Part shown: positions 1 through 64,000 of the stretch, piece by piece
How the letters are laid out: each line of letters opens with the position of its first letter
Position numbering within the stretch: the first letter of the stretch is position 1
Source of the DNA: Prorocentrum cordatum
Lineage: Eukaryota > Sar > Dinophyceae > Prorocentrales > Prorocentraceae
Length of the DNA: 64,000 nt
NCBI GenBank assembly: GCA_963575745.1
Contig: CAUYUJ010020607.1
Coordinates: 88,501 to 152,500, forward strand
Direction: 5' to 3'
The notes under the pieces: model-generated
What the model saw: only the letters and a program-made list of their open reading frames with translations
What the model was told of the DNA's origin: nothing
Database searches by the model: none
Made by a program: the position numbers and the translations under genes

Positions 1-720
1 AGGCCGGGATATGCAGGAACTGAGCTGCATGATCGGAAGGCGCGGCAGGTCATAGGGACATCTCATCATCCATGCAAGAAGGTCAGCGTGGGGGGTGCTG
101 TAATATAGGGGCGTTGACCGCGTACGAGTTTTAATGGCAGAGTGGGCCTGTGGACAACATAGGCACACAACGACGGTGATTGTATGATGCCGACGCGAAG
201 GCCCCGCGCAGTGATCTTGAACTCATTCCGTGGGGTCCTGATGGTGCTGCTACCAACACTCGGCTAAAATCCGGAGCGTCTCCTTTTGCGCCAAGGTCCC
301 GGTCTAACATTGTCACGTTGTTTCTGCCATGTGCGTACATGCAGGTCGTCCACCAAACCGAAAAGTCTCGACTTTGGTATACATGTATAGACACTGTAGT
401 TCGGAGCGGGTCCGATGCATTCAATCGTCGTTCTGGTTTCGAAGCGAATGACTCCTAAGTCCAATTTGTTTTTGAGGCGATTTCGATGAACGGCCACAGT
501 TTTTTGTTGGGTTAGTTAATGTTTAAGCCAGTTATTGACAAACGTGTTGGCCATGTGGAAGCGACGATTATGCCTGAGATCTCACATGCAGTATTGACTC
601 AGGTCGACCACTTGTCGGTCCGAGGTCGTAAGAGCGATTCGGCTTGGGAAGTCGCCAGAGGCAGAAGTCAACCATATTCGGTCCGAGGTCGAAACAAAAA
701 GTCATTGGCTTACGCCGCAC
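1..720. other. Unique spacer, no gene recognised
   Basis: Non-repetitive sequence of mixed composition. The open frames are under 100 codons, overlap on both strands and show no recognisable motif. The only internal structure is the short phrase CGGTCCGAGGTCG, seen twice between about 615 and 690. Confidence 0.5.
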
Positions 721-889
721 CCCTGACCCCTTGGAAGCCCTGGGTGCCTCTCTTCTGGGGGACGTTGTCGTAGAGGCGTCTTGGTGCTGTGCGTCCATGT
801 CAGAAACCATAAGCCGTGCTCAACAGGGCGCCTGTTGGGTCGTTTCGGGGCCTCTAGGGGCTCTCTCCGGGGCATGTTGTGGGTCCAGG

Positions 890-1215
890 AGGGGCCTAAG
901 ATGGCCCAAGATGGCTTGATAACACCACAACGCGCCCCAAGACGCCCCAAGGAGTTGCCAGAAGGGACGAGGAAGGTCCAGCAGGGTCCCGAGTCGGCCA
1001 AAAAGGGACCCGATACGGCCTCAAGACCGCCTCGGAGACCGCCAAGACGGTACAGAGCGGCCCCTGGTGGCCCAAGAGGGCCCAGAAGACGTCTTCGGAA
1101 TCACGCTCAAGAGACCCCCAGCCGGCTCCGGAACGGCCCTGAACTACGTCCACCAGGGCCCCTCCAACACATGCGTCCACGAGGCTCCAAGACGGCCGGG
1201 AAATGGCTGGGGGAA
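890..1215 (-). repeat. Dispersed CTTGGGG-type degenerate repeat (block 1)
   Basis: Degenerate 10-17 bp units reading CCCCAAGACGCCCCAAGG, the reverse complement of the GGCCTCTTGGGG core found in about twenty other blocks of this window. The translated product (PQRAPRRPKELPEG style) is a by-product of the repeat, not a gene. Confidence 0.7.
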
Positions 1216-1429
1216 AGCAAGGGAGCTCCTTAGCGCGCATGAGAGGCAAGGGTGCGGGGCGCGCTGCCGCATGGTGTACGTGGCGTCTGCACGCAGTGCG
1301 CATGTGGGCTTGCGGCGTCGTCGCGTCCCGCCATGTGTGCAACGACGCAGTGCAGTGATTCACTCTTTTTCCGCCCGCGCTCGCCTGGCGGACCAAGATG
1401 AGTTAGAAAATGGAGCTCCGGGGCATTAC

Positions 1430-1795
1430 TGGGATTTCGGATTCCTCGGCTGGTCCAAGAATGATTCCAAGGAGGCCTCGGAGAAGCCGACAAGCGTCTG
1501 CTCTATTTTTGGACGGTTCCATTACGTTTTCAATGTGAATTTTTGGGGCGTCTTGTGTGGGGGCTCGGGGGAGGAGGAGTTCTCAACGTGAGTTTTTGGG
1601 GCGTCTTGTGCAGGGGCTCTTTGGGCAACCGGGGGAGAGGCGCAGAGTAGTCCGAGCGTACTGGGGGTCGCGCCAAGAGCTCACAAAGCTTCCCAGACCG
1701 CCCAAGGGACTGCCAGGATTGGTGAGGAGGGCCTCAGATACTCCAAGATGGCTCCAAAACGGCCCCAAGACGGCCAAGAGAGAGCTCCAACCAGA
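1430..1795. repeat. Dispersed repeat block 2 with an internal direct duplication
   Basis: Mixed-orientation units of the same family. A unit containing TTTTTGGGGCGTCTTGTG occurs twice, near 1540 and 1590. From 1800 to 2100 follows unique T-rich sequence with nothing recognised. Confidence 0.5.
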
Positions 1796-2099
1796 CCGCC
1801 GATTCTTTACAGTAAGTGAAGCTTGCGCTGCGCTGTTGGTTTTCGTCGCTTATGAGATTTCCGATATTTCGGTCGCGTTGCTTCGCGTTCAACATGCATC
1901 GGTCTTCGGTTTACCCTTGCCGGTAGTACGTCTCTGCTGGGTCCTCGTTTTTTTTGTTTTGTTTATCGGATTATTTTCATCACTCATGTTGAGTCTGTGG
2001 GTGCGCGCATGCATGCAGCTGTGAGGTTTGTAAGGGCTGGATGTTGCTGTAGCCTGAGCGCGCGAAGCGGTTGTGGTTATTTATTTTGAATACGTGTGC

Positions 2100-2447
2100 A
2101 TGTGTATGTATGGATGCTAGTATATGCGCAAATGTATATGTATGTATGTATGCATGCATGCATGTCTGTAGGTATGTATGTACGTATGTCTTAGCATGCA
2201 TACATGTGTGCACGCATGAATAATTGTATGTATGTAGATGCATGTATGTACGTGTGCATGCACGCATGCATTCATGTATGTATGCATGTATGCATACATG
2301 CATGTGTATATATGAATGAATGTACGTATGTATGTATGCATGTATGTATGTATGTATATATATATATGTATGTACATGTATATGTATATGTATATGTGCA
2401 TGTATATGTATATGTATATGTACATGTGTATATACATGTATATGTAC

Positions 2448-2519
<72 letters not shown>

Positions 2520-3183
2520 GTATGGATGCATGCATGTATACATGTATATGTATGTATGCATGTATGCATACATGCATGCATGTCTGCATGCATGTATGTA
2601 TGTATGCATGTATGCATATATGTATGCATGTATGTATACAGTTGTACGTGTTTATGCATATTTTGATGCATGCATGTATGTATGCATGCATGTATGTATG
2701 TGTGTGTACGTATGTTTATGCATTCATGTTGTATGTATGTATGTATGTATGTATGTATGCATGCATGCATGCATGCATGCATGTATGTATGTATGTATGT
2801 ATGTATGTATGTATGTATGTATGTATATGTATGGTATGTGCATGCATGCATGCATGCATGCATGTATGTATGTATGTATGTCTATATGATGATGGTCTGT
2901 CTGCCTGCCTGTCTGTCAGTCTGTCTGCATGGAAGTCCGTATGTATGTACGTACGTGTATGTATGTATGTATGTATGTATGTAATGCATAATATATATAT
3001 ATAGATATTTGCATGCATGTATGTATGTCTGTAATGTGTATATAGTATATGTATGTAGGTATGTATGTATGTATGTATGCATGTATGTATGTATGTATGT
3101 ATGTATGTATGTATGTATGTACATATATATAGATATGCATGCATGTATGTATGTGTATGTATGTATTTATGTATGTATGTATG

Positions 3184-3214
<31 letters not shown>

Positions 3215-3238
3215 TGTATGTATGTATGTATGTATCTC
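2100..3238. repeat. (TATG)n microsatellite array with TGCA and TATATG variants
   Basis: More than 1.1 kb of ATGTATGTATG with interspersed GCATGCATGC and GTATATGTATAT stretches. Every frame is open, giving fake Met-Tyr-Val-Cys and His-Ile-Tyr-Thr proteins on the two strands. A short CTGTCTGCCTGC variant sits near 2895-2930. Confidence 0.95.
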
Positions 3239-3254
3239 TCATATTCCGGAAACC

Positions 3255-3935
3255 AGGCCCCAGCACACCAGGGGCACCCAGGGTACACTAAGTGCTCCCT
3301 CGGCTCCCGGAGCGTCCATCGAGCCTCCCTGGAGCTTCCCACGGCCCTCCCAGAGTTTCCAGACATATGATCAGACGGGCCAAGATGTCTGCCGGTGGGC
3401 CAAAATGGCTCCAAGAGGACCCCCAACAGGGCCTCAAGAGGCAAACATCGGCCCATTCCTCTGGGGAAACGCGCGTTTTTCGCATGTCCATTTGTTGGTC
3501 TTCGTATGGACAACGACGGCCCAAGAGGCCCCCAAGATCGCTTCAAGACGGCCCAAGAGGCACCCAGGAGTGCCCAAAAACGGCCAAAGAGGGTTTCAGG
3601 ACGGCCCCAGAGGCGCCCAAGAACGCCCCAAGTGGGCCCCAACACGGGCCCCAGAGGGGGCGTTCGAACTGTAAGTTCGAGCCTCCCGCCCCAAGAGGAT
3701 CCCCAAGACCCCGAGGAGGCTCCAAGAGGCGCCCAAGAGACCAACACATGCCCCCAGGAGGCCCTCAAGAGTCCCCAAGATCCCTAAACGACCCCCAAGC
3801 GAGCCCAAGAGAGTTCAAAAGCTCCCAAGAGGCTCCCAAACGGCCCCCAAGAGACCCCTACAAGGTTCACAATTGCCTCCAAGAGGCTCCCTGCAGGTTC
3901 CGAGACCCCAGCAGCCACCCAAGAGGCCGTTAATC
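3255..3935 (-). repeat. Dispersed CTTGGGG-type repeat block 3
   Basis: Long run of CCAAGAGGCCCCCAAGA-style units in the reverse orientation. A non-repeat island at about 3445-3500 (CTCTGGGGAAACGCGCG) interrupts it. All the coding potential is repeat-derived. Confidence 0.8.
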
Positions 3936-3980
3936 CCCAACCCAGGCGCGGGATGGGCCGAATGCCATCATCCGTGTCAC

Positions 3981-4185
3981 CAGGAGGAGGAGGAGGAGGA
4001 GGAGGAGGAGGAGGAGGAGGAGGAGGAGGAGGAGGAAGCAGGAGGAGGAGGAGGAGGAGCAGGAGGAGGAGGAGGAGGAGCAGGAGGAGGAGGAGGAGGA
4101 CGAGGAGGAGGAAGAGCGGGGAAGACAGGGAGGAGGAGGAGAAGGAGGAGAAGGAGGAGGAGGAGGAGGTGAAGGAACAGAGATG
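3981..4185 (+). repeat. (GGA)n microsatellite
   Basis: About 200 bp of GGAGGAGGA with occasional GCA, CGA and GAA interruptions. It reads as poly-Glu, poly-Gly or poly-Arg depending on frame. Confidence 0.95.
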
Positions 4186-4249
4186 TCTTTCAGGGAGACG
4201 CCGACGAGGAAAATGATGAGTATTAGATGATGGGAAGAGGGAGAGGGGA

Positions 4250-4535
4250 AGGGGACTGCAGTGGGCTGGTGATGATGACGGTGATGACGCTGATGATGAT
4301 GATGGCTATGCCAACGACGACGCCGACGACGACCAACAAGATGTTGATGGTGCGGATGATGATGCTGAACAGTGCGATGACGATGATGGCGATGGTGATC
4401 AAGATGTTGATGATAATGGTGATACTGATTATTGTTGTGATGGTGATGGCGAAGGTGACCATGACCATAACGATGACGATGAAGATGACGGGGTTGAGGA
4501 TGACAATGATGACGATGATCATGACCCTAGCTAGG
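4250..4535 (+). repeat. (GAT)n degenerate microsatellite
   Basis: Imperfect GATGATGAC repeats. Open on both strands only because the repeat contains no stop in several frames. Confidence 0.9.
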
Positions 4536-4589
4536 ACTTGAGCGCGCTCGAAGCGCGCGCGATGGCTCTAGTGTTTAGACGTATGTCTG

Positions 4590-5330
4590 CAAGCATACAT
4601 ACATGAATGCATGCGTGCATGCATGTATGCATGTATGCATGTACGTCTGTCTCCCTGTCTGTCTGCCCGTCTGCCTTGCCTGTCTGTCTGCCTGGCTGTC
4701 TGCCTGTCTGTATACATGTATGCATGCATACATGCATGCATGTATGCATGTATGTATGTATGTCTGGGTGTGTTTGTACGTATGTACATAAGTCTGTATA
4801 CATGTCTGTATGCATACATATACACATATGTATGTATGTATGCATGCATGCATGCATGTATGTATGTATGTATGTATGTATGTATGTATGTATGTATATG
4901 CATGCATGCATGCATGTAATGTAATGTAATGTAATGTAATGTAATGAAATGTAATGTAGTGTAATGTAATGTAATGTATGTATGTATGTATGCATGTATG
5001 TATGTATGTATGTATGTATGTATATACGTATGTATGTATGTATGTATGTATGTATGTATGTATGTATGTATGTATGTATGTATGTATGTATGTATGTATG
5101 TATGTATGTATGTATGTGTATATATATATATATATATAGATATACACGGGCGTACGTACGCACGTATGTATGTATGCATGTAACTATGCAATTTTGTAAA
5201 CACGTATTCATGTAAGTAGGTGCGTATGTGGGCACGTATGCACATTTGCACATTTATACATCTATATTTATAGAGATAGATACGTATATGTGGGCATGTA
5301 TTCATGTATGTCTGTGCTCATACATAATTC
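4590..5330. repeat. Second (TATG)n array with a pentamer island
   Basis: Same TATG/TGCA composition as 2100-3238. At 4916-4977 the period changes to five (GTAAT)n and then returns to TATG. A CTGTCTGCC variant occurs at 4650-4710, matching the one in the first array. Confidence 0.95.
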
Positions 5331-5399
5331 ATGAGTTTGTTTTCGTGTATGCAGATAAACACAAGTTGCTGTGTTCGGCACATTTCGGCAGCATGCTGT

Positions 5400-5830
5400 G
5401 GCTGGATGCCTCTTGGGATGCCCCTCGGAGGCCTCTTAGAGGCCCGTGCAGGGCCTTTTGCAGGCTCCTCGAGAATCTTTGGGAGGCCCGCATGTGATTC
5501 GCCTTTTCACCCTGTCGGGCCCCTCTTGGGGCTCCTATTGAAGCCGCTTCGGCCGTTTCGGGGCCCTCTTCGGGCGATCTTGGGGGCCTCTTGGGCTACC
5601 TTGGGCGCTCTGAAGCCCGAGCATGCGAGAACGCCGATTTCGAAGCATCTCAGGGAAATCAGCAGTTTTTTCCACTTGGGGCCCTCTCGAGGTGTCTTGG
5701 CGCGCTCTTGGGCTTTTCAGGGCCCTCTTCGAATGTCTTGGTCCGCCCGCCCGTCCGTGGGTCCCTCCTGGGACACTGTCAGTCCCATCTTGGGTCTCCC
5801 TGACCTTGGCAAGCACCAAGTGAGACACCC
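5400..5830 (+). repeat. Dispersed CTTGGGG-type repeat block 4
   Basis: Forward-orientation GGCCTCTTAGAGGCC and GGGGGCCTCTTGGGC units. It contains the island GCATGCGAGAACGCC (about 5620), similar to islands at about 24578 and 36485. Confidence 0.75.
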
Positions 5831-5939
5831 AAAATGTCAGGTGGAACGCCACGTCCCTGGGGATCCCGGGCTGCCTAAGGAGTACCAGTGCTGTTCAAGT
5901 AAGAGAACACAGGCATGACATGACTCCACTTAGTGCCTA

Positions 5940-6235
5940 CGGCACGGTGGCCTGCTCATACACATCTATATTTATTTACATATATATACATATTTAAAAC
6001 ATAATTATTTCGAGAGATACTGGGCTACAATGTGCCAGTGTGTGTATATGTACATACACCTCCACGTCTTTAGGTACACTACGTGGACGCGTGGACACGC
6101 GTATACATGTCAGTATCTATGTACACACATGCCCACGAAAACACATACATCTACACACGACACATATGTATATAGTGTGTGTATATATGTGTGTGTATGT
6201 ATGATACAATGTGTATATATACATACAAGACTGCA
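5940..6235. repeat. TA/CA-rich low-complexity stretch
   Basis: Short imperfect runs of TATATA, ACACAC and GTATGT with no gene. Confidence 0.7.
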
Positions 6236-6359
6236 TGGGCGCTTCGTGCCGTGCAAGTAGGTCCCTGAAGTCTGGCATGCAGGCTGACCGGCAGGCCGGC
6301 AAAGCCAGACGATTCAGCGATTAACTCCCTGTTGCCTTTCCCGGCACCGCCGCTATGTC

Positions 6360-6520
6360 CTTCCCTCAGGTTTCCTCTTCCTCTTCCTCTTCCTCCTCCT
6401 TCCCTCATGTTTCCTCTTCCTCCTGCGATCCTCCTCCTCCTCCTCATGTTTCCTCATGCGATCCTCCTCCTCCTCCTTCCCTCATGTTTCCTCTTCCTCT
6501 TCCTCTTCCTCATTGTCGCT
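6360..6520 (+). repeat. (CCT)n / CTTCCT pyrimidine tract
   Basis: Several imperfect copies of CCTCTTCCTCTTCC and CCTCCTCCTCATGTTTCCTC. Serine- and proline-rich frames here are repeat-derived. Confidence 0.85.
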
Positions 6521-6559
6521 CTACCCCGCGAATCCCTGCGAATTCTTTCCCCACCCTCC

Positions 6560-6830
6560 CGAGTGGTTTTTGCGGGGGTTCCTCCGTGGAGAGCCTTTTG
6601 GGGGCCTCACGCATTCTTTGAGGGCCTCTTGGTGCCCTCTGGAGGCCTCCTGGGCGCCTTCTGGGGGTCACCCTGATTCCAATCGTGGTCTCCCTGAACG
6701 GCCGGGTCACGATTTGGAATGCGGGGGGCGTCTTGGGGCCACTTTGGGCCGTCATGGGGCTCTCTTCGGGCCATCTTGGAACCTTGTTATGCCGTCTTGG
6801 GGCTGTCTTGGACTGCCTGGCAGTCGGCCT
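6560..6830 (+). repeat. Dispersed CTTGGGG-type repeat block 5
   Basis: GGGGGCCTCACGC, TTGGGGCCACTTTGGGCCG style units, forward orientation. The following 6840-7220 is unique sequence without a recognised gene. Confidence 0.7.
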
Positions 6831-7219
6831 GGCAGCCCTTCACCACTTACTTACGTCAACGTAGACCAGACCTCCACCGACCGCCCACGCAAGCCCATTC
6901 GAAAGGACAACCGAACGACATCACATGGACGCAAACAGCCCAAGACACCGAAGCATAGACAGCGCTCGAGCACCACTTCACCGACCTCACGTCGACCAGC
7001 ACCCAGTACTCAGACCAATGACGTAATCTCGCCCAAACCGCGCCGACACCGACACCAAGGACTTTTTTTCCTCCTCCTGCCCCTCTCCTCCTAACTTTTT
7101 TACATGTCTTGCATTGCGTGAATCCAGACACCTCAGATCCTAGAGGCCATGGCCTCATCCACCTGGTCTGCTCTAGGCCCGGACGCTGTCCGCAACGGTG
7201 GTCGCATCGCATCGCATCG

Positions 7220-7560
7220 GGGGAGATCTTCGGGCCTCCTGGGCGGTCTCGGACGCCCAGAAGACCGAAGAACTGAACATTCCCGAAATCATTCAACAAC
7301 TATTGACAATCAATTTTTCTCTGCGTTTAGAGAGCCTCTTGGAGGCCTTCTCTGGGGAGTTTTCGGGCGTCTGGTGGGTGTCTGGGGATTCTTGGGATCC
7401 TCGAGGGGCCGTTCGGCCGCCCTTCGACTGATTTGGGCCCGTTGCATGGGCCTACCAGGAGCTTCCAGGAGCTCCGGAAAGCTTGGGGGGCCTCCTGCAG
7501 GGGCGTCCAGGGGGCCCCTGGGACCACGGATCCGTGGGGTACCGTTTCCAGGGTTTCCGC
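7220..7560 (+). repeat. Dispersed CTTGGGG-type repeat block 6
   Basis: Forward units ending in a G/C-rich tail with CCGCGGGGTCCCC phrases up to about 7650. Confidence 0.65.
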
Positions 7561-7664
7561 AGGGTCCCGATCCGCGGGGTCCCCTTTCGGGGGGGCGCGG
7601 ATTTTTTGGGGGAGGTGGGGGGGCAGGTTTTCCGAAGGGTCCGGATGAATAGAAATATATGGGG

Positions 7665-7898
7665 GGGAATGTACATATACATATAGCTCTCTCTATTCAG
7701 ACAAATATGCATACATATTTCCAATTTTCATTTCCGGTCTACACACGTACATACATACACAACATATATATATGTATATGTGTTAATTTCTCTCTCTCTC
7801 TATATATATGTATCTAGATCTCTCTCTATATATGTATTATATTCACATGGTGTGCGCAGACATATACACGTGTACACACATATACCGACACACACACT

Positions 7899-7932
<34 letters not shown>

Positions 7933-8012
7933 TATATATATATATATCAAACTATGTATTTAATATATAGTTTTTTTGTATGTATGTGTATACATGTATA
8001 TACATCGATATA

Positions 8013-8050
<38 letters not shown>

Positions 8051-8145
8051 TGTAGTATATACTTATAATTATATTCATATGTATATATATATATATGTAT
8101 ATATATATACATAGATATATGTTTGTACACACAAATATATCTAGC
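7665..8145. repeat. (TA)n-rich microsatellite region
   Basis: Long (TATA)n runs at about 7900-7945 and 8015-8050 with CACACA and CTCTCT patches. No gene. Confidence 0.9.
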
Positions 8146-8204
8146 TGCCTACGGCAAGTCCCGCCACCGTGCCAGGGTTGTGGGTATGATACCTATGGGG
8201 TGTT

Positions 8205-8785
8205 CGTTGGGATCTCGGGGCAGGCCTCTCGGGGGCCTCTCAGAGGCAGTTTTGAGGCCCTTGGGGCCGTTTTGGGGCCCCTTTTGGGCCTCTTGGGGGC
8301 CTCCTGGGAGCCCCTTGAGGCCTCTTGGGGGCCTCTTGGGGGCCTCTTGGGGCCTCGTGGGGTCCTCTTGGGGCGGAAGGCCCGGATTTTCGATTCGCGT
8401 TCCCACTCTTGGGCCCGTTGTGGGGCCGTCCTCGGGCTCTCCTGGGTGGGGCGCTCTTGTGCAGTCTTGGGACCCTCCTGGAGGCCTCTTGAGCCGTCGT
8501 GGGGTGGTCTTGGGGGCCTCTTGGGCCGTCCTGGAGCGGCGGAGGGCCGAAGAGGCTAGAGCCTCCAGAAATCCATCAAAAAACCTAAGGCACAGCAATG
8601 GTTTTTGATGGTTTTTGCCTCCTGGGTGGGGCCTCTTTGGAGGCCTCTTGGAGGAATGCTGGGGCGTCTTGGAGGCGTCTTGGGCCATCTTGAAGCAATC
8701 TTGGGCGTCTTCGAGCGATCGTTCGGCGACTCGGGACCCTCTTGGACCGTCTTGGGGGCATCCCGGGCCGTCAAGGAAGCCTTGG
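8205..8785 (+). repeat. Dispersed CTTGGGG-type repeat block 7
   Basis: One of the cleanest blocks: successive GGGGGCCTCTTGGGGG units at 8320-8365, then more degenerate GCCGTCTTGGGACC units. An island with AAACCTAAGGCACAGC sits at 8580-8600. Confidence 0.85.
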
Positions 8786-8892
8786 AGAACCCCAGGGAGG
8801 CGCCATGGCCTTCAGGGACTGGAGCAGGGCCGCTGCGCGCGGCGAGGTGCGGCGGGGAGAGCGAGGCTCCCTTAGAAGATTACAGAGTCCCT

Positions 8893-8946
8893 ACCAAACA
8901 GCACTTGGCATTCTACCACGCCTCAACGTGCCAGGGGGCACGGTGG
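8893..8946 (+). repeat. Dispersed 55-bp module, copy 1
   Basis: Aligns with 35574-35633: both contain CACTTGGCATTC or TACTTGGCATTC and end AGGGGGCACGGTGG. Short GGCACGGTGG or CCACCGTGCC phrases also occur near 5942, 8163 and 32008, so this may be part of a small dispersed element. Confidence 0.5.
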
Positions 8947-9052
8947 CGGATACGTATATCCATCTTCGTATACCTTTTGTATACATGCATGCATGTGTAC
9001 AACGCCCGGACGAAAGTTTCTTTCAATTTGCCTTTTGGAATGACGCGCTCGT

Positions 9053-9210
9053 GCGGAGTAGTTCGGAGTAGTTTTACTAAAACTACTCCGCGCGCAATCG
9101 CATCCCGCTCGGTAATTTATATGGTTTGGCGCGGAGTAGTTTCCGATCCCGTTTTGGGGTAACAGAGTTATTAACGTCCCCGGGATCGGAAACTACTCCG
9201 CCGAATTACC
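9053..9210. repeat. Nested foldback / MITE-like hairpin
   Basis: The word CGGAGTAGTTT appears five times in alternating orientation. At 9064-9090 it forms a 12-bp perfect hairpin with a 3-nt loop. At 9132-9151 and 9181-9200 it forms a 20-bp perfect inverted repeat, with outer arms GGTAATT (9111-9117) and AATTACC (9204-9210). No coding capacity. It resembles a small non-autonomous DNA transposon or a cruciform-forming element. Confidence 0.7.
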
Positions 9211-9304
9211 CAGCATCATGTCATGTTAGGAATCTTGAGAGGGATAGGAGAGATATTCATCATAGCAAATTGAAGAAACTTTTGTCACGGATGCGTATAT
9301 GGCG

Positions 9305-9375
9305 AACGAGAGAGGGAGAGAGAGATAGAGAGAGACAGTCAGAGAAAGAGAGAGAGAGAGAGAGAAAGCGAGATG
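9305..9375 (+). repeat. (GA)n microsatellite
   Basis: GAGAGAGA with AGA interruptions. Unique sequence without a recognised gene follows to about 9840. Confidence 0.9.
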
Positions 9376-9844
9376 GAGGGCTGGGAGGATTTGTTCCACA
9401 CTCAGGAGGGCGACGACCAGAAGGGCTGGCCAGAAGGAAAGGCCGAGGATGCCCTGCCCGCCGGCTGCCGTGGCCAAGCGGGTGCCCTGTAAGGCTCGTT
9501 TGACGGCTCTGGAATTCACCTGCGGTGATATGTCAAAGCCAGCTTCTGATGTCCGTCGCGACGACCGCTCTAAGGACATTGATGCAGGCGGCCTTTGGGG
9601 GTGGGTCTGGTATGTGTGAATGTGTGTGGAGATCCTTCTTTTAGGCCTGTCACAGTGCTATGGCGCTGTTTCTGGGCCCTCTTGGAAGCGTTTCGGGTAG
9701 TCTGGGGGCAGGCTTGGTTCGTCCGAGTGTATTTTTGGAACTGCTTCGCGGCACTCTTGGGCGCAGAAGCGGGACAAGCAGCGTATAGAGTGGCGAATTG
9801 CACGAAGAGGTTCTGTGATGGGGTTTGTACAGCCTTTGCCGCTG

Positions 9845-10060
9845 GCCCACGTTTTTGATTGTCTGGATCGCTGGTTGTCTGGGAGGCACACTGGTTGGCT
9901 GACTCGTCGATTGGCTTGCAGTTTGGCAGCTCGGCTGGTCGGCTGTTTCACTCACTGTCTGTCTGGTCTGCTGGTCGCTGGTCGGCTAATTGTATTTCTA
10001 GCTAGTCCTTTGGTTGTTTGGCTGACAGGTTGGCTTATTGGCTAGCCGGTTGACTGTTTG
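9845..10060 (+). repeat. Degenerate TTGGCTGG minisatellite
   Basis: Loosely repeated GGTTGGCTGACTCG, GGTCGGCTG and TTGGCTTATTGGC units. Next to it, 10150-10340, lie degenerate copies of GATCGTGATTGCGCGAGCGCG. Confidence 0.5.
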
Positions 10061-10439
10061 AGTGTATTTCTCTATGGGGGAACAACATCGGGGGAAGGGA
10101 CGGGACCAGGACGTATTTTACGATGGATGGGGGCCTTAGGAGCGCGGGTCCGTAGTTTTGTGCGACGGATCGTGGCTATGGCAATGCGGACCAATATTGT
10201 TTTCCAATTGATCGTGGTTTTGGAACCGATTTTCTTTTACAAGGGAGAGTGACTGCGCGAGCGCGGATAGTTTATGTGCAAGGGATCGTGATTGCGCGAG
10301 CGCGAACCAATCGCATAGACGGATAGTGGCTTTGGGGGTGCGGGCCACAATTGTTGAGTCCACAGAGCGGGAGTCACGGTGTGCTCCCATAAGAAATTCG
10401 CACGCAGATTGTGCAAGTAGTGCGTTTTCGAGGTATGTT

Positions 10440-13300
10440 GTCGGGGGGGCTGCGATCGGCGAAGCTGTCGCCACTTTCGAGGGCTGCTGGTGGGTCCAGC
10501 GGAGTGAGGCACCGCGCAGATCTGAGCGAGACTTCGCCGTTCCGGGGGGGCTGCGATCTGCGACATTGTCGCCACTTTCGAGGGCTGCTGGTGGGTCCAG
10601 CGGAGTGAAGCACCGCGCAGATCTGAGCGAAACCTCGCCGTCCCTGGGGGGCTGCGATCTGCGAAATTGTCGCCACATTCGAGAGCTGCTGGTGGGTCCA
10701 GCGGAGTGAGGCACCGCGCAGATCTGAGCGAGACCTCGCCGTCCCTGGGGTGGGGGTGGGGGGGGGGCTGCGATCTGTGAAATTGTCGCCACTTTCGAGG
10801 GCTGCTGGTGGGTCCAGTGGGGTGAGGCACCGCGCAGATCTGAGCGAGACCTCGCCGTCCCTGGGGGGCTGCGATCTGCAAAGCTGTCGCCACTTTCGAG
10901 GGCTGCTGGTGGGTCCAGCGGAGTGAGGCACCGCGCAGATCTGAGCCAAGCCTCGCCGTCCCTGGGGGGCTGCGATCTGCGAAATTGTCGCCTCTTTCGA
11001 GGGCTGCTGGTGGGTCCAGTGTAGTGAGGCACCGCGCAGATCTGAGCGAGACCTCGCCGTCCCCAGGGGGGGGGGTCTGCGATCTGCGATTTTTTCTACA
11101 TTTTCGAGGGCTGGTGGTGGGTCCAGCGGAGTGAGGCACCGCGCAGATCTGAGCGAGACCTCGCCGTCCCTGGGGGGGGGGGGGCTGCGATCGGCGAAGC
11201 TGTCGCCACATTCGAGGGCTGCTGGTGGGTCCAGCGGAGTGATGCACCGCGCAGATCTGAGCGAGACTTCGCCGTCCCTGGGGGGGGGCTGCGACCTGCG
11301 ACATTGTCGCCACTTTCGAGGGCTGCTGGTGGGTCCATCGGAGTGAGGCTTTGCGCAGATCTGAGCGAGACCTCGCCGTCCCTGGGGGGGGGGGCTAAGA
11401 TCTGCGAAGCTGTCGCCACATTCGAGGGCTGCTGGTGGGTCCAGCGGAGTGAGGCACCGCGCAGATCTGAGCCAAACCTCGCCGTCCCTGGGGGGCTGCG
11501 ACCTGTGACATTGTCGCCACTTTTGAGGGCTGCTGGTGGGTCCAGCGGAGTGAGGCACCGCGCAAATCTGATCGAGACCTTGACGTCCACAGGGGGGGGG
11601 AGGGAGCTGCGATCGGCGAAGCTGTCGCCACTTTCTCGAGGGCTGCTGGTGGGTCCAGCGGAGTGGGGCACCGCGCAGATCTGAGAGAGACCTCGCCGTC
11701 CCTGGGGGGCTGCGATCTGCGACATTGTCGCCACTTTGGAGGGCTGCTGGTGGGTCCAGCGGAGTGAGGCACCGCGCAGATCTGAGCCAAACCTCGCAGT
11801 CCCTGGGGGGTTGGGGTAGGGGGGGCTGCGATCTGCGAAATTGTCGCCATTTTCGAGGGCTGCTGGTGGGTCCAGCGGAGTGCACCGCGCAGATCTGAGC
11901 CAAACCTCGCCGTCCCTGGGGGGTTGGGGGGGGGGCTGCGATCTGCGAAATTGTCGCCACTTTCGAGGGCTGCTGGTGGGTCCAGCGGAGTGAGGCACCG
12001 CGCAGATCTGAGCCAAGCCTCGCCGTCTCTGGGGGGCTGCGATCTGCGAAATTGTCGCCTCTTTCGAGGGCTGCTGGTGGGTCCAGTGGAGTGAGGCACC
12101 GCGCAGATCTGAGCGAGACCTCGCCGTCCCCAGGGGGGGGCTGCGATCTGCGATTTTTTCTACACTTTCGAGGGCTGCTGGTGGGTCCAGCGGAGTGAGG
12201 CACCGCGCAGATCTGAGCGAGACCTCGCCGTCCCTGGGGGGGGGGCTGCGATCTGCGAAGGTGTCGCCTCTTTCGATGGCTGCTGGTGGGTCCAGCGGAG
12301 TGATGCACCGCGCAGATCTGAGCGAGACTTCGCCATCCCTGGGGGGGCTGCGATCGGCGCAATTGTCGCCACTTTCGAGGGCTGCTGGTGGGTCCAGCGG
12401 AGTGAGGCTTTCCGCAGATCTGAGCGAGACCTCGCCGTCCCTGGGGGGCTGCGATCTGCGAATTTGTCTCACTTTCGAGGGCTGCTGGTGGGTCCAGCGG
12501 AGTGAGGCACCGCGCAAATCTGATCGAGACCTTGACGTCCACAGGGGGGGCTAAGATCTGCGAAGCTGTCGCCACATTCGAGGGCTGCTGGTGGGTCCAG
12601 CGGAGTGAGGCACCGCGCAGATCTGAGCGAGACCTCGCCGTCCCTGGGGGGCTGCGACCTGCGACATTGTCGCCACTTTTGAGGGCTGCTGGTGGGTCCA
12701 GCGGAGTGAGGCACCGCGCAAATCTGATCGAGACCTTGCCGTCCACAGGGGGGGGGAGGGGGCTGCGATCGGCGAAGCTGTCGCCACTTTCGAGGGCTGC
12801 TGGTGGGTCCAGCGGAGTGGGGCACCGCGCAGATCTGAGCCAAACCTCGCCGTCCCTGGGGGGTTGGGGTGGGGGGGCTGCGATCTGCGACATTGTCGCC
12901 ACTTTCGAGGGCTGCTGGTGGGTCCAGTGGGGTGAGGCACCGCGCAGATCTGAGCCAAACCTCGCCGTCCCTGGGGGGTTGGGGTGGGGGGGGGCTGCGA
13001 TCTGCGAAATTGTCGCCACTTTCGAGGGCTGCTGGTTGGTCCAGTGGGGTGAGGCACCGCGCAGATCTGAGCCAAACCTCGCCGTCCCTGGGGGGCTGCG
13101 ATCTGCGAAATTGTCGCCACTTTCGAAGGCTGCTGGTGGGTCCAGCGGAGTGAGGCACGGTGCAGATCTGAGCGGGAGCTCGCCGTCCTTGGGGGGCTGC
13201 GATCTGCGGAGCTGTCGCCACTTTCGAGGGCTGCTGGTGGGTCCAGCGGAGTGAGGCACCACGCAGATCTACCGGGACCTCGCCATCCCTGTGGGGCTGC
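10440..13300. repeat. Satellite array, about 27 units of about 106 bp
   Basis: Each unit carries GCTGCTGGTGGGTCCAGCGG, then GTGAGGCACCGCGCAGATCT, a CTCGCCGTCCCTGGGG segment with a variable G run, and a TGCGATCTGCGAAATTGTCG segment. The unit marker recurs from about 10481 to 13230. Length varies with the G run (5-13 G) and small indels. Very long open frames on the minus strand (over 900 codons) result from the absence of stops in the unit and are not genes. Confidence 0.95.
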
Positions 13301-15240
13301 GAGCCTCACGAATGCCGTTCGCAGAATTCAATGCGCCCATATCACGTCATCACCTCTGTATAACGTGTCCCAGGCTACCCGTGCCCCGCATTGCGCAGGG
13401 GTTGGGTACGTCGCCAGGGTAATCTCTCAGGGCCACCTTGGCGCCCGACGGGGGGCAGGCGGTCATAGGAGCCAACATATGGCCTTTTGGGGTCCATGGG
13501 CCACGGAGTGCGTGCAGGGTGTGCCGAATCGGAGCTCCCTTGACCCGTCTGAAGGGTCAGCTGAGGGCCTCTGGGAGTCCATGAGACACGATATTCGCGA
13601 GGCGTCTACCGCATTGAGGCTCCCTTCACCGTGGATCGCCCATGGAGTTCCACGGGACATGGAACGGTTGAGTTCCCAAGGAGCCGTCTCAGGGGCCAGC
13701 AGGGCACCCGTGATGCACCAACTACATGAAGGGTGCGCCGAGTGGCTCTCAGGATAGTCTGCGTGCAACTCCCTAGTGTTTCATGTGCCTCGGAGACCTG
13801 GGGGCGCAGGAGCTGCGTGAGTGGGGTGTCGAATTGAGGCCCTCGTGGCCCTGGGGGCACAGACCATTTGCATGTTTTGCATGTCCCAGGATGACATACC
13901 AAGATTAGCGGACGGAATGCGCGAAACTCTTTTTAGCACACATTTACTCATGCATCTCGCCATCCTCCGTGTCATCATCATTTTCGCATCTACCCTCTTG
14001 GGTCAACACGGCTGGGGCCCGCAGAGGGCCAGCCGAATTCGGTGGCCCCCTTGCGGGCCCTCGCCGTGTTAGACTTCGAGACAAGCTTATGATATTCAGG
14101 ATGATGGAGAAGAGTGAGGATGCGTACGTAAAGGCATGCTAGGAGCGGCTTCGCGCATTCAGCCGGCCAACTCCATTAGTCCTCAGGGGGGCACGTGGAA
14201 AATACAAGTGAAATGTCCCCCCATCTCTCGGCCCACGCGCGTGACAGCTCCTGGGATACGTCAAACACACAAGCGAGATGCAGCCTCTGGGCTGCTAGAG
14301 CCTGATTTCGTTACACCTCTCACGCATTTTCTGTCTGGCAATGTTCTGCGACGCGTGCAAATGCGAGTGAGCAACCCCTTATGGCTACGAAACTTCCATC
14401 TCGGCACGCCTCTCACGCATCTCGTCTGAGACACGTGAAACTACGAGAAACTACGAGTGATCTGCGCTCCGAGGGCCACGAATAGCTCAATCCTACACTC
14501 CCCTCGCGCATTTCTTTCCCACACTCTACTGGGGCACGTGCAGATACGCGTGATCTGCGCTCTCAGACTCTTGGGACACGTACGCAACTAGTGATTTGAA
14601 CCTCGAGGCTCTTGGGCGACGTACAAATAAGAGTGAATGTTCTTCCATTTCGATGGAACCTCAATTCGGCACACCCCTCACGCACTTCGTGAATGTTGGG
14701 CGCTCAGCTGGCCCCCGTGAAGGCTCTTTGGAACCTCAATTCGGCACACCCCTCATGCACGTCGTGCCCTATTCCCAAAGGGCCTTTAGCTGGCCTCCAA
14801 GACCGCTTAAACCCCAAAGGGGCGGAAGTACGCCCCAAAGAAAATTGCAACAGTTGGTCCCGACCCTCGTCGAAGCAGTATTCACAATACCCCCTGATGG
14901 GAAGATCGGCGTGCAAGCTTTCCCCGGGGGAAATTCGCACGCAGATTTCACATTTTGTGGGTCTTTAGTATGGCTTCGACGTGGGTCGGTACCGCTCGTT
15001 ACAACTGTTCCCGGGCCATCTTAGCGTCCCTGGGGAAGGGGGGGGGGGGCAGGCGGCTTTAGGATCCAACAGATGGCCTCTGGGGTCCATGGGCCACGAA
15101 GTGCGTGAGGGGTGCGCCAAGTCGAGGCTCCTCTGAACAGTCTGAAGGATCAGCCGAGTGCCCCTGGGAGTCCATGGCGCACGGCGTGCGTACGGGTTTG
15201 CTCCGAGTTGAGACTCCGTTCGGCCGTCTTGAGGGCCGGC
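13300..15240. repeat. Degenerate spacer with loose 100-bp similarity units
   Basis: Phrases such as TTCGGCACACCCCTCACGCA and CTGGGAGTCCATG recur (about 13555 and 15130; 14395; 14660; 14740). This suggests an old, decayed tandem or dispersed repeat. No gene recognised. Confidence 0.4.
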
Positions 15241-16390
15241 TACTCCCCCCCGGAGGAGGGATCAAAGGGAAGGGCCTTCCTTTTGACGCGATTGCGACGT
15301 AGCCCGATTTCCATCGGGCAGGTGGTCCTGAGGAAGAGGGCCCAGTGTGGCCACAGGGGAACAGGACGCTTCGAATGAGAACGTGAATGTTGCAGGTTTC
15401 GTTTCAGACGGAGCAAGGGAACGGAGGAGGTTCGACGTTGGCTTGGCCCGTCTGCCGTTGCAAGCGTGGTAGCGGAGTCTTCTTTGGTTCGGACGCCTGC
15501 TGGATTACCTTCCGTCGACTCCTCGCCACACAGCAGTACTCCACTGTTACGTGTCGCAGTACTCTCCAGAGATACCGTGCTTCCCATCGCGAGCCGACGA
15601 ACAGTCCAAATGCCGTCCCCTGGCAGCCCCAACCAGGTCTTCCTCGCAAGGGACGGTGGTACAATGTCAGTGCCGTGTGCTTGGAGATGACTTGAAAGCT
15701 GGTGGAATCGAGTCGTTCGGTTAGGACCCCCAGTGTAAGACGAGCAGCGCGCGAACAGCAGTTCCCCTTCCGCTCTAATCCCCTGCATCGTGGCTCGTGG
15801 CGCCTCCTCTGGCTACCCCTGTCCTCTCAACCAACCCCCAAAGAGGCCAGTGTGGAGCCCTTGCAGCAAAACTCTGATTCCTCGCAGCCCACGAGCCTAA
15901 GACCAAGCCTTCTCTCTCGCAGGGTACTCTGGCAAGGCTCGCTCCTGGGAGAGCACAGCGCCGTCTCCCCAGGAGACCTTCCGCAAGCAGTTCAATTTCT
16001 TCCAGGGAAGATATCTCTCCAGGGTGGGAGCTTGCCTTGTCTTCGCGCCGTGCTGAACTCGATATTTGCTATCCTCTTGATCCGCTTTCGAGTCACAGTC
16101 ATTCCTCTCGTCGCCCTCGTCATCCTGCTTGCAGCTGTGCTGGCCTTCTCTAGTGCCCGTGATTAGTGGTAGCGCCACGTTACTTACTTAGATGGCAGCA
16201 GAAATTGTTCTCGCGATTGTGGGGCCGCATCCTTAAGAGGCCAATGCGTAGACATGTTCCGTTTTTTTGTTTAGATTCGCGCCTTTCTCGCGGTCTCTGG
16301 CACTCGGTAATCTTGTGCTTTCTTTGCTTGTTTGTTTCTTTGTTTATTTGATAGTTGGTTTCATTATTGTTTTTCTTGTGCGTGTGTGTA
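15240..16390. other. Unassigned sequence upstream of a possible exon
   Basis: Non-repetitive, moderately GC-rich. Open frames of 60-180 codons occur on both strands with no recognisable motif. The last 150 bp before 16394 are T-rich and end in TGTGTGTACAG, which looks like a splice acceptor tract. Confidence 0.35.
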
Positions 16391-16393
16391 CAG

Positions 16394-16809
16394 TTATGCT
16401 CCCCATTGTCAGGCGACCCTGCACGGACAGCTGCGCCGTCTCCGCGCTGCGCCTGCAGCGGGCCGCGATGCGAAGCTGTCGTGCTCGTCTACTCTTCCGG
16501 CATGGTGTCCAGCTTTCGTCCTCCCATGCGCACGAGCCACCTCGCAGCTGCGCATTGAGCTGCTGGCCTCGACCGTCTACCGCCACAGCTCTTGCGTGCT
16601 GTGCTGCCCTGGCTGCCCAGCGTCACACCCTGAGGGCCGAGAGGAAGAGCTTCGTGCACGTTTTGTTCCGGCCTTTCCGCGGGAGCTGTGCTTCGTGCGC
16701 CTCGACACCCGCATGGCCGTTCGGCGCTTTCCGCGCGCATCCGCAGATCCCGCGCTTCTCTGCACGCGTCTGCTTTCAGACAGACCCACTGCCTTCGACG
16801 TCAGGTGGT
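16394..16809 (+). CDS. Possible exon of unknown protein
   Basis: The segment follows a long T-rich tract ending TGTGTGTACAG, a plausible 3' splice site, and carries one uninterrupted frame of about 138 codons beginning with YAPHCQATLHGQL and ending at the TAA at 16807-16809. A TCAG|GTGG step that could act as a donor lies at 16801-16808. The frame is Arg/Ala/Cys-rich and includes a CVLCCPGCP cysteine cluster at roughly residue 75, not a recognised zinc finger. I do not recognise the family and no neighbouring exon was found. It could be a chance open frame in GC-rich DNA: the other plus-strand frames here are also long. Confidence 0.25.
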
Positions 16810-16979
16810 AATTCAACGAACCGTGGCCCGCAGCAGTGTTCGCTGTGACGCTGTCGTCTGGCCGTTGGAGAAAAAGTTTTCGTGTGTCATCGGGGTTGGA
16901 CTGTCTCGGTGGTCGTAGGCAGCGTGGGGACATTGACCGGCGTCCTTCTGTCGTCGTGGGATTGTACAGCATATTGCGT

Positions 16980-17004
16980 TGTGTGTGTGTGTGTGCGTGT
17001 GTGT

Positions 17005-17051
<47 letters not shown>

Positions 17052-17052
17052 G
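16980..17052 (+). repeat. (GT)n microsatellite
   Basis: GTGTGTGT with a few GC interruptions, then a duplicated CCATGCACTGTGG. Confidence 0.95.
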
Positions 17053-17334
17053 AAGCGTTGGCCATGCACTGTGGCCATGCACTGTGGCCTTTTGTAGGTC
17101 CAATTGAGTAGGATAGCGCTCCACCGTGTGTCAAAGCTCGTCCGCGTCGTATCCAGAGCTATCGTAGGTATTGAAATTACGACTTGGAAATTCTGCTTCA
17201 ATTAATTGCTTCGCTCATTCTGTTGGCCCATTTCGCATCACTATTGGCGGGTGGTTCTGCAAAATGGTTCAAGAGAGCTGCGCCAGAGTTTCGAGACCCG
17301 CCCAGACACTTTAATAGGGGAAAGCTCGATATGT

Positions 17335-17560
17335 CGGGTCGAATTTCCCCTCTGGGGGCGCTCGCAGGAGCTTCGGGAGCCCTCCGGGGAAACCTCTTGG
17401 GCTGTCTTGTGGGTCTTCTTGGCCGTCCCGGACTCGTCCTCGGGGTCTCTTGGTTGTCTTGGGACGATTTGGTGGCCTCCTGGGCTGTCAGTGGCAGCCA
17501 GCAACGCGAAAAAGCGGCACCGCCAACATCGTCCGAAATTCTTGGCGATGTCTTTGGGGA
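17335..17560 (+). repeat. Dispersed CTTGGGG-type repeat block 8
   Basis: Forward units such as CTCTTGGGCTGTCTTGTGGG and GGTCTCTTGGTTGTCTTGGG, immediately upstream of the gag-like remnant. Confidence 0.6.
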
Positions 17561-17578
17561 CCACGTGGGTGCTCGTAA

Positions 17579-19491
17579 ATGCCAGGCTTCGGCGCGCTGA
17601 GGGCCCTTGCTACCTGGCCCGGTGGCGGCGCTCTGCGCGGCCTTGGCGGCGGCGGGCCTTGGCGTTCTGCGGGCGCTGGTGCGCGAAGCCGTGGCCGAGG
17701 CGGCGCGTGTGGCCGAGGCGGCGCGTGTGGCGTTCGCAGGGCACTGCAGTGCCCCCCTGCCTGCCACCAGGCGCCGTGCGCGCTCTGCCCAGGCTGCCCG
17801 GCGCGCGTGTGTGCTGCTGGCGGTGGTTTCGGACCCGGCGGAAGCGCCTGTGGAGGTGGCTGCCCTGGCTGGCTGCCCTGGCAGTGGCCATCATTACTGG
17901 GCGCTGGAACGTGTCGACGGAGGCGCCGCCGCGTGCGGCCGTGCCGCAATATGTCGACACGCAACGAGAGATGGCCGAGAACCCGCCTGCTGGTGCAGTT
18001 CGACGACGATGAGTGGACTCATGAACGGTTGTTGCTCTGGGACAGATGATGCTGGAGGGCACGGAGCTGGCTTGAGAGGTGCGACGGGTTCGACGTCTTC
18101 CAGCCGCGCGGGGGGCCCACCTCGGCGCGGACCCCGACGGCGTGGAGGATTGGCACGGCGGCGAGTGCGGCCTGGACTTCGGTGTGCTGGAGGGTGCCCG
18201 GCGCCGCTTGAGGGGCAAACGGTCCCTGGCCGTGGCCCCCCGTCTCCCCAAGTTCCTGGGGGCGAGGCGGCCAGCCGCCCGACGCTGGGCCCGCCGCCGT
18301 TGGCCGACTCGGACTCGGTGTTGCTGGTGGCGGAGGTGGTGGCGGGCGGCGGCTACTGGCTGGGCGACGAGGTGGCGCCCGGCCCCCGCCATGTGGGGGC
18401 GGCGGGCTGACGGCCACCCCGTCCTCTGCGAGCGCGTGCCGGCCAGCGAGGTCATGGACTGGCGGCCCCAGGCCCTTGGCAGTGCTGGGCGCGCGGGCGA
18501 CCCCCTACTGCTTCCCGCCAGCCGAGGGGTCGCAGCCCCGCCTTGCCGACCTCCGCGAGGCGCTTGCCGATCGACTTCGCGAGGCGTGGAGGGCGCGCCC
18601 GCGCCGCGTGGCGTGGAGGTTGGCCTCCTTGCGGGTTGCGTGCGCGCAGTCACCGTGGAGTGGAACGATCAAGGCGTTCGCTCCAAGGAGTGGCGTTGCG
18701 CCGCGGGCGAGAGCAGCGTGGAGGCCCCGGGCGGTTGCGAGCTGCGCGGGGCCAGCTTTGCCCTGCGCACGCAGCATGGCAGAGACCGCAAAACGTGGAT
18801 GAACGATTTCTGCCGGGAGTGCGGAGTGAGCCAGCGAGATCGGGCATGGCGCGAGCTGCGTTGCCTGGTGACGACCTTCTGGCAGGCCGGGAGCTCCGAC
18901 GCCCTGAACCATGGCGGCCTGGCCTGCCTGGAGATGGTGGCGCGTCGAGTGGCTCAGATCAGCGAGGCCCGCCGCGTGGCGCCCAGGCAGCTGGCCGCGT
19001 GGGGGGCCGGCAGGTTCTTGACGGGTGCGAGCGACCCTTTCGACGTGGCGTCGCCCGAGCTCCGCAACTTCGCGCGAATTGGGCTGCCCGCAACGAAGCC
19101 GAGCGCTTTTCGGCCCTGGGTTGCAGCCGGGCGCTGGGGCCGTGCAGCTCGGCCCTGTATGGGCCCTGTCTTGAAGCGCAAGCGGCAGGTCTCCGCCAGG
19201 CTGGTGAGGCGCCTGCCGAGGGTCGGCGTGGCGTTTGCCGAGGGTCGGTCATTTCGACGGCGCGGCGCTTGCGTTTCTGCGAGGCACGAACGGGGAGCGA
19301 CGTTGTTGCGCGAGCGCCAGCGTGGCACAGCAGCGTCATGGCTGCGCTGCGGGAGGGCGGCTCAAGCCCGCCCACGCGCGCCTGGCGGCGGCGGCGTTGG
19401 CGGCGCCGTCGTGTTTCGCCCACTGTTTGGCGCGTGCATGACCTGTGTGGGGGAGCGAGCTGGTTTGTGGCCTTTCAAGTTTATAACCTAA
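17579..19491 (+). pseudogene. Degenerate gag-like retroelement reading frame
   Basis: A GC-rich stretch whose best protein signal moves between frames. About 17760-17820 encodes a cysteine cluster (CALCPGCPARVC). About 17985-18049 has VQFDDDEWTHERLLLW. About 18303-18380 has SDSVLLVAEVVAGGGYWLG. From 18420 on, one frame carries WMNDFCRECGVSQRDRAWRE, ALNHGGLACLEMVARRVAQI and TGASDPFDVASPELRNFA. These resemble, from memory, the gag-like N-terminal part of LTR-type retroelement proteins common in dinoflagellates. I cannot confirm that by search. No integrase or reverse transcriptase follows before 19500. The frame changes at about 18050, 18300 and 18415 look like small indels, not introns, so this is most likely a dead fragment. 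Confidence 0.4.
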
Positions 19492-19499
19492 TATGCGAT

Positions 19500-20100
19500 A
19501 ATCTAGTGAACCGTATCGTATTGCATGTACACGATATCGTATAATATTTTTGAGCTTCGGGTTTGATCGCGAAGCGGGGCCCTCAGTCGGGCCCGCTCAT
19601 GCCCTGTGAGCTTCAGTGGCGAATCTCCAGGGCCTCGCTGGCAACCAAACACGGTTTTCGCCGAGTGTGCGGAGCTCTCTTTGGCCCTGGGGCCCTCCGT
19701 GGTTTTCCGTGCCGCGACGGCGTGCATCCTCTGGCACCCGCATGCGAATCTCATTTGTTCAGACTGCATCCGCGGCTTCTCCCGCGCCTCCCTCCGTTCC
19801 CCTCGCGTCCGCTTCGCGCTTTTGCGTCGTCTCTGGAGTGGCTTTCTGGTGCCCGACCGCCGCGTGAGTCTCTCGGCCGCGCGCCAAACAACGTTTGTCG
19901 GTGCTTTTCGTCGTCGTCCGTCCTCGGCCCCACCCCGCCGCTTGGCGCTGCCCTCCCCTCCCTCTACGCCTCGCCGCTCCGTCGTGCAAGAACCATGGCG
20001 CATGTGCCATTTGCTTCTCGTCCTTCCTTCGTTGAGATTTCGAGCGAGATTGAGCATGTGCGGCTTCCTGCCCCCTCTGGTCGTTTGGCGCCTTGAGCGG
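19500..20100. other. Unassigned spacer after the gag-like remnant
   Basis: A short AT-rich patch (19490-19560) contains imperfect inverted GTATCGTAT / ATATCGTAT words. The rest is GC-rich with overlapping open frames on both strands and no motif. Confidence 0.35.
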
Positions 20101-20310
20101 GCCGTTGATTGTTCAGGGGCCGTTTTCGGCGCCTCGTCGGGCCGTCTTGAGGCGTGTCCGAGGGCCCGTCCATCGGCTGCGGGAGGTGGTTCACGGGGGG
20201 CGCCGCAGAGCCTCCCTCCAGAGGGCATGAGAGGGAAGTGGCCTCAGGCGATCTCGGACTCCTTCTGGAGCGTTTGGAGGCGGCGTCGTAAGGTCTGAGG
20301 CGGCTGGGAG
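20100..20310 (+). repeat. Short dispersed CTTGGGG-type repeat block
   Basis: Degenerate GGGGCCGTTTTCGGCGCC, GGGCCGTCTTGAGGC units. From 20310 to 21040 I see no gene or clear repeat. Confidence 0.5.
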
Positions 20311-21039
20311 ACGTTCGGCGGACAACCGCGATGCGACAGATTTTGGCAATGCGATGCAGGAAATCCTCCGCAAGAAGACTGGCAACGACCTGGGCGGGCT
20401 TCCCGCCCGACCCGCCAACTGACTACCCGCGGCCCGCCGGGTGTTGTCGGGGGCGCGAGCGCGACGGCGACTGCCGCGCGGCTGCGAACAGGCTGACGGC
20501 TGGATGCCAGAGTCCAAAGCGTTCCGCCGACGTGGAGCCATGTCAGTGCGCAGTGATTAGACAGGACGACAAGCAGCTCCTGGGCGAGCAAAATGTTTAC
20601 ATGGGTCCAGGGGGACGTGCGGCTACGATATCCTAGTCGAATGAGCTGTGGCATGCCCTGGTGTGATTGCCTCGGTGTGCCGCTTGTATTCGAAGATTCG
20701 CATCGGGACTTTGGCTGCGCGCGCACTCTTGCGCTGAACAATGCGGGGGAGGGGCGTTTGTATCAACGGCGTGGCTCGGCGCGACCGGCCTCTGCCACGG
20801 CGCGCCCCCGAATTTGCAGAGCCGCGAAGGGCTCCGCGCTGGCAGAAATGCCGGGGCCGCGGGGATGCGCAAGCGGGCCCAGGCCCAAAGCGCACGCGTT
20901 GACCACCGATGTAGTGTCTTTCCTGCGAGCTGCCAGCGCCCATCCGTGGCGCCTTGCCTGAAAGCCTTTCGTTTTCATTTGTGCTGAGCTCGGGGTCAGC
21001 CTGAGCAGGCCCAGGAGTCAACCGCAAATGTCTTCGCCC

Positions 21040-21475
21040 AGCTTTTCGGCCCTCTCTGGGCCATTCTGGAGGTCTTTGGGGTGGGCCCTCTTAGGACCGT
21101 TCCGGGGCCATCTTGGAGGACGTCGATAAAAGCAGGGCGGCGTTAATCAGGCCCCCCCATTGAAACTCGAGTGAAGTATGATGGCCCTCTTGGGGCGTTC
21201 TTGGAAGGCCTCGGGCTTTCTTGGTGTCGCATGGGAGCTCTTCTATTCCCCTTCTGGGGCTCTCTTTAGCGATCTTAAACCCACCTTGCGACCTCTAAGG
21301 CCAATCGGAAGCAACACAACGAGAATATGAAACGCACTCAACAACGGTATGTGTCTGTTGTTTTTGGCCTCTCGGGGTATCCTGGATGGTCGCATTGGTC
21401 GCTTGGAGCCGCCTTGAGGCTGTTCTGGGCCTTCTAGTGTCATTCTGGAGGCCATCTTGAGTAATCAGTGTGTAC
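21040..21475 (+). repeat. Dispersed CTTGGGG-type repeat block 9, with junction module
   Basis: Forward units. At 21104-21150 it carries the module GGGGCCATCTTGGAGGACGT, then CGATAAAAGCAGGG and TTAATCAGGCCCCCCC, which recurs at 28541, 36277 and 42070. A second run of units follows at 21180-21470. Confidence 0.7.
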
Positions 21476-21740
21476 TTTGCACCATTTTGGAGGCCACCTT
21501 TTGCACTTTGTGGCCATCTTGGGCTACAGTCAACGCGCCAGTGAGGACGGGCGCCTTCATCTAGGCAGCCCTTGTGTTCTTGCCTCTGCGGCCCGTCCTG
21601 TGTCGTTTTTACCTAACAGCGAAGACTGATAGGTTTCTAGTTGACTCAAAAGAGCTCACAGATCACTCCACAGGGGGGTCCGGGCAGGTGTTGGGGAGTT
21701 GCCGGGCGGCAGGGTGCCGGGCTCGTTTTTCACCAACAGT

Positions 21741-22235
21741 CACACACTTCGTGCTCTTCGACTTCCCAGAACTCCATTCCCAGGCCACATTCTGAATACC
21801 CGGATGCAACAGTCACACACTTCGTGCTCTTCGAGATCCCAGAACGCCATTCCCGGGCCACATTTAGAATAACCGGATGCAACAGTCACACACTTCGTGC
21901 TCTTCGACATCCCAGAACGCCATTCCCGGGCTACATTTTGGATGCCCGGATGCAACAGTCACACACTTCGTGCTCTTCGAGTTCCCAGAACTCCATTCCC
22001 GGGCCACATTTTGGATGCCCGGAGCCAACTGTAGGCCACTTCGTGCTCTTCGAGTTCCCAGAACTCCATTCCCGGGCCACATTTTGAATGCCCGGAGCCA
22101 ACTGTAGGCCACTTCGTGGTCTTCGAGTTCCCAGAACTCCATTCCTGGGCATGATTTTGAATGCCCGGAGCCAACTGTAGGCCACTTCGTGTTCTTCGAG
22201 TTCCCAGAATTCCATTCCCTGGCCACATTTTGAAT
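21741..22235 (+). repeat. 73-bp tandem repeat, 7 copies
   Basis: The phrase TTCGTGCTCTTCGA (with small variants) recurs at 21748, 21821, 21894, 21967, 22040, 22113 and 22186, exactly 73 bp apart. Each unit also has CCAGAACTCCATTCCCGGGC and a TTTTGAATGCCCGGA segment. Two unit subtypes exist (CGGATGCAACAGTCACACAC versus CGGAGCCAACTGTAGGCC). Confidence 0.95.
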
Positions 22236-23600
22236 GCTGAGGCAGGCTGATGCTGAGGCTGAGGCAGGCTGAGGCAGGCTGAGGCTGAGGCCGAAGCTGA
22301 AGGCAGACTGAGGCTGAGGCTGAAGCAGGCTGAGGCTGATGCAGGCTGAGGCTGAGGCAGGCTGAGGCTGAGGCTGAGGCTGATGCAGGCTGAGGCTGAG
22401 GCAGGCTGAGACTGAAGCCGAGGCTGAAGGCAGATTGAGGCTGAGGCTGAAGCAGGCCGAGGCTGAGGCTGAGGCTGAGGCAGGCTGAGGCTGAGGCTGA
22501 GGCAGGCTGATGCTGAGGCAGGCTGAGGCTGAGGCTGAGGCTGATGCAGGCTGAGGCTGAGGCAGGCTGAGGCTGAGGCCGAGGCTGAAGGCAGACTGAG
22601 GCTGAGGCTGAAGCAGGCTGAGGCTGAGGCTGAGGCAGGCTGAGGCTGAGGCTGAGGCTGAGGCAGGCTGAGGCTGAGGCAGGCTGAGGCTGAGGCTGAT
22701 GCAGGCTGAGGCAGAGGCAGGCTGAGACTGAAGCCGAGGCTGAAGGCAGATTGAGGCTGAGGCTGAGGCAGAGGCAGGCTGAGGCTGCGGCTGAGGCAGG
22801 CTGATGCTGAGGCAGGCTGAGGCTGAGGCTGAGGCTGATGCAGGCCGAGGCTGAGGCAGCCTGAGGCTGAGGCCGAGGCTGAAGGCAGACTGAGGCTGAG
22901 GCTGAAGCAGGCTGAGGCTGAGGCTGAGGCAGGCTGAGGCTGAGGCTGAGGCAGGCTGATGCTGAGCCAGGCTGAGGCTGAGGCTGAGGCTCATGCAGGC
23001 TGAGGCTGAGGCCGAGGCCGAGGCCGAGGCTGAAGGCAGACTGAGCTGAGGCTGAAGCAGGCTGAGGCTGAGGCTGAGGCAGGCTGAGGCTGAGGCTGAG
23101 GCAGGCTGAGGCTGAGGCTGAGGCTGATGCAGGCTGAGGCTGAGGCAGGCTGAGGCTGAGGCCGAGGCTGAAGGCAGACTGAGGCTGAGGCTGAAGCAGG
23201 CTGAGGCTGAGGCTGAGGCTGAGGCTGAGCTGAGGCAGGCTGAGGCTGAGGCTGAGGCTGATGCAGGCTGAGGCTGAGGCAGGCTGAGGCTGAGGCCGAG
23301 GCTGAAGGCAGACTGAGGCTGAGGCTGAAGCAGGCTGAGGCTGAGGCTGGCTGAGGCTGAGGCTGAGGCTGAGGCTGAGGCTGAGGCTGAGGCTGAGGCT
23401 GAGGCTGAGGCTGAGGCTGAGGCTGAGGCTGAGGCAGGCTGAGGCTGAGGCTGAGGCTGAGGCAGGCTGAGGCTGAGGCTGAGGCCGAGGCTGCAGGCAG
23501 ACTCAGGCTGATGCAGGAGCAGGCTGAGGCTGAGGCAGGCTGAAGCTGAGGCTGAGGCTGATGCTGAGGCAGGCTGAGGCTGAGGCTGAGGCTAATGCAG
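22233..23600 (+). repeat. GAGGCT hexamer array with higher-order variants
   Basis: Nearly 1.4 kb of (GAGGCT)n with GAGGCAGGCT, GATGCAGGCT and GAAGGCAGACT variants. The variants recur in a loose higher-order unit of roughly 150-300 bp (each with a GAGGCTGAAGGCAGACTGAG step). The minus strand reads as Ser-Leu / Gln-Pro-rich frames with no gene meaning. Confidence 0.95.
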
Positions 23601-24140
23601 GCCTCTGCGACTGTCATCGCGAATGCGACTACGACTGCGAAAACAGCAGAACTCTACAACTGGATTCTCATCTGAATCTTAAGGGGGATGCTTCCAGATA
23701 TGCTCCTACACATCGCTGTTAGGTTGCTTTGCCGGGATAATCATTGGTCGCCCGCCGCCCAAGACATCCCTTCGGCCTCCGAGGGTCTTGCGTCCTCACC
23801 GCCCATCTTGATACACGCTTTGGTTGTTTTTCGGACGTCTAATGAGTCCTGGTCACGACCCCAGGGGATGGTGTAGGAAGGGTAAACTCCTCCCTGATTG
23901 AAGAACATGGAGCCTGAAACAAATACTCTTCGAGGGCTGGTGGGGTTGCGTCCGAGAGCGGGCGGAAAAAGGTATTCCGACATGACTTCGCCTCCTGCTC
24001 CTGCCGCTGGCCCCCTCTCTACCAGTGTGGGAAATGTCAGAGTCGCGTCGGTGCGTCTCGGCGCTGCCTTGGCGGATCTGGGAACATCATGCGGGGGTGG
24101 ATAGGAATCATCAACGCATGGTGAGACGCTTGGGTTATCC
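23600..24140. other. Unique spacer, nothing recognised
   Basis: Non-repetitive sequence with small open frames only. Confidence 0.4.
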
Positions 24141-24189
24141 GAGTGGCCTTCGGCCCATCTTGCAACAGTGCCTGAGTTGAGGCCTCTTG

Positions 24190-24745
24190 TCTATGTGTTG
24201 GGGTGTCGTGGGAAGCCCCAAGACGGCCTCTTCGAGGCGGTTTGGGCGCCTCTTGGGGGCCTTCTGGGGCCTCGTGGGGTGTCTTTTGGGCCTCTTGGAG
24301 GCCTCTTGGGCGCGTCTCGGGCGCCTCTTTGGGCTTGTCGGCGGCCTCTTGGGGCCTCCTGGGGGCTTCTCGGGGCACAGATGTCGAATGTTCGGTTCGT
24401 GGTCTCCTACCTGGGCCCCTCTTGGGGCTGTCTTGGGGCCCTCTTGGGCCGTCTTGAGCGCCGCTTGGGCCATCTTGGAGCCCTGTTGGGCCGTCTTGGG
24501 GCCCTCTTGGAGGCGCCTTGGGCTGTCTTGGGGCGGAATTGAAGGCTTCCTGAGCCGTCTTGGAGCGTCGGAAAACCGAACATGCGAGAAGGCCAACATC
24601 TTTCAAACACGTTCGTAAAATCTGCGCTTGTGGCCTTGGTGCTCTCTCGGGAGGCCTCCTGGAGAGCTCTTGGGGCCTCTTTGGGCCCCCTTGGGCCGTC
24701 TTGGAACCATCTTCGGGCGCCTTGGAGCACTCTTGGCCTCGGCAA
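24190..24745 (+). repeat. Dispersed CTTGGGG-type repeat block 10
   Basis: Forward units GGGGGCCTTCTGGGGCC, GCCGTCTTGGGGCCC. It includes the island CATGCGAGAAGGCCAACATC near 24580. Confidence 0.8.
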
Positions 24746-24749
24746 TGCG

Positions 24750-24965
24750 AACATGGCGTCATTTGCAAAAGGTTTTCATGGCTTCGGGGACGTGAGTATG
24801 GTGTACCTTAGAAGGGCTTGTTTCCGCGGGCATACTTTGGCCTCGCGGATGCAACAATTGTGTAGTGTACGAGGGTTCGCGGCCTCGGGGACGCGAATCT
24901 GGTGGAATTTACAAGGGATTATGGCCTTGGGGCCGCGAATCTTATGGATTTTTTTGTCCCGCGCC
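24750..24965 (+). repeat. Degenerate GCCTCGGGGACGCGAA units
   Basis: About four loosely spaced copies of a GGC(C/T)T(C/T)GGGG..GCGAAT core, followed by ATGGTG or CTGGTGGA. A related pair lies at about 35430-35515 next to another CTTGGGG block. The following 24970-25420 has no recognised feature. Confidence 0.45.
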
Positions 24966-25423
24966 CCCCCTATGATTCCAGAGAGCGCGATCCTGGCGTG
25001 GTAAATTTGATCCTTTTCTGGGCTCCCCCCAATCGCGCGGACTTCAACGATTCACAGTAGGAAGCAGAACGCAGGGCTGTAACATTGGAGACTTGGAACT
25101 GCAACTGGTGCAAGGAGCAGCACACTTCGGCCTGCAGCCTGATGGCCCCACAAAGTGGGCTGGCGGATTCTAGACGCTTCGCGTAACCCCACTAGGGCTG
25201 TCTGAGTGGGCCGGCCGGCCGCGCCTGTCTTAGCTAATTCGCCTAGTTCGTGTCCCGGACTTTGCTTTCGCCGCCTGACCGTCGTCTCGTGGCCGCGACC
25301 AAAAAGTAACCCCACTAGCCTGTCCAGAGACGGTGCCCAGGCGAGTTGCCCTGATCAGGGATGTGGAAGAGCATGCAATGAAACAGCGGGCTGGGGACGT
25401 CGTCGTACCACAAGAGGGGGGCG

Positions 25424-25635
25424 ATGGAGGAGGAATCGGAGGAGGACGAGCGGGTGGGGGAGGGGGAGGCGGAGGAACATGCGGAGGAAAAGGAGGAGGA
25501 GGAGGAGGAGGAGGAGGAGGAGGAGGAGGAGGAGGAGGAGGAGGCCGAGGAGGAGGAGGAGGAGGAGGAGGAGGAGGACGAGGAGGAGGAGGAGGAGGAC
25601 GAGGAGAGGAGCAGGAGGAGGAGGAGAAGGGCGAG
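25424..25635 (+). repeat. (GGA)n microsatellite
   Basis: GGAGGAGGA with CGA, GCA and GTG interruptions. A short CTTGGGG block follows at 25645-25750. Confidence 0.95.
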
Positions 25636-25799
25636 CAGAATGGCCAGAGGCCTCTTGGATGCCTTTCGGGGTCTCTTCGGATGTGTCTTGAAAGCTTATG
25701 TGAGTCCTCTGGAGCGTCTTGGGGGCCTCCTGGCGGTCTTGGTGACCTCTGAGAGACAGCGTGCCAGTGAATGGCCCTGAAGACACAAACGGGTGTGTT

Positions 25800-26020
25800 C
25801 TCGCAGAACCTCCCCCCCCTGCCCCTTCAGAGGGGGGATGAGATTTTCGACCCCCCCATCCCTTCCCCCCTTAATGGGGGGGGTTCCCCCCCCCTTGAGG
25901 GGGGAGGTCCGGGCCCCCCCCCCTCCCCCCCTTGGCGCTGGAAAGGGGAGGGGGTCGAAACCTCCTCCCCCCCTCCCCCCCTTTGCGCCGAACAAGGGGC
26001 TGGGGAGGGGGCCTCTCCGG
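25800..26020. repeat. C-run / G-run rich block (left border of heptamer array)
   Basis: Alternating long C and G runs, for example TTAATGGGGGGGGTTCCCCC and CCCTTGAGGGGGGAGG, which can pair with each other and could form quadruplex or i-motif structures. A similar block lies on the other side of the heptamer array at 27590-27830. Confidence 0.7.
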
Positions 26021-26029
26021 TAGTGAGTA

Positions 26030-27500
26030 GAGAGTAGAGTGTTTTGAGTAGCGATTGGTGAGTAGTGTAGTGCGCAGTGAGTCGTGAGTGGTGAGTAGTG
26101 AGTAGTGGGTAATGGGTAGTGACAGTAGTGATTAGCGCGTAGAGATTAGTGAGTAGTGAGTAGTGGGTAGTGAGTAGTGGGAAGGAAACAGTGAATAAGG
26201 AATTGTGAGTAGTGAGTAGTGACGAGTGAGTAGTGTGTAGTGCGTAGTGCATAGTGAGTAGTCCGCAGGGAGTAGGGGTGAAGGAGTAGACAGTAGCGAC
26301 TAGCGAGGAGTGAGTAGTGAGTAGTGAGTAGTCAGTAGTGCGCAGTGAGTAGAGAGTAGTGAGTGGTGAGTAGCGAGTAGCGAGTAGCGAGTAGGGAGGA
26401 GCGAGTAGGGAGTAGCGAGTAGCGAGCAGTGGGTAGTGAGTAGCAAGTAGGGGTTGTGAGTAGTGAGTAGTGAGGAGGGAGTAGTCAGGAGTGTGTAGTG
26501 AGTAGTGAGTAGTGAGTAGTGCGTAGCGAGTAGGGCGTAGCGAATAGTGAGTACAGAGTAGTGAGTAGTGAATTGTGGGTAGTGAGTAGGGAGTAGTGAG
26601 TAGTGAGTAGTGCGTAGTGCGAAGCGAGGAGTCGGTATTGGCTAGTGGGTAGTGAGTAGGGAGTAGCGAGTATAAATTAGTGTAGTGAGTAGTGAGTCGT
26701 GAGTAGTGAGTAGTGAGTAGCGCCTTGCGACTAGTGACTAGGGAGTAGGGAGTAGGCAGTAGTGAGTGGTGGGTAGCGAGTGTTGCGTATTCGGTAGTGA
26801 ATAAGTCGTATTGGGTGGCGAGTAGCGGATAGTGAGTAGTGAGTTGTTGGCTGTGCGTGGTGAGTCGTGAATGGTGAGTTCTCAGTAGTAAATAGTGGAT
26901 AGTGCAGTGAGTAGTGCTTAGTGAGTAGTGAGTAGTGGGCGGTGAGCAGTGTTCATTGACTAGAGTGAATATTGAGTACTGGGTGGTGAGTAGTGAGTAG
27001 TGAGTCGGGAGTAGTGATTGATTCGGCAGTAGAAAGTAGTGAGTAGTGGGTAGTGGGTAGTGAATAGTGCGTATTGGGTAGCGAGTAGGGCGTAGGGAGT
27101 GGCGAGTAGTGAGCAGTGAGTAGTGAGTACTGTGTAGGGAGTAGGGAGTGGCGAGTAGCGAGTAGTGGATAGTGAATAGTGAGTTGTGGGCACTGAGTAG
27201 TGAGTAGTGAAGTGTGAGTAGTGAGTGGTGGATAGTGGTTAGTGGGTAGTGGGTAGTGGTTTATGATTAGTGAATAGTTGGTAGTGATTTGTGTTTTAGT
27301 GCGTAGTCAGTATGGAGTAGTGGGTAGCGAGTAGTGCGTAGTTTGTAGTGAGTAGTGAGTAGGGAGTAGGGAGTAGGGAGTAGGGAGTAGTGCGTCGTGC
27401 GTAGTGAGTCGTGAGTAGTGAGTAGGGAGTAGTGAGAAGTGAGTAGTGAGTAGCGGGTAGTGAATTGTGGGTAATGAGTGCGTAATGAGTAGTGAGTACT
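26030..27500 (+). repeat. (TAGTGAG)n heptamer array
   Basis: About 1.5 kb of GTAGTGAGTAGTGAG with single-base variants (TAGCGAG, TAGGGAG, TAGTGGG, TAGTGCG). Low-complexity reading frames here are artefacts. Confidence 0.95.
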
Positions 27501-27505
27501 GTTTG

Positions 27506-27570
27506 GGGCTAGGGTCGGGGTTAGGGTTAGGGGTTAGGGTAAGGGTGAGGATTAGTGTTAGGGGTGGTTG
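27506..27570 (+). repeat. Telomere-like TTAGGG-type patch
   Basis: At the 3' edge of the heptamer array the sequence changes to imperfect GGGGTTAGGGTTAGGGGTTAG and GGGTAAGGGTGAGG. It resembles degenerate telomeric DNA but has no long perfect run. Confidence 0.5.
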
Positions 27571-27589
27571 GGGTCGGGTTCCGGAGACC

Positions 27590-27830
27590 CGGGGCGCCGT
27601 GGCGAAAGGGGGGGGGTCCAATTTGGCGGCCAAAGGGGGGGAGTGGGTGTGGGGTTCGGACCCCCCCCCCTTTTTGAAAGGGGGGGAGGGGGGGTCCCCG
27701 ACGACGGACCTGGAAAGGGGGGTTGGGGGTTCCCGACGACGGATCGGGAAAGGGGGGAGGGGGGGGTTCCCAACGACGGATCGGGGAAATGGGGGGGGGT
27801 CCCAAACCCTCTCCCCCTTGGGGCCATCCA
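27590..27830. repeat. G-run / C-run block (right border of heptamer array)
   Basis: Repeats of GGGAAAGGGGGGAGGGG and TTCCCGACGACGGATCGGG (three or four copies of the CGACGACGGA phrase). A short CTTGGGG-type block follows at 27840-27990. Confidence 0.7.
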
Positions 27831-28136
27831 GCGGCGCGCCCTCCCTCTAAGAGCGTCTTGGGTGCCCCTGGGAAGCATCCTGTAGCCACTTGGCGGTCTC
27901 TTGGGGGCCTCTTGGGGACCTCCTGGAGGCCTCTTGCGGCCTCCTGGGCGGCTCTCGGGGGCCCTCCTGGGGCACCCTGGCGTCGACGACGACTTCCCCG
28001 ACGACGGTGGTCCTCTCCTGGACGGCGGCGGCCCCGTCGACGACGCTGCCCCGGCCGGCGCAGCGGCGACCCTGGTCTGCGGGACTGGGAAACGGCGGCG
28101 CCAGGACGGCCAACGCGGCTCCTGCGGCGACCCTAC

Positions 28137-28306
28137 CTCCCCTTGCAAAAAGCAACTGGTGTTTTTCTACACACCTCCCCCCCAACCCCCCAATTTCAAT
28201 GTTCAATGCGGTGCCGATTTTTTCTCGACCTTGGCCGGTCGCGCGATCAGCATTGAAATGGGGGGCCGGGGGGCTCGCCAAACACCAGATGCTTTTCGCA
28301 CGGGGT
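28137..28306. repeat. Foldback element with imperfect inverted arms of about 55 bp
   Basis: The left arm (about 28138-28201) reads CCCCTTGCAAAAAGCAACTG, GTGTTT, then C runs and AATTTCAATG. The right arm (28251-28306) is its approximate reverse complement: CATTGAAATGGGGGGCC, then CAAACACCAGATGCTTTTCG. About 50 bp of unrelated loop separates them. No coding capacity. Likely a MITE-like or snap-back element. Confidence 0.65.
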
Positions 28307-28540
28307 TGTTGTGTCGCCCCTCCACCGAAATGTCGACGGCACGTCCCCCCTCCACCCTCCGGGTCCCTCCCTGGTGGTGGTGTCGTCGGAGGTTGCTTCC
28401 CACTAGTTGACGTCGGCGGGCCGCGCGGCCCGCGCGGGCCGGCGCCGGCGCCGCAGGCGGCGGCGCGCCCCAGGTCGTTTCGCGTGTTTTCTCCTTGCTG
28501 GGAGCTAGGACACAGGCATCCTGCTGCTGCTCACCATATG

Positions 28541-28670
28541 GCCATCTTGGGGCGATCTTGGAGGAGATCGATCAAAGAAGGGATGGTCCCATATCCCCCC
28601 CTCCCCGGATGCCGACATGGGGCTAACGTGGGTAGCATCATTGATTTTTGCCTTCTCGCCGAGGCCTTCT
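28541..28670 (+). repeat. Junction module of the dispersed repeat family, copy 2
   Basis: Contains GGCGATCTTGGAGGAGATCG, ATCAAAGAAGGG, a C run, and about 80 bp later GATTTTTGCCTTCTCGCCGA. The same two landmarks occur in the same order and at similar spacing at 42070-42200. Confidence 0.6.
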
Positions 28671-29990
28671 TGGGCGCTCCAATTGGTCGCGGGGCGCCCC
28701 GTCCAGGCCCAGGGGCAGGGGGAGGGGAGGAAGGGGAGTTGGAAGAGGATACATCCGGAACCACTCGCGCCCGGAGGGCTGGTCGTGTCTCATTCTCGCT
28801 GTCCCTGCGCATTCGCTCGTCCCCTGCGCTTCCCCGAGGCGGGTGGGGTGGCAGTATTACTTGTTCACCGTTTTTTTTAGTTTGTTCTTCCCCAATATCT
28901 CTCTCTCTCTCTCTTTCTCTCTTTTCTCCCCTCTCCCTTTCTATACCTCTTCTCTCTCCCCCTCTCTACATGTATATGTCTGCGCTTCGGTCGGTCTTTC
29001 CTGTGATGGCCAGGCAAAGATGGGGTGCGTCCGGGCCCCCCCGCGGGGCGATCAGGCGCAGCCGCACCTGCTGGCCCCGAGGCGGGGCGGCTCTGGCGAT
29101 GGAGGAGCGGATGCCGCGCCTTCCTTTTCTCGGAAACTGGAGCATATACATTACCTGTGGCGGGCGGTTTTTCAATCTCAGGACTTTAAAGTCGGGGACG
29201 ACGTCCGGGTGGTGTCGTGTACACTGTTTTCCCCGTTTTTTCCCCAGGGAAACAACACAAGATGTAGACACCAGGATCCCGTACACGCCAGGATCCGCGT
29301 TCTTGTGCGAATTTCGGCGCAGGGTCGGAAAAAGCGTCGGTGTATAGAGGTCGGTTCCCTGTTTTCTTCTCCGACCTCTCCCGCGCCTCTCGCTCCCCTT
29401 CCCTCCTCTCCGCGGGCGACTCGCTGCCCTGCCCCGCCCGGTGGCGTCCCCCGAGGCGTCGTCGGCCCTCGGCCCAGGAGGGGGTGCGCTGCGCACCCGC
29501 CCTGCGGGCGGAAGCGAGGAGCTGCACGCACCCCGCCGCGACGGAGCTGCCCGAGGGCAGTCCTCGCAGATGCTGCTCCCGTTGCCCCTGCCTCTGCCCC
29601 TCGCCCTCTGTTCCTGCCCTGCTTTCGCGCGCTCGGCCCCGACTGCACAGGACAGCTCGAGAGGACGCAGGACCCTTCCGAGGGCCACACCGCCACAGGA
29701 GCGTAGGGGAGGCACGCGTCGCGGGTTTACAGGACACAGAAGGGTACCCTTGAGCCGGCGGGGGTCGACCTACTAACCCGGGGCCGCCTGCATGCGGGCT
29801 TGTCAGGCCACGCGGGCCCGATAGGAGAGCATCGGGTAGCATTGTTTGCGCGGGGCGGCTTCTCCCCTCCGACTTCTCTTTGCCGATCGTTGCCGTCTTC
29901 GTCCTCGCTTGCCTCCTCCCCTCCACCTCCTCCTTCCCCCCCCTGGTTTTCATCGTCCTCCTCGTGATGGCCGCAGGAGGCCACAGGAAG
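28670..29990. other. Unassigned GC-rich region
   Basis: Contains a CT-rich tract (28895-28970, CTCTCTCTCTCT) and many overlapping open frames on both strands, including one that runs through from 27890. None shows a recognisable domain. TTTTTTCCCCAG at 29236-29247 resembles a splice acceptor but no exon could be supported. Confidence 0.3.
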
Positions 29991-29999
29991 GTCTAGGAT

Positions 30000-30235
30000 C
30001 TAAAAGGTTTTGGGAAGCACCAGGAAATGGGAACAACCCGGTCCAGGAGGCCCCAGAAAGCTCAGGAAACAGAGGGGGGCCCCGCGGATGCATTGGAAGA
30101 TCCCAGGAAACCGCAGATTTCCCCAGGAGGCCCCAATCAATTCCAGAAAGCCCCAGGAAGGTCCAAGATGCCCCAGGAAGCCGAGGGAGACTCCACGACG
30201 CCGAAGGAGGTCCCTGGAAACCACTGGGTGCTATC
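30000..30235 (-). repeat. Dispersed repeat block 11 (CCAGGAGGCCCC variant)
   Basis: Units CAGGAGGCCCCAGAAAGCTC, CAGGAAACCGCAG in the reverse orientation. The same CAGGAGGCCCCAGG subtype forms the block at 60540-60800. Confidence 0.7.
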
Positions 30236-30246
30236 ACCCATGCTCA

Positions 30247-30350
30247 GGCTCAGTGGTAGAGATTCAAATCCAGTCACACTCAGTCATCCTCAGTCACTCG
30301 CACGCAATCGCTCACACTCAGACGCACCCACACGCATGACTTCAGCTCGC
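30247..30350 (+). repeat. Possible tRNA-derived SINE fragment
   Basis: GGCTCAGTGGTAGAG (30247-30261) matches a tRNA A-box-like stretch and is followed directly by GATTCAAATCC, a B-box-like stretch, but the spacing is far too short for a tRNA. A tail of CACTCAGTCATCCTCAGTCA-type repeats follows. Probably a collapsed SINE or a coincidence. Confidence 0.25.
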
Positions 30351-30718
30351 TCATGCTCAGGCGCTCGTCAAGGGAAATGTTACAAAGCGGTGCGCATTTT
30401 GGCATCTCCGCGTTGTGAGATTTTTCCAGAGGTCCTGAGACTTCTTCAACGGCTTTGCTGAGTGTTCATTACCATGGAATTCGTTACCATCCGCCCAGGC
30501 GCTCTCGCCTCGGCGCTGGCTACATGCTTCTTTGAAAGCGAGGCTCATTCTCGAGCGTTTCGGAAGTCCGCCCAAACCGGCCCCCAGAAAATGGGGAACG
30601 CGATTCGGGACGGCTCGCCATTCATTAGTAAATGGGTTATCTGGGTGCCTTGCCGCAACTGGTGCATTCCCCCCTCCGTCCCGTCCTGCTCAGTGCCCTC
30701 ATCTACCCTGTCGGCCTC

Positions 30719-30822
30719 CTCCCTCCTCCTCCTCCTCCTCCTCCTCCTCCTTCTCCTCCTCCTCCTTTTCCTCCTCCTCCTCCTCCTCCTCCTCCTCCTC
30801 CTCCTCCTCCTCCTCTCTCTTA
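30719..30822 (+). repeat. (CCT)n microsatellite
   Basis: Perfect or nearly perfect CTCCTCCTC run with two TTC interruptions. The 30360-30719 stretch before it holds no recognised gene. Confidence 0.95.
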
Positions 30823-30989
30823 CTCGCCTTCCTCATTCCTCATCCACACCTCCTCTCCCTCTGCTTCCTTGCAGCGTCCGTTGAAGTGTGTTCTCAGGAT
30901 CAGTGTCTTCGACGGCATCAGCAGTTCCAGGAGGGAGTGGGAGCACAAACGCACGAGGATGCAAAAGGAAGGAGGATGAGGATACAGAG

Positions 30990-31625
30990 GATGAGGGGGA
31001 GGGGGAGGGGGAGGGGGAGGAGGAGGAGGAGGAGGAGGAGGAAACGGAGGAGGGAGGAGGAGGAGGAGGAGGAGGGAGGAGGAGGAGGAGGAGGAGGAGG
31101 AGGAGGAGGAGGAGGAGGAGGAGGAGGGAGGAGGAGGACCAAGCGGAGGATCTTTGGGATAGGAGGAGAAGCAAGGATGAGGATGCGGAGGAGGCGAGAA
31201 GAGGAGGTTGATCACGAGGGGGGTGATGAGACGTATGAGGAAAAGTAGAGGGGTTGAGGGGATTAGGATGATGATGAAGAGGAGGAGTGGGAGGAGGAGG
31301 AGGAGGAGGAGGAGGAGGAGGAGGAGGAGGAGGAGGAGGAGGAGGAGGAGGAGGAGGAGGAGGAGGAGGAGGAGGACGAGGAGGAGGAGACGGAGGAGGA
31401 GGAGGAGGAGGAGGAGAGGAGGAGGAGGAGGAGGAGGAGAGGAGGAGGCGGAGGCGGAGGCGGAGGCGGAGGCGGAGGCGGAGGCGGAGGCGGAGGGGGA
31501 GGCGGAGGCGGAGGCGGAGGCGGAGGCGGAGGCGGAGGCGGAGGCGGAGACGGAGGCGCTGGAGGAGGAGGCGGAGGAGGAGGAGGCGGAGGAGGAGGAG
31601 GAGGAGGAGGCGGAGGAGGAACATG
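30990..31625 (+). repeat. (GGA)n / (GGC)n microsatellite complex
   Basis: GGA repeats at 30995-31140 and 31285-31440, then an unusually regular (GGAGGC)n stretch at 31445-31560, then GGA again. A short linker (31140-31285) separates the two GGA parts. The inverse CCT tract at 30719 could pair with it. Confidence 0.95.
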
Positions 31626-31629
31626 ATAA

Positions 31630-32110
31630 TGAGGCTGTGCGCAGAGGTTTGGGTGCGCACTGGTCAGTTCTACAATCGCATGACCGTACAGAAGACCCTC
31701 TACTGCTCGCGTCTTTCTTCGGACCCGGCCGCTTGTCTACCATCAGATGAGCAGACGAGCTCACTTGATATTGATGCTGGTCGATACTCTTGGCTGTTTG
31801 TGGTGGTTTTCGCTCCCCTGGTCCTCGCATTCTTCCTTTCCCCATTTTTTTTTTCTGTTCTGAACATCTGACTCGCGTCCCTCAATGCTGGCCCCGCAGT
31901 GGGCAATCAGTACAGCCTTGAATGATGTACGGTGGGTGCTCCTTCAATACGGCAGACGTCGGGAGAGGCATCTGATCCAGCAAATCCAGCTGCTGCGGCA
32001 AACCTCACCACCGTGCCAGCGCAGCATCGCAGCGTGAAGGAGGTTGATTTGAAAGCCTACGCTAGTTCAGCACGTGGTCTGAATTTGCGTGTATTGAAAA
32101 CCCGAGCTCG
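31630..32110. other. Unique spacer, nothing recognised
   Basis: Small open frames only. A CCACCGTGCC phrase near 32008 is shared with the 55-bp module family. Confidence 0.35.
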
Positions 32111-32119
32111 TTGCCTCGG

Positions 32120-32415
32120 TGCTGAGGCCGTCTTGCAGTCCTCTAGTTTTAGAGGGTTCTCGAGCAGTCTTCGGGCCCATCGGTGCTCTCTTGGGGCAGT
32201 TTTGGGCCGTCTTGGGGGCTTCTTGGGGCTCTGTGAAGCTTTCCCAAGGTGATCTGAAGTCGACGAGGCTTCTCATGGCTTTTCCCTCCGGCTTTCCATG
32301 GCTTTCGCCTCTTTGGGCCTTGCTGCAGGTCTCTTGGGGCGTCTGATGGAGGCCTCCTGAAGAGATCTTGTGGTCTTTGGGGGCTCGTTGAGCCGTCTTC
32401 GATCGGTGTTAGGGT
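32120..32415 (+). repeat. Dispersed CTTGGGG-type repeat block 12
   Basis: Forward units CTTGGGGCAGTTTTGGGCCG, CTTGGGGGCTTCTTGGGG. A few more units run to 32570. Confidence 0.7.
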
Positions 32416-32594
32416 GCGTTTAAGACCCACGGCAGTTCAGCGCGCTGTTGGAACTCGCGTGGGCCTCAAACTCGACTTCGTTCCCTCGGTCTTGGGGCCG
32501 TCCTGGACCGTTTTGGAGGGTCGTCAGACAGTCTTTGGGCTATCCGGGGGCCCTTCTTCCGTCTGGGGGACTTTCAAGGCTCCTGTAGCCTTCT

Positions 32595-33228
32595 CGACTC
32601 CCGGGTCCCCACCACCGTCCGCCACATCCCCCACCGCTGTCCCAGCATCACCGTCCCCACCACCACTGTCCCCACTTCTCCCACCACCGTCACCACTGTC
32701 CCCACCAGTGCCCCCACCACAGTCGCACTGTCCCCTGTGTCTCCACCACTGTCCCCACCACCACCTTCCCCACCACTGTCCCACTGTCCCCACCACTGTC
32801 CCAGTGTCCCCACTGTTCCCACCATTGTCCCCGCTGTCCCCACCAGTGCCACCACCAGTGTCTCACTGTCCCCACTGTCCCCACCATTGTCCCACCACTG
32901 TCACATTCTCCCCATTGTCCCCGCCGCTGTCCCACTGTGCTGTCCCACACTTCCACTGTCCCCACCACTGTCCCTCTGTCCCCACTGTCCCCACCATTCT
33001 CCCCACTGTACCACTGTCCCACCACCGTCCTCACCACCGCCTTTACCACTGTCCCCACCACTACCATCACTGTCCCACTGTCCCCACGGTCCCCACCGCT
33101 GTCCCCACCACCACCGTCCCCACTGTCCCACTGTCCCCACCATTGTCCCACTGTCCCCACACCACTGTTCCCACCACCACCGTCCTCACCACTGTCCCAG
33201 TGTCCCCACCAATGTCCCACTGTCCCGA
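32595..33228 (+). repeat. CCCCACCACTGTC minisatellite
   Basis: About 630 bp of CCCCACTGTCCCCACCACTG units, 9-18 bp long, encoding apparent Ser/Pro/His/Val-rich peptides in all frames. It resembles a mucin-type repeat but there is no start, signal peptide or non-repeat domain. Confidence 0.9.
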
Positions 33229-33239
33229 TGAGCGGGAAT

Positions 33240-33410
33240 CGTTCGGCGGCGGCGAGGCGGGCGGGGGGGTTCGAACCGGTAGTGACCCCCCCACCCCTTT
33301 TCATGATGGACGGGGGGGGAGGAAGGGGTTCGAACCGGTAGTGACCCCCCCTCGGTTTTCGAAGGGGAAGGGTTGGGAGCCCCCAGTGACCCCCCCCAGT
33401 TTTCCGCCAG
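33240..33410 (+). repeat. GGTTCGAACCGGTAGTGACC tandem units
   Basis: Two copies of GGGGTTCGAACCGGTAGTGA, each followed by a C run, and a third degenerate copy. GGTTCGAACC is a perfect palindrome and looks like a tRNA T-loop, but no tRNA fold surrounds it. Confidence 0.6.
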
Positions 33411-33429
33411 CAGCGGTAGAACACGCTCT

Positions 33430-34365
33430 TTCGATGATGATGGTGATGACGATGATGATTGTGGTGGTGGTGGTGATGATGATGCTGCTGCTGATGACGA
33501 TGATGCTGCTGATGATGATAATGATAATGATGGTGATGGTCAATGTGAATGGGATGGTGATGGTGATAGTGATGATTATGAACATGCTGATGATGCTGCT
33601 GATGATGATGCTGATGCGGATGATGATGATGATGATGGTGATAATGATGATGGTACTGATAATGCTGACGATGATGACGATGATGGTGATGTCGATGCCG
33701 ATATCGACGATGGCGACGACGGTGTCGATGATGATGATGATGTTGATAATGCTGCTGCTGATGATGATGATGGCAATAATGATGTTGATGACGATGCTGA
33801 TCATGATGATAATGCTGATGCTAGTGATGATGCTGGTGCTGCTGCTGATGCTGATGATGCAGATTATGATGCTGATGGTGATGCTGAATGTAAGTGCGAT
33901 GTATATGGTGCTCTTGATGGTGATGATTGTGATGCTGACGCTGATGACGATGGTTATGGTTGTGGTAGTGGTGATTGTGATTATGTAGAGATGAAACTGG
34001 TGGTGGTGGTGGTGATAATCATGATGCTGATGATGATGCTGATGATGATTAGTGTGGTGATGCTGATGGTGATGATGATGATGATGATGAGGATGAGGAT
34101 GACGATGCTGATGACGATGATGATGATGCTGCTGATGATGATGATGGTTCTGCTGCTGATGATGAGGATGCTGATGATGATGACGATGCTGAGCACGATG
34201 CTGCTGATGATGATGAGGACGATGCTGCTGCTGATAATGATGATGATGGTGATGGTGCTGATGATGCTGATGATGGGGTGATGGTGATCATGCTCATGCT
34301 GATGATGATGATGATGCTGATGATGATGCTGATGATGATGGCGCTGATGCTGACAATGCTGACAC

Positions 34366-34420
<55 letters not shown>

Positions 34421-34849
34421 CTCATGATGACGATGATGATTCTGATGATGATGATAATGACGATGATGATGATCATGATGATGATGGTGGTGGTGATGCA
34501 AATAACGATGGTGATGACGACGATGATGATGCTGATGACGATGATGATGATGACGATGCCAACGATGACGATGATGATAATGATGATTCTGCTGCTGATG
34601 ATGGTGATGGTGATGATGATGATGGTGATAATGCTGATGAGGCTGATGCTGCTGATGATGAATATGATGTTGATGCTGATGCTGCTGATGATCATCACGC
34701 TGCTGCTGATGATGATCATGATGAAGATGATGCTGATGCTGCTGCTGATGATGCTGATGACGCTGATGATGATGCTGCTGCTGATGATGATGATGCTGAT
34801 GATGCTGATGATGATGTTGATGATGCTGATGCTGCTGATGCTGCTGCTA

Positions 34850-34885
<36 letters not shown>

Positions 34886-35060
34886 CTCATGATGATGATG
34901 ATGATGATGTCGCTGGTGGTGATGATGATGATGATGATGATGATGATGGTGATAATCATGATGCTGATGATGATGCTGATGATGATGATGATGCTGCTGC
35001 TGCTGATGATGATGTTGTTGTTGTCGTCGTTGTTGTTGTTGATGTTGACGAGGATGATGA
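33430..35060 (+). repeat. (GAT)n degenerate microsatellite, 1.6 kb
   Basis: GATGATGCTGATGATGAT with many single-base variants. Open for hundreds of codons on both strands (Asp-rich, Met-rich, Ile-rich). It ends in a short GTT/GGA-rich patch to 35180. Confidence 0.95.
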
Positions 35061-35224
35061 GGAGGCGGAGGATGAGGAGGAGGAGGAGGAGGAATATGAG
35101 AAGGAGCAGGAGAAGGAGGATCATGACTAGCAGGACCATGAGGAGGATGATACTGATGGGGAGGAAGAGGATGGCCGTCACATGTGACGCCTTTCTCTCT
35201 CGCCATTTGAGGAACTCTCATTGA

Positions 35225-35425
35225 ACTAGTTTGGGTCGTCCTGAGGCTTTCGTGTCCTCATGCGAGGCAGTCTTGGGGGTCGTTTGGGCCCTCTTGGGCC
35301 GTTTCAGGGCCGTCTTTGGCCGTCTTGGAGCTCTCTTGGGCCGTCTTGGGGCCCCCCTGGCCCTAAGACTGACAAGTGGGGCCGTCGTGGAGCCATCTTG
35401 GGCCGTCTTGTAGTCATCTTGGCCG
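35225..35425 (+). repeat. Dispersed CTTGGGG-type repeat block 13
   Basis: Forward units GGGCCGTCTTGGGGCCCCCC, followed by GGGAGCGCGAACTCG-type units to 35515. Confidence 0.7.
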
Positions 35426-35573
35426 CGGGAGCGCGAACTCGTAGAATTGTTCGGTGCGTTGTCTCCTCGAGAGCGCGAACCTGCCACACTCTTCGAGGAT
35501 TGTGGCCTCGGGAGGCGGGCCAGTGCATGCAGTCCAGTGCGTCGAGGGGGGGGTGTCTCTGGAGATCACATGA

Positions 35574-35633
35574 TCCCTGCAAGACAGTACTTGGCATTCC
35601 AGCATGCTTCAACGTGACAGGGGGCACGGTGGT
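35574..35633 (+). repeat. Dispersed 55-bp module, copy 2
   Basis: Aligns to 8893-8946 over about 55 bp (ACTTGGCATTCCAGCATGCT, then AGGGGGCACGGTGG). From 35640 to 36030 nothing else is recognised. Confidence 0.5.
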
Positions 35634-36029
35634 ATCAGCTCAGCAAGATGTGCAGCATCATACCTCGCAAAGTTGTGCAGAGGCATCCGATGCTCCTAGG
35701 TAGACTTTGTTTCAAGGCTTCAGCGGTACTACAACCGTGCACGCCGTAGCTGCACTACATAGCCTCACTGGTTCAGGCTTGCTGTTCAGCTTCCTTCAGC
35801 GATTCAGAGCTGTATCAGCCAGTTTCTAGGCCACGGCGTGTTTGCATTCTCAATATTTGCCTTGCCCCAATTCTAGCGTGTGCAGGCTTTAGTTTCGTAC
35901 ACGTAGCGCATCCACGCTGATCGCGTCCTGAATGAAACTCTAGAGGCTTCGCGTAACCCACCAGCTCATCCAGAGACGATGCCCAGAGGATTTGCCTCGA
36001 TCAGGGCAGTGGGCAGCACGCAGATGAAG

Positions 36030-36715
36030 GGTCCCTCTTGAAGAGCTCTTGGGACCACTCTTGGGCGCTCTTGGGGCCGTCTTGGGGCTCTCTTGGGCCT
36101 CTCTTGCGGCGTCTTGGGGGCCTCTTGGCGGTCCCGGGGGCCTGTTGGAGCGTCTCGGGGAGCCTTTTGGGGCCTCCTGGGGGTCTCTTGGGGGCCTCTT
36201 GGAGGCCTCTTGGGCGCCTCTTGGGGCCTCCTGGGGCCCTCTTGAGGCGCTCTTGGGAGCATGGGGAGTGCTCTTGGGGCCATCTTGGAGGACATCGATC
36301 AAACAAGAGGGGAGCATTAATTAGCGTTTCCACTCGGGAGCCGCCTCTTGGGGCGCTCTTGGGGCGCTCTTGGAGCGCTCTGGGGCGCTCTTGGGGCCGT
36401 CTTGGGGTTCTCTTGAGCATCTCTTGGGCTCTCTTGGCCCATCTTGGAGCCATCTTGAGGCCTCGGATGGCCATCGGAAGCGAAAAGGCGAGAAATCAAA
36501 ACACATTGATTTTCCAAATGTTTTGGACGGGGTGTGTCCTCTGCGGGGCTTCCTGGGGTAGCTATTTGGCCATTCGGAGCCGTCTAGGAGCGGTCTTTTG
36601 GGTCTCTTGGCGCATCTTGGGGGCAATCTTGAGGCATCTTGAGATATCTTGAGCCATCTTGGAGGTAATCTTGGGCTGTCCCAAGCGCTCTTGGAGCCAT
36701 CTTAATCAGTGCCCC
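36030..36715 (+). repeat. Dispersed CTTGGGG-type repeat block 14, with junction module
   Basis: Forward units throughout. At 36277-36324 it carries GGGGCCATCTTGGAGGACAT, CGATCAAACAAG and TTAATTAGCG. The block ends at about 36690-36716 with CCATCTTAATCAGTGCCCCC, directly abutting the 3' end of the LINE. Confidence 0.8.
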
Positions 36716-36724
36716 CCCAAGCAA

Positions 36725-38910
36725 GCACGCAAAATGCTGAGTACGAAACGCACATGACCACATAGCCACTATCACGTGGTATCGCAATACTTGCTGACTG
36801 CGCCACGCCATGCCGTGGCCGAAGAAATTGTGTCCTGCCAGTACTTCCTGGGGCCACGCTGCTCGTGGTCGCCCTTTCTTTCTCTTGGTGGGAGGGGGGA
36901 GGAGGAGGGAGGACAAGGGCTGGAACATTGCGCAACACACAGCGTCGTCATCTGGCTTTCTGGCGATGTGACCAAGAAAAAGAAGCTGTCTACGGAGGAG
37001 CGGGCTGCTAAGCGGGCGGGCGCCAGCCCGTTGAAGCACGGTTTCGTTCGAGATTCTGCTGATTTGCGAGTGGGGAATGCGCAACAACTTGCGCAGACAT
37101 CGCGCCTGGAATGTGCCCAAACGACACATTTCGTGCTTGTTAAGATGGGAAGTGTGCATACAGTGCAACAGCTTACTTAAAATCAAAAGTCTGAATATTC
37201 TTCTGCTGCGTGAGAGTCGAATGGCTCCATACCCTGGCCAATTTGTCCAAATCTGCGGCTGCAGCTCCTAGGCGGCGAGACAACTCTGAACCTATTTTGC
37301 CATCGTCGCTAGTCAAACTACCTAAATAAGCTATGCTTCCCTTCTGTGGGATTGGGGTGCCGTCTGGCTGGAGAATGCATACGTCGGCTCCTACAGCCAA
37401 GGGTTCTAGCTGGAGCCAATTAAGCTGTAAACCGTACTGTTGCCCCATACGTTGCACGGCATGCATGTGCGCACCGGCTGATTCGCAGGAGGTGGCTAGC
37501 AAAAATGTGTCGTCTGCGTATACAAGCTCGTTCACATGCATGCTCTTATTCAGATAAGGATCCGCCTGTCTATTTGCATCGCGCAACAATGTTGTCATCA
37601 ATGTTGCTAACAAGAATGGGGAGAGCGGACAACCCTGACCAATGCCGAACGCTTGTGGATGCTCTTCCGATGTTTTCCCAGCGTCGCGGACAGAAAAAGT
37701 ACGATCTGTGTATATGGCGCGCACAATTTGTATGAGGTGGGTGGTGACGCCGAATTGCTCCAACGAGAGGCATAACGCATCGGGCGACACACTGTCAAAT
37801 GCCTTCGCCCAGTCCAAAGCCAGCAAAACTAGGCGCTCGCTTTTTTCTGCTCAAGTACGTTCAAGCAAATGCCGAACGAGGAGGATCGCGTCCGCTGTCC
37901 CGCGCTTGCTCTTGAAACCGAATTGGATGCTCCAGCTGCCTTCAGACGGTTTAAAGGAATTGTCGCGAACATCTTATACCCAATCGAAATCAAGCTAATT
38001 GGGAGATAATTTTCACAGTTTGCAACATCACTTTTTTTGAATATAGCCCTGACCAGCGCCTTGCGCAATGCGTCAGGGACCACACGTTCTTCCAAGCACT
38101 CTTTGCACAATGACACCGCCCATCTGCAGGCAGGGGCCCCTGGAGTGCAAATCGATTTCCTTAACTCGCCTGGAACTCGTCTGCGCCCGCGGTCTTTTCC
38201 CCTCTTCAGTTCGGCAGCCGCTGCCAACACCTCGTCTTCGGTGAGGGGATCACACGACACAGGTAATGTAGGACCCAAGCTGTCTGTGAATTCGGCGACT
38301 GTCGTCGGCTGAACAGCCCATTGAACTTGGGCGAGATACTGTGCCAGAGTGTCGGCGCGCTGGTCCGACTCCACGATTTCTCCGCTCGAGTTCGCGAGCC
38401 GGCCTTGCTTCGAGGCTACGCCTTTCCGGAGCTGCCGGATCGGCGCCCCTTCCCCCGTGGCGAGGCTGCTCTCCAAGCACTGCGACTATCTGATTTCACA
38501 GATGCCCAGACCTGCCTGGCGAGCTCGCACTCCTCCTCATGCGACCCCTGCTCGCGAGCGGCGTTGCGCTTTTCGATGAGCGCAAGGGTGCCCGATGAGA
38601 TCCAAGGCCTCCTGGGCAGCAGCTTCGTCTCAGGAAGAACGCGAACGGCGGCGAAGGAGGAAGCTTGCATCATCCGTTCATTCAAATGCTGGGCGGACTC
38701 GACGACGGCATCGTCGCCATCCGAGCCCATCTGCTCGCAAAAGGCTTCGGCAAACGAGTTCGCAACGTTCGGGTCCCGCGGAACAGAATGGTCTTTCCGC
38801 TTCTTGCCAGCCCTCGGCTCTGTCCGGGGGATGTCGATCAAGACGCGGGCTTGCACAAGGAAGTGGTGCGATGCCGACGCCGCGGCGCGGTCGCTCCAGA
38901 CGCGTTGCAC
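36725..38910 (-). pseudogene. LINE reverse transcriptase with C-terminal domain
   Basis: The linker (38910-38420) has SSGTLALIEKRNAAREQGSH. The fingers follow at 38476-37829: VPDALRKALVRAIFKKSDVA and NYLPISLISIGYKMFA. The palm at 37826-37173 carries motif A ALDWAKAFDSV (37788-37820), motif B GIGQGCPLSP (37617-37646) and the catalytic YADD (37509-37520), then YLGSLTSDDGKIGSEL. The C-terminal part (37186-36730) has CLRKLLRIPHSQISRISN, LLFLGHIARKPDDD and KKGRPRAAW. All catalytic residues are present. The frame changes at about 37830 (in an A6 run on the minus strand) and at about 37180, so the product is broken unless those are sequencing errors. It would prime cDNA synthesis at the nicked target. 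Confidence 0.85.
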
Positions 38911-38939
38911 CGAACCTTCTCACTCCGAGCCGATGAGAA

Positions 38940-39860
38940 ATAAATCAAGTTGGCCGAAATGTTGCTCTGTGGGAGGGTCCGCCGAAGATGAGCCAATGTC
39001 ATAATAGGCGACCCTTCTCTCCGCCGGCTCGTCGAACGGCGTGTTTGCAACAGCGAGGCCCCGAGAAGTACATAGCTCGACCAGAAAAGAACGGGTCGAT
39101 GATGGGTTGTGCTGCGCACGAGGGTTGCCGAATACGTGTGGGCCCAAAGCTTCTTCCTCCCCAGGGCGCCGTACGTGAAGCCCTGCGTTGAAATCGCCAC
39201 ATACCAAAACAGGCCCATAAGAAATGTGTTCAACAGTTGAAGGAACCTGTGCCTCTCCAGTGGCGGTTTCCCGCGATGAGGGGCGCAGACACTGCACAAA
39301 ACAATCTTACCACCAACAGCTCTCAACTGTAAAGAAGCCATTCTCGAGGATTCTCGGAGAGCATATGCCGCTCAAATGGTAGTTTCCCGCTATGAGGGGC
39401 GCAGACACTGCATAAAACAATCTTACCACCAACAACTCTCAACTGTAAAGAAGCCATTCTCGAGGATTCTCGAAGAGGCCTGCCGGAAACCGATGACGTT
39501 TCGGAGGAGGAGGAGGAGGAGGAGGAGGAGGAGGGGGAGGAGGAGGAGGAGGAGGAGGAGGAGGAGGAGGAGGGGAGGGAGGGAGGGAGGGAGAGAGGGA
39601 GGGAGGGGTGATATCAGACACTCCACGCCTGCCGTCTCGTGGGCGTCGTCGGCGGGCGTCCCCGAAAAGATCAGCGGGAAGCCCTCCTCGGTGACCGTGT
39701 GCTCCGAGTTCGGCCGGTGTGCTTCCTGGAGGCAAAGTAAGTCCATCCCGCACGATGTCAAATGCACCCTGGAGCTCGACAAGCATCGACAAGCTTGGCC
39801 TCAGTGAAGCCCTGCACGCTCCACGTCCCCACCTGCAGACTGGATAGCCGCCCCCCATCG
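38940..39860 (-). pseudogene. LINE EEP-type endonuclease (interrupted)
   Basis: The N-terminal strand reads LQVGTWSVQGFTEAKL (about 39850), then GMDLLCLQEAHRPNSEHTVT with the catalytic-type QEAH (about 39745). After a GGA/CCT microsatellite insertion (39505-39605) the domain resumes with SVCAPHRGKP and the motif VCGDFNAGLHVR (about 39190), then VANTPFDEPAERRVAYYD and FGQLDLFLIG near 38945. These are the QE, GDFN and LDh-type motifs of the apurinic-like nucleases that nick target DNA for LINE insertion. A 116-bp tandem duplication (39264-39357 and 39380-39473) lies inside the domain. The enzyme cannot be made from this copy. Confidence 0.7.
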
Positions 39861-40144
39861 GTCAAGAAGTCAGCCTCGATGCCAGCGTTGACTTTCGCCC
39901 CGGGCGCGCTCGCAGCGCCTTCGCCAGCGGGCGGTGCGCCAGAGCCCGTGCAGTGTCGAATCAATCGACGTGGGTTTGTACGTGCAGTGGTGCCGACTGC
40001 GGGGGAAGCCGTGGGCGAAACCGTACTCCCGTGCGGTGTCTCCTGCTGGAGCGGCTTCCCCTTGGAGCCACCTCTTGCCTGCCCCTTCGTGCCCGCCGTC
40101 GCCCGGGAGACGATGCCCGTGCTCCTCGTGGCGCCAGGTCTTTG

Positions 40145-41874
40145 ATCGTCGGGTGCTCGTGGAGTGCAGCCCATGTGGCCCGCTCCCCCTGCCACTCGTC
40201 GAGCGCCTCGTCGGGCAGGGCGCTCGCCGTCGGCGCGCGCTCTCCGCCCGCCGTGACTGCGCGTGGCGCCTCGTCTGTGGTCGAGATTGTGTAGGGCACA
40301 GTCGGCCCGGACTGGCAGGTCGACCCTGCCAGCTCAAGGGTGCCCTTGTGTCCTGTGCCTCGCGACCCATGCTTCCTGCATTCCTGTGGCAGTGTGGCCC
40401 TGGGAAGGGTCTTGTGTCCTCTCGCGTGTCCTGTGCAATCGAGTCCGACTGCACCGCCCAGTCCGTCTTCAGGAGTCGCTTGATGCCAAAGCAAGAGCTC
40501 CGCGCTGCTCTCTCAGTGGCAGGGTGGTCCTGACTCGCCAAGATATGTTTGTCTCCGCTTCTGAGCCCAGCTCCCCGGAGAAGCTCAACCGCCTGATCTC
40601 GATCCGTGGGGGTGCCGAGCTCCTCGAAGACGATGCCAGAATAGGCGCCCTTCCCATAAACCTTCACGGGGGGAGATGCCGCCAAGGATACCAGCTTCTC
40701 CTCTAGCCGCTTCGACGCCTGAGAGAGGTTCGGGATCCCATCCAAATTACCGATCACGGCTGTGATCATGCGCTTGTTTGTGGTTGTCTGCTGCTGCGTG
40801 CCTACGTGCCCGACTCCCCGGGCAGGTTACTGTTTCATGAGGTCCGAGACGCACTCCCTGATCGTGGTCTCGATGTCTCCGGTCGAGGGGGGCGCACTCT
40901 TCAAAAACAATTCCTCACGCAAGTGCTCCAACTTGTCCACGCGGACCTCGGTGGCCATCGTGCTCGCTTCGACGTCCGAAAGACGGCTCGAGAGTGTCTC
41001 GCCAATCGTGGTCACCTTGAGGTCCAGCTTCTCAGAATCCTGCCGGAGACGCTCCACACGCGAGGTCACATGGGAGCCGGCTGCTCTGGCAGATGCTTCT
41101 CCAGGAGGGCCGCGATTCCTGCCATCTCCTCCTCCTCCTCCTCCTCCTCCTCGTCCTCCTCCTCCTCCGCCTCCTCCTCCTTCTCCTCCTCCTCCTCCTC
41201 CTGGCCTGGACGCGGCGGCAGCGTCAGAGTCAGGCCGCCGGAACGCAGGGCCGCTCCCCTCGGTCGTCTCCTCCCCCCCCGCGCTGGCGTCTGCACGTCG
41301 CCCTCCTTCTCCTCGCGCTCTTCTCCTTCCTCTCTCTCTCTCTCTCTTTGTCCCGGCTCGCACGCATGTCGGTCCTTGCCCTGTCTGTGCGCTGGTTCTT
41401 GAGGAACTGCGTCCACGCCGTCTATTCGGACACGATCTGAGGCCACGGCCTCCTCGCGCCCTGCCCAGGAGGGCACGGGCACACCTGCGTGCCCGACGCT
41501 GGCGCCCTCGCCTCGCCCTCGCCTCGCCTCCCTCTCTTGTCCCAGCAGTGGTGCGATGGGTGAGCTCTGGGCCATGGCCGACGCGCGCTTTCTTGTACCC
41601 CCGCTGCATTCTCTCCCACGGGCTGCCTGTCAGCAGGTCGCGAACTGGGGCACCAGCCCCCCTGGTAGTCCTCGGTCCCTGGGGAGGGGTCTGGGACATC
41701 ACCGCCTCCAACTCCTTCGCGAGGTTCAGCGGAGAGCGGCTGGCAGACACTGCGGGAATGGATCTGGGGTGCGAGCGTGCAAGGTGTGGGGTGCAAAGGT
41801 GCGCGGATCACAGGGCGTGTGCACAGTTCCCGTTCCGGCTTGAGCCGAATCGTCAGCCAATGTAGCCAAACCAT
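40145..41874 (-). pseudogene. LINE ORF1-like protein (degenerate)
   Basis: The first section (41750-40827) ends in a helical, probably coiled-coil stretch (VERLRQDSEKLDLKVTTIGE, then EVRVDKLEHLREELFLK) after a Gly/Arg-rich microsatellite-coded linker. The next section (40769-40480) reads AVIGNLDGIPNLSQASKRLE, KVYGKGAYSGIVFEELGTPT and SSCFGIKRLLKTDWAVQSD. A third (40290-40150) has DEWQGERATWAALHEHPTIK. Coiled coil followed by a small globular domain is the usual plan of LINE nucleic-acid chaperone proteins that coat element RNA. The middle resembles conserved dinoflagellate LINE proteins as I remember them, not confirmed by search. Frame changes between sections mark it as non-functional. Confidence 0.55.
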
Positions 41875-41894
41875 TCAATGATTTTGGCATTCTC

Positions 41895-42120
41895 GCCGAC
41901 GCCTCTGGGGTCGTCTTGGGTGCCTCTGGCGGGCCTGTTGGGGCCTATTGGGGGTGTCTTGGGAGCCTCTTGGGGCGTCCTGGGGGCCTCTTGGGGGCCT
42001 CTTGGGGCCTCCTGGGTACCTCTTGGGGCTCTCTTTGAGCGTCCTTGGGAGCGTTGGAGGCCATCTTCGGGCCATCTTGGATGACATCGATCAAACAAAA
42101 AGGGAGCTTTAATTAGGGGT
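41895..42120 (+). repeat. Dispersed CTTGGGG-type repeat block 15, with junction module
   Basis: Units GGGGGTGTCTTGGGAGCC and GGGGGCCTCTTGGGGCC. At 42070-42118 it has GGCCATCTTGGATGACATCG, ATCAAACAAAAAGGG and TTAATTAGGGG with a C run. GATTTTGGCATTCTCGCCGA precedes the block at 41880-41899, and GATTTTGGCTTCCTCGCCGA follows at 42176-42195. Confidence 0.75.
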
Positions 42121-42319
42121 ACCCCCCAAGAGGCCAAAATCTGGCCAACATCTGCGTCACAAATAATCGAATAATGATTTTGGCTTCCTCGCCGATGCCG
42201 TTTTGGACTCTCGGAGACCTCGCGACCTGCCCCGTCCAGGTCCATGGGAGGGGGTAGGGGGAGGGTAGCCCTTCCCCGAAAGGGGAAGAGGGGCAGATGG
42301 AAGGCAAACGCCCTAGACC

Positions 42320-43440
42320 ACCTACGCCCTAAAGGGCTGGTGGGACTCGTGACTGAAATCTTCTGTGAGAGCTTGACGCCAGGCGACAGAGGGTGGGTGA
42401 CGCATCTGGCGCTCTGCTGAGCATCTACTCTTGCCTTCGGGGGTGCGCTTTCACGGTGCATTCCTACAACCCTCGTCAAAGCTAACCTCAAGAGCGCATA
42501 ACGTGCGAACCCTGTGGGCGCCCACTTTTCAATGTTGGTCATCGTGGAACTTCCGAGTCGCGCCGGCCCCGACCGCGTTCTTTGTCGAGGATTGTACGTC
42601 TTTTCGTAGTCAGATCTCCCAAGCAGGGCTTGCGCTCGGGCTTTTTTCTTTGGTTCCGAAGGCCCGGCCGTGCTTGCTGCAGTCGACCTTTGGCGCGCGG
42701 GTGACCGACCGCCAGCGCCCTACACGCTGGTGTGTTCTACGCCTGGTCTCCGATTTTTTATGGCTGGCCCCAGGCGGTCGCCGGCGCATGGCCCGCGCCA
42801 CCGCCTCGTCCCCTTCGCCTGGTCTTTTGAGGTGGCCTCTTTTGTGAAGACCTTGCTGATGCAGGCCTGGTGGTCTCTCCCCTGTCCCGTTGGCCTTGCT
42901 CTTGTCCACCGCGTCCCCCTCTCCAAGGTCGGGTCATGGTTCGTCGTCGTCCCTGCAGTGATGCCGCGCTCACAAGCCGACCCTCGAACGCGGCCGGCGG
43001 AACGCGCTGGCCTGCCGGCTCGCCGCCAGCAGGGGCGAGCCACTCGGAACTGCTGCCGGGCGCGGCCCTCGGGCGCGACCCTTGGGCGCGACCGACGTTG
43101 TGGGTGAGCGCTCGCATGGGTGCCCTGTTGGGCGATGCCGCCCGTCCTCTCCCGCGCGCCTCGCGCATCGCCAGTGCCCGAACTTGCTGTCTTGGGTCCA
43201 TCCGCTGCCGTCGTGCCTGTAGAGGGACTGCGCCGCCGCAAGACCTGCATGGTTTGGGGGCCGCCTTCCTCTCCTCTCTGTGCGCGGCTGTCGCCCTTTC
43301 AATTTGCAATGCGCCGCTTTGCTGCGCAGTGGCCCTGTGCCTGCCCGACCGATCTGCGCGAGCGCCAGGGCCGCGGCAGAAAATTCAAAAACCTTACCCA
43401 ATCAGAGCTTGCCTCTGTAGGGGTCCTAGCGGATTCATAT
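42320..43440. other. Unassigned GC-rich region with open frames on both strands
   Basis: All six frames are open for 100-190 codons in places. The minus strand has a PKPCRSCGGAVPLQARR stretch that loosely recalls a zinc-ribbon in element gag or ORF1 proteins, which would fit a 5' extension of the LINE, but the rest is only Arg/Gly/Ala-rich. I cannot choose a coding frame. Confidence 0.25.
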
Positions 43441-43474
43441 GGTTAGGTTAGGTGCGCCGCCGATTTCGGCGGCA

Positions 43475-43715
43475 CGCCCAGGTGCTGGGGTGCCCGGGTG
43501 CCCGGGTGCCCGGGTGCCTGGGTGAGGTGTGCCGCCGCTTTCCGCGGCCGGGTGCTTGGGTGCCCGGGTGCCCAGGTGCCCAGGTGTTCAGGTGCCCGGG
43601 TGCCTGGGTGCCCGGGTGCCCTATAGCCTTATAGCCTCATAGCCCCATGGCCCTATAGCCGTATAGCCCCATAGGCCTATCGCACTAGAGCCCTATAGCC
43701 CCGTAGCCCCATAAC
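43475..43715 (+). repeat. GTGCCCGGGTGCC and CCCTATAGCC minisatellites
   Basis: 10-bp GGTGCCCGGGTGCCC units (43480-43620, with a GCCGCC interruption) pass directly into CCTATAGCC / CCCATAGCC units (43620-43715). The stretch 43720-44780 beyond holds no recognised gene. Confidence 0.9.
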
Positions 43716-44788
43716 CCCAAGAGATTCAGATCGGGATATACGTTCAGGGCGGCCGGGGGGCCCAGTGCTTCCCCGGGACGCCCCTGCAGGGTGCTCCGCG
43801 GGCCTTCCTGACTTTGGGTGTGCGTGCCGCGCCCTGTCAGCGGTCCGGTGTCGGTCAGGACGGGTGCCCACACGCAGTCCACGTGCCCAGAAGTGATCGC
43901 CAGGGGCCGCCCACGAAGCTTCTGGATGTGTGTGAAGTCCGCTCATATCTCCATTAGATCACTCGCATACCGCAACTGTATCGGCTCAGGTATTGGCATT
44001 AACACGCACACAGTGCGTTGCTCTCCGCGCAGCGCCCAGGAAAAGGAATAGCAACCTCTTCCTCTTTTGCCTCTACCTGCGGACCCTCGTATAAGATCGA
44101 CCCCTCGGCCGTATCCCTATTCACAGCGGAAGCATGCTCAAAGCCTTCGAGGAGACGCCTGACGGCTTATATGGCTCCAGGAAAACCCCCGAACCAGGGT
44201 TTGACAGGAAGCGCCCCCCAATCCGTAATTTTGTTGGATTTCAGATCTCGGCATTTCAAGCTTTGGGGATTTTGAATGCGAGAGACGGATGGGGGGGAGA
44301 AACAGGAGCAGGAAAAGGAGGCCATCGACGTGCACGAGCACGACCACGAGCATGATAAGGAACATGATTGAAGAAGACAATGGCAGAAACATACGAGCGG
44401 CGGAGCTCTGCGCGGCGATCCACAGCTTGTTCTGCTTCTAGTGGCGGCGGCGGAGATGGCGAGGACACGTGCGCTACCTTCATTTGTTGCTATCTCTGCC
44501 GTCCCTTCCGCGGCGAAGGCCGCCAGGTAAGGAGAGGGGCACGGCTGCGCCTGATCCACACCCCAGAGCCGTCAGCGCCCAACGTCCAGATGATCGGGAG
44601 GGGGTCTGGGAGCTTCGCGCGAGCTGAGGAGACGCTGCCCAGGAGCTGCCTGGGATGCGCGAGCCTAGGAAACGCTGCCCAGGAACTGTTCAGGAACTGC
44701 GCGCGCGCCTGGAGGAGCGCTGGCGGGACGAGCTGCAACGTTCGGCAGGGCGCCGCGACGTTCCTTGCAGCACCTTGAAGCTGGGGGT

Positions 44789-44789
<1 letters not shown>

Positions 44790-44848
<59 letters not shown>

Positions 44849-44882
44849 AGAGAAAGAGAAAGAGAAAGAGAGAGAGAGAGGG
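44790..44882 (+). repeat. (GA)n microsatellite
   Basis: Perfect AGAGAG followed by a (GAAAGA)n subrun. No gene was recognised in the GC-rich DNA from 44890 to 45330. Confidence 0.95.
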
Positions 44883-45334
44883 TCGGAGGGCACCACCTGT
44901 ACACATACAGCGATCTCGGTGACCAGGCCGATTCCCGGCCCATGAGCCTGGCCACGATTGGTGCAGGTGCACGCTGAGCGTCCTCCTGAGGGGGAGGGGG
45001 CCGCGGCGGGGCTCCGGCCAGGTGGCGCGGCGGCCTCTGCCGCCGGCGCCCGCGTGGAGGATGCCGCTGCGGCGGGCACAGGGCCCCCGGTTGCCGCCAC
45101 AGGCCCAGGGGGTAGTGGTGGAGGGAGGAGGAGGAGGAGGAGGAGCAGGTGGAGGATGATTGCCGAGGTCACCAGCGGGGGCGCGAGGATAACCGCGCTT
45201 CGCGCGTCGCGGTCTGGGTCACAGCGGCTGCCCTTGTCTAAGGAGGGCGGTGCAGGGACGCGAGGGCGCGAAGACAACCGCGCGTTGCGCTTTCCATGGC
45301 GCGATGCGCGAAGTGAGGAGGCCTAGATTTCCGA

Positions 45335-45530
45335 GGAGGAGGAGGAGGAGGAGTAGGAGGAGGAGGAGGAGGAGGAGGAGGAGGAGGAGGAGGAGGATGA
45401 GGAGGAGGAGGAGCAGAAGGAGGATAATCAGAAGGAGGAGGAGGAGGAGGAAGAGGAGGAGGAGGAGGAGGATCAGAAGGAGGAGGAGGAGGAGGAGGAG
45501 GAGGAGGAGGAGGAGGAGGAGGAGGAGGTT
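45335..45530 (+). repeat. (GGA)n microsatellite
   Basis: GGAGGAGGA with AGAAGGAGGAT interruptions. The 45535-46270 stretch that follows shows no motif I can support, though it may contain the upstream part of the next LINE. Confidence 0.95.
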
Positions 45531-46269
45531 GGCCTTTCTTCGTCGTGCCAGCTGCTCCCCCCTGGCTCTTCTTCCCCTCCCTCTCTCGTCCTCCCGTGGC
45601 TCCTCCTCGCGTCGCCCGCTTCGCGTCCTCCCCTTCCTCCGGGGCCCGACAAGCATATCGCTGTTTGCGTGCCAGAACGTTTTCTTCTGCGGAGCTGGGC
45701 GCCCTGGCGCGGACGGCCGAACGACCCCTGCAGCGGGACACCCTGGCAACACGGCTGCCGCCGTAAAGCACTGCTCAGTTCAACGCCCCACGGGAGGCTG
45801 TTGGCCATTCTCGGCCTGTGGAGGCCCCCGCGGGCCCTTGGGGCTGTCGCAAGACGACTCGGCATGCACAGACGGCTGTGGGAAAGGCCTTGGGACTCTC
45901 GAAGACCGCGTACTGAAAGTATCATCAACCGAGTGTCTGGGGCTGTTGCGCCGCCCGCGGTTACACCCCCTCCCTGCCAGATGGCCCCAGGGCTCCGCGC
46001 ATAGCCATAGCAAAAAAAAGACTCCGCCTTTCCCGCGTGTCCGCGCATATTTTCAAATCGCATTGGACTTGTGTGAGCGAGGAATTCCGCTTTCCACCTG
46101 TTTGCTTATAAGCCACACTACTTCGAAAAGGAGGATGTTCACGAGGCCAGCAGCGTCGTGGGATCATCCGGCAGGAGGGTTCATCAGCGCGAACGCTGCC
46201 CCTACTTGTTTGGCTCCCAAGCTTGGCTTTGACGAGCGAATAGGCGCGCGCAGGCTCAATATGCAGTGG

Positions 46270-47605
46270 CGGCTGCGGCTACAGGTTCGACGTTCTCACT
46301 GGGCTGGCTATTCCGCCTGCGGTACTGCATTTTTCCCGTGCGCTCTATGAAGAAGGCCGGTGCGAGCTGGTTGTCGAAGGTGGGAGACATCCCGGCTTCA
46401 ATATGCAGTACGGCATTCGACGAGGATGCCCCCTGAGCCCACTCATCTTCGCTGTGGTGCTGGACATGTTTTTGCGACGGTTGTGCCGTCGACTCCCGCG
46501 CGCTCTTTGTCGAGCATCTGCGGACGACTTGGGCGTGACAGTTCCCGATTTGATGTTGGCGCTACCAGAGCAGCTTGCTGCGGTCGCAGGGCTTCACGTC
46601 AACGTCGCCAAGACCGCACTCATCCCGCTGTTTTGCACAGGCGTGGACGATCTTCGGTGCAAAGTTGCGCGTCTTTGCCCTGACAGGGCGGGCTTGCTGC
46701 AGATTCTGCAAAGTACCTCGGCTTCCACCTGGCCCAGAAAAGGGGAGTGTCCGTTTGGGCAGGTCATCTCCGAAGAGCCGCCGCCCGTGCAGCGGATTGG
46801 GGGCGGGTCCCTCCTAGGGCTGCACCACGCTACGGTGGCCCACTCGACAGACGTCCTCTCAGCTTTGTAGTTCGTGGCTCAACTGGAAGAGGTCCCAGAG
46901 CAGCGGGAGCAAGTAGAGGCGTGCGCTCTACGGTCCATGGTGCGGGGCCCTTTCAAGTGGTGCACGGTGCGGGATCGTCACCTGCTCCGTCGCCGCTGCG
47001 GCAGGCCTTGCGAGTTCCCGTGCTTGCGACGGCGCGCGGTGGCCGCGAACATGCGCGTCCTCCATTTCGAGGCCATGCGCCAGGGTGGGCTGTGCATGAA
47101 CCGCCGGGCAGCCCAACTCAAACACATGATGCCGTATTGCTCGTGGTGTGATAGACTGTCTCAGTGGTCCTCTTGGTTTGCTGGGTCTTTCTTCCACACC
47201 TTGACAGCAGCGGAGTCGCAGTGCATTTCTCGTGGCCTCGTCCAAAGTCGTTTGGTCACCGAGTTGGTTGGGGAACGGGCCCGTCCTCTGACGAGCTCAA
47301 CGTGGGCCGCGGTCCAGAGACAGTGCCAGAGAGCAATTGACGACGGGTTGACGGGCCCGCTTGTCGCCCAGGACCACTTCCGCCTCCGCCGCAAAATGCG
47401 GAGATGGGACGTCGGATTGTTCACGAGGACGCGCGCTGAACGCAGTCTGCGCGTCATGGGGCGATTGCAGAGCCTCGTGCCGCCCCGGGTGGCAGCGGCA
47501 GTGTTCTGCACGAGGTCGAAAGCGGAATGGGTGGGTGACCGAGCGGAGATTACAACAGAGAGGCGGCTGCGAATTCGGATGCCTTCACGGCGAATGTGCC
47601 ATTGA
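46270..47605 (+). pseudogene. Second LINE reverse transcriptase remnant (different family)
   Basis: A frame at 46287-46402 reads LTGLAIPPAVLHFSRALYEE and RCELVVEGGRHPGF, continuing as MQYGIRRGCPLSPLIFAVVL (GCPLSP at 46424-46441). The catalytic box reads SADD at 46517-46528, a Ser in place of the usual Tyr or Phe. Next come LHVNVAKTALIPL and, after a frame change near 46730, KYLGFHLAQKRGVSVW. The thumb and C-terminal region run 46874-47605 in one frame (FKWCTVRDRHLLRRRCG, MMPYCSWCDRLSQWSSW). The sequence is unlike the 36.7-41.9 kb LINE. The altered catalytic box and frame changes indicate a dead copy. A (GTT)n tract follows about 90 bp downstream and could be its 3' tail. Confidence 0.7.
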
Positions 47606-47693
47606 GCACTACAGCGTGTGCTGGCACGTTTGGGATTTGTCGGTAAAGTATTTCCGGCGGCCTGCGCCGCTGGGCGAGCCGTGCTTCCGTCGA

Positions 47694-47850
47694 CGTTTTT
47701 TTGTTATTGTTGTTGTGGTTGTTGTTGTGGTTGTGGTTGTTGTTGTTGTGGTTGTGGTTGTTGTTGTTGTTGTTGCTGTTGTTGTTGTTGTTCTTCTTCT
47801 TCTTCTTGTTGTTGTTGTTGTTGTCGTCGTCGTCGTTGTCGTCGTCGTCG

Positions 47851-47924
<74 letters not shown>

Positions 47925-47985
47925 GAAGAGCTGTCATCCTTCAAGAACAATTATTGTTGATCCCCCCACACCGGTGCGCATTGTT
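47694..47985 (+). repeat. (GTT)n tract with conserved flank, copy 1
   Basis: About 230 bp of TTG/GTT repeats with CTT and CGT interruptions, then CATCCTTCAAGAACAATTAT, TGTTGATCCCCCCACACCGG. The core AACAATTATTGTT is a near-perfect palindrome. Closely similar flanks follow (GTT)n at 49590 and 61380. Confidence 0.85.
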
Positions 47986-48394
47986 TTTTTGAATTCAAGA
48001 GCCCCCCCGGGGTTCGTACTTTGTTTTTTGTCAAGGAAAGTCTTCCTGCTCAAACTGGCCCCCTGGCCCCCGGGTTACAACAACAGCGGCTCCCGCCGGA
48101 GACTTCCTCACAATTTAGCCAAGACCCCCGCTCCCGCCCGAGATTTCTTCGCATGTTATTCAAGAATCGCGCTCTCGCTTGGGATTTCCTTACGATTTAT
48201 TCAGGAATCGCTCCTCCTGCGCTGTGGAGTCGCGCTCTCGCTGGAGACTTGCTTGCAATCTACTGAAGAATAGCGCCCTTGCGTTGGAATTTCTTGCAAT
48301 TTACTCCAGCGCCGCGCTCCCGACACCCAGGCACCCAGGAGTCGCGCTCACGCTAAGGACTCCTTCACATATTACCTGGGAATCGGGATCTCGC

Positions 48395-49140
48395 TGCCCT
48401 TCGTGGCCCCGTTGCAGCCCTTCGTGGCCCCCTCGCGTTGTTTCGTGGCCCCGTTGCAGCCCTTCGTTGCCCCCTCGCTTTGTTTTGTGGCTCCGTTGCA
48501 GCCCCTCGTGGCCCCCTCGCTGCCCTTCGTGGCCCCGTTGCAGCCCTTCGTGGCCCCGTTGCAGCGCTTCGTGGCCCCCTCGCTGCCCTTCGTGGCCCCG
48601 TTGCAGCCCTTCGTGGCCCCGTTGCAGCGCTTCGTGGCCCCGTTGCAGCGCTTCGTGGCCCCCTCGCTGCCCGTCGTGGCCCCGTTGCAGCCCTTCGTGG
48701 CCCCTTCGCTTTATTTCGTGGCCCCATATCCCCCGGTCGTTCGCGCCCGTGGTGGTCCCATATGCATGCCCTTCGTGGCCCCGCTGTCGCCCTTCGTGGC
48801 CCCCATCGCTGCCCTTCGTGTCCCCGTTGCTGCCCTCAGTGGCCCCGTCCACACCCTCCGCGGCCCAACATACGTATGCCCTTCGTGGCCCCTGCTCGTT
48901 CGCGCCCGTTGTGGCCCCATGTGCATGCCCTTCGTGACCCCGCTGTCGCCGTTTGTGGCCCCCTCATTGTCCTACGTGGCCCAGGTGCTACCCTCAGTGG
49001 CCCCATCGTTGCCCTTTGTGGCCCCGCATTATCTGCACTTCGTGGCCCCCGCTCGTTCGCGCTCTTCGTGGCCCCATACGCATTCCCTTCGTGTCCCCGC
49101 TGTCGCCCTTCGAGGCCTTCTTCGTGTCCTTCGTGGCTCT
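48395..49140 (+). repeat. CCTTCGTGGCCCCGTTGCAG minisatellite
   Basis: 20-22 bp units, each with TTCGTGGCCCC, regular in the first 300 bp and degenerate afterwards. All frames are open (Ala-Leu-Arg-Gly-Pro, Phe-Val-Ala-Pro). The pattern is a repeat, not a gene. Confidence 0.9.
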
Positions 49141-49159
49141 GCTGTCGTTCTCTCTCGCT

Positions 49160-49213
49160 CGCGCTTTTGCTCGTCGTCGTCGTCGCCGTCGCCGTCGTCG
49201 CCGTCGTCTTCGA

Positions 49214-49291
<78 letters not shown>

Positions 49292-49300
49292 GGTCGGTCC
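49160..49300 (+). repeat. (GTC)n microsatellite
   Basis: CGTCGTCGTC with CGC interruptions. The same tract in the second duplicate copy is at 63600-63777, with C-run insertions at 63658-63705. Confidence 0.95.
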
Positions 49301-49537
49301 CCTGTCCGTCCCTCTTGGGGTCGGGTCGACGGTCCGCGGCCGCCCCGCCGATCAGCGCTGCCGCTGGCCAGGCCGACGGTCCGCGGCCGCCCCGCCGCTT
49401 GCCGGGGCCCGGCCTGCAGGGAAGAAAGGTATACCCCCCAAAAGGGGTTCGATCGAAGACGAAAAGGGCGGGTATCGAGGGTTTGGGAAATTCGCGTTAT
49501 TCACACTCGAGCAGATAAGGGCGAACAGTCTTAAAAT

Positions 49538-49538
49538 G

Positions 49539-49586
<48 letters not shown>

Positions 49587-49640
49587 GAACATTATTACTT
49601 CTAAAGAATAATTATTGTTGGGACCCCTGGTGCACGACCC
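49538..49640 (+). repeat. (GTT)n tract with conserved flank, copy 2
   Basis: GTTGTT run to 49587, then ATTATTACTTCTAAAGAATA, ATTATTGTTGGGACCCCTGG. Same flank family as copies at 47.9 and 61.4 kb. Confidence 0.8.
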
Positions 49641-49743
49641 CCTCGCCGCGCCTAGGCCGCAGCCTCATTTTCATAATTTTCGTGAGGAAGTCTCAGGCAA
49701 AACGATGTGTACCAGATCCGGTTGTGTTGTTACGATCGGTTTT

Positions 49744-49836
49744 CCCTTGCAAAAAATAAGGCAAAGTGGACATTTCTTGTTCTAATATAACCAAACTTCA
49801 AGAACCCCTTGCAAAAAATAAGGTAAAGTGGACATT
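49744..49836 (+). repeat. 31-bp direct repeat pair
   Basis: CCCTTGCAAAAAATAAGG, one variable base, then AAAGTGGACATT occurs twice, at 49744 and 49806. The surrounding AT-rich 49640-50113 shows no gene. Confidence 0.8.
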
Positions 49837-50113
49837 CGCGCGCGCAAGACGGAATCCTTCCAAAACCTTAGTGTTCGTAACGATTTTAACATAAAAACAT
49901 CAAACAACCATTTTTTTTTTCTTTCAAAAAAGTGTCAACATTTCATCCCGCGCGCTCTTGCGGATTAGTAGGAAACCCAACACTTTTTAAACATTTCTGT
50001 CAAACGGGCTTTTGCGAGCCATTTTTTCGAACTTCTGCAACAACGGTTGCGCACCTGCCAGGGCCATCATCCCTGTCAAATAATACCATGCGGGACACAT
50101 TCGTTTTTTTTCT

Positions 50114-50323
50114 ATGGGCTCTCTGGGCAGCATTTGAGCGCGGGGAGAAGTCGCGCGAGCGTCGTGGCCCCTATTGGCTATCTTCTTGCTTGTCTCAAAT
50201 GCTGCGGGACGGCTATTCACGGCTGAGGCGGATCCCCACCCTGCGCGCCCGCGAGCGCGTTCTCGTCGCAGGTGAATGGGATTTGTCTCACGCGTGGCCG
50301 TCCCGCTGGCGGGATGCGTTTTT
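50114..50323 (+). repeat. Split direct repeat A1 (5' end of element)
   Basis: 210 bp, begins ATGGGCTCTCTGGGCAGC and ends GGCGGGATGCGTTTTT. It contains a perfect 12-bp inverted repeat (GCAGCATTTGAG at 50127-50138, CTCAAATGCTGC at 50194-50205), conserved in A2. CTCGTCGCAG|GTGAATGGG near 50270 resembles a splice acceptor. Confidence 0.9.
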
Positions 50324-50329
50324 CGCGCG

Positions 50330-50610
50330 CGTTCGCTTGGCCGCTCCGCCGCCTCTTTCTCCCGTCGCAGGTTCCCCCCCCCCCCTCCTCCCGCGCGCGC
50401 GTCGCTTGACCGCTCCGCCGCCTCTCTCTCCCGTCGCAGGTTCCCCCCCCCCCTCCTCCCGCGCGCGCGTTCGCTTGGCCGCTCCGCCGCCTCTCTCTCC
50501 CGTCGCAGGTTCCTCCCCTCGCCCCTCCTCCCGCGCGCGCGTTCGCTTGGCCGCTCCGCCGCCTCTCTCTCCCGTTGCAGGTTCCTCCCCTCCCCTCCTC
50601 CCCCCGCAGG
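50330..50610 (+). repeat. 69-bp tandem units in the element leader, 4 copies
   Basis: Each unit has GTTCGCTTGGCCGCTCCGCC, a CTCTCTCTCCCGTCGCAG tract, GGTTCC and a C-rich tail. The CCCGTCGCAG (or CCCGTTGCAG) ends are at 50370, 50439, 50508 and 50580, spaced 69, 69 and 72 bp. A pyrimidine tract followed by CAG|G is what a splice acceptor looks like, so these may be reiterated acceptors, or simply a tandem repeat. Confidence 0.85.
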
Positions 50611-50699
50611 TCCGCGCGCCTACTTCGTGGAGAGCACCTACGTCCCTCGTCGGTTTTGCGGCTCGAAGGTCAGGACACACATGAGTACGGGTCGTCCTG

Positions 50700-51270
50700 G
50701 GCCGAATGCCGACCCAGTGCGCAGTATGCCTGCGGATGCCGCATGCCGGCCGCTTGTCCCCTGCGCTGTACTGCAAGTGCGCGCCGTATGCTGGTCCCTT
50801 GTGCGCAGTATGCCTGCGGATGCCGTACGCCGGCAATCATTCCTCTGTGCAGTATGCCTGCAGCGTGTGCCGTATGCCGGCCATTGTGCGCAGTATGCCT
50901 GCGAATGCCGAATGCCGGCCCTGTACGCAGTATGCCTGCGATTGCTGCCTGTCAGCCCCTCTCCGCAGTATGCCTGCGCGTGCGGCTGTATGCCTGCAAG
51001 TGGGCGCCGTATGCCGGCCATTAAGCGCAGTATGCTTGCGAGTGCCGTATGCCGGCCCCCCCCATCGCGCAGTATGCCTGCGTGCGTTGCAGTATGCCTG
51101 CAAGTGTGTGCCGTATGCCGGCCCTTGTACGCAGTACGCCTGCGGTTGCCGTATGCCGGCCCAGTGCGCAGTATGCCTGCGGATGCTGCCTGTCAGCCCC
51201 GGTGCGCAGTATGCCTGCGGCGTGCGTTTGCCTGCCCTCTTGCGCTGGATGCCTGCGGGTTATGTCATGT
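50700..51270 (+). repeat. CAGTATGCCTGCGGATGCCG tandem units
   Basis: About a dozen units of roughly 35-45 bp with GCGCAGTATGCCTGCG and CCGTATGCCGGCC cores lie between the leader and the gag-like start. The apparent peptides (Arg-Ser-Met-Pro-Ala type) are repeat-derived. The array probably belongs to the 5' untranslated region. Confidence 0.85.
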
Positions 51271-51343
51271 GCAACCGCCAGCGCGCGATAAGGACGCCGA
51301 GGGGGATACGTGCACGGCGCTTTCCGACGCGCGCGCAGCATCC

Positions 51344-53131
51344 ATGGCGCTGGCTCGCTCAGACATCGTTGAGTTGCTTGGCGATCTGCCTGCTGGCGCA
51401 TTCGGCACCGACAAAAATGCCATCAGGGCGCGCGCGCGCGTCTCCGTGCGTCTACCGCGGGCATGAGCCCACTCGCAGCGGCGCGCAAGGCCGATTGGGT
51501 CCTCTTCGTCGCAGCGGCCAACGCGGCGGAGGGGGACGCATCGCCAGCTCCCGAGCTGGTGCTGTGCACCGCGGTCGCGCGCCTGATGGCCGAAGCGATC
51601 GGGGCGGTCCGCCCGATTGATTACTCGGATGCGGCCATGCGCGATATGTTGATTGCGGCCCTGAAGCCAGGCGCGAAGCCGTTTGCGGGCGATTCTTCCG
51701 CGGAGTGGCGCGATTTCGCGATTAAGCCGTGCCACATCAATATGGCGCTGCGGACACAGTCGCGAGCGATGGAAGCCTTCGGGCGGAAGGCCCCCGCCCC
51801 GTTGGTGCGCGAGGACGCGGGCCGCCGCACGGCGCGCCGCCAGGAGGGTCAGCAATCGGCCCCGGCGGAGGCGGCCGCCAAGCCCGCGGAGGAGACGACG
51901 CGGATTGCGGCGGCAATGGAAGAATACGTGAAGGCCAGCAAGGAATTGCTCGAAGAAAAGCGGGAGAAGCCGCTGGCGTTTGCCATGGAGGCGCGCCGCG
52001 TTTTCGCATGCGCGGGCGGCATTGTTCGGGGATACGCGCCTCGGCAGGACCGTGTGCGCGAGGTCTGGCTCGGCAAGTTCCCCCGTGAGGGATTGCCGAC
52101 CGAGGAGTCGATGCGCAAATTCGCGGCCGCGGGCCGGACGGCCCAGTCCCATGGCCGCTCGTACATTGGGAGCGCCGAGGGCGAGAGCCTGCAGGCTCCC
52201 TGCTCGGCGGCACGTGCAATGACAAGCTTCCGTTTCGCCGATTGCTCCGCGCGCAGGACCACTGCAAGCCCCAATGGGCGCGAATGCCGAAGCTGGACTC
52301 GGTGCCAGCGGGGGCGGGCTCGTGGCGCGATCGCGCGTCGGCCGTCACCGCGGCGAACCGCGCGGGTGCGGCCCTGGACCGAATGGATTTTCTCGGTTAT
52401 GCGCACTTCCAGGTCGCGCGCGACGCAGCGCAGCGCGCGCGCCCACGCGCGCCCCGTGGCGCGAGGCCCACGTAATGGAGTGGGGGCTTCGCTGCATCCT
52501 GTCCAAAGTGTTTGATCCCGTCGTGCTATTGGGATACATGTACCAGCTCGCGCGCGTGAGCGAGGAGCACGGGGGCGTCAAGGCGCGTCCGCGGAGCGGC
52601 GGGCCCGATGCCCAGGGAGCCGCGCGCGGGAGCCCGCGCCGCGTCCAGGTTTCCTACACGTACGATTTGCTTCTCCGCCAGAAAGTGGCGAAAGACCTGG
52701 AACACGGCGACGAGGATGCGACGGCCTCGTTCACTGCGTTGTCGTGGGACATTCTGCGCGCCGCCAAGGAGCGCAGCGCTTTTGAGTGGCCGCCGCCCTG
52801 GCATCGTGCATCGCGCTGCGCGCTGTAGGAGAGAGTCCAGCAGTCGGACCGCCAGGCGGCGTTCACCAAGGGCGGGGGCAAGAAAGGCGGCAACGACCGG
52901 CGCGACCAGGCGCGAGCCCGCGCGTGCGCGCCCCGCGAGCGCGAACACGCGTCGCGGCGCGCGAGGCGGCGAAGCCACGGACCCCGGTGAGCCCTGTCCT
53001 CCGCCAGCGCTCGCGCAGCCCCCGCCGCGATACCTTCAGCAAGAAGGGGAAAGGCCGGCAAGGGAGGGGCTCCCAAGGACGCGGGGAGCTCGTGGCACAA
53101 GCCTGAGCGAAAGGAGTCCTGGCGGTGGTGA
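51344..53131 (+). CDS. Gag-like protein of the retrotransposon, with introns
   Basis: Proposed start is the ATG at 51344 (MALARSDIVELLGDLPAGAF). Frame is kept if these segments are removed: 51428-51489, 52195-52256, 52413-52465, 52583-52648, 52769-52828 and 52910-52965 (donors GC, GC, GT, GC, GA, GC; all end AG). Joins then read, for example, GESLQ|DHCKPQWARMPK, DFLGYAHFQ|AHVMEWGLRC and RAAKERVQQSDRQAAFTKGG. The central part is helical and Glu/Lys-rich (EEYVKASKELLEEKREKP). The C-terminus is basic and Gly/Lys/Ser-Arg-rich (RQRSRSPRRD), fitting RNA binding. No CCHC knuckle is seen. The frame ends at TGA 53129-53131, unless a further intron (53086-53137) fuses it to the RT part. The Gag assignment rests on position and composition. 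Confidence 0.6.
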
Positions 53132-56100
53132 AGCCAGGGCGCCGGCGCTGTGCATGCTAATTATTCGCCCGCCCGAGGCGCGCTCCGCGCGCGCGCGCGC
53201 GCGCCCCCCCGCGGGGGCGCCGCGCCAGCCAGTGATGCAGACGACGGGGCCTCCCCATTGCACCCTGCCGACAGCGGTGAGGGCGCAGTGTGGCGCGGGC
53301 CGTCGCCCGAGGGGCAGGAGGCGCCGCCAGTGCGCCGCGCGCGAGACCGCCCCGCCCGCGGCGAGCGCAGCGCAGGACGCGGATGTTGATTCCGACGACG
53401 GCGCCGAAGGCGGGGGCGGCGACTTTTGCCCCCAGCAAATCCACGATGCCGGCCGGCTGCGCATTTGAAGAGGACCTTGCCCGCCACTCTACGGGGGCGG
53501 AGCCGCGAAGCGCGCGCGCAGATCAAAGCCGCCGTGGATGCGTTGCTCGACGATGAAGACAAGAGGGCGGGCATGAGCCCTCTTTGCCACGCCGCCCGGG
53601 CGGCGCACTTGCCGCGAGTCCGCGAGATAGCGCCGCTTGCGGGACCTGAGCGCGATGCGGCGGTGGCGGCGAGCCAGACGAGCGACGCACTCTTGCAAGA
53701 GAGGCGCGAGGCGGCGTTGCAATTTTGGCGAGAGCGCAAACGTGTGACGGCTTCAGAATGGAAGGCGCCGCCCGGCACGCCGCTACCGCGAAGCACCGGC
53801 GGAGAGCGCGGTCGGGCGAGGCACGCTATGCGAAGTTACCATGGCATGTGCGCTCCGTCCTTGGGCCTGACAAGAACTTGTTGCTTTTGGCCGAAATGAT
53901 GCAAGCTGCAGGGGTGACCAGCGACGCAGCGCGCGCGCGCGACAGCGGGGCGCGGCTCCGTGCTTGAGGCGTCCGACGAGAATTTGACGCGTGACTTGGA
54001 GCGGGGCTTCCCGCTAGTGGGGGTCCTGCCGCGCTCGGGCATGAACGCGCCCGTGACCCCCAAGGGAGCCGAATGCCCATCCGAGTTGCGCAGCCGAGCG
54101 GACACTTTGAACGCCGCCACCCTCGAGCGCGTGTCTCGGGATCTGGGGGCCGACGCGGAAGTCACCCAGATTTTGCATGATAAAGCATACGAAGAGGCGC
54201 GCGCCGCGCAAGCCAGCGGGGACAGTCGCCCATGCTGCGACGTCCGCGAGCGTGCAGGTGGCCGCGGGCCAGGCAGCGTGGGTCCGGTTGTCCGACCTGC
54301 CACGCGGGGCGGTGTTAAACCCGCGATTCCCTGTAGACGAGGGATGGCGCTGGAAGTTGGAAGAATGGATACGCAAGGAATGGCGCATTCGCCGCGGCAT
54401 GCACCGTCCCCTCCCCTGGGCGCCGCGCCGGGAGCCAACGCGTCCAGGTGCGCGCGATCGACGATTTCACTGCCACGGGCGTTAATGACTGCGCCGCCGC
54501 AGCCGAGAGGTGCAGGCGGGCCCTTTCCCCCCCCCCCCGCCCCTCGCGCGCGCTGTCCGCTCTCCCGTGTCGCCGCGACCGCGCGTAGGGTGGATTCTCT
54601 CGATGCTCTGGTCGAGCTGGCGCGGATCGCGGCCGCGGCCGGCACGCCGGTGCTGAGCAAAGAAGATTTCATCGGTGCTTACAAAACGTTGCCCGTGCGA
54701 GGCGCCGACCTCCCGTTGGCCCATTCGGTATGGGCCAAGGGAGCCCGCGAGGGCTACTGTCTGCAACTCTTGAGCTGCCCCTTCGGCGCCGTGGGCAGCG
54801 GATACGCTTGGGACCGCGTTGGGGCGGCGCTCCAGGCGCGAGGCGCGAGCGCCGCGGCGGCACGGCGAGCGCCCCGCGAGCGCGGCAGGCCATCCTTGCC
54901 AAGCTGTTCTCGCTCGCTTCGGGCCGATTCGTGGACGATCTGTTCCGGGCCGACGCGGACAGGGGGCCCGGCACGGGCGGCCCCCGCGATGCCGCAGAGG
55001 TCCTGAGGGCGGTCGTCGAAGACCTTTTGGGCTGGCGCCTGGACGCCGGCAAACGCGTTGTTGCCGAGCCGAGGGCCACTGTGCTCGGCGTCGACGCGGA
55101 AGTGCGCGGATCGGGCGATGAGCTCTCGTTAGTATTCGCGATCGGTGGCGACAAGCGCCACAAATGGATCCAAGAGATCGAGTGGGTGCTGGAGGCAGGG
55201 AGAATGTCGCCGGCGGCGGCATCAAAACTTGCCGGCAGACTCGGATGGGGCTCCTCTGCGGTGTTCGGCAGAGGCACGCCCAAGCTCCCGCGCGCGAGCG
55301 ACGCGCGCGCGAGAGCGACGGCAGGTGCCCGGGTATACCTCGCCCCGCTGTTCTGGCACGCGCAGCAGCGGGGATGGAGGTTGAAGTCGCGGCTCCGCGG
55401 GGCATTGGAATGGTGGCTGCGCTTCCTCCGGAGCGCGCCGGAACGAGCGGCGCCCCTGCGGGTGACCCCGGAGCGGCCACGCTACCTCGTCTATTCCGAC
55501 GCGACGGGCGGCGGCAGGCGACATACGCGCGCGCCTGTTTGGAACGGCGCCCGCATTGCCCGGCCCGCCCCGCCTCCGCAGGCTCGCGTGGGTCATCATT
55601 GGGCCCAGCGGTAAGCGCTATGCAGCGGCTGATGTGCCTTCGTCGATCAAGCGGTGGACGAAGCACCGCAAGACGCAGGCGGGGGCGCCCCGGCCACGCG
55701 TAGCCTGGCGGACAGCCCGCCGTGTTGCGAAAGGTCGCGGCATGGGAACTCGTCGCGGCCGTTTGCGCCTTGCATCATTTGCTCGCGACGCTGCGCGATG
55801 CGGAAATCGTGTTGTTTGTCGATTCGAAGGCGCGGCCGGGCGCGGGTCGCCGAGGTGCCCGTGCGATGCTCCGCTGACCGCGCCAGGCCGCGCTCGGGGT
55901 GCTCCTACGCGGGACCTCGCGCCAGGCAGATTATAACGCGCTCGTGGCAGATATTTGGTTCGCAGCAGCGACCGCGCGGTGCCTCCTGAGCGCGTGGTAT
56001 GTGCCATCCGCGCTCAACGTGGCAGACGCCCCTACGCGGCCCGCCACGAAGGCGGCCGCGATTGCGGCCATGCACCGCGATGGCTTCACTCGAGTGGCGT

Positions 56101-56147
56101 GGCCATGGCCCCGCGCGGCGCCCTGGCATTCGCGCGGGCATGCATAG
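53132..56147 (+). CDS. Reverse transcriptase / RNase H of the retrotransposon, with introns
   Basis: Candidate introns are 53178-53228, 53318-53375, 53765-53820, 53914-53968, 54197-54257, 54378-54447, 54510-54588, 54836-54888, 55274-55324, 55518-55581, 55679-55733 and 55830-55886, plus one unresolved near 53.44-53.52 kb. Removing them gives RDLERGFPLVGVLP, then LPRGAVLNPRFPVDEG, WIRK|VRAIDDFTATGVND, ER|VDSLDALVEL, motif A KEDFIGAYKTLPV (Asp 54665), WDRVGAALQ|AILAKLF and the catalytic FVDD (54928-54939). RNase H follows: YSDATGGG|RLAWVIIGP (Asp 55498), AWELVAAV (Glu 55746), VLFVDSK|AALG (Asp 55821) and VPSALNVADAPTR (Asp 56025), so all four acidic residues are present. SKLAGRLGWGSSAVFGR between the two domains is typical of DIRS. 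Stop at 56145-56147. No start codon could be fixed. Confidence 0.85.
54510..54588 (+). other. Candidate spliceosomal intron, GT-AG, 79 bp
   Basis: The best canonical example. The upstream exon ends GCC GAG AG, the intron starts GTGCAGGCGGG, contains a C10 run and an in-frame TAG, and ends CGCGTAG. The downstream exon starts G GTG GAT TCT. The join restores CAAAAERVDSLDALVELARI, which runs straight into RT motif A. Confidence 0.75.
55830..55886 (+). other. Candidate spliceosomal intron, GC-AG, 57 bp
   Basis: GAT TCG AAG|GCGCGGCCGGG ... CCGCGCCAG|GCC GCG CTC. The length is a multiple of three but it holds an in-frame TGA (55874-55876). Removing it gives the canonical RNase H stretch LFVDSKAALG. 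The AGGC(C)GCG sequence is repeated at both borders. Confidence 0.75.
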
Positions 56148-56240
56148 CAAGTAGCACAGGGCAATTTGTAGGGGGCGCAAAGGCTTGCGCGGCGAGCGCG
56201 TGACGACCAGGCCCGCCGCGAGAGGGGGCCCGCGGGCGCC

Positions 56241-58243
56241 ATGCTTGCGTGCTTGTCACACGCGTCGCGGTGGACGCCCGAAAATGATTCGCATCCGGTA
56301 GGCGCGGAAGCTCTGCAGTGTCTGACATCCATGCTCGCAGCCGAAGGAGCGGCGTATCCCCCCGACCTGTCCGGATTCACGGCGAAGGAGGCGAGGGAAG
56401 TGCTCCCGTGCCTCCGGGAGTGGCAAAGCGGCCCCCGAGGACGATGCAGCGGTATCGCTCTCCCAGGTCGAGCGCGCGCGCGCAACTCCGCCCCATCCGG
56501 CGGAGCAAGCAAGGCCGGCCGCCGCCCGCTGACCCGTGGGCGCGAAGGCGGCGGAAACGTTACTCGAGAAAGCGGCCAAGTGCCCGGCACCGGCACCGGG
56601 CTTGCGCGCGAAACGCCGGCCCGGCGGGGGTTTGACGCCTCAAGAAGCCCTCGCGTTGCTCTCAGCGGCAAGGCAGGCACGGCAGGCACCGCCGCGCGGC
56701 GCCACCGTCCTCGTGCGCCGCGCGCGGCGCGGAGGTACCAGCGCCGCCGATGCTGGCAGAGGCAATCCGCCAGCTGGCGAAACTCCAGGCTCCGCCCGCG
56801 ATATTCATAAGCGAAGGCGGCATTCCGCGGGAGGTGCGCGCGAGGCAGGACATCGGCGTGCGGCGGGTGCCAGGAACACCTCGTCGGCGCGCCGAGGAAT
56901 TGCGGGTGTCAGGAGCAGGACTGGAGTGCATGCGCCGCATCCAGATGGCCGCGCTGTGGCGAGAATTCCACGCGTGGAAGCTCTCGGCATACCCGTATGC
57001 CTCGGCGGTGGAGTTGTACGGCCAGGCGTGCGATGCGGCAGGCGTCCCGCCCTGGCCGCCGTGCGCCATCGCGCGGGACATGATGGTGGCGCTCTGTCGC
57101 CGCCCGGGGACCCTGTCGAACTATTTGCAGGCCATTCGCTCAGTCCTGCATCTGCTCCGCGCAGACACAGGGTCTTTGGCGGACGCGCGGGCCCTGGTAT
57201 TCGGTGCCCGAAAGGTACGGCCGCCGCGCGCGTCGGCCGCGAGCCCATGATATCGGCGGCAGGCGGAACCGCCTGGTGCGCAAAGATTTCGTGCGCGCGC
57301 CACGGCCGAAAACGTGCGCGCGATGTCGGATTGGCTGCGAGAGGCGCGGCCGCGCGCTCTTCGAACTAAGCGGCCTGCCGTGCGTGCCGGCCCGCGGGCC
57401 TGGCGTTTGGCAGATCGGACGCGGCGATATGGCCGACGCTTTCGTCATATGCTGGCAGTTCTGCTTGCGCTTCGGCTCCGAAGTAGTGGGGCTGAATGCG
57501 CCTGGGCATAGTGCCGTCTCGCTCCACGTAGACGAAGGAAAGCACCAGGTGCAGGTGCAATTCCGCCAGCGGAAGGGGAGAGTAGCTCCCGACCCGGCGG
57601 GCCGAGCGCGCGCGCGCGGCGGGGCGCGCCCCGGGCTCCCCGTATCGCGAGGTCTGGAGGGTATGCGTATGCCAGCTCCAGGGCAAACGATTGTGTGCGG
57701 TCTGCATCATTCGGCATTCGCTCCGGCCCGGCGAGCAGCTCCTGCCGGGCGTCTCTTACGTGGACGGGCTGGCTTGCGTCAAGCTCGCCGCTGCCCACCT
57801 CGGGCTCCATAGGGCATTGGAGTGGGGGACGCATTGCTTCAGGCGCGGCCGGGCCGACCAGGCATGGGCTCCCCTTGCCGTCCCCTGCCTACCCAGGGCC
57901 CGCGCGCAGTTCGTGTCTCTCGCACGCAGGCACTCCGCACCGGGGGGCCAGCAGCGCTGTTCTTCGAAGGGGGTTGGAGATCTGTGGCCGCGTTCGGGCA
58001 CTCCATTCCGACAGGGGGCACGGCCGCGCTGCCTGGGTCGCGAGGGCGCGGCGCTTGGCGGCGCACAGGTACCCGGCCGCAAAGACGCGAGCCATGGTGC
58101 TGGCGGCAGAAGCCGAGATCGCGCACTCCGATTCCGACGAGGCGCCGCCCTGCAGGCATCGGGGTCGGGGCTCTGCGGCGGCGCGTGGCGCGCAGGACGC
58201 GCCGATCGCCGCGGAAGCGGTGCAGGGGCCGCCCAGGCCGTGA
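56241..58243 (+). CDS. Tyrosine recombinase of the retrotransposon, with introns
   Basis: Candidate introns are 56467-56547, 56686-56734, 56834-56896, 57215-57262, 57344-57413, 57582-57651, 57862-57929 and 57998-58068 (GT, GC, GT, GT, GC, GT, GC, GC donors; all end AG). One frame change near 56.40-56.43 kb is unresolved. The core-binding part has MLAEAIRQLAKLQAPPAIF and MQAAL-type helices ending NYLQAIRSVLHLL. The catalytic part has the first Arg in CLRFGSEVVGL (57468), the His-x-x-Arg in GTHCFRRGRADQ (His 57832, Arg 57841), GGW in ALFFEGGWRSVAAFG and, only after the last intron is removed, Tyr 58070 directly after VAAFG. The tail is acidic (EIAHSDSDEAPP). This enzyme would integrate a circular cDNA. 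Stop at 58241-58243, 68 bp before repeat B1. The exact start is uncertain. Confidence 0.82.
57998..58068 (+). other. Candidate spliceosomal intron, GC-AG, 71 bp
   Basis: GCG TTC GG|GCACTCCATTC ... GGCGCACAG|G TAC CCG GCC. Without removal, the recombinase has no tyrosine after its GGW motif. With removal, Tyr 58070 follows VAAFG at the expected place and the tail continues in one frame to the stop. Confidence 0.7.
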
Positions 58244-58311
58244 GTCAAGCAGACCAGGCATCTGCGGTCTGCTTAGAGCGCGCTTGGGCGTCGTTCCGCC
58301 GAGCATGCATC

Positions 58312-58440
58312 GGGAGGCGTCGGCGAGGTTGCTCGGCTCCGCGACGCCGACTCGCGCTCACCCCACCGCCTGGCCTGGGCCTGCGCCAGTCGACGGTTGT
58401 GCCCTGCGTTAGCGCGGGCCCAGCCTCGACGCGACTTCTC
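58312..58440 (+). repeat. Split direct repeat B1
   Basis: 129 bp from GGGAGGCGTCGGCGAGG to GACGCGACTTCTC. It differs from B2 by about one base (CGCTCACCCC versus CGCTCGCCCC) and joins A2 without a gap. Confidence 0.9.
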
Positions 58441-58650
58441 ATGGGCGCTCTGGGCAGCATTTGAGCGCGGGGAGAAGTCGCGCGAGCGTCGTGGCCTCTA
58501 TTGGCTATTTTCTTGCTTGTCTCAAATGCTGCGGGACGGCTGTTCACGGCTGAGGCGGATCCCCACCCTGCGCGCCCGCGAGCGCGTTCTCGTCGCAGGT
58601 GAATGGGATTTGTCTCACGCGTGGCCGTCCCGCTGGCGGGATGCGTTTTT
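58441..58650 (+). repeat. Split direct repeat A2
   Basis: 210 bp from ATGGGCGCTCTGGGCAGC to GGGATGCGTTTTT, matching A1 with about four substitutions and no indels. The 12-bp inverted arms are at 58454-58465 and 58521-58532. Confidence 0.9.
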
Positions 58651-58741
58651 CCCCGCCCGCCCGACCCTGCTGCGCGAGCGCGCTGGCGTCGCAGTGGCTG
58701 CTAGTTGTGTCGAGGCTGGGCTGGCCCAGCGCCAGGCTTGG

Positions 58742-58870
58742 GGGAGGCGTCGGCGAGGTTGCTCGGCTCCGCGACGCCGACTCGCGCTCGCCCCACCGCC
58801 TGGCCTGGGCCTGCGCCAGTCGACGGTTGTGCCCTGCGTTAGCGCGGGCCCAGCCTCGACGCGACTTCTC
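58742..58870 (+). repeat. Split direct repeat B2 (3' end of element)
   Basis: 129 bp copy of B1, ending GCGACTTCTC. Flanking DNA (GCGCGCGCG) begins at 58871, followed by 230 bp without a recognised feature. Confidence 0.9.
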
Positions 58871-59107
58871 GCGCGCGCGCGCCGTCGTCGTCGGCCGCGG
58901 GGCCCTGAATAGTAGCCGCGGTCGTCCGCATGCCACGAAGTGAAGTGTCCGAACGTCATAGGGCGGGAAGCTGGGTGTGGGTGGTGGCGAAGAGTCGTTT
59001 GGAAATTTGGTAGAGCTTGAACCGGCCCCCCCACAAAGTGGGGGGTATTGCCCGCCTCCTATGAAAACCCTGGCACTGGTGAGAACGGTGTGTCCCCACG
59101 TGCTAGT

Positions 59108-59108
59108 A

Positions 59109-59174
<66 letters not shown>

Positions 59175-59235
59175 ATTGTTGTTGTTGTTGTTGTTGTTGT
59201 TGTGGTTTTTGTGTTTATTGTTGTTGTTGTTGTTC
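59108..59235 (+). repeat. (GTT)n tract, copy 3
   Basis: GTTGTT run with an ATT interruption at about 59175. It is followed by CTCCATATCCTAAGATGGGG, which recurs at 61450 after another (GTT)n. Confidence 0.9.
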
Positions 59236-60330
59236 TCCATATCCTAAGATGGGGTTCTTGTTATGACTTGGACGCCTCGTACTCCCTCTCCCTCCTCCTC
59301 TTTCCTCCTCCCCTCCTCCTCTTTCCTCATACTCAGACTTACTCATACACAGACTTACTCATTCTCAGACCTACTCATACTCAGACCTACTCATACTCAG
59401 ACTTACTCACACTCATACATACTCATACACAGACTTACTCATACACAGACTTACTCACACCTAGACGTACTCATACACAGACTCACTCATCCCCAGACTT
59501 ACTCATACACAGTATTAGTCATACTCAGACTTACTCATACCCATACGTACACATACACAGACTTTCTCATACACAGACCTACTCATACCCAGACTTACTC
59601 ATACACAGACTTACTCATACACAGACTTACTCATACTCACCACCCCTAAGGGGAGCCGCCAGGGGTGTTTGCACGGGCTCGTTCGCGGCCATTTTGTGGG
59701 GATGTCTCAGGCGGTTTGCTTGTTTCTGGGCCCAACATCCTTCGCTTGGAGACCAGATTGTGAGGATGTTTCAGGCGGGGCGCTGGTTTCAGCACCCCTA
59801 AGGGGAGCCGCCAGGGGTGTTTGCACGGGCTCGTTCGCGGTCATTTTGTGGGGATGTCTCAGGCGGTTTGCTTGTTTCTGGGCCCAACATCCTTCGCTTT
59901 CGGAGCAGGTTTGGAGGATGTCTCGAGCGGGGCTTCAGCACCCCTAAGGGGAGCCGCCAGGGGTGTTTGCACGGGCTCGTTCGCGGCCATTTTGTGGGGA
60001 TGTCTCAGGCGGTTTGCTTGTTTCTGGGCCAAACATCCTTCGCTTGGAGAGCAGATTGTGAGGATGTCTCAGGCGGGGCGCTGGTTTCAGCACCCCTAAG
60101 GGGAGCCGCCAGGGGTGTTTGCACGGGCTCGTTCGCGGCCATTTTGTGGGGATGTCTCATGCGGTTTGCTTGTTTCTGGGCCCAACATCCTTCGCTTTCG
60201 GAGCAGATTTGGAGGATGTCTCGAGCGAGGCGCTCATTTTCACCCCCCAGGTGGGCCAGATTTTGAGGGTGTCTCGATCGGTTTGCTTGTTTTGGTGGCC
60301 AGGCTCGTGGCCCTAAGGGGAGCCGCCGAG
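59235..60330 (+). repeat. Paralogous block, copy 1
   Basis: In order: CTCCATATCCTAAG unique segment, CTCCTCCTCTTTCC tract (59280-59330), an ACTCATACACAGACTT minisatellite of about 12 bp units (59330-59640), then 152-bp tandem units. The same order recurs at 61445-62660. Confidence 0.85.
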
Positions 60331-60530
60331 GGGTGTTGCACGGTCCCGTTCGCGGCCGTTTTGTGGGGATGTCTCAGGCGGTTTGCCTGTTTGTCTTGCC
60401 AACATCCTTCGCTTTCGGAGCAGATTTGGAGGATGTCTCGAGCGATGCGCTCATTTTCACCCCCCAGGTGGGCCAGATTTTGAGGATGTCTCGATCGGTT
60501 TGCTTGTTTTGGTGGCCAGGCTCGTGGGCG
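59641..60530 (+). repeat. 152-bp tandem repeat, first cluster
   Basis: Units start at 59641, 59793, 59939 and 60091, with degenerate units after 60240. Each starts CACCCCTAAGGGGAGCCGCC and AGGGGTG (7-bp inverted arms CACCCCT / AGGGGTG), then has GCACGGGCTCGTTCGCGGCC and GGATGTCTCAGGCGG. Apparent peptides (MHGLVRGHFVGMSQAVCLFL) are repeat-derived. Confidence 0.95.
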
Positions 60531-60539
60531 CAGATTATT

Positions 60540-60800
60540 CTCAGGATGCCACAGGAGGCTCCAACAGGCTCCAGGAGGCCCCAGGAGACCACATGAGGTC
60601 CCAGGAGGCATCAGGAGGCCACAGAAAGACTCAAGAGGCCACAGGATGTCCCAAGAGGCTCCAGGAGGCCCCAGGAAGCTCCAGAAGGCCCCAGGAAACC
60701 ACAGGAGGCCCCAGGAGGCAACAGGAAGCGCCAGGAGGCCTCGGAAGGCAACAGGAGGCCCCGAGAGGCACCAGGAGCAGGAGGCCTCAGAAGGCAACAG
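60540..60800 (-). repeat. Dispersed repeat block 16 (CAGGAGGCCCC variant)
   Basis: CCAGGAGGCCCCAGGAGACC-style units in the reverse orientation, same subtype as 30000-30235. A shorter run lies at 61085-61175. Confidence 0.8.
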
Positions 60801-61085
60801 GAGTGGCTCCAATCCCATGTGTTTTACGTATGCTCCTATCGATTGGGCTTCACCTGGAGCACGATTCTTTGATGTTCTACGTATGTTTCTATAGATGGTC
60901 CTTCCCCTGTGTACACAATCCTAAATGTTTTACTCATGTTCCTATGTATTGGGCCTCTCCTGGGGCACGAGTCCTTGGTGTTTTACGCGTGTTCCTATAG
61001 ATTGCCCTTCTCCTGTGGCTCTAATCCGCAATGTTTTATGTACGTCTGTTGCTATATATTGCGCCTCTCCTGGGGCACGAAACCT
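60800..61085 (+). repeat. Degenerate 65-75 bp tandem units
   Basis: Four degenerate units with TGTTTTACGTATGCTCCTAT, GATTGGGC-TTCACCTGGAGC and similar (starts near 60820, 60870, 60930, 60980 and 61030). No gene. Confidence 0.6.
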
Positions 61086-61356
61086 TCCTGGGAGGTCCCA
61101 GGAGGTCCCAAGAGGCTCCTGGAGACCCCAGGAAGCCCCAGTAGGTTTCAGGAGGCCCCAGGAGGCCCCAGGCTCATGCACAGAGACGCGCTCGTAATAC
61201 TGAGGCTCATTCACACTCCAATTCATTCGCAGTTAGATTGATGTCCAGACCGTCACAACTGAAGCCCGTTAATATTCGAAAGCTCTTGCGCCTAGACATT
61301 CACGGCGGACAGGTCCATGCGAGTAGATGCACATATGGGGAGCTCCACGCAGTGAA

Positions 61357-61800
61357 TAACTGTTGTTGTTGTTGTTGTCGTTGAGTTCTCATTTCTGAAG
61401 AATTATTAATTATTATTGTTGATCCCCCCCACCGGTGCATACTGTTTTTCTCCATATCCTAAGGTGGGGTTCTTGTTATTACTTGGACGCCTCCTACTCC
61501 CTCTCCTGTTTCCTCCTCCTCTTTCCTCCTCCCCTCCTCCTCTTTCCTCATACTCAGACCTACTCATATTCAGACTTACTCATACTCAGACTTACTCATA
61601 CTCATACCTACTCATACTCAGACTTACTCACACTCAGACATACTCATACACAGACTTACTCATACACAGACTTACTCACACCCAGACGTACTCATACACA
61701 GACTTACTCATACCCAGACTTACTCATACACAGTATTACTCATACTCAGACTTACTCATACCCAGATTGTGAGGATGTCTAAGGCGGGGCGCTGGTTTCA
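61357..61800 (+). repeat. (GTT)n flank copy 4 and paralogous block, copy 2 (first part)
   Basis: A short GTTGTTGTT run, TTCTGAAGAATTATTAATTA, TTATTGTTGATCCCCCCCAC, then CTCCATATCCTAAGGTGGGG, the CCTCCTCTTTCC tract and the ACTCATACACAG minisatellite, as at 59.1-59.6 kb. Confidence 0.85.
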
Positions 61801-61801
61801 G

Positions 61802-62660
61802 CACCCCTAAGGGGAGCCGCCAGGGGTGGTTGCACGGGCTCGTTCGCGGCCATTTTGTGGGGATGTCTCAGGCGGTTTGCTTGTTTCTGGGCCCACCATC
61901 CTTCGCTTGGAGAGCAGATTGTGAGGATGTCTCAGGCGGGGCGCTGGTTTCAGCACCCCTAAGGGGAGCCGCCAGGGGTGGTTGCACGGTCTCGTTCGCG
62001 GCCATTTTGTGGGGATGTCTCAGGCGGTTTGCTTGTTTCTGGGCCCAACATCCTTCGCTTGGAGAGCAGATTGCGAGGATGTCTCAGGCGGGGCGCTGGT
62101 TTCAGCACCCCTAAGGGGAGCCGCCAGGTGTGGTTGCACGGGCTCGTTCGCGGCCATTGTGTGGGGATGTCTCAGGCGGTTTGCTTGTTTCTGGGCCCAA
62201 CATCCTTCGCTTGGAGAGCAGATTGTGAGGATGTCTCAGGCGGGGCGCTGTTTTCAGCACCCCTAAGGGGAGCCGCCAGGGGTGGTTGCACGGGCTCGTT
62301 CGCGGCCATTTTGTGGGGATGTCTCAGGCGGTTTGCCTGTTTCTGGGCCCAACATCCTTCGCTTTCGGAGCAGATTTGGAGGATGTCTCGAGCGAGGCGT
62401 TCATTTCAGCACCCCTAAGGGGAGCCGCCAGGGGTGTTTGCACGGGCTCGTTCGCGGCCATTTTGTGGGGATGTCTCAGGCGGTTTGCTTGTTTCCGGGC
62501 CCAACATCCTTCGCTTGGAGAGCAGTTTGTGAGGATGTCTCAGGCGGGGCGCTGGTTTCAGCACCCCTAAGGGGAGCCGCCAGGGGTGGTTGCACGGGCC
62601 CGTTCGCGGCCATTTTGTGGGGATGTCTCAGGCGGTTTGCTTGTTTCTGGGCCCAACATC
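61802..62660 (+). repeat. 152-bp tandem repeat, second cluster
   Basis: Unit starts at 61802, 61954, 62106, 62258, 62410 and 62562, exactly 152 bp apart, same consensus as the first cluster. The 62660-62990 stretch after it is unique apart from two copies of a CATATGGGGAGCTCCAC-like phrase. Confidence 0.95.
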
Positions 62661-62997
62661 TTTCGCTCTTACATATCCCACTGCCAACTATCCTACAACA
62701 TATGCACATGTGGGAAGCTCCACAGCTACCACGGGCTGAAAAGGGGAAGGCCTGGCAGCTGAGGAGGGGGGAATGAAGAGGAAGAGGCTCGCATTCAACC
62801 ATACTCAAAGCTCACTCTGACTCATACGCAATCACTCGCATTAGGGGTCACTCGTCTTCGTCGGCCCTGTCGCCCACGTGGACGCGCTATTGTAGTCGAC
62901 CGCTCATGAACAGACGCTCACCACGACATGACATAAAACATGAGATGCGCATATGGGGAGCTCCACGCAGTGAGTAGTTCTCAATCAAAGTGTGCCC

Positions 62998-63701
62998 CTC
63001 GACGCTCGCACCCTGTTTTCTGTCAAGGATAATCTTCCTGCTCAAACTGGCCCCCTGGCCCCCGGGTTACAACAACAACGGCTCCCGCCGGAGACTTCCT
63101 CACAATTTAGCCAGGACCCCCGCTCCCGCCCGAGACTTCCTCGCATTTTATTTAAGAGTCGCGCTCTCGCTGGGGATTTCTTACGATTTATTCAGGAATC
63201 GCTCCTCCTTCGCTGTGGAGTCGCGCTCTCGCTGGAGACTTGCTTGCAATTTACTGAAGAATGGCCTTGCGTTGGACTTCCTGCAATTTGCCCAAGCGCC
63301 GCGCTCCCGACACCCAGGCACCCAGGAGTCGCGCCCGTTGTGGCCCCATGTGCATGCCCTTCGTGGCCCCGCTGTCGCAATGTGTGTCCCCCTCATTGTC
63401 CTACGTGGCCCAGGTGCTACCCTCATTGGCCCCATAGTTGCCTTCTGTGGCCCCGCATTATTATCTGCACTTCGTAGCCCCCGCTCGTTCGCGCTCTTCG
63501 TGGCCCCATACGCATTCCCTTCGTGTCCCCGCTGTCGCCCTTCGTGGCCTACTTCGTGCCCTTCGTGGCCCTGCTGTCGTTCTTTCTCGCTCTCGCTTTC
63601 GCTCGTCGTCGCCGTCGTCGTCGTCGTCGCCGTCGTCTTCGACGGGGGGGTTTTTTCCAGCCCCCCCCCCCCCCCCGTTTCCCGCCCGCCCCCCCCCCCC
63701 C

Positions 63702-63777
<76 letters not shown>

Positions 63778-64000
63778 GGTCGGTCCCCTGTCCGTCCCTC
63801 TTGGGGTCGGGTCGGCGGTCCGCGGCCGCCCCGCCGATCAGCGCTGCCGCTGGCCAGGCCGACGGTCCGCGGCCGCCCCGCCGCTTGCCGGGGCCCGGCC
63901 TGCAGGGAAGAAAGGTATACCCCCCAAAAAGGGGTTCGATCGAAGACGAAGAGGGCGGGTATCGAGGGTTTGGGAAATACGCGTTATTGGACACTCGAGC
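62998..64000 (+). repeat. Segmental duplication, copy 2 (truncated by window end)
   Basis: Aligns with 48.02-49.51 kb, lacking the central minisatellite. It contains the (GTC)n tract and two long C runs (63658-63705) absent from copy 1. The window ends inside the shared GGGTTTGGGAAATACGCG segment. Confidence 0.85.

Follow-up and report, generated by a model that had tools for sequence, protein, structure and literature searches.

The Prorocentrum cordatum sequence described here probably contains a recent Ngaro-type retrotransposon that carries approximately 28 spliceosomal introns, makes its proteins from spliced mRNA, and transposes in an unspliced form. Coordinates are positions in the window, that is, the whole 64,000-nt stretch analyzed, taken from contig CAUYUJ010020607.1 (GCA_963575745.1). 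Intron loss through spliced RNA is a standard mark of retrotransposition. Many introns in a retroelement that has moved are therefore unexpected, because copying through processed RNA should erase them. The preliminary description had reported reading regions packed with introns; this observation is confirmed, and its interpretation is partly supported.

The element, apparently nearly intact, spans 50114–58870 (8,757 bp) and has split direct repeats at its limits. The repeat order, A1-ORFs-B1A2-B2, is the Ngaro/PAT layout.

50114..50324, + strand: A1, left terminal part of the split direct repeat, 207/211 bases identical to 58441–58651
50325..51343, + strand: 5′ leader, four 69-bp units followed by a 38-bp minisatellite, without codon periodicity
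58312..58440, + strand: B1, internal repeat abutting A2, 128/129 bases identical to 58742–58870
58441..58651, + strand: A2, internal repeat, 207/211 bases identical to A1
58742..58870, + strand: B2, right terminal repeat, 128/129 bases identical to B1

B1 and A2 abut exactly, with no gap (58440|58441), and the sequence at their junction matches that predicted for a B2|A1 circle joint, save for one nearby A1/A2 difference. These internal repeats lie downstream of the recombinase (YR) region, as in Ngaro elements. Together, the A and B repeats show five differences in 340 bases (98–99% identity), which suggests a recent insertion and supports the earlier impression of a recent-looking copy. No target duplication is evident at the element ends. 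Other copies were found neither in viral_contigs or genome_contigs nor, by blastn or tblastn, in the rest of the window. The terminal repeats were absent from the preliminary description and were added by the follow-up analysis. The leader, each 69-bp unit of which carries a pyrimidine-rich GCAG|G, was rejected as a coding region, its GC content being flat over the three positions (0.684/0.676/0.681).

Three predicted reading regions (gag-like, RT/RNase H, and tyrosine recombinase) all lie on one strand and are open once the approximately 28 segments are removed.

51344..53106, + strand: gag-like reading region, ~471 amino acids after splicing, stop codon TGA at 53104
53231..56147, + strand: RT/RNase H (pol) reading region, ~731 amino acids after splicing, start codon uncertain, stop codon TAG at 56145
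56241..58243, + strand: tyrosine-recombinase (YR) reading region, ~474 amino acids after splicing

The pol region contains the motifs IDDF (54457), FVDD (54928), YSDATGGG (55492), VDSK (55818), and NVADAPTR (56016). The candidate recombinase residues are R at 57468, HxxR at 57832, and W and Y within 57969–58072, which after splicing are spaced R-98-H, HxxR, H-25-W, and H-33-Y. As claimed earlier, joining the exons yields IDDF, FVDD, YSDATGGG-RLAW, VDSK-AALG, and VAAFG-Y. The R..HxxR..W..Y spacing arises in 71 of 5,000 shuffles; it also occurs in one frame of the unspliced sequence when stops are ignored and in four unspliced ORF stretches of the window, three of them outside the element. HMM searches of the spliced translations returned only a Pfam RVT_1 match to pol (12.7 bits, below the cut-off of 29.6). 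Spliced pol gave no profile or structure match for RNase H, the spliced YR region gave no Pfam profile or PDB match for a recombinase, and the gag-like region gave no Pfam match. The initial identification of a tyrosine-recombinase retrotransposon thus gains the split direct repeats, the ORF order, and the motifs, and lacks a profile or structure match. With domain calls made from motifs, the element is probably of the Ngaro type within the DIRS order.

In a hand-curated model, the reading regions contain 28 segments of 46 to 81 nt, all ending in AG, with GC (18), GT (9), or GA (1) donors; the preliminary description had listed approximately 26 segments of 48 to 81 bp (GC 16, GT 7, and GA 3). 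AG precedes the donor in 19/28, G follows the acceptor in 24/28, and both hold for 17/28, counts that lean toward the consensus because the boundaries were set by visual inspection in knowledge of it. Twenty of the 28 segments change the frame, four are in frame and contain a stop (starting at 52786, 55830, 56467, and 57215), and four are in frame, stop-free, and optional (starting at 52583, 53178, 55274, and 56834). The density is ~5.4 introns per kb (28 in 5,203 bp), and the intron phases (phase 0 in 21/28) follow those of the AG|G sites in exons (30/48). The putative introns are as follows.

51428..51489, +: intron 1, 62 nt, GC-AG, frame change
52133..52194, +: intron 2, 62 nt, GC-AG, frame change; composition not distinct
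52413..52465, +: intron 3, 53 nt, GT-AG, frame change
52583..52648, +: intron 4, 66 nt, GC-AG, in frame, optional; basis composition
52786..52833, +: intron 5, 48 nt, GT-AG, contains stop; composition not distinct
52910..52965, +: intron 6, 56 nt, GC-AG, frame change
53178..53228, +: intron 7, 51 nt, GC-AG, in frame, optional; basis composition
53330..53375, +: intron 8, 46 nt, GT-AG, frame change
53448..53521, +: intron 9, 74 nt, GC-AG, frame change; boundaries uncertain
53765..53820, +: intron 10, 56 nt, GC-AG, frame change
53914..53968, +: intron 11, 55 nt, GT-AG, frame change
54212..54272, +: intron 12, 61 nt, GC-AG, frame change
54378..54447, +: intron 13, 70 nt, GA-AG, frame change
54510..54588, +: intron 14, 79 nt, GT-AG, frame change
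54836..54888, +: intron 15, 53 nt, GC-AG, frame change
55274..55324, +: intron 16, 51 nt, GC-AG, in frame, optional; basis composition
55518..55581, +: intron 17, 64 nt, GC-AG, frame change
55679..55733, +: intron 18, 55 nt, GC-AG, frame change
55830..55886, +: intron 19, 57 nt, GC-AG, contains stop
56391..56439, +: intron 20, 49 nt, GC-AG, frame change; composition not distinct
56467..56547, +: intron 21, 81 nt, GT-AG, contains stop
56677..56734, +: intron 22, 58 nt, GC-AG, frame change
56834..56896, +: intron 23, 63 nt, GT-AG, in frame, optional; basis composition
57215..57262, +: intron 24, 48 nt, GT-AG, contains stop
57344..57413, +: intron 25, 70 nt, GC-AG, frame change
57582..57651, +: intron 26, 70 nt, GT-AG, frame change
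57862..57929, +: intron 27, 68 nt, GC-AG, frame change; rests on recombinase motif
57998..58068, +: intron 28, 71 nt, GC-AG, frame change; rests on recombinase motif

The calls for introns 27 and 28 depend on the recombinase motif, because another frame stays open there if they are retained; removal of intron 28 puts FG beside the candidate catalytic Y. Intron 7 directly precedes the first pol exon and was excluded from the junction test described below.

Open throughout are 27 of the 29 exon pieces. The remaining two take in the stretches that separate the reading regions, and their stops are at 53104 (gag frame), 53129 (pol frame), 56145, and 56169. The match between segment length modulo three and frame change had been offered as evidence for introns, but it is no proof, because at 27/27 junctions loose G[CTA]...AG pairs can be found for all frame classes. 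Strict AG|G[CTA]...AG|G pairs are more discriminating, being found in the right frame at 21/27 junctions versus 6/27 and 7/27 for the wrong frames, or at 14/20 versus 4/20 and 5/20 when only frame-changing junctions are counted. The right-frame share of strict pairs is 38/59, compared with a fair chance share of 0.475 (P 0.007), the latter value arising because AG|G favors codon boundaries in exons. GC content per codon position is flat in the segments (0.815/0.794/0.787) and periodic in the exons (0.699/0.539/0.767), and the lowest per-position value is 0.740 in segments versus 0.519 in exon stretches (0/5,000 resamples). Runs of (CG)n of at least 8 nt number 16 in the segments versus 3 (0/2,000 placements).

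The gene model scored the real strand at 257, the reverse strand at 145, and shuffles at 76 to 131 (15/15); among four other 6.9-kb stretches, one, which is repeat-rich, reached 214. Three automatic gene models contained 26, 22, and 25 introns, shared both ends with the hand model for 3, 8, and 12, and overlapped 20, 18, and 20 of its 28 introns, respectively. Single intron boundaries are provisional, because the overlap amounts to only 18 to 20 of 28. The 28 introns as a group show no polypyrimidine tract, and RNA structure was rejected as a splicing signal (mean z of −0.45 for the 28 introns versus −0.32 for 28 exon controls). The composition, frame, and consensus tests support the identification of the segments as introns, and the donor/acceptor pattern, non-coding segments, and restored frame are those expected of dinoflagellate-type spliceosomal introns.

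The near-identity of the repeats implies that the introns arrived with the element and hence that an unspliced form moved. Tyrosine recombinases act on DNA circles, and movement could have taken place at the DNA level, the recombinase excising and reintegrating a double-stranded circle. Alternatively, introns could be hidden in an antisense RNA template, a mechanism put forward to explain why Penelope elements keep their introns (PMC3846280). However, nothing in the sequence points to either route, a DNA-only route would not hold A1/A2 and B1/B2 alike, and the open frames of the RT and RNase H regions suggest that these are in use; we consider this pair of routes unlikely.

Less probable is that the element is a decayed copy, in which ordinary indels and low-complexity CG insertions mimic introns. 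Several observations would fit this idea: loose G[CTA]...AG pairs restore every frame by chance (27/27), many segments have CG runs that may arise by mutation, the automatic models put many boundaries elsewhere, and the window also contains a remnant of a reverse transcriptase that appears decayed. Yet despite 20 frame changes, the 29 exon pieces are free of stops within their reading regions, and 3.5% of single substitutions in the exon codons would create one. Moreover, the segments belong to one narrow length class, lack a coding pattern, and have a strict splice consensus that matches the right frame.

If the introns had been gained after insertion, for example through the spread of introner-like elements into a retrotransposon that was expressed or domesticated, their survival through transposition would need no explanation. 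Introners are reported from dinoflagellates (PMC11453091, PMC10666404), and the segments show the AG|G target pattern. Against this, the repeats differ at only 5/340 bases, which leaves little time for 28 intron gains, although the copy could be older than it looks if gene conversion has acted between A1 and A2. The introns do not resemble one another (mean local score of 12.1 versus 11.9 for shuffled sequences, the best being 26 in both), and the duplications flanking them do not exceed in length those of 67 consensus-matched controls. Active intron gain, raised in the preliminary description, is not supported, the segments being alike in composition only, and late gain appears doubtful. An introner origin was rejected for want of family similarity or target duplications beyond controls, in a test that old, diverged introners could escape and that covered terminal inverted repeats by folding only. 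Removal of the segments from DNA rather than RNA, as happens to internal eliminated sequences in ciliates and here with AGG as the pointer, is highly improbable: most segments do lie between AG and G, a short direct repeat, but the GC/GT/GA start and fixed AG end indicate an intron class rather than pointers, and no ciliate-like feature was seen in the window.

Transposition of an unspliced template is thus the best reading left, as judged from sequence. We infer that the segments are spliced, that the encoded enzymes are active, and that sense RNA, rather than a DNA circle or antisense RNA, is the unspliced form. The three one-strand reading regions would be interrupted by approximately 28 spliceosomal introns, mostly at AG|G proto-splice sites, and spliced mRNA would yield the element proteins. 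Full-length sense RNA escaping splicing would be reverse transcribed, the B1A2 block would restore the element ends, and the recombinase would integrate the resulting circle.

A tentative extension, which we regard as unlikely, is an intron ratchet in a host that adds a leader to every mRNA by trans-splicing. Acceptor-like GCAG|G sites are found at 50269, inside A1, and at 50368–50607, just past A1. If trans-splicing strips A1, spliced RNA could never serve as a replication template, because processing removes A1. Only unprocessed RNA would be copied, and introns would be gained and never purged, their number drifting up to host-like density. If leader trans-splicing is the cause, terminal-repeat elements should keep introns and LINEs should not. 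If transposition of the unspliced form is true, a retrotransposon order besides Penelope can spread unspliced, intronlessness as a sign of retrocopies is undermined, and the element offers a system in which to test how introns are gained and retained.

Ngaro elements have the same A1-ORFs-B1A2-B2 layout as this element, with RT/RH (predicted here) followed by YR (likewise predicted) on one strand and no methyltransferase seen (PMC4157794, PMC8547959); the element differs in its approximately 28 introns and in putative RT and YR sequences that are too diverged for Pfam to recognize. The SymbioDIRS-Dnmt3 elements found in Symbiodinium, also a dinoflagellate, have A-coding-B-A-B repeats, YR, and an RT that similarly escapes Pfam; they have a Dnmt3 domain, whereas our element has no DNMT match (PMC5890265). 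PAT/Toc/SymbioDIRS membership was rejected because no methyltransferase domain was found (no Dam-like or Dnmt3 family matched spliced gag, pol, or YR, proteins highly divergent for such scanning), and Pat1-like membership because spliced gag has neither a CCHC-like zinc-finger pattern nor CxxC. In Symbiodinium, where LINE or DIRS elements house the majority of DNMT genes, >90% of these genes are intronless, a figure that counts against an intron-bearing reading and that derives from an annotation based partly on intronless ab initio models (PMC5890265).

Among the matches listed in the open-licence literature, we identified no paper on intron-bearing DIRS/Ngaro elements; the word "intron" is absent from the main text of a DIRS1-like overview (PMC3266345), and passages from PMC12477816, PMC5718144, and PMC3212892 do not mention introns within DIRS elements. 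Penelope-like elements also spread with introns, as proposed here, but have another RT class and a GIY-YIG endonuclease (PMC3846280). Dinoflagellate introners (Amoebophrya, Polarella, and Prorocentrum) resemble the element introns in noncanonical donors and high number, whereas the latter show no common family and no long duplications.

The predominance of GC over GT donors and the AG|G sites are in keeping with dinoflagellate splicing. Together with the composition of the GC-rich, repeat-rich sequence, they suggest a protist host that is most likely a core dinoflagellate; no spliced-leader relic, RNA family, or tRNA was found in the window. In P. cordatum, whose genome has 59.7% GC, donors are 51.4% GC, 24.7% GT, and 23.8% GA, with 79.7% AGG acceptors (PMC10666404). 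Introns of P. cordatum average 4,709 bp, far more than the 46–81 nt of the element introns. The density of the latter, ~5.4 per kb, is of the same order as that of host genes, which have 9.8 introns per 2.8-kb CDS, or 3.5 per kb (PMC10666404).

Self-alignment of the window places the stretch 51344–58243, for which the preliminary description had proposed about 26 tiny introns, within a larger element whose coding portion it forms. This element is a predicted Ngaro-type tyrosine-recombinase retrotransposon with the repeat order A1–ORFs–B1A2–B2.

Features of the predicted element (forward strand)
50114–50324, repeat A1 (207/211 identical to A2)
50325–51343, leader
51344–53106, gag-like region
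53231–56147, middle region, putative RT/RNase H (pol)
56241–58243, last region, putative tyrosine recombinase
58312–58440, repeat B1 (128/129 identical to B2)
58441–58651, repeat A2
58742–58870, repeat B2

A2 starts directly at the end of B1, and this joint reads CTTCTC|ATGGGC, the sequence expected for a B2|A1 circle joint. The left flank ends in ttct and has a few bases in common with the B end. No target duplication is evident at the element ends, as would be expected for integration by a recombinase.

Twenty-eight intron-like segments (46–81 nt, mean 61 nt) were placed from a three-frame reading. Their boundaries were picked by eye with the consensus known, so that neither the donor counts (GC 18, GT 9, GA 1) nor the presence of AG|G at both ends of 17 of the hand-picked segments constitutes a test. 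With the segments removed, 27 of the 29 exon pieces are open end to end; the remaining two span the gaps between reading regions, one with stops at positions 53104 and 53129, the other with stops at 56145 and 56169. Twenty segments change the frame; of the others, all in frame, four contain a stop and the four stop-free ones could be coding. Six loose short-intron candidates could bridge the stop in the gag–pol gap (53104–53231) and 15 could do so in the pol–recombinase gap (56145–56241); short introns over both, if real, would yield one polyprotein.

Segment lengths had been argued to match the frame changes modulo three. Junctions were tested by collecting all G[CTA]...AG pairs of 45–84 nt, based on exon midpoints, next stops, and frames only, with frames and midpoints still derived from the hand-made exon model; 27 of the 28 junctions were included, all but the junction that precedes the first pol exon. 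The modulo-three argument carries no weight, because loose pairs of the right frame and of each wrong frame occur at 27/27 junctions. Strict pairs (AG|G[CTA]...AG|G) occur in the right frame at 21/27 junctions, versus 6/27 and 7/27 for the wrong frames; for frame-changing junctions, these numbers are 14/20 versus 4/20 and 5/20 (Fisher P 0.0006, wrong classes pooled). Within exons, AG|G favors codon boundaries (30, 13, and 5 of 48 by phase), which entails that the in-frame share of pairs expected by chance is already 0.475; the observed share was 38/59 (P 0.007, for pairs that share sites and are not independent).

Over the three codon positions, exons show a periodic GC content (0.699, 0.539, and 0.767), and the segments a flat one (0.815, 0.794, and 0.787). 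Taking the lowest-GC frame position of each segment, a choice that favors coding, and comparing with exon stretches of like length gave means of 0.740 and 0.519, respectively, and none of 5,000 resamples of 28 reached 0.740; segments 52133, 52786, and 56391 are not individually distinct in composition. CG runs of at least 8 nt number 16 in 1,697 segment bases and 3 in 5,203 exon bases (16 was reached in 0/2,000 random placements). A mini gene-finder gave scores of 257 for the forward strand, 145 for the reverse strand, 76–131 for 15 shuffles, and, among four other 6.9-kb stretches, 60–133 for three and 214 for one that is repeat-rich. Automatic models with 26 and 22 introns shared both ends with the hand model in 3 and 8 cases and one end in 7 and 4, overlapping 20/28 and 18/28 segments; a model given the hand-model codon table (25 introns) shared both ends in 12 and one end in 4, overlapping 20/28. 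From this partial agreement, the existence of many intron-like breaks, as first described, is robust across models, whereas single boundaries are provisional. The last two predicted introns depend on the recombinase motif.

The joined middle region contains IDDF, SKEDFIGAYKTLP, FVDD, YSDATGGG, VDSK, and NVADAPTR. The joined last region shows the spacing R-98-H, HxxR, H-25-W, and H-33-Y, which resembles the spacing in lambda integrase and XerD. In Pfam, the joined proteins gave an RVT_1 match of 12.7 bits (cut-off 29.6) and no match for recombinase, RNase H, or methyltransferase; NCBIfam, PHROGs, and PDB likewise gave no recombinase match, and the matches obtained were weak and unrelated. The recombinase pattern supports this identity without proving it, because it also arises in 71/5,000 shuffles and in four unspliced ORF stretches of the window.

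The A and B pairs together show 5 differences in 340 bases, which indicates a recent insertion of this copy, provided that both repeat pairs started out identical and have remained unconverted. Gain of 28 introns after insertion is implausible given so little time; therefore, the introns would have arrived with the element, its moving form being unspliced. Unspliced RNA would be copied to cDNA, the ends would be restored from internal repeats, and the circle would be integrated by the recombinase. The DIRS-1 model has these steps, parts being called unproven in the section of PMC5633606 that describes it, and would work with an unspliced template. A second route would be movement as a DNA circle, with the introns kept. 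A decayed copy fits poorly with reading regions free of internal stops, given that a stop would arise from 3.5% of single substitutions. Neither sibling copies nor homologues appeared in the viral and genome contigs scanned, and our verdict concerns one copy in one window.

A possible reason for intron retention lies in the leader. Six of the seven [CT]AGG sites listed, all within 50269–50610, have the form GCAG|G: one, at 50269, lies within A1, and the others are at 50368, 50437, 50506, 50578, and 50607. Pyrimidine-rich stretches precede these last five, whereas the cis introns taken together showed no such tracts; four of the sites sit in 69-bp tandem units. Judged by sequence, these are candidate trans-splice acceptors. 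A spliced leader is added to all mRNAs, according to part of PMC12014239; if it were added at these sites, every processed mRNA would lose A1 and could not replicate, so that introns could not be purged. The mostly intronless retrotransposon DNMT genes of Symbiodinium, as summarized in PMC5890265, argue against this as a general rule. The leader also holds a 38-bp minisatellite (50680–51258; CGCAGTATGCCTGCG / CCGTATGCCGGCC), where the gag frame is open, without codon periodicity.

The window has about 60% GC, compared with 59.7% given for the P. cordatum genome in an excerpt of PMC10666404, and tandem repeats throughout. No host genes were recognized among nine ORFs scanned outside the element, and searches of the window for spliced-leader relics and RNA genes were negative. 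Satellite arrays lie to the right of the element (59637–60527 and 61763–62667; periods of 152 bp and 217 bp, matches of 90–94%), and 10374–13302 holds about 27 tandem copies of a 101-bp unit, through which a minus-strand reading frame stays open for 962 codons. The stretches 48180–49600 and 62990–64000 have similar translations, each with the minisatellite CCTTCGTGGCCCC, and represent a dispersed repeat, possibly another element. An apparent remnant of another reverse-transcriptase element (36584–38476, minus strand) extends over three ORFs, interrupted by a stop and a frame change, with RVT_1 at 70.9 bits for 37173–37826.

The segments match core dinoflagellates in having more GC than GT donors, with AG|G; another GC-rich alga that uses GC donors might show this as well. 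In the portion of PMC10666404 on P. cordatum introns, donors are GC 51.4, GT 24.7, and GA 23.8%, with 79.7% AGG acceptors; GA is scarcer in the element (1/28), and P. cordatum introns average 4,709 bp against the tiny mean of 61 nt here, whereas intron density in host genes is of the same order as the element's 28 in 5.2 kb. Introns are also kept in Penelope elements, a known case for which an antisense template has been suggested; the abstract of PMC3846280 distinguishes these elements from every other type of retrotransposon. Poor alignment with Pfam, seen for the putative RT here, is also remarked on for the RTs of Symbiodinium DIRS elements by the authors of PMC5890265. The repeat layout is common to Ngaro and PAT elements, whose split direct repeats are so described in extracts of PMC4157794 and PMC8547959, and to the SymbioDIRS elements of Symbiodinium, for which the same order appears in PMC5890265.
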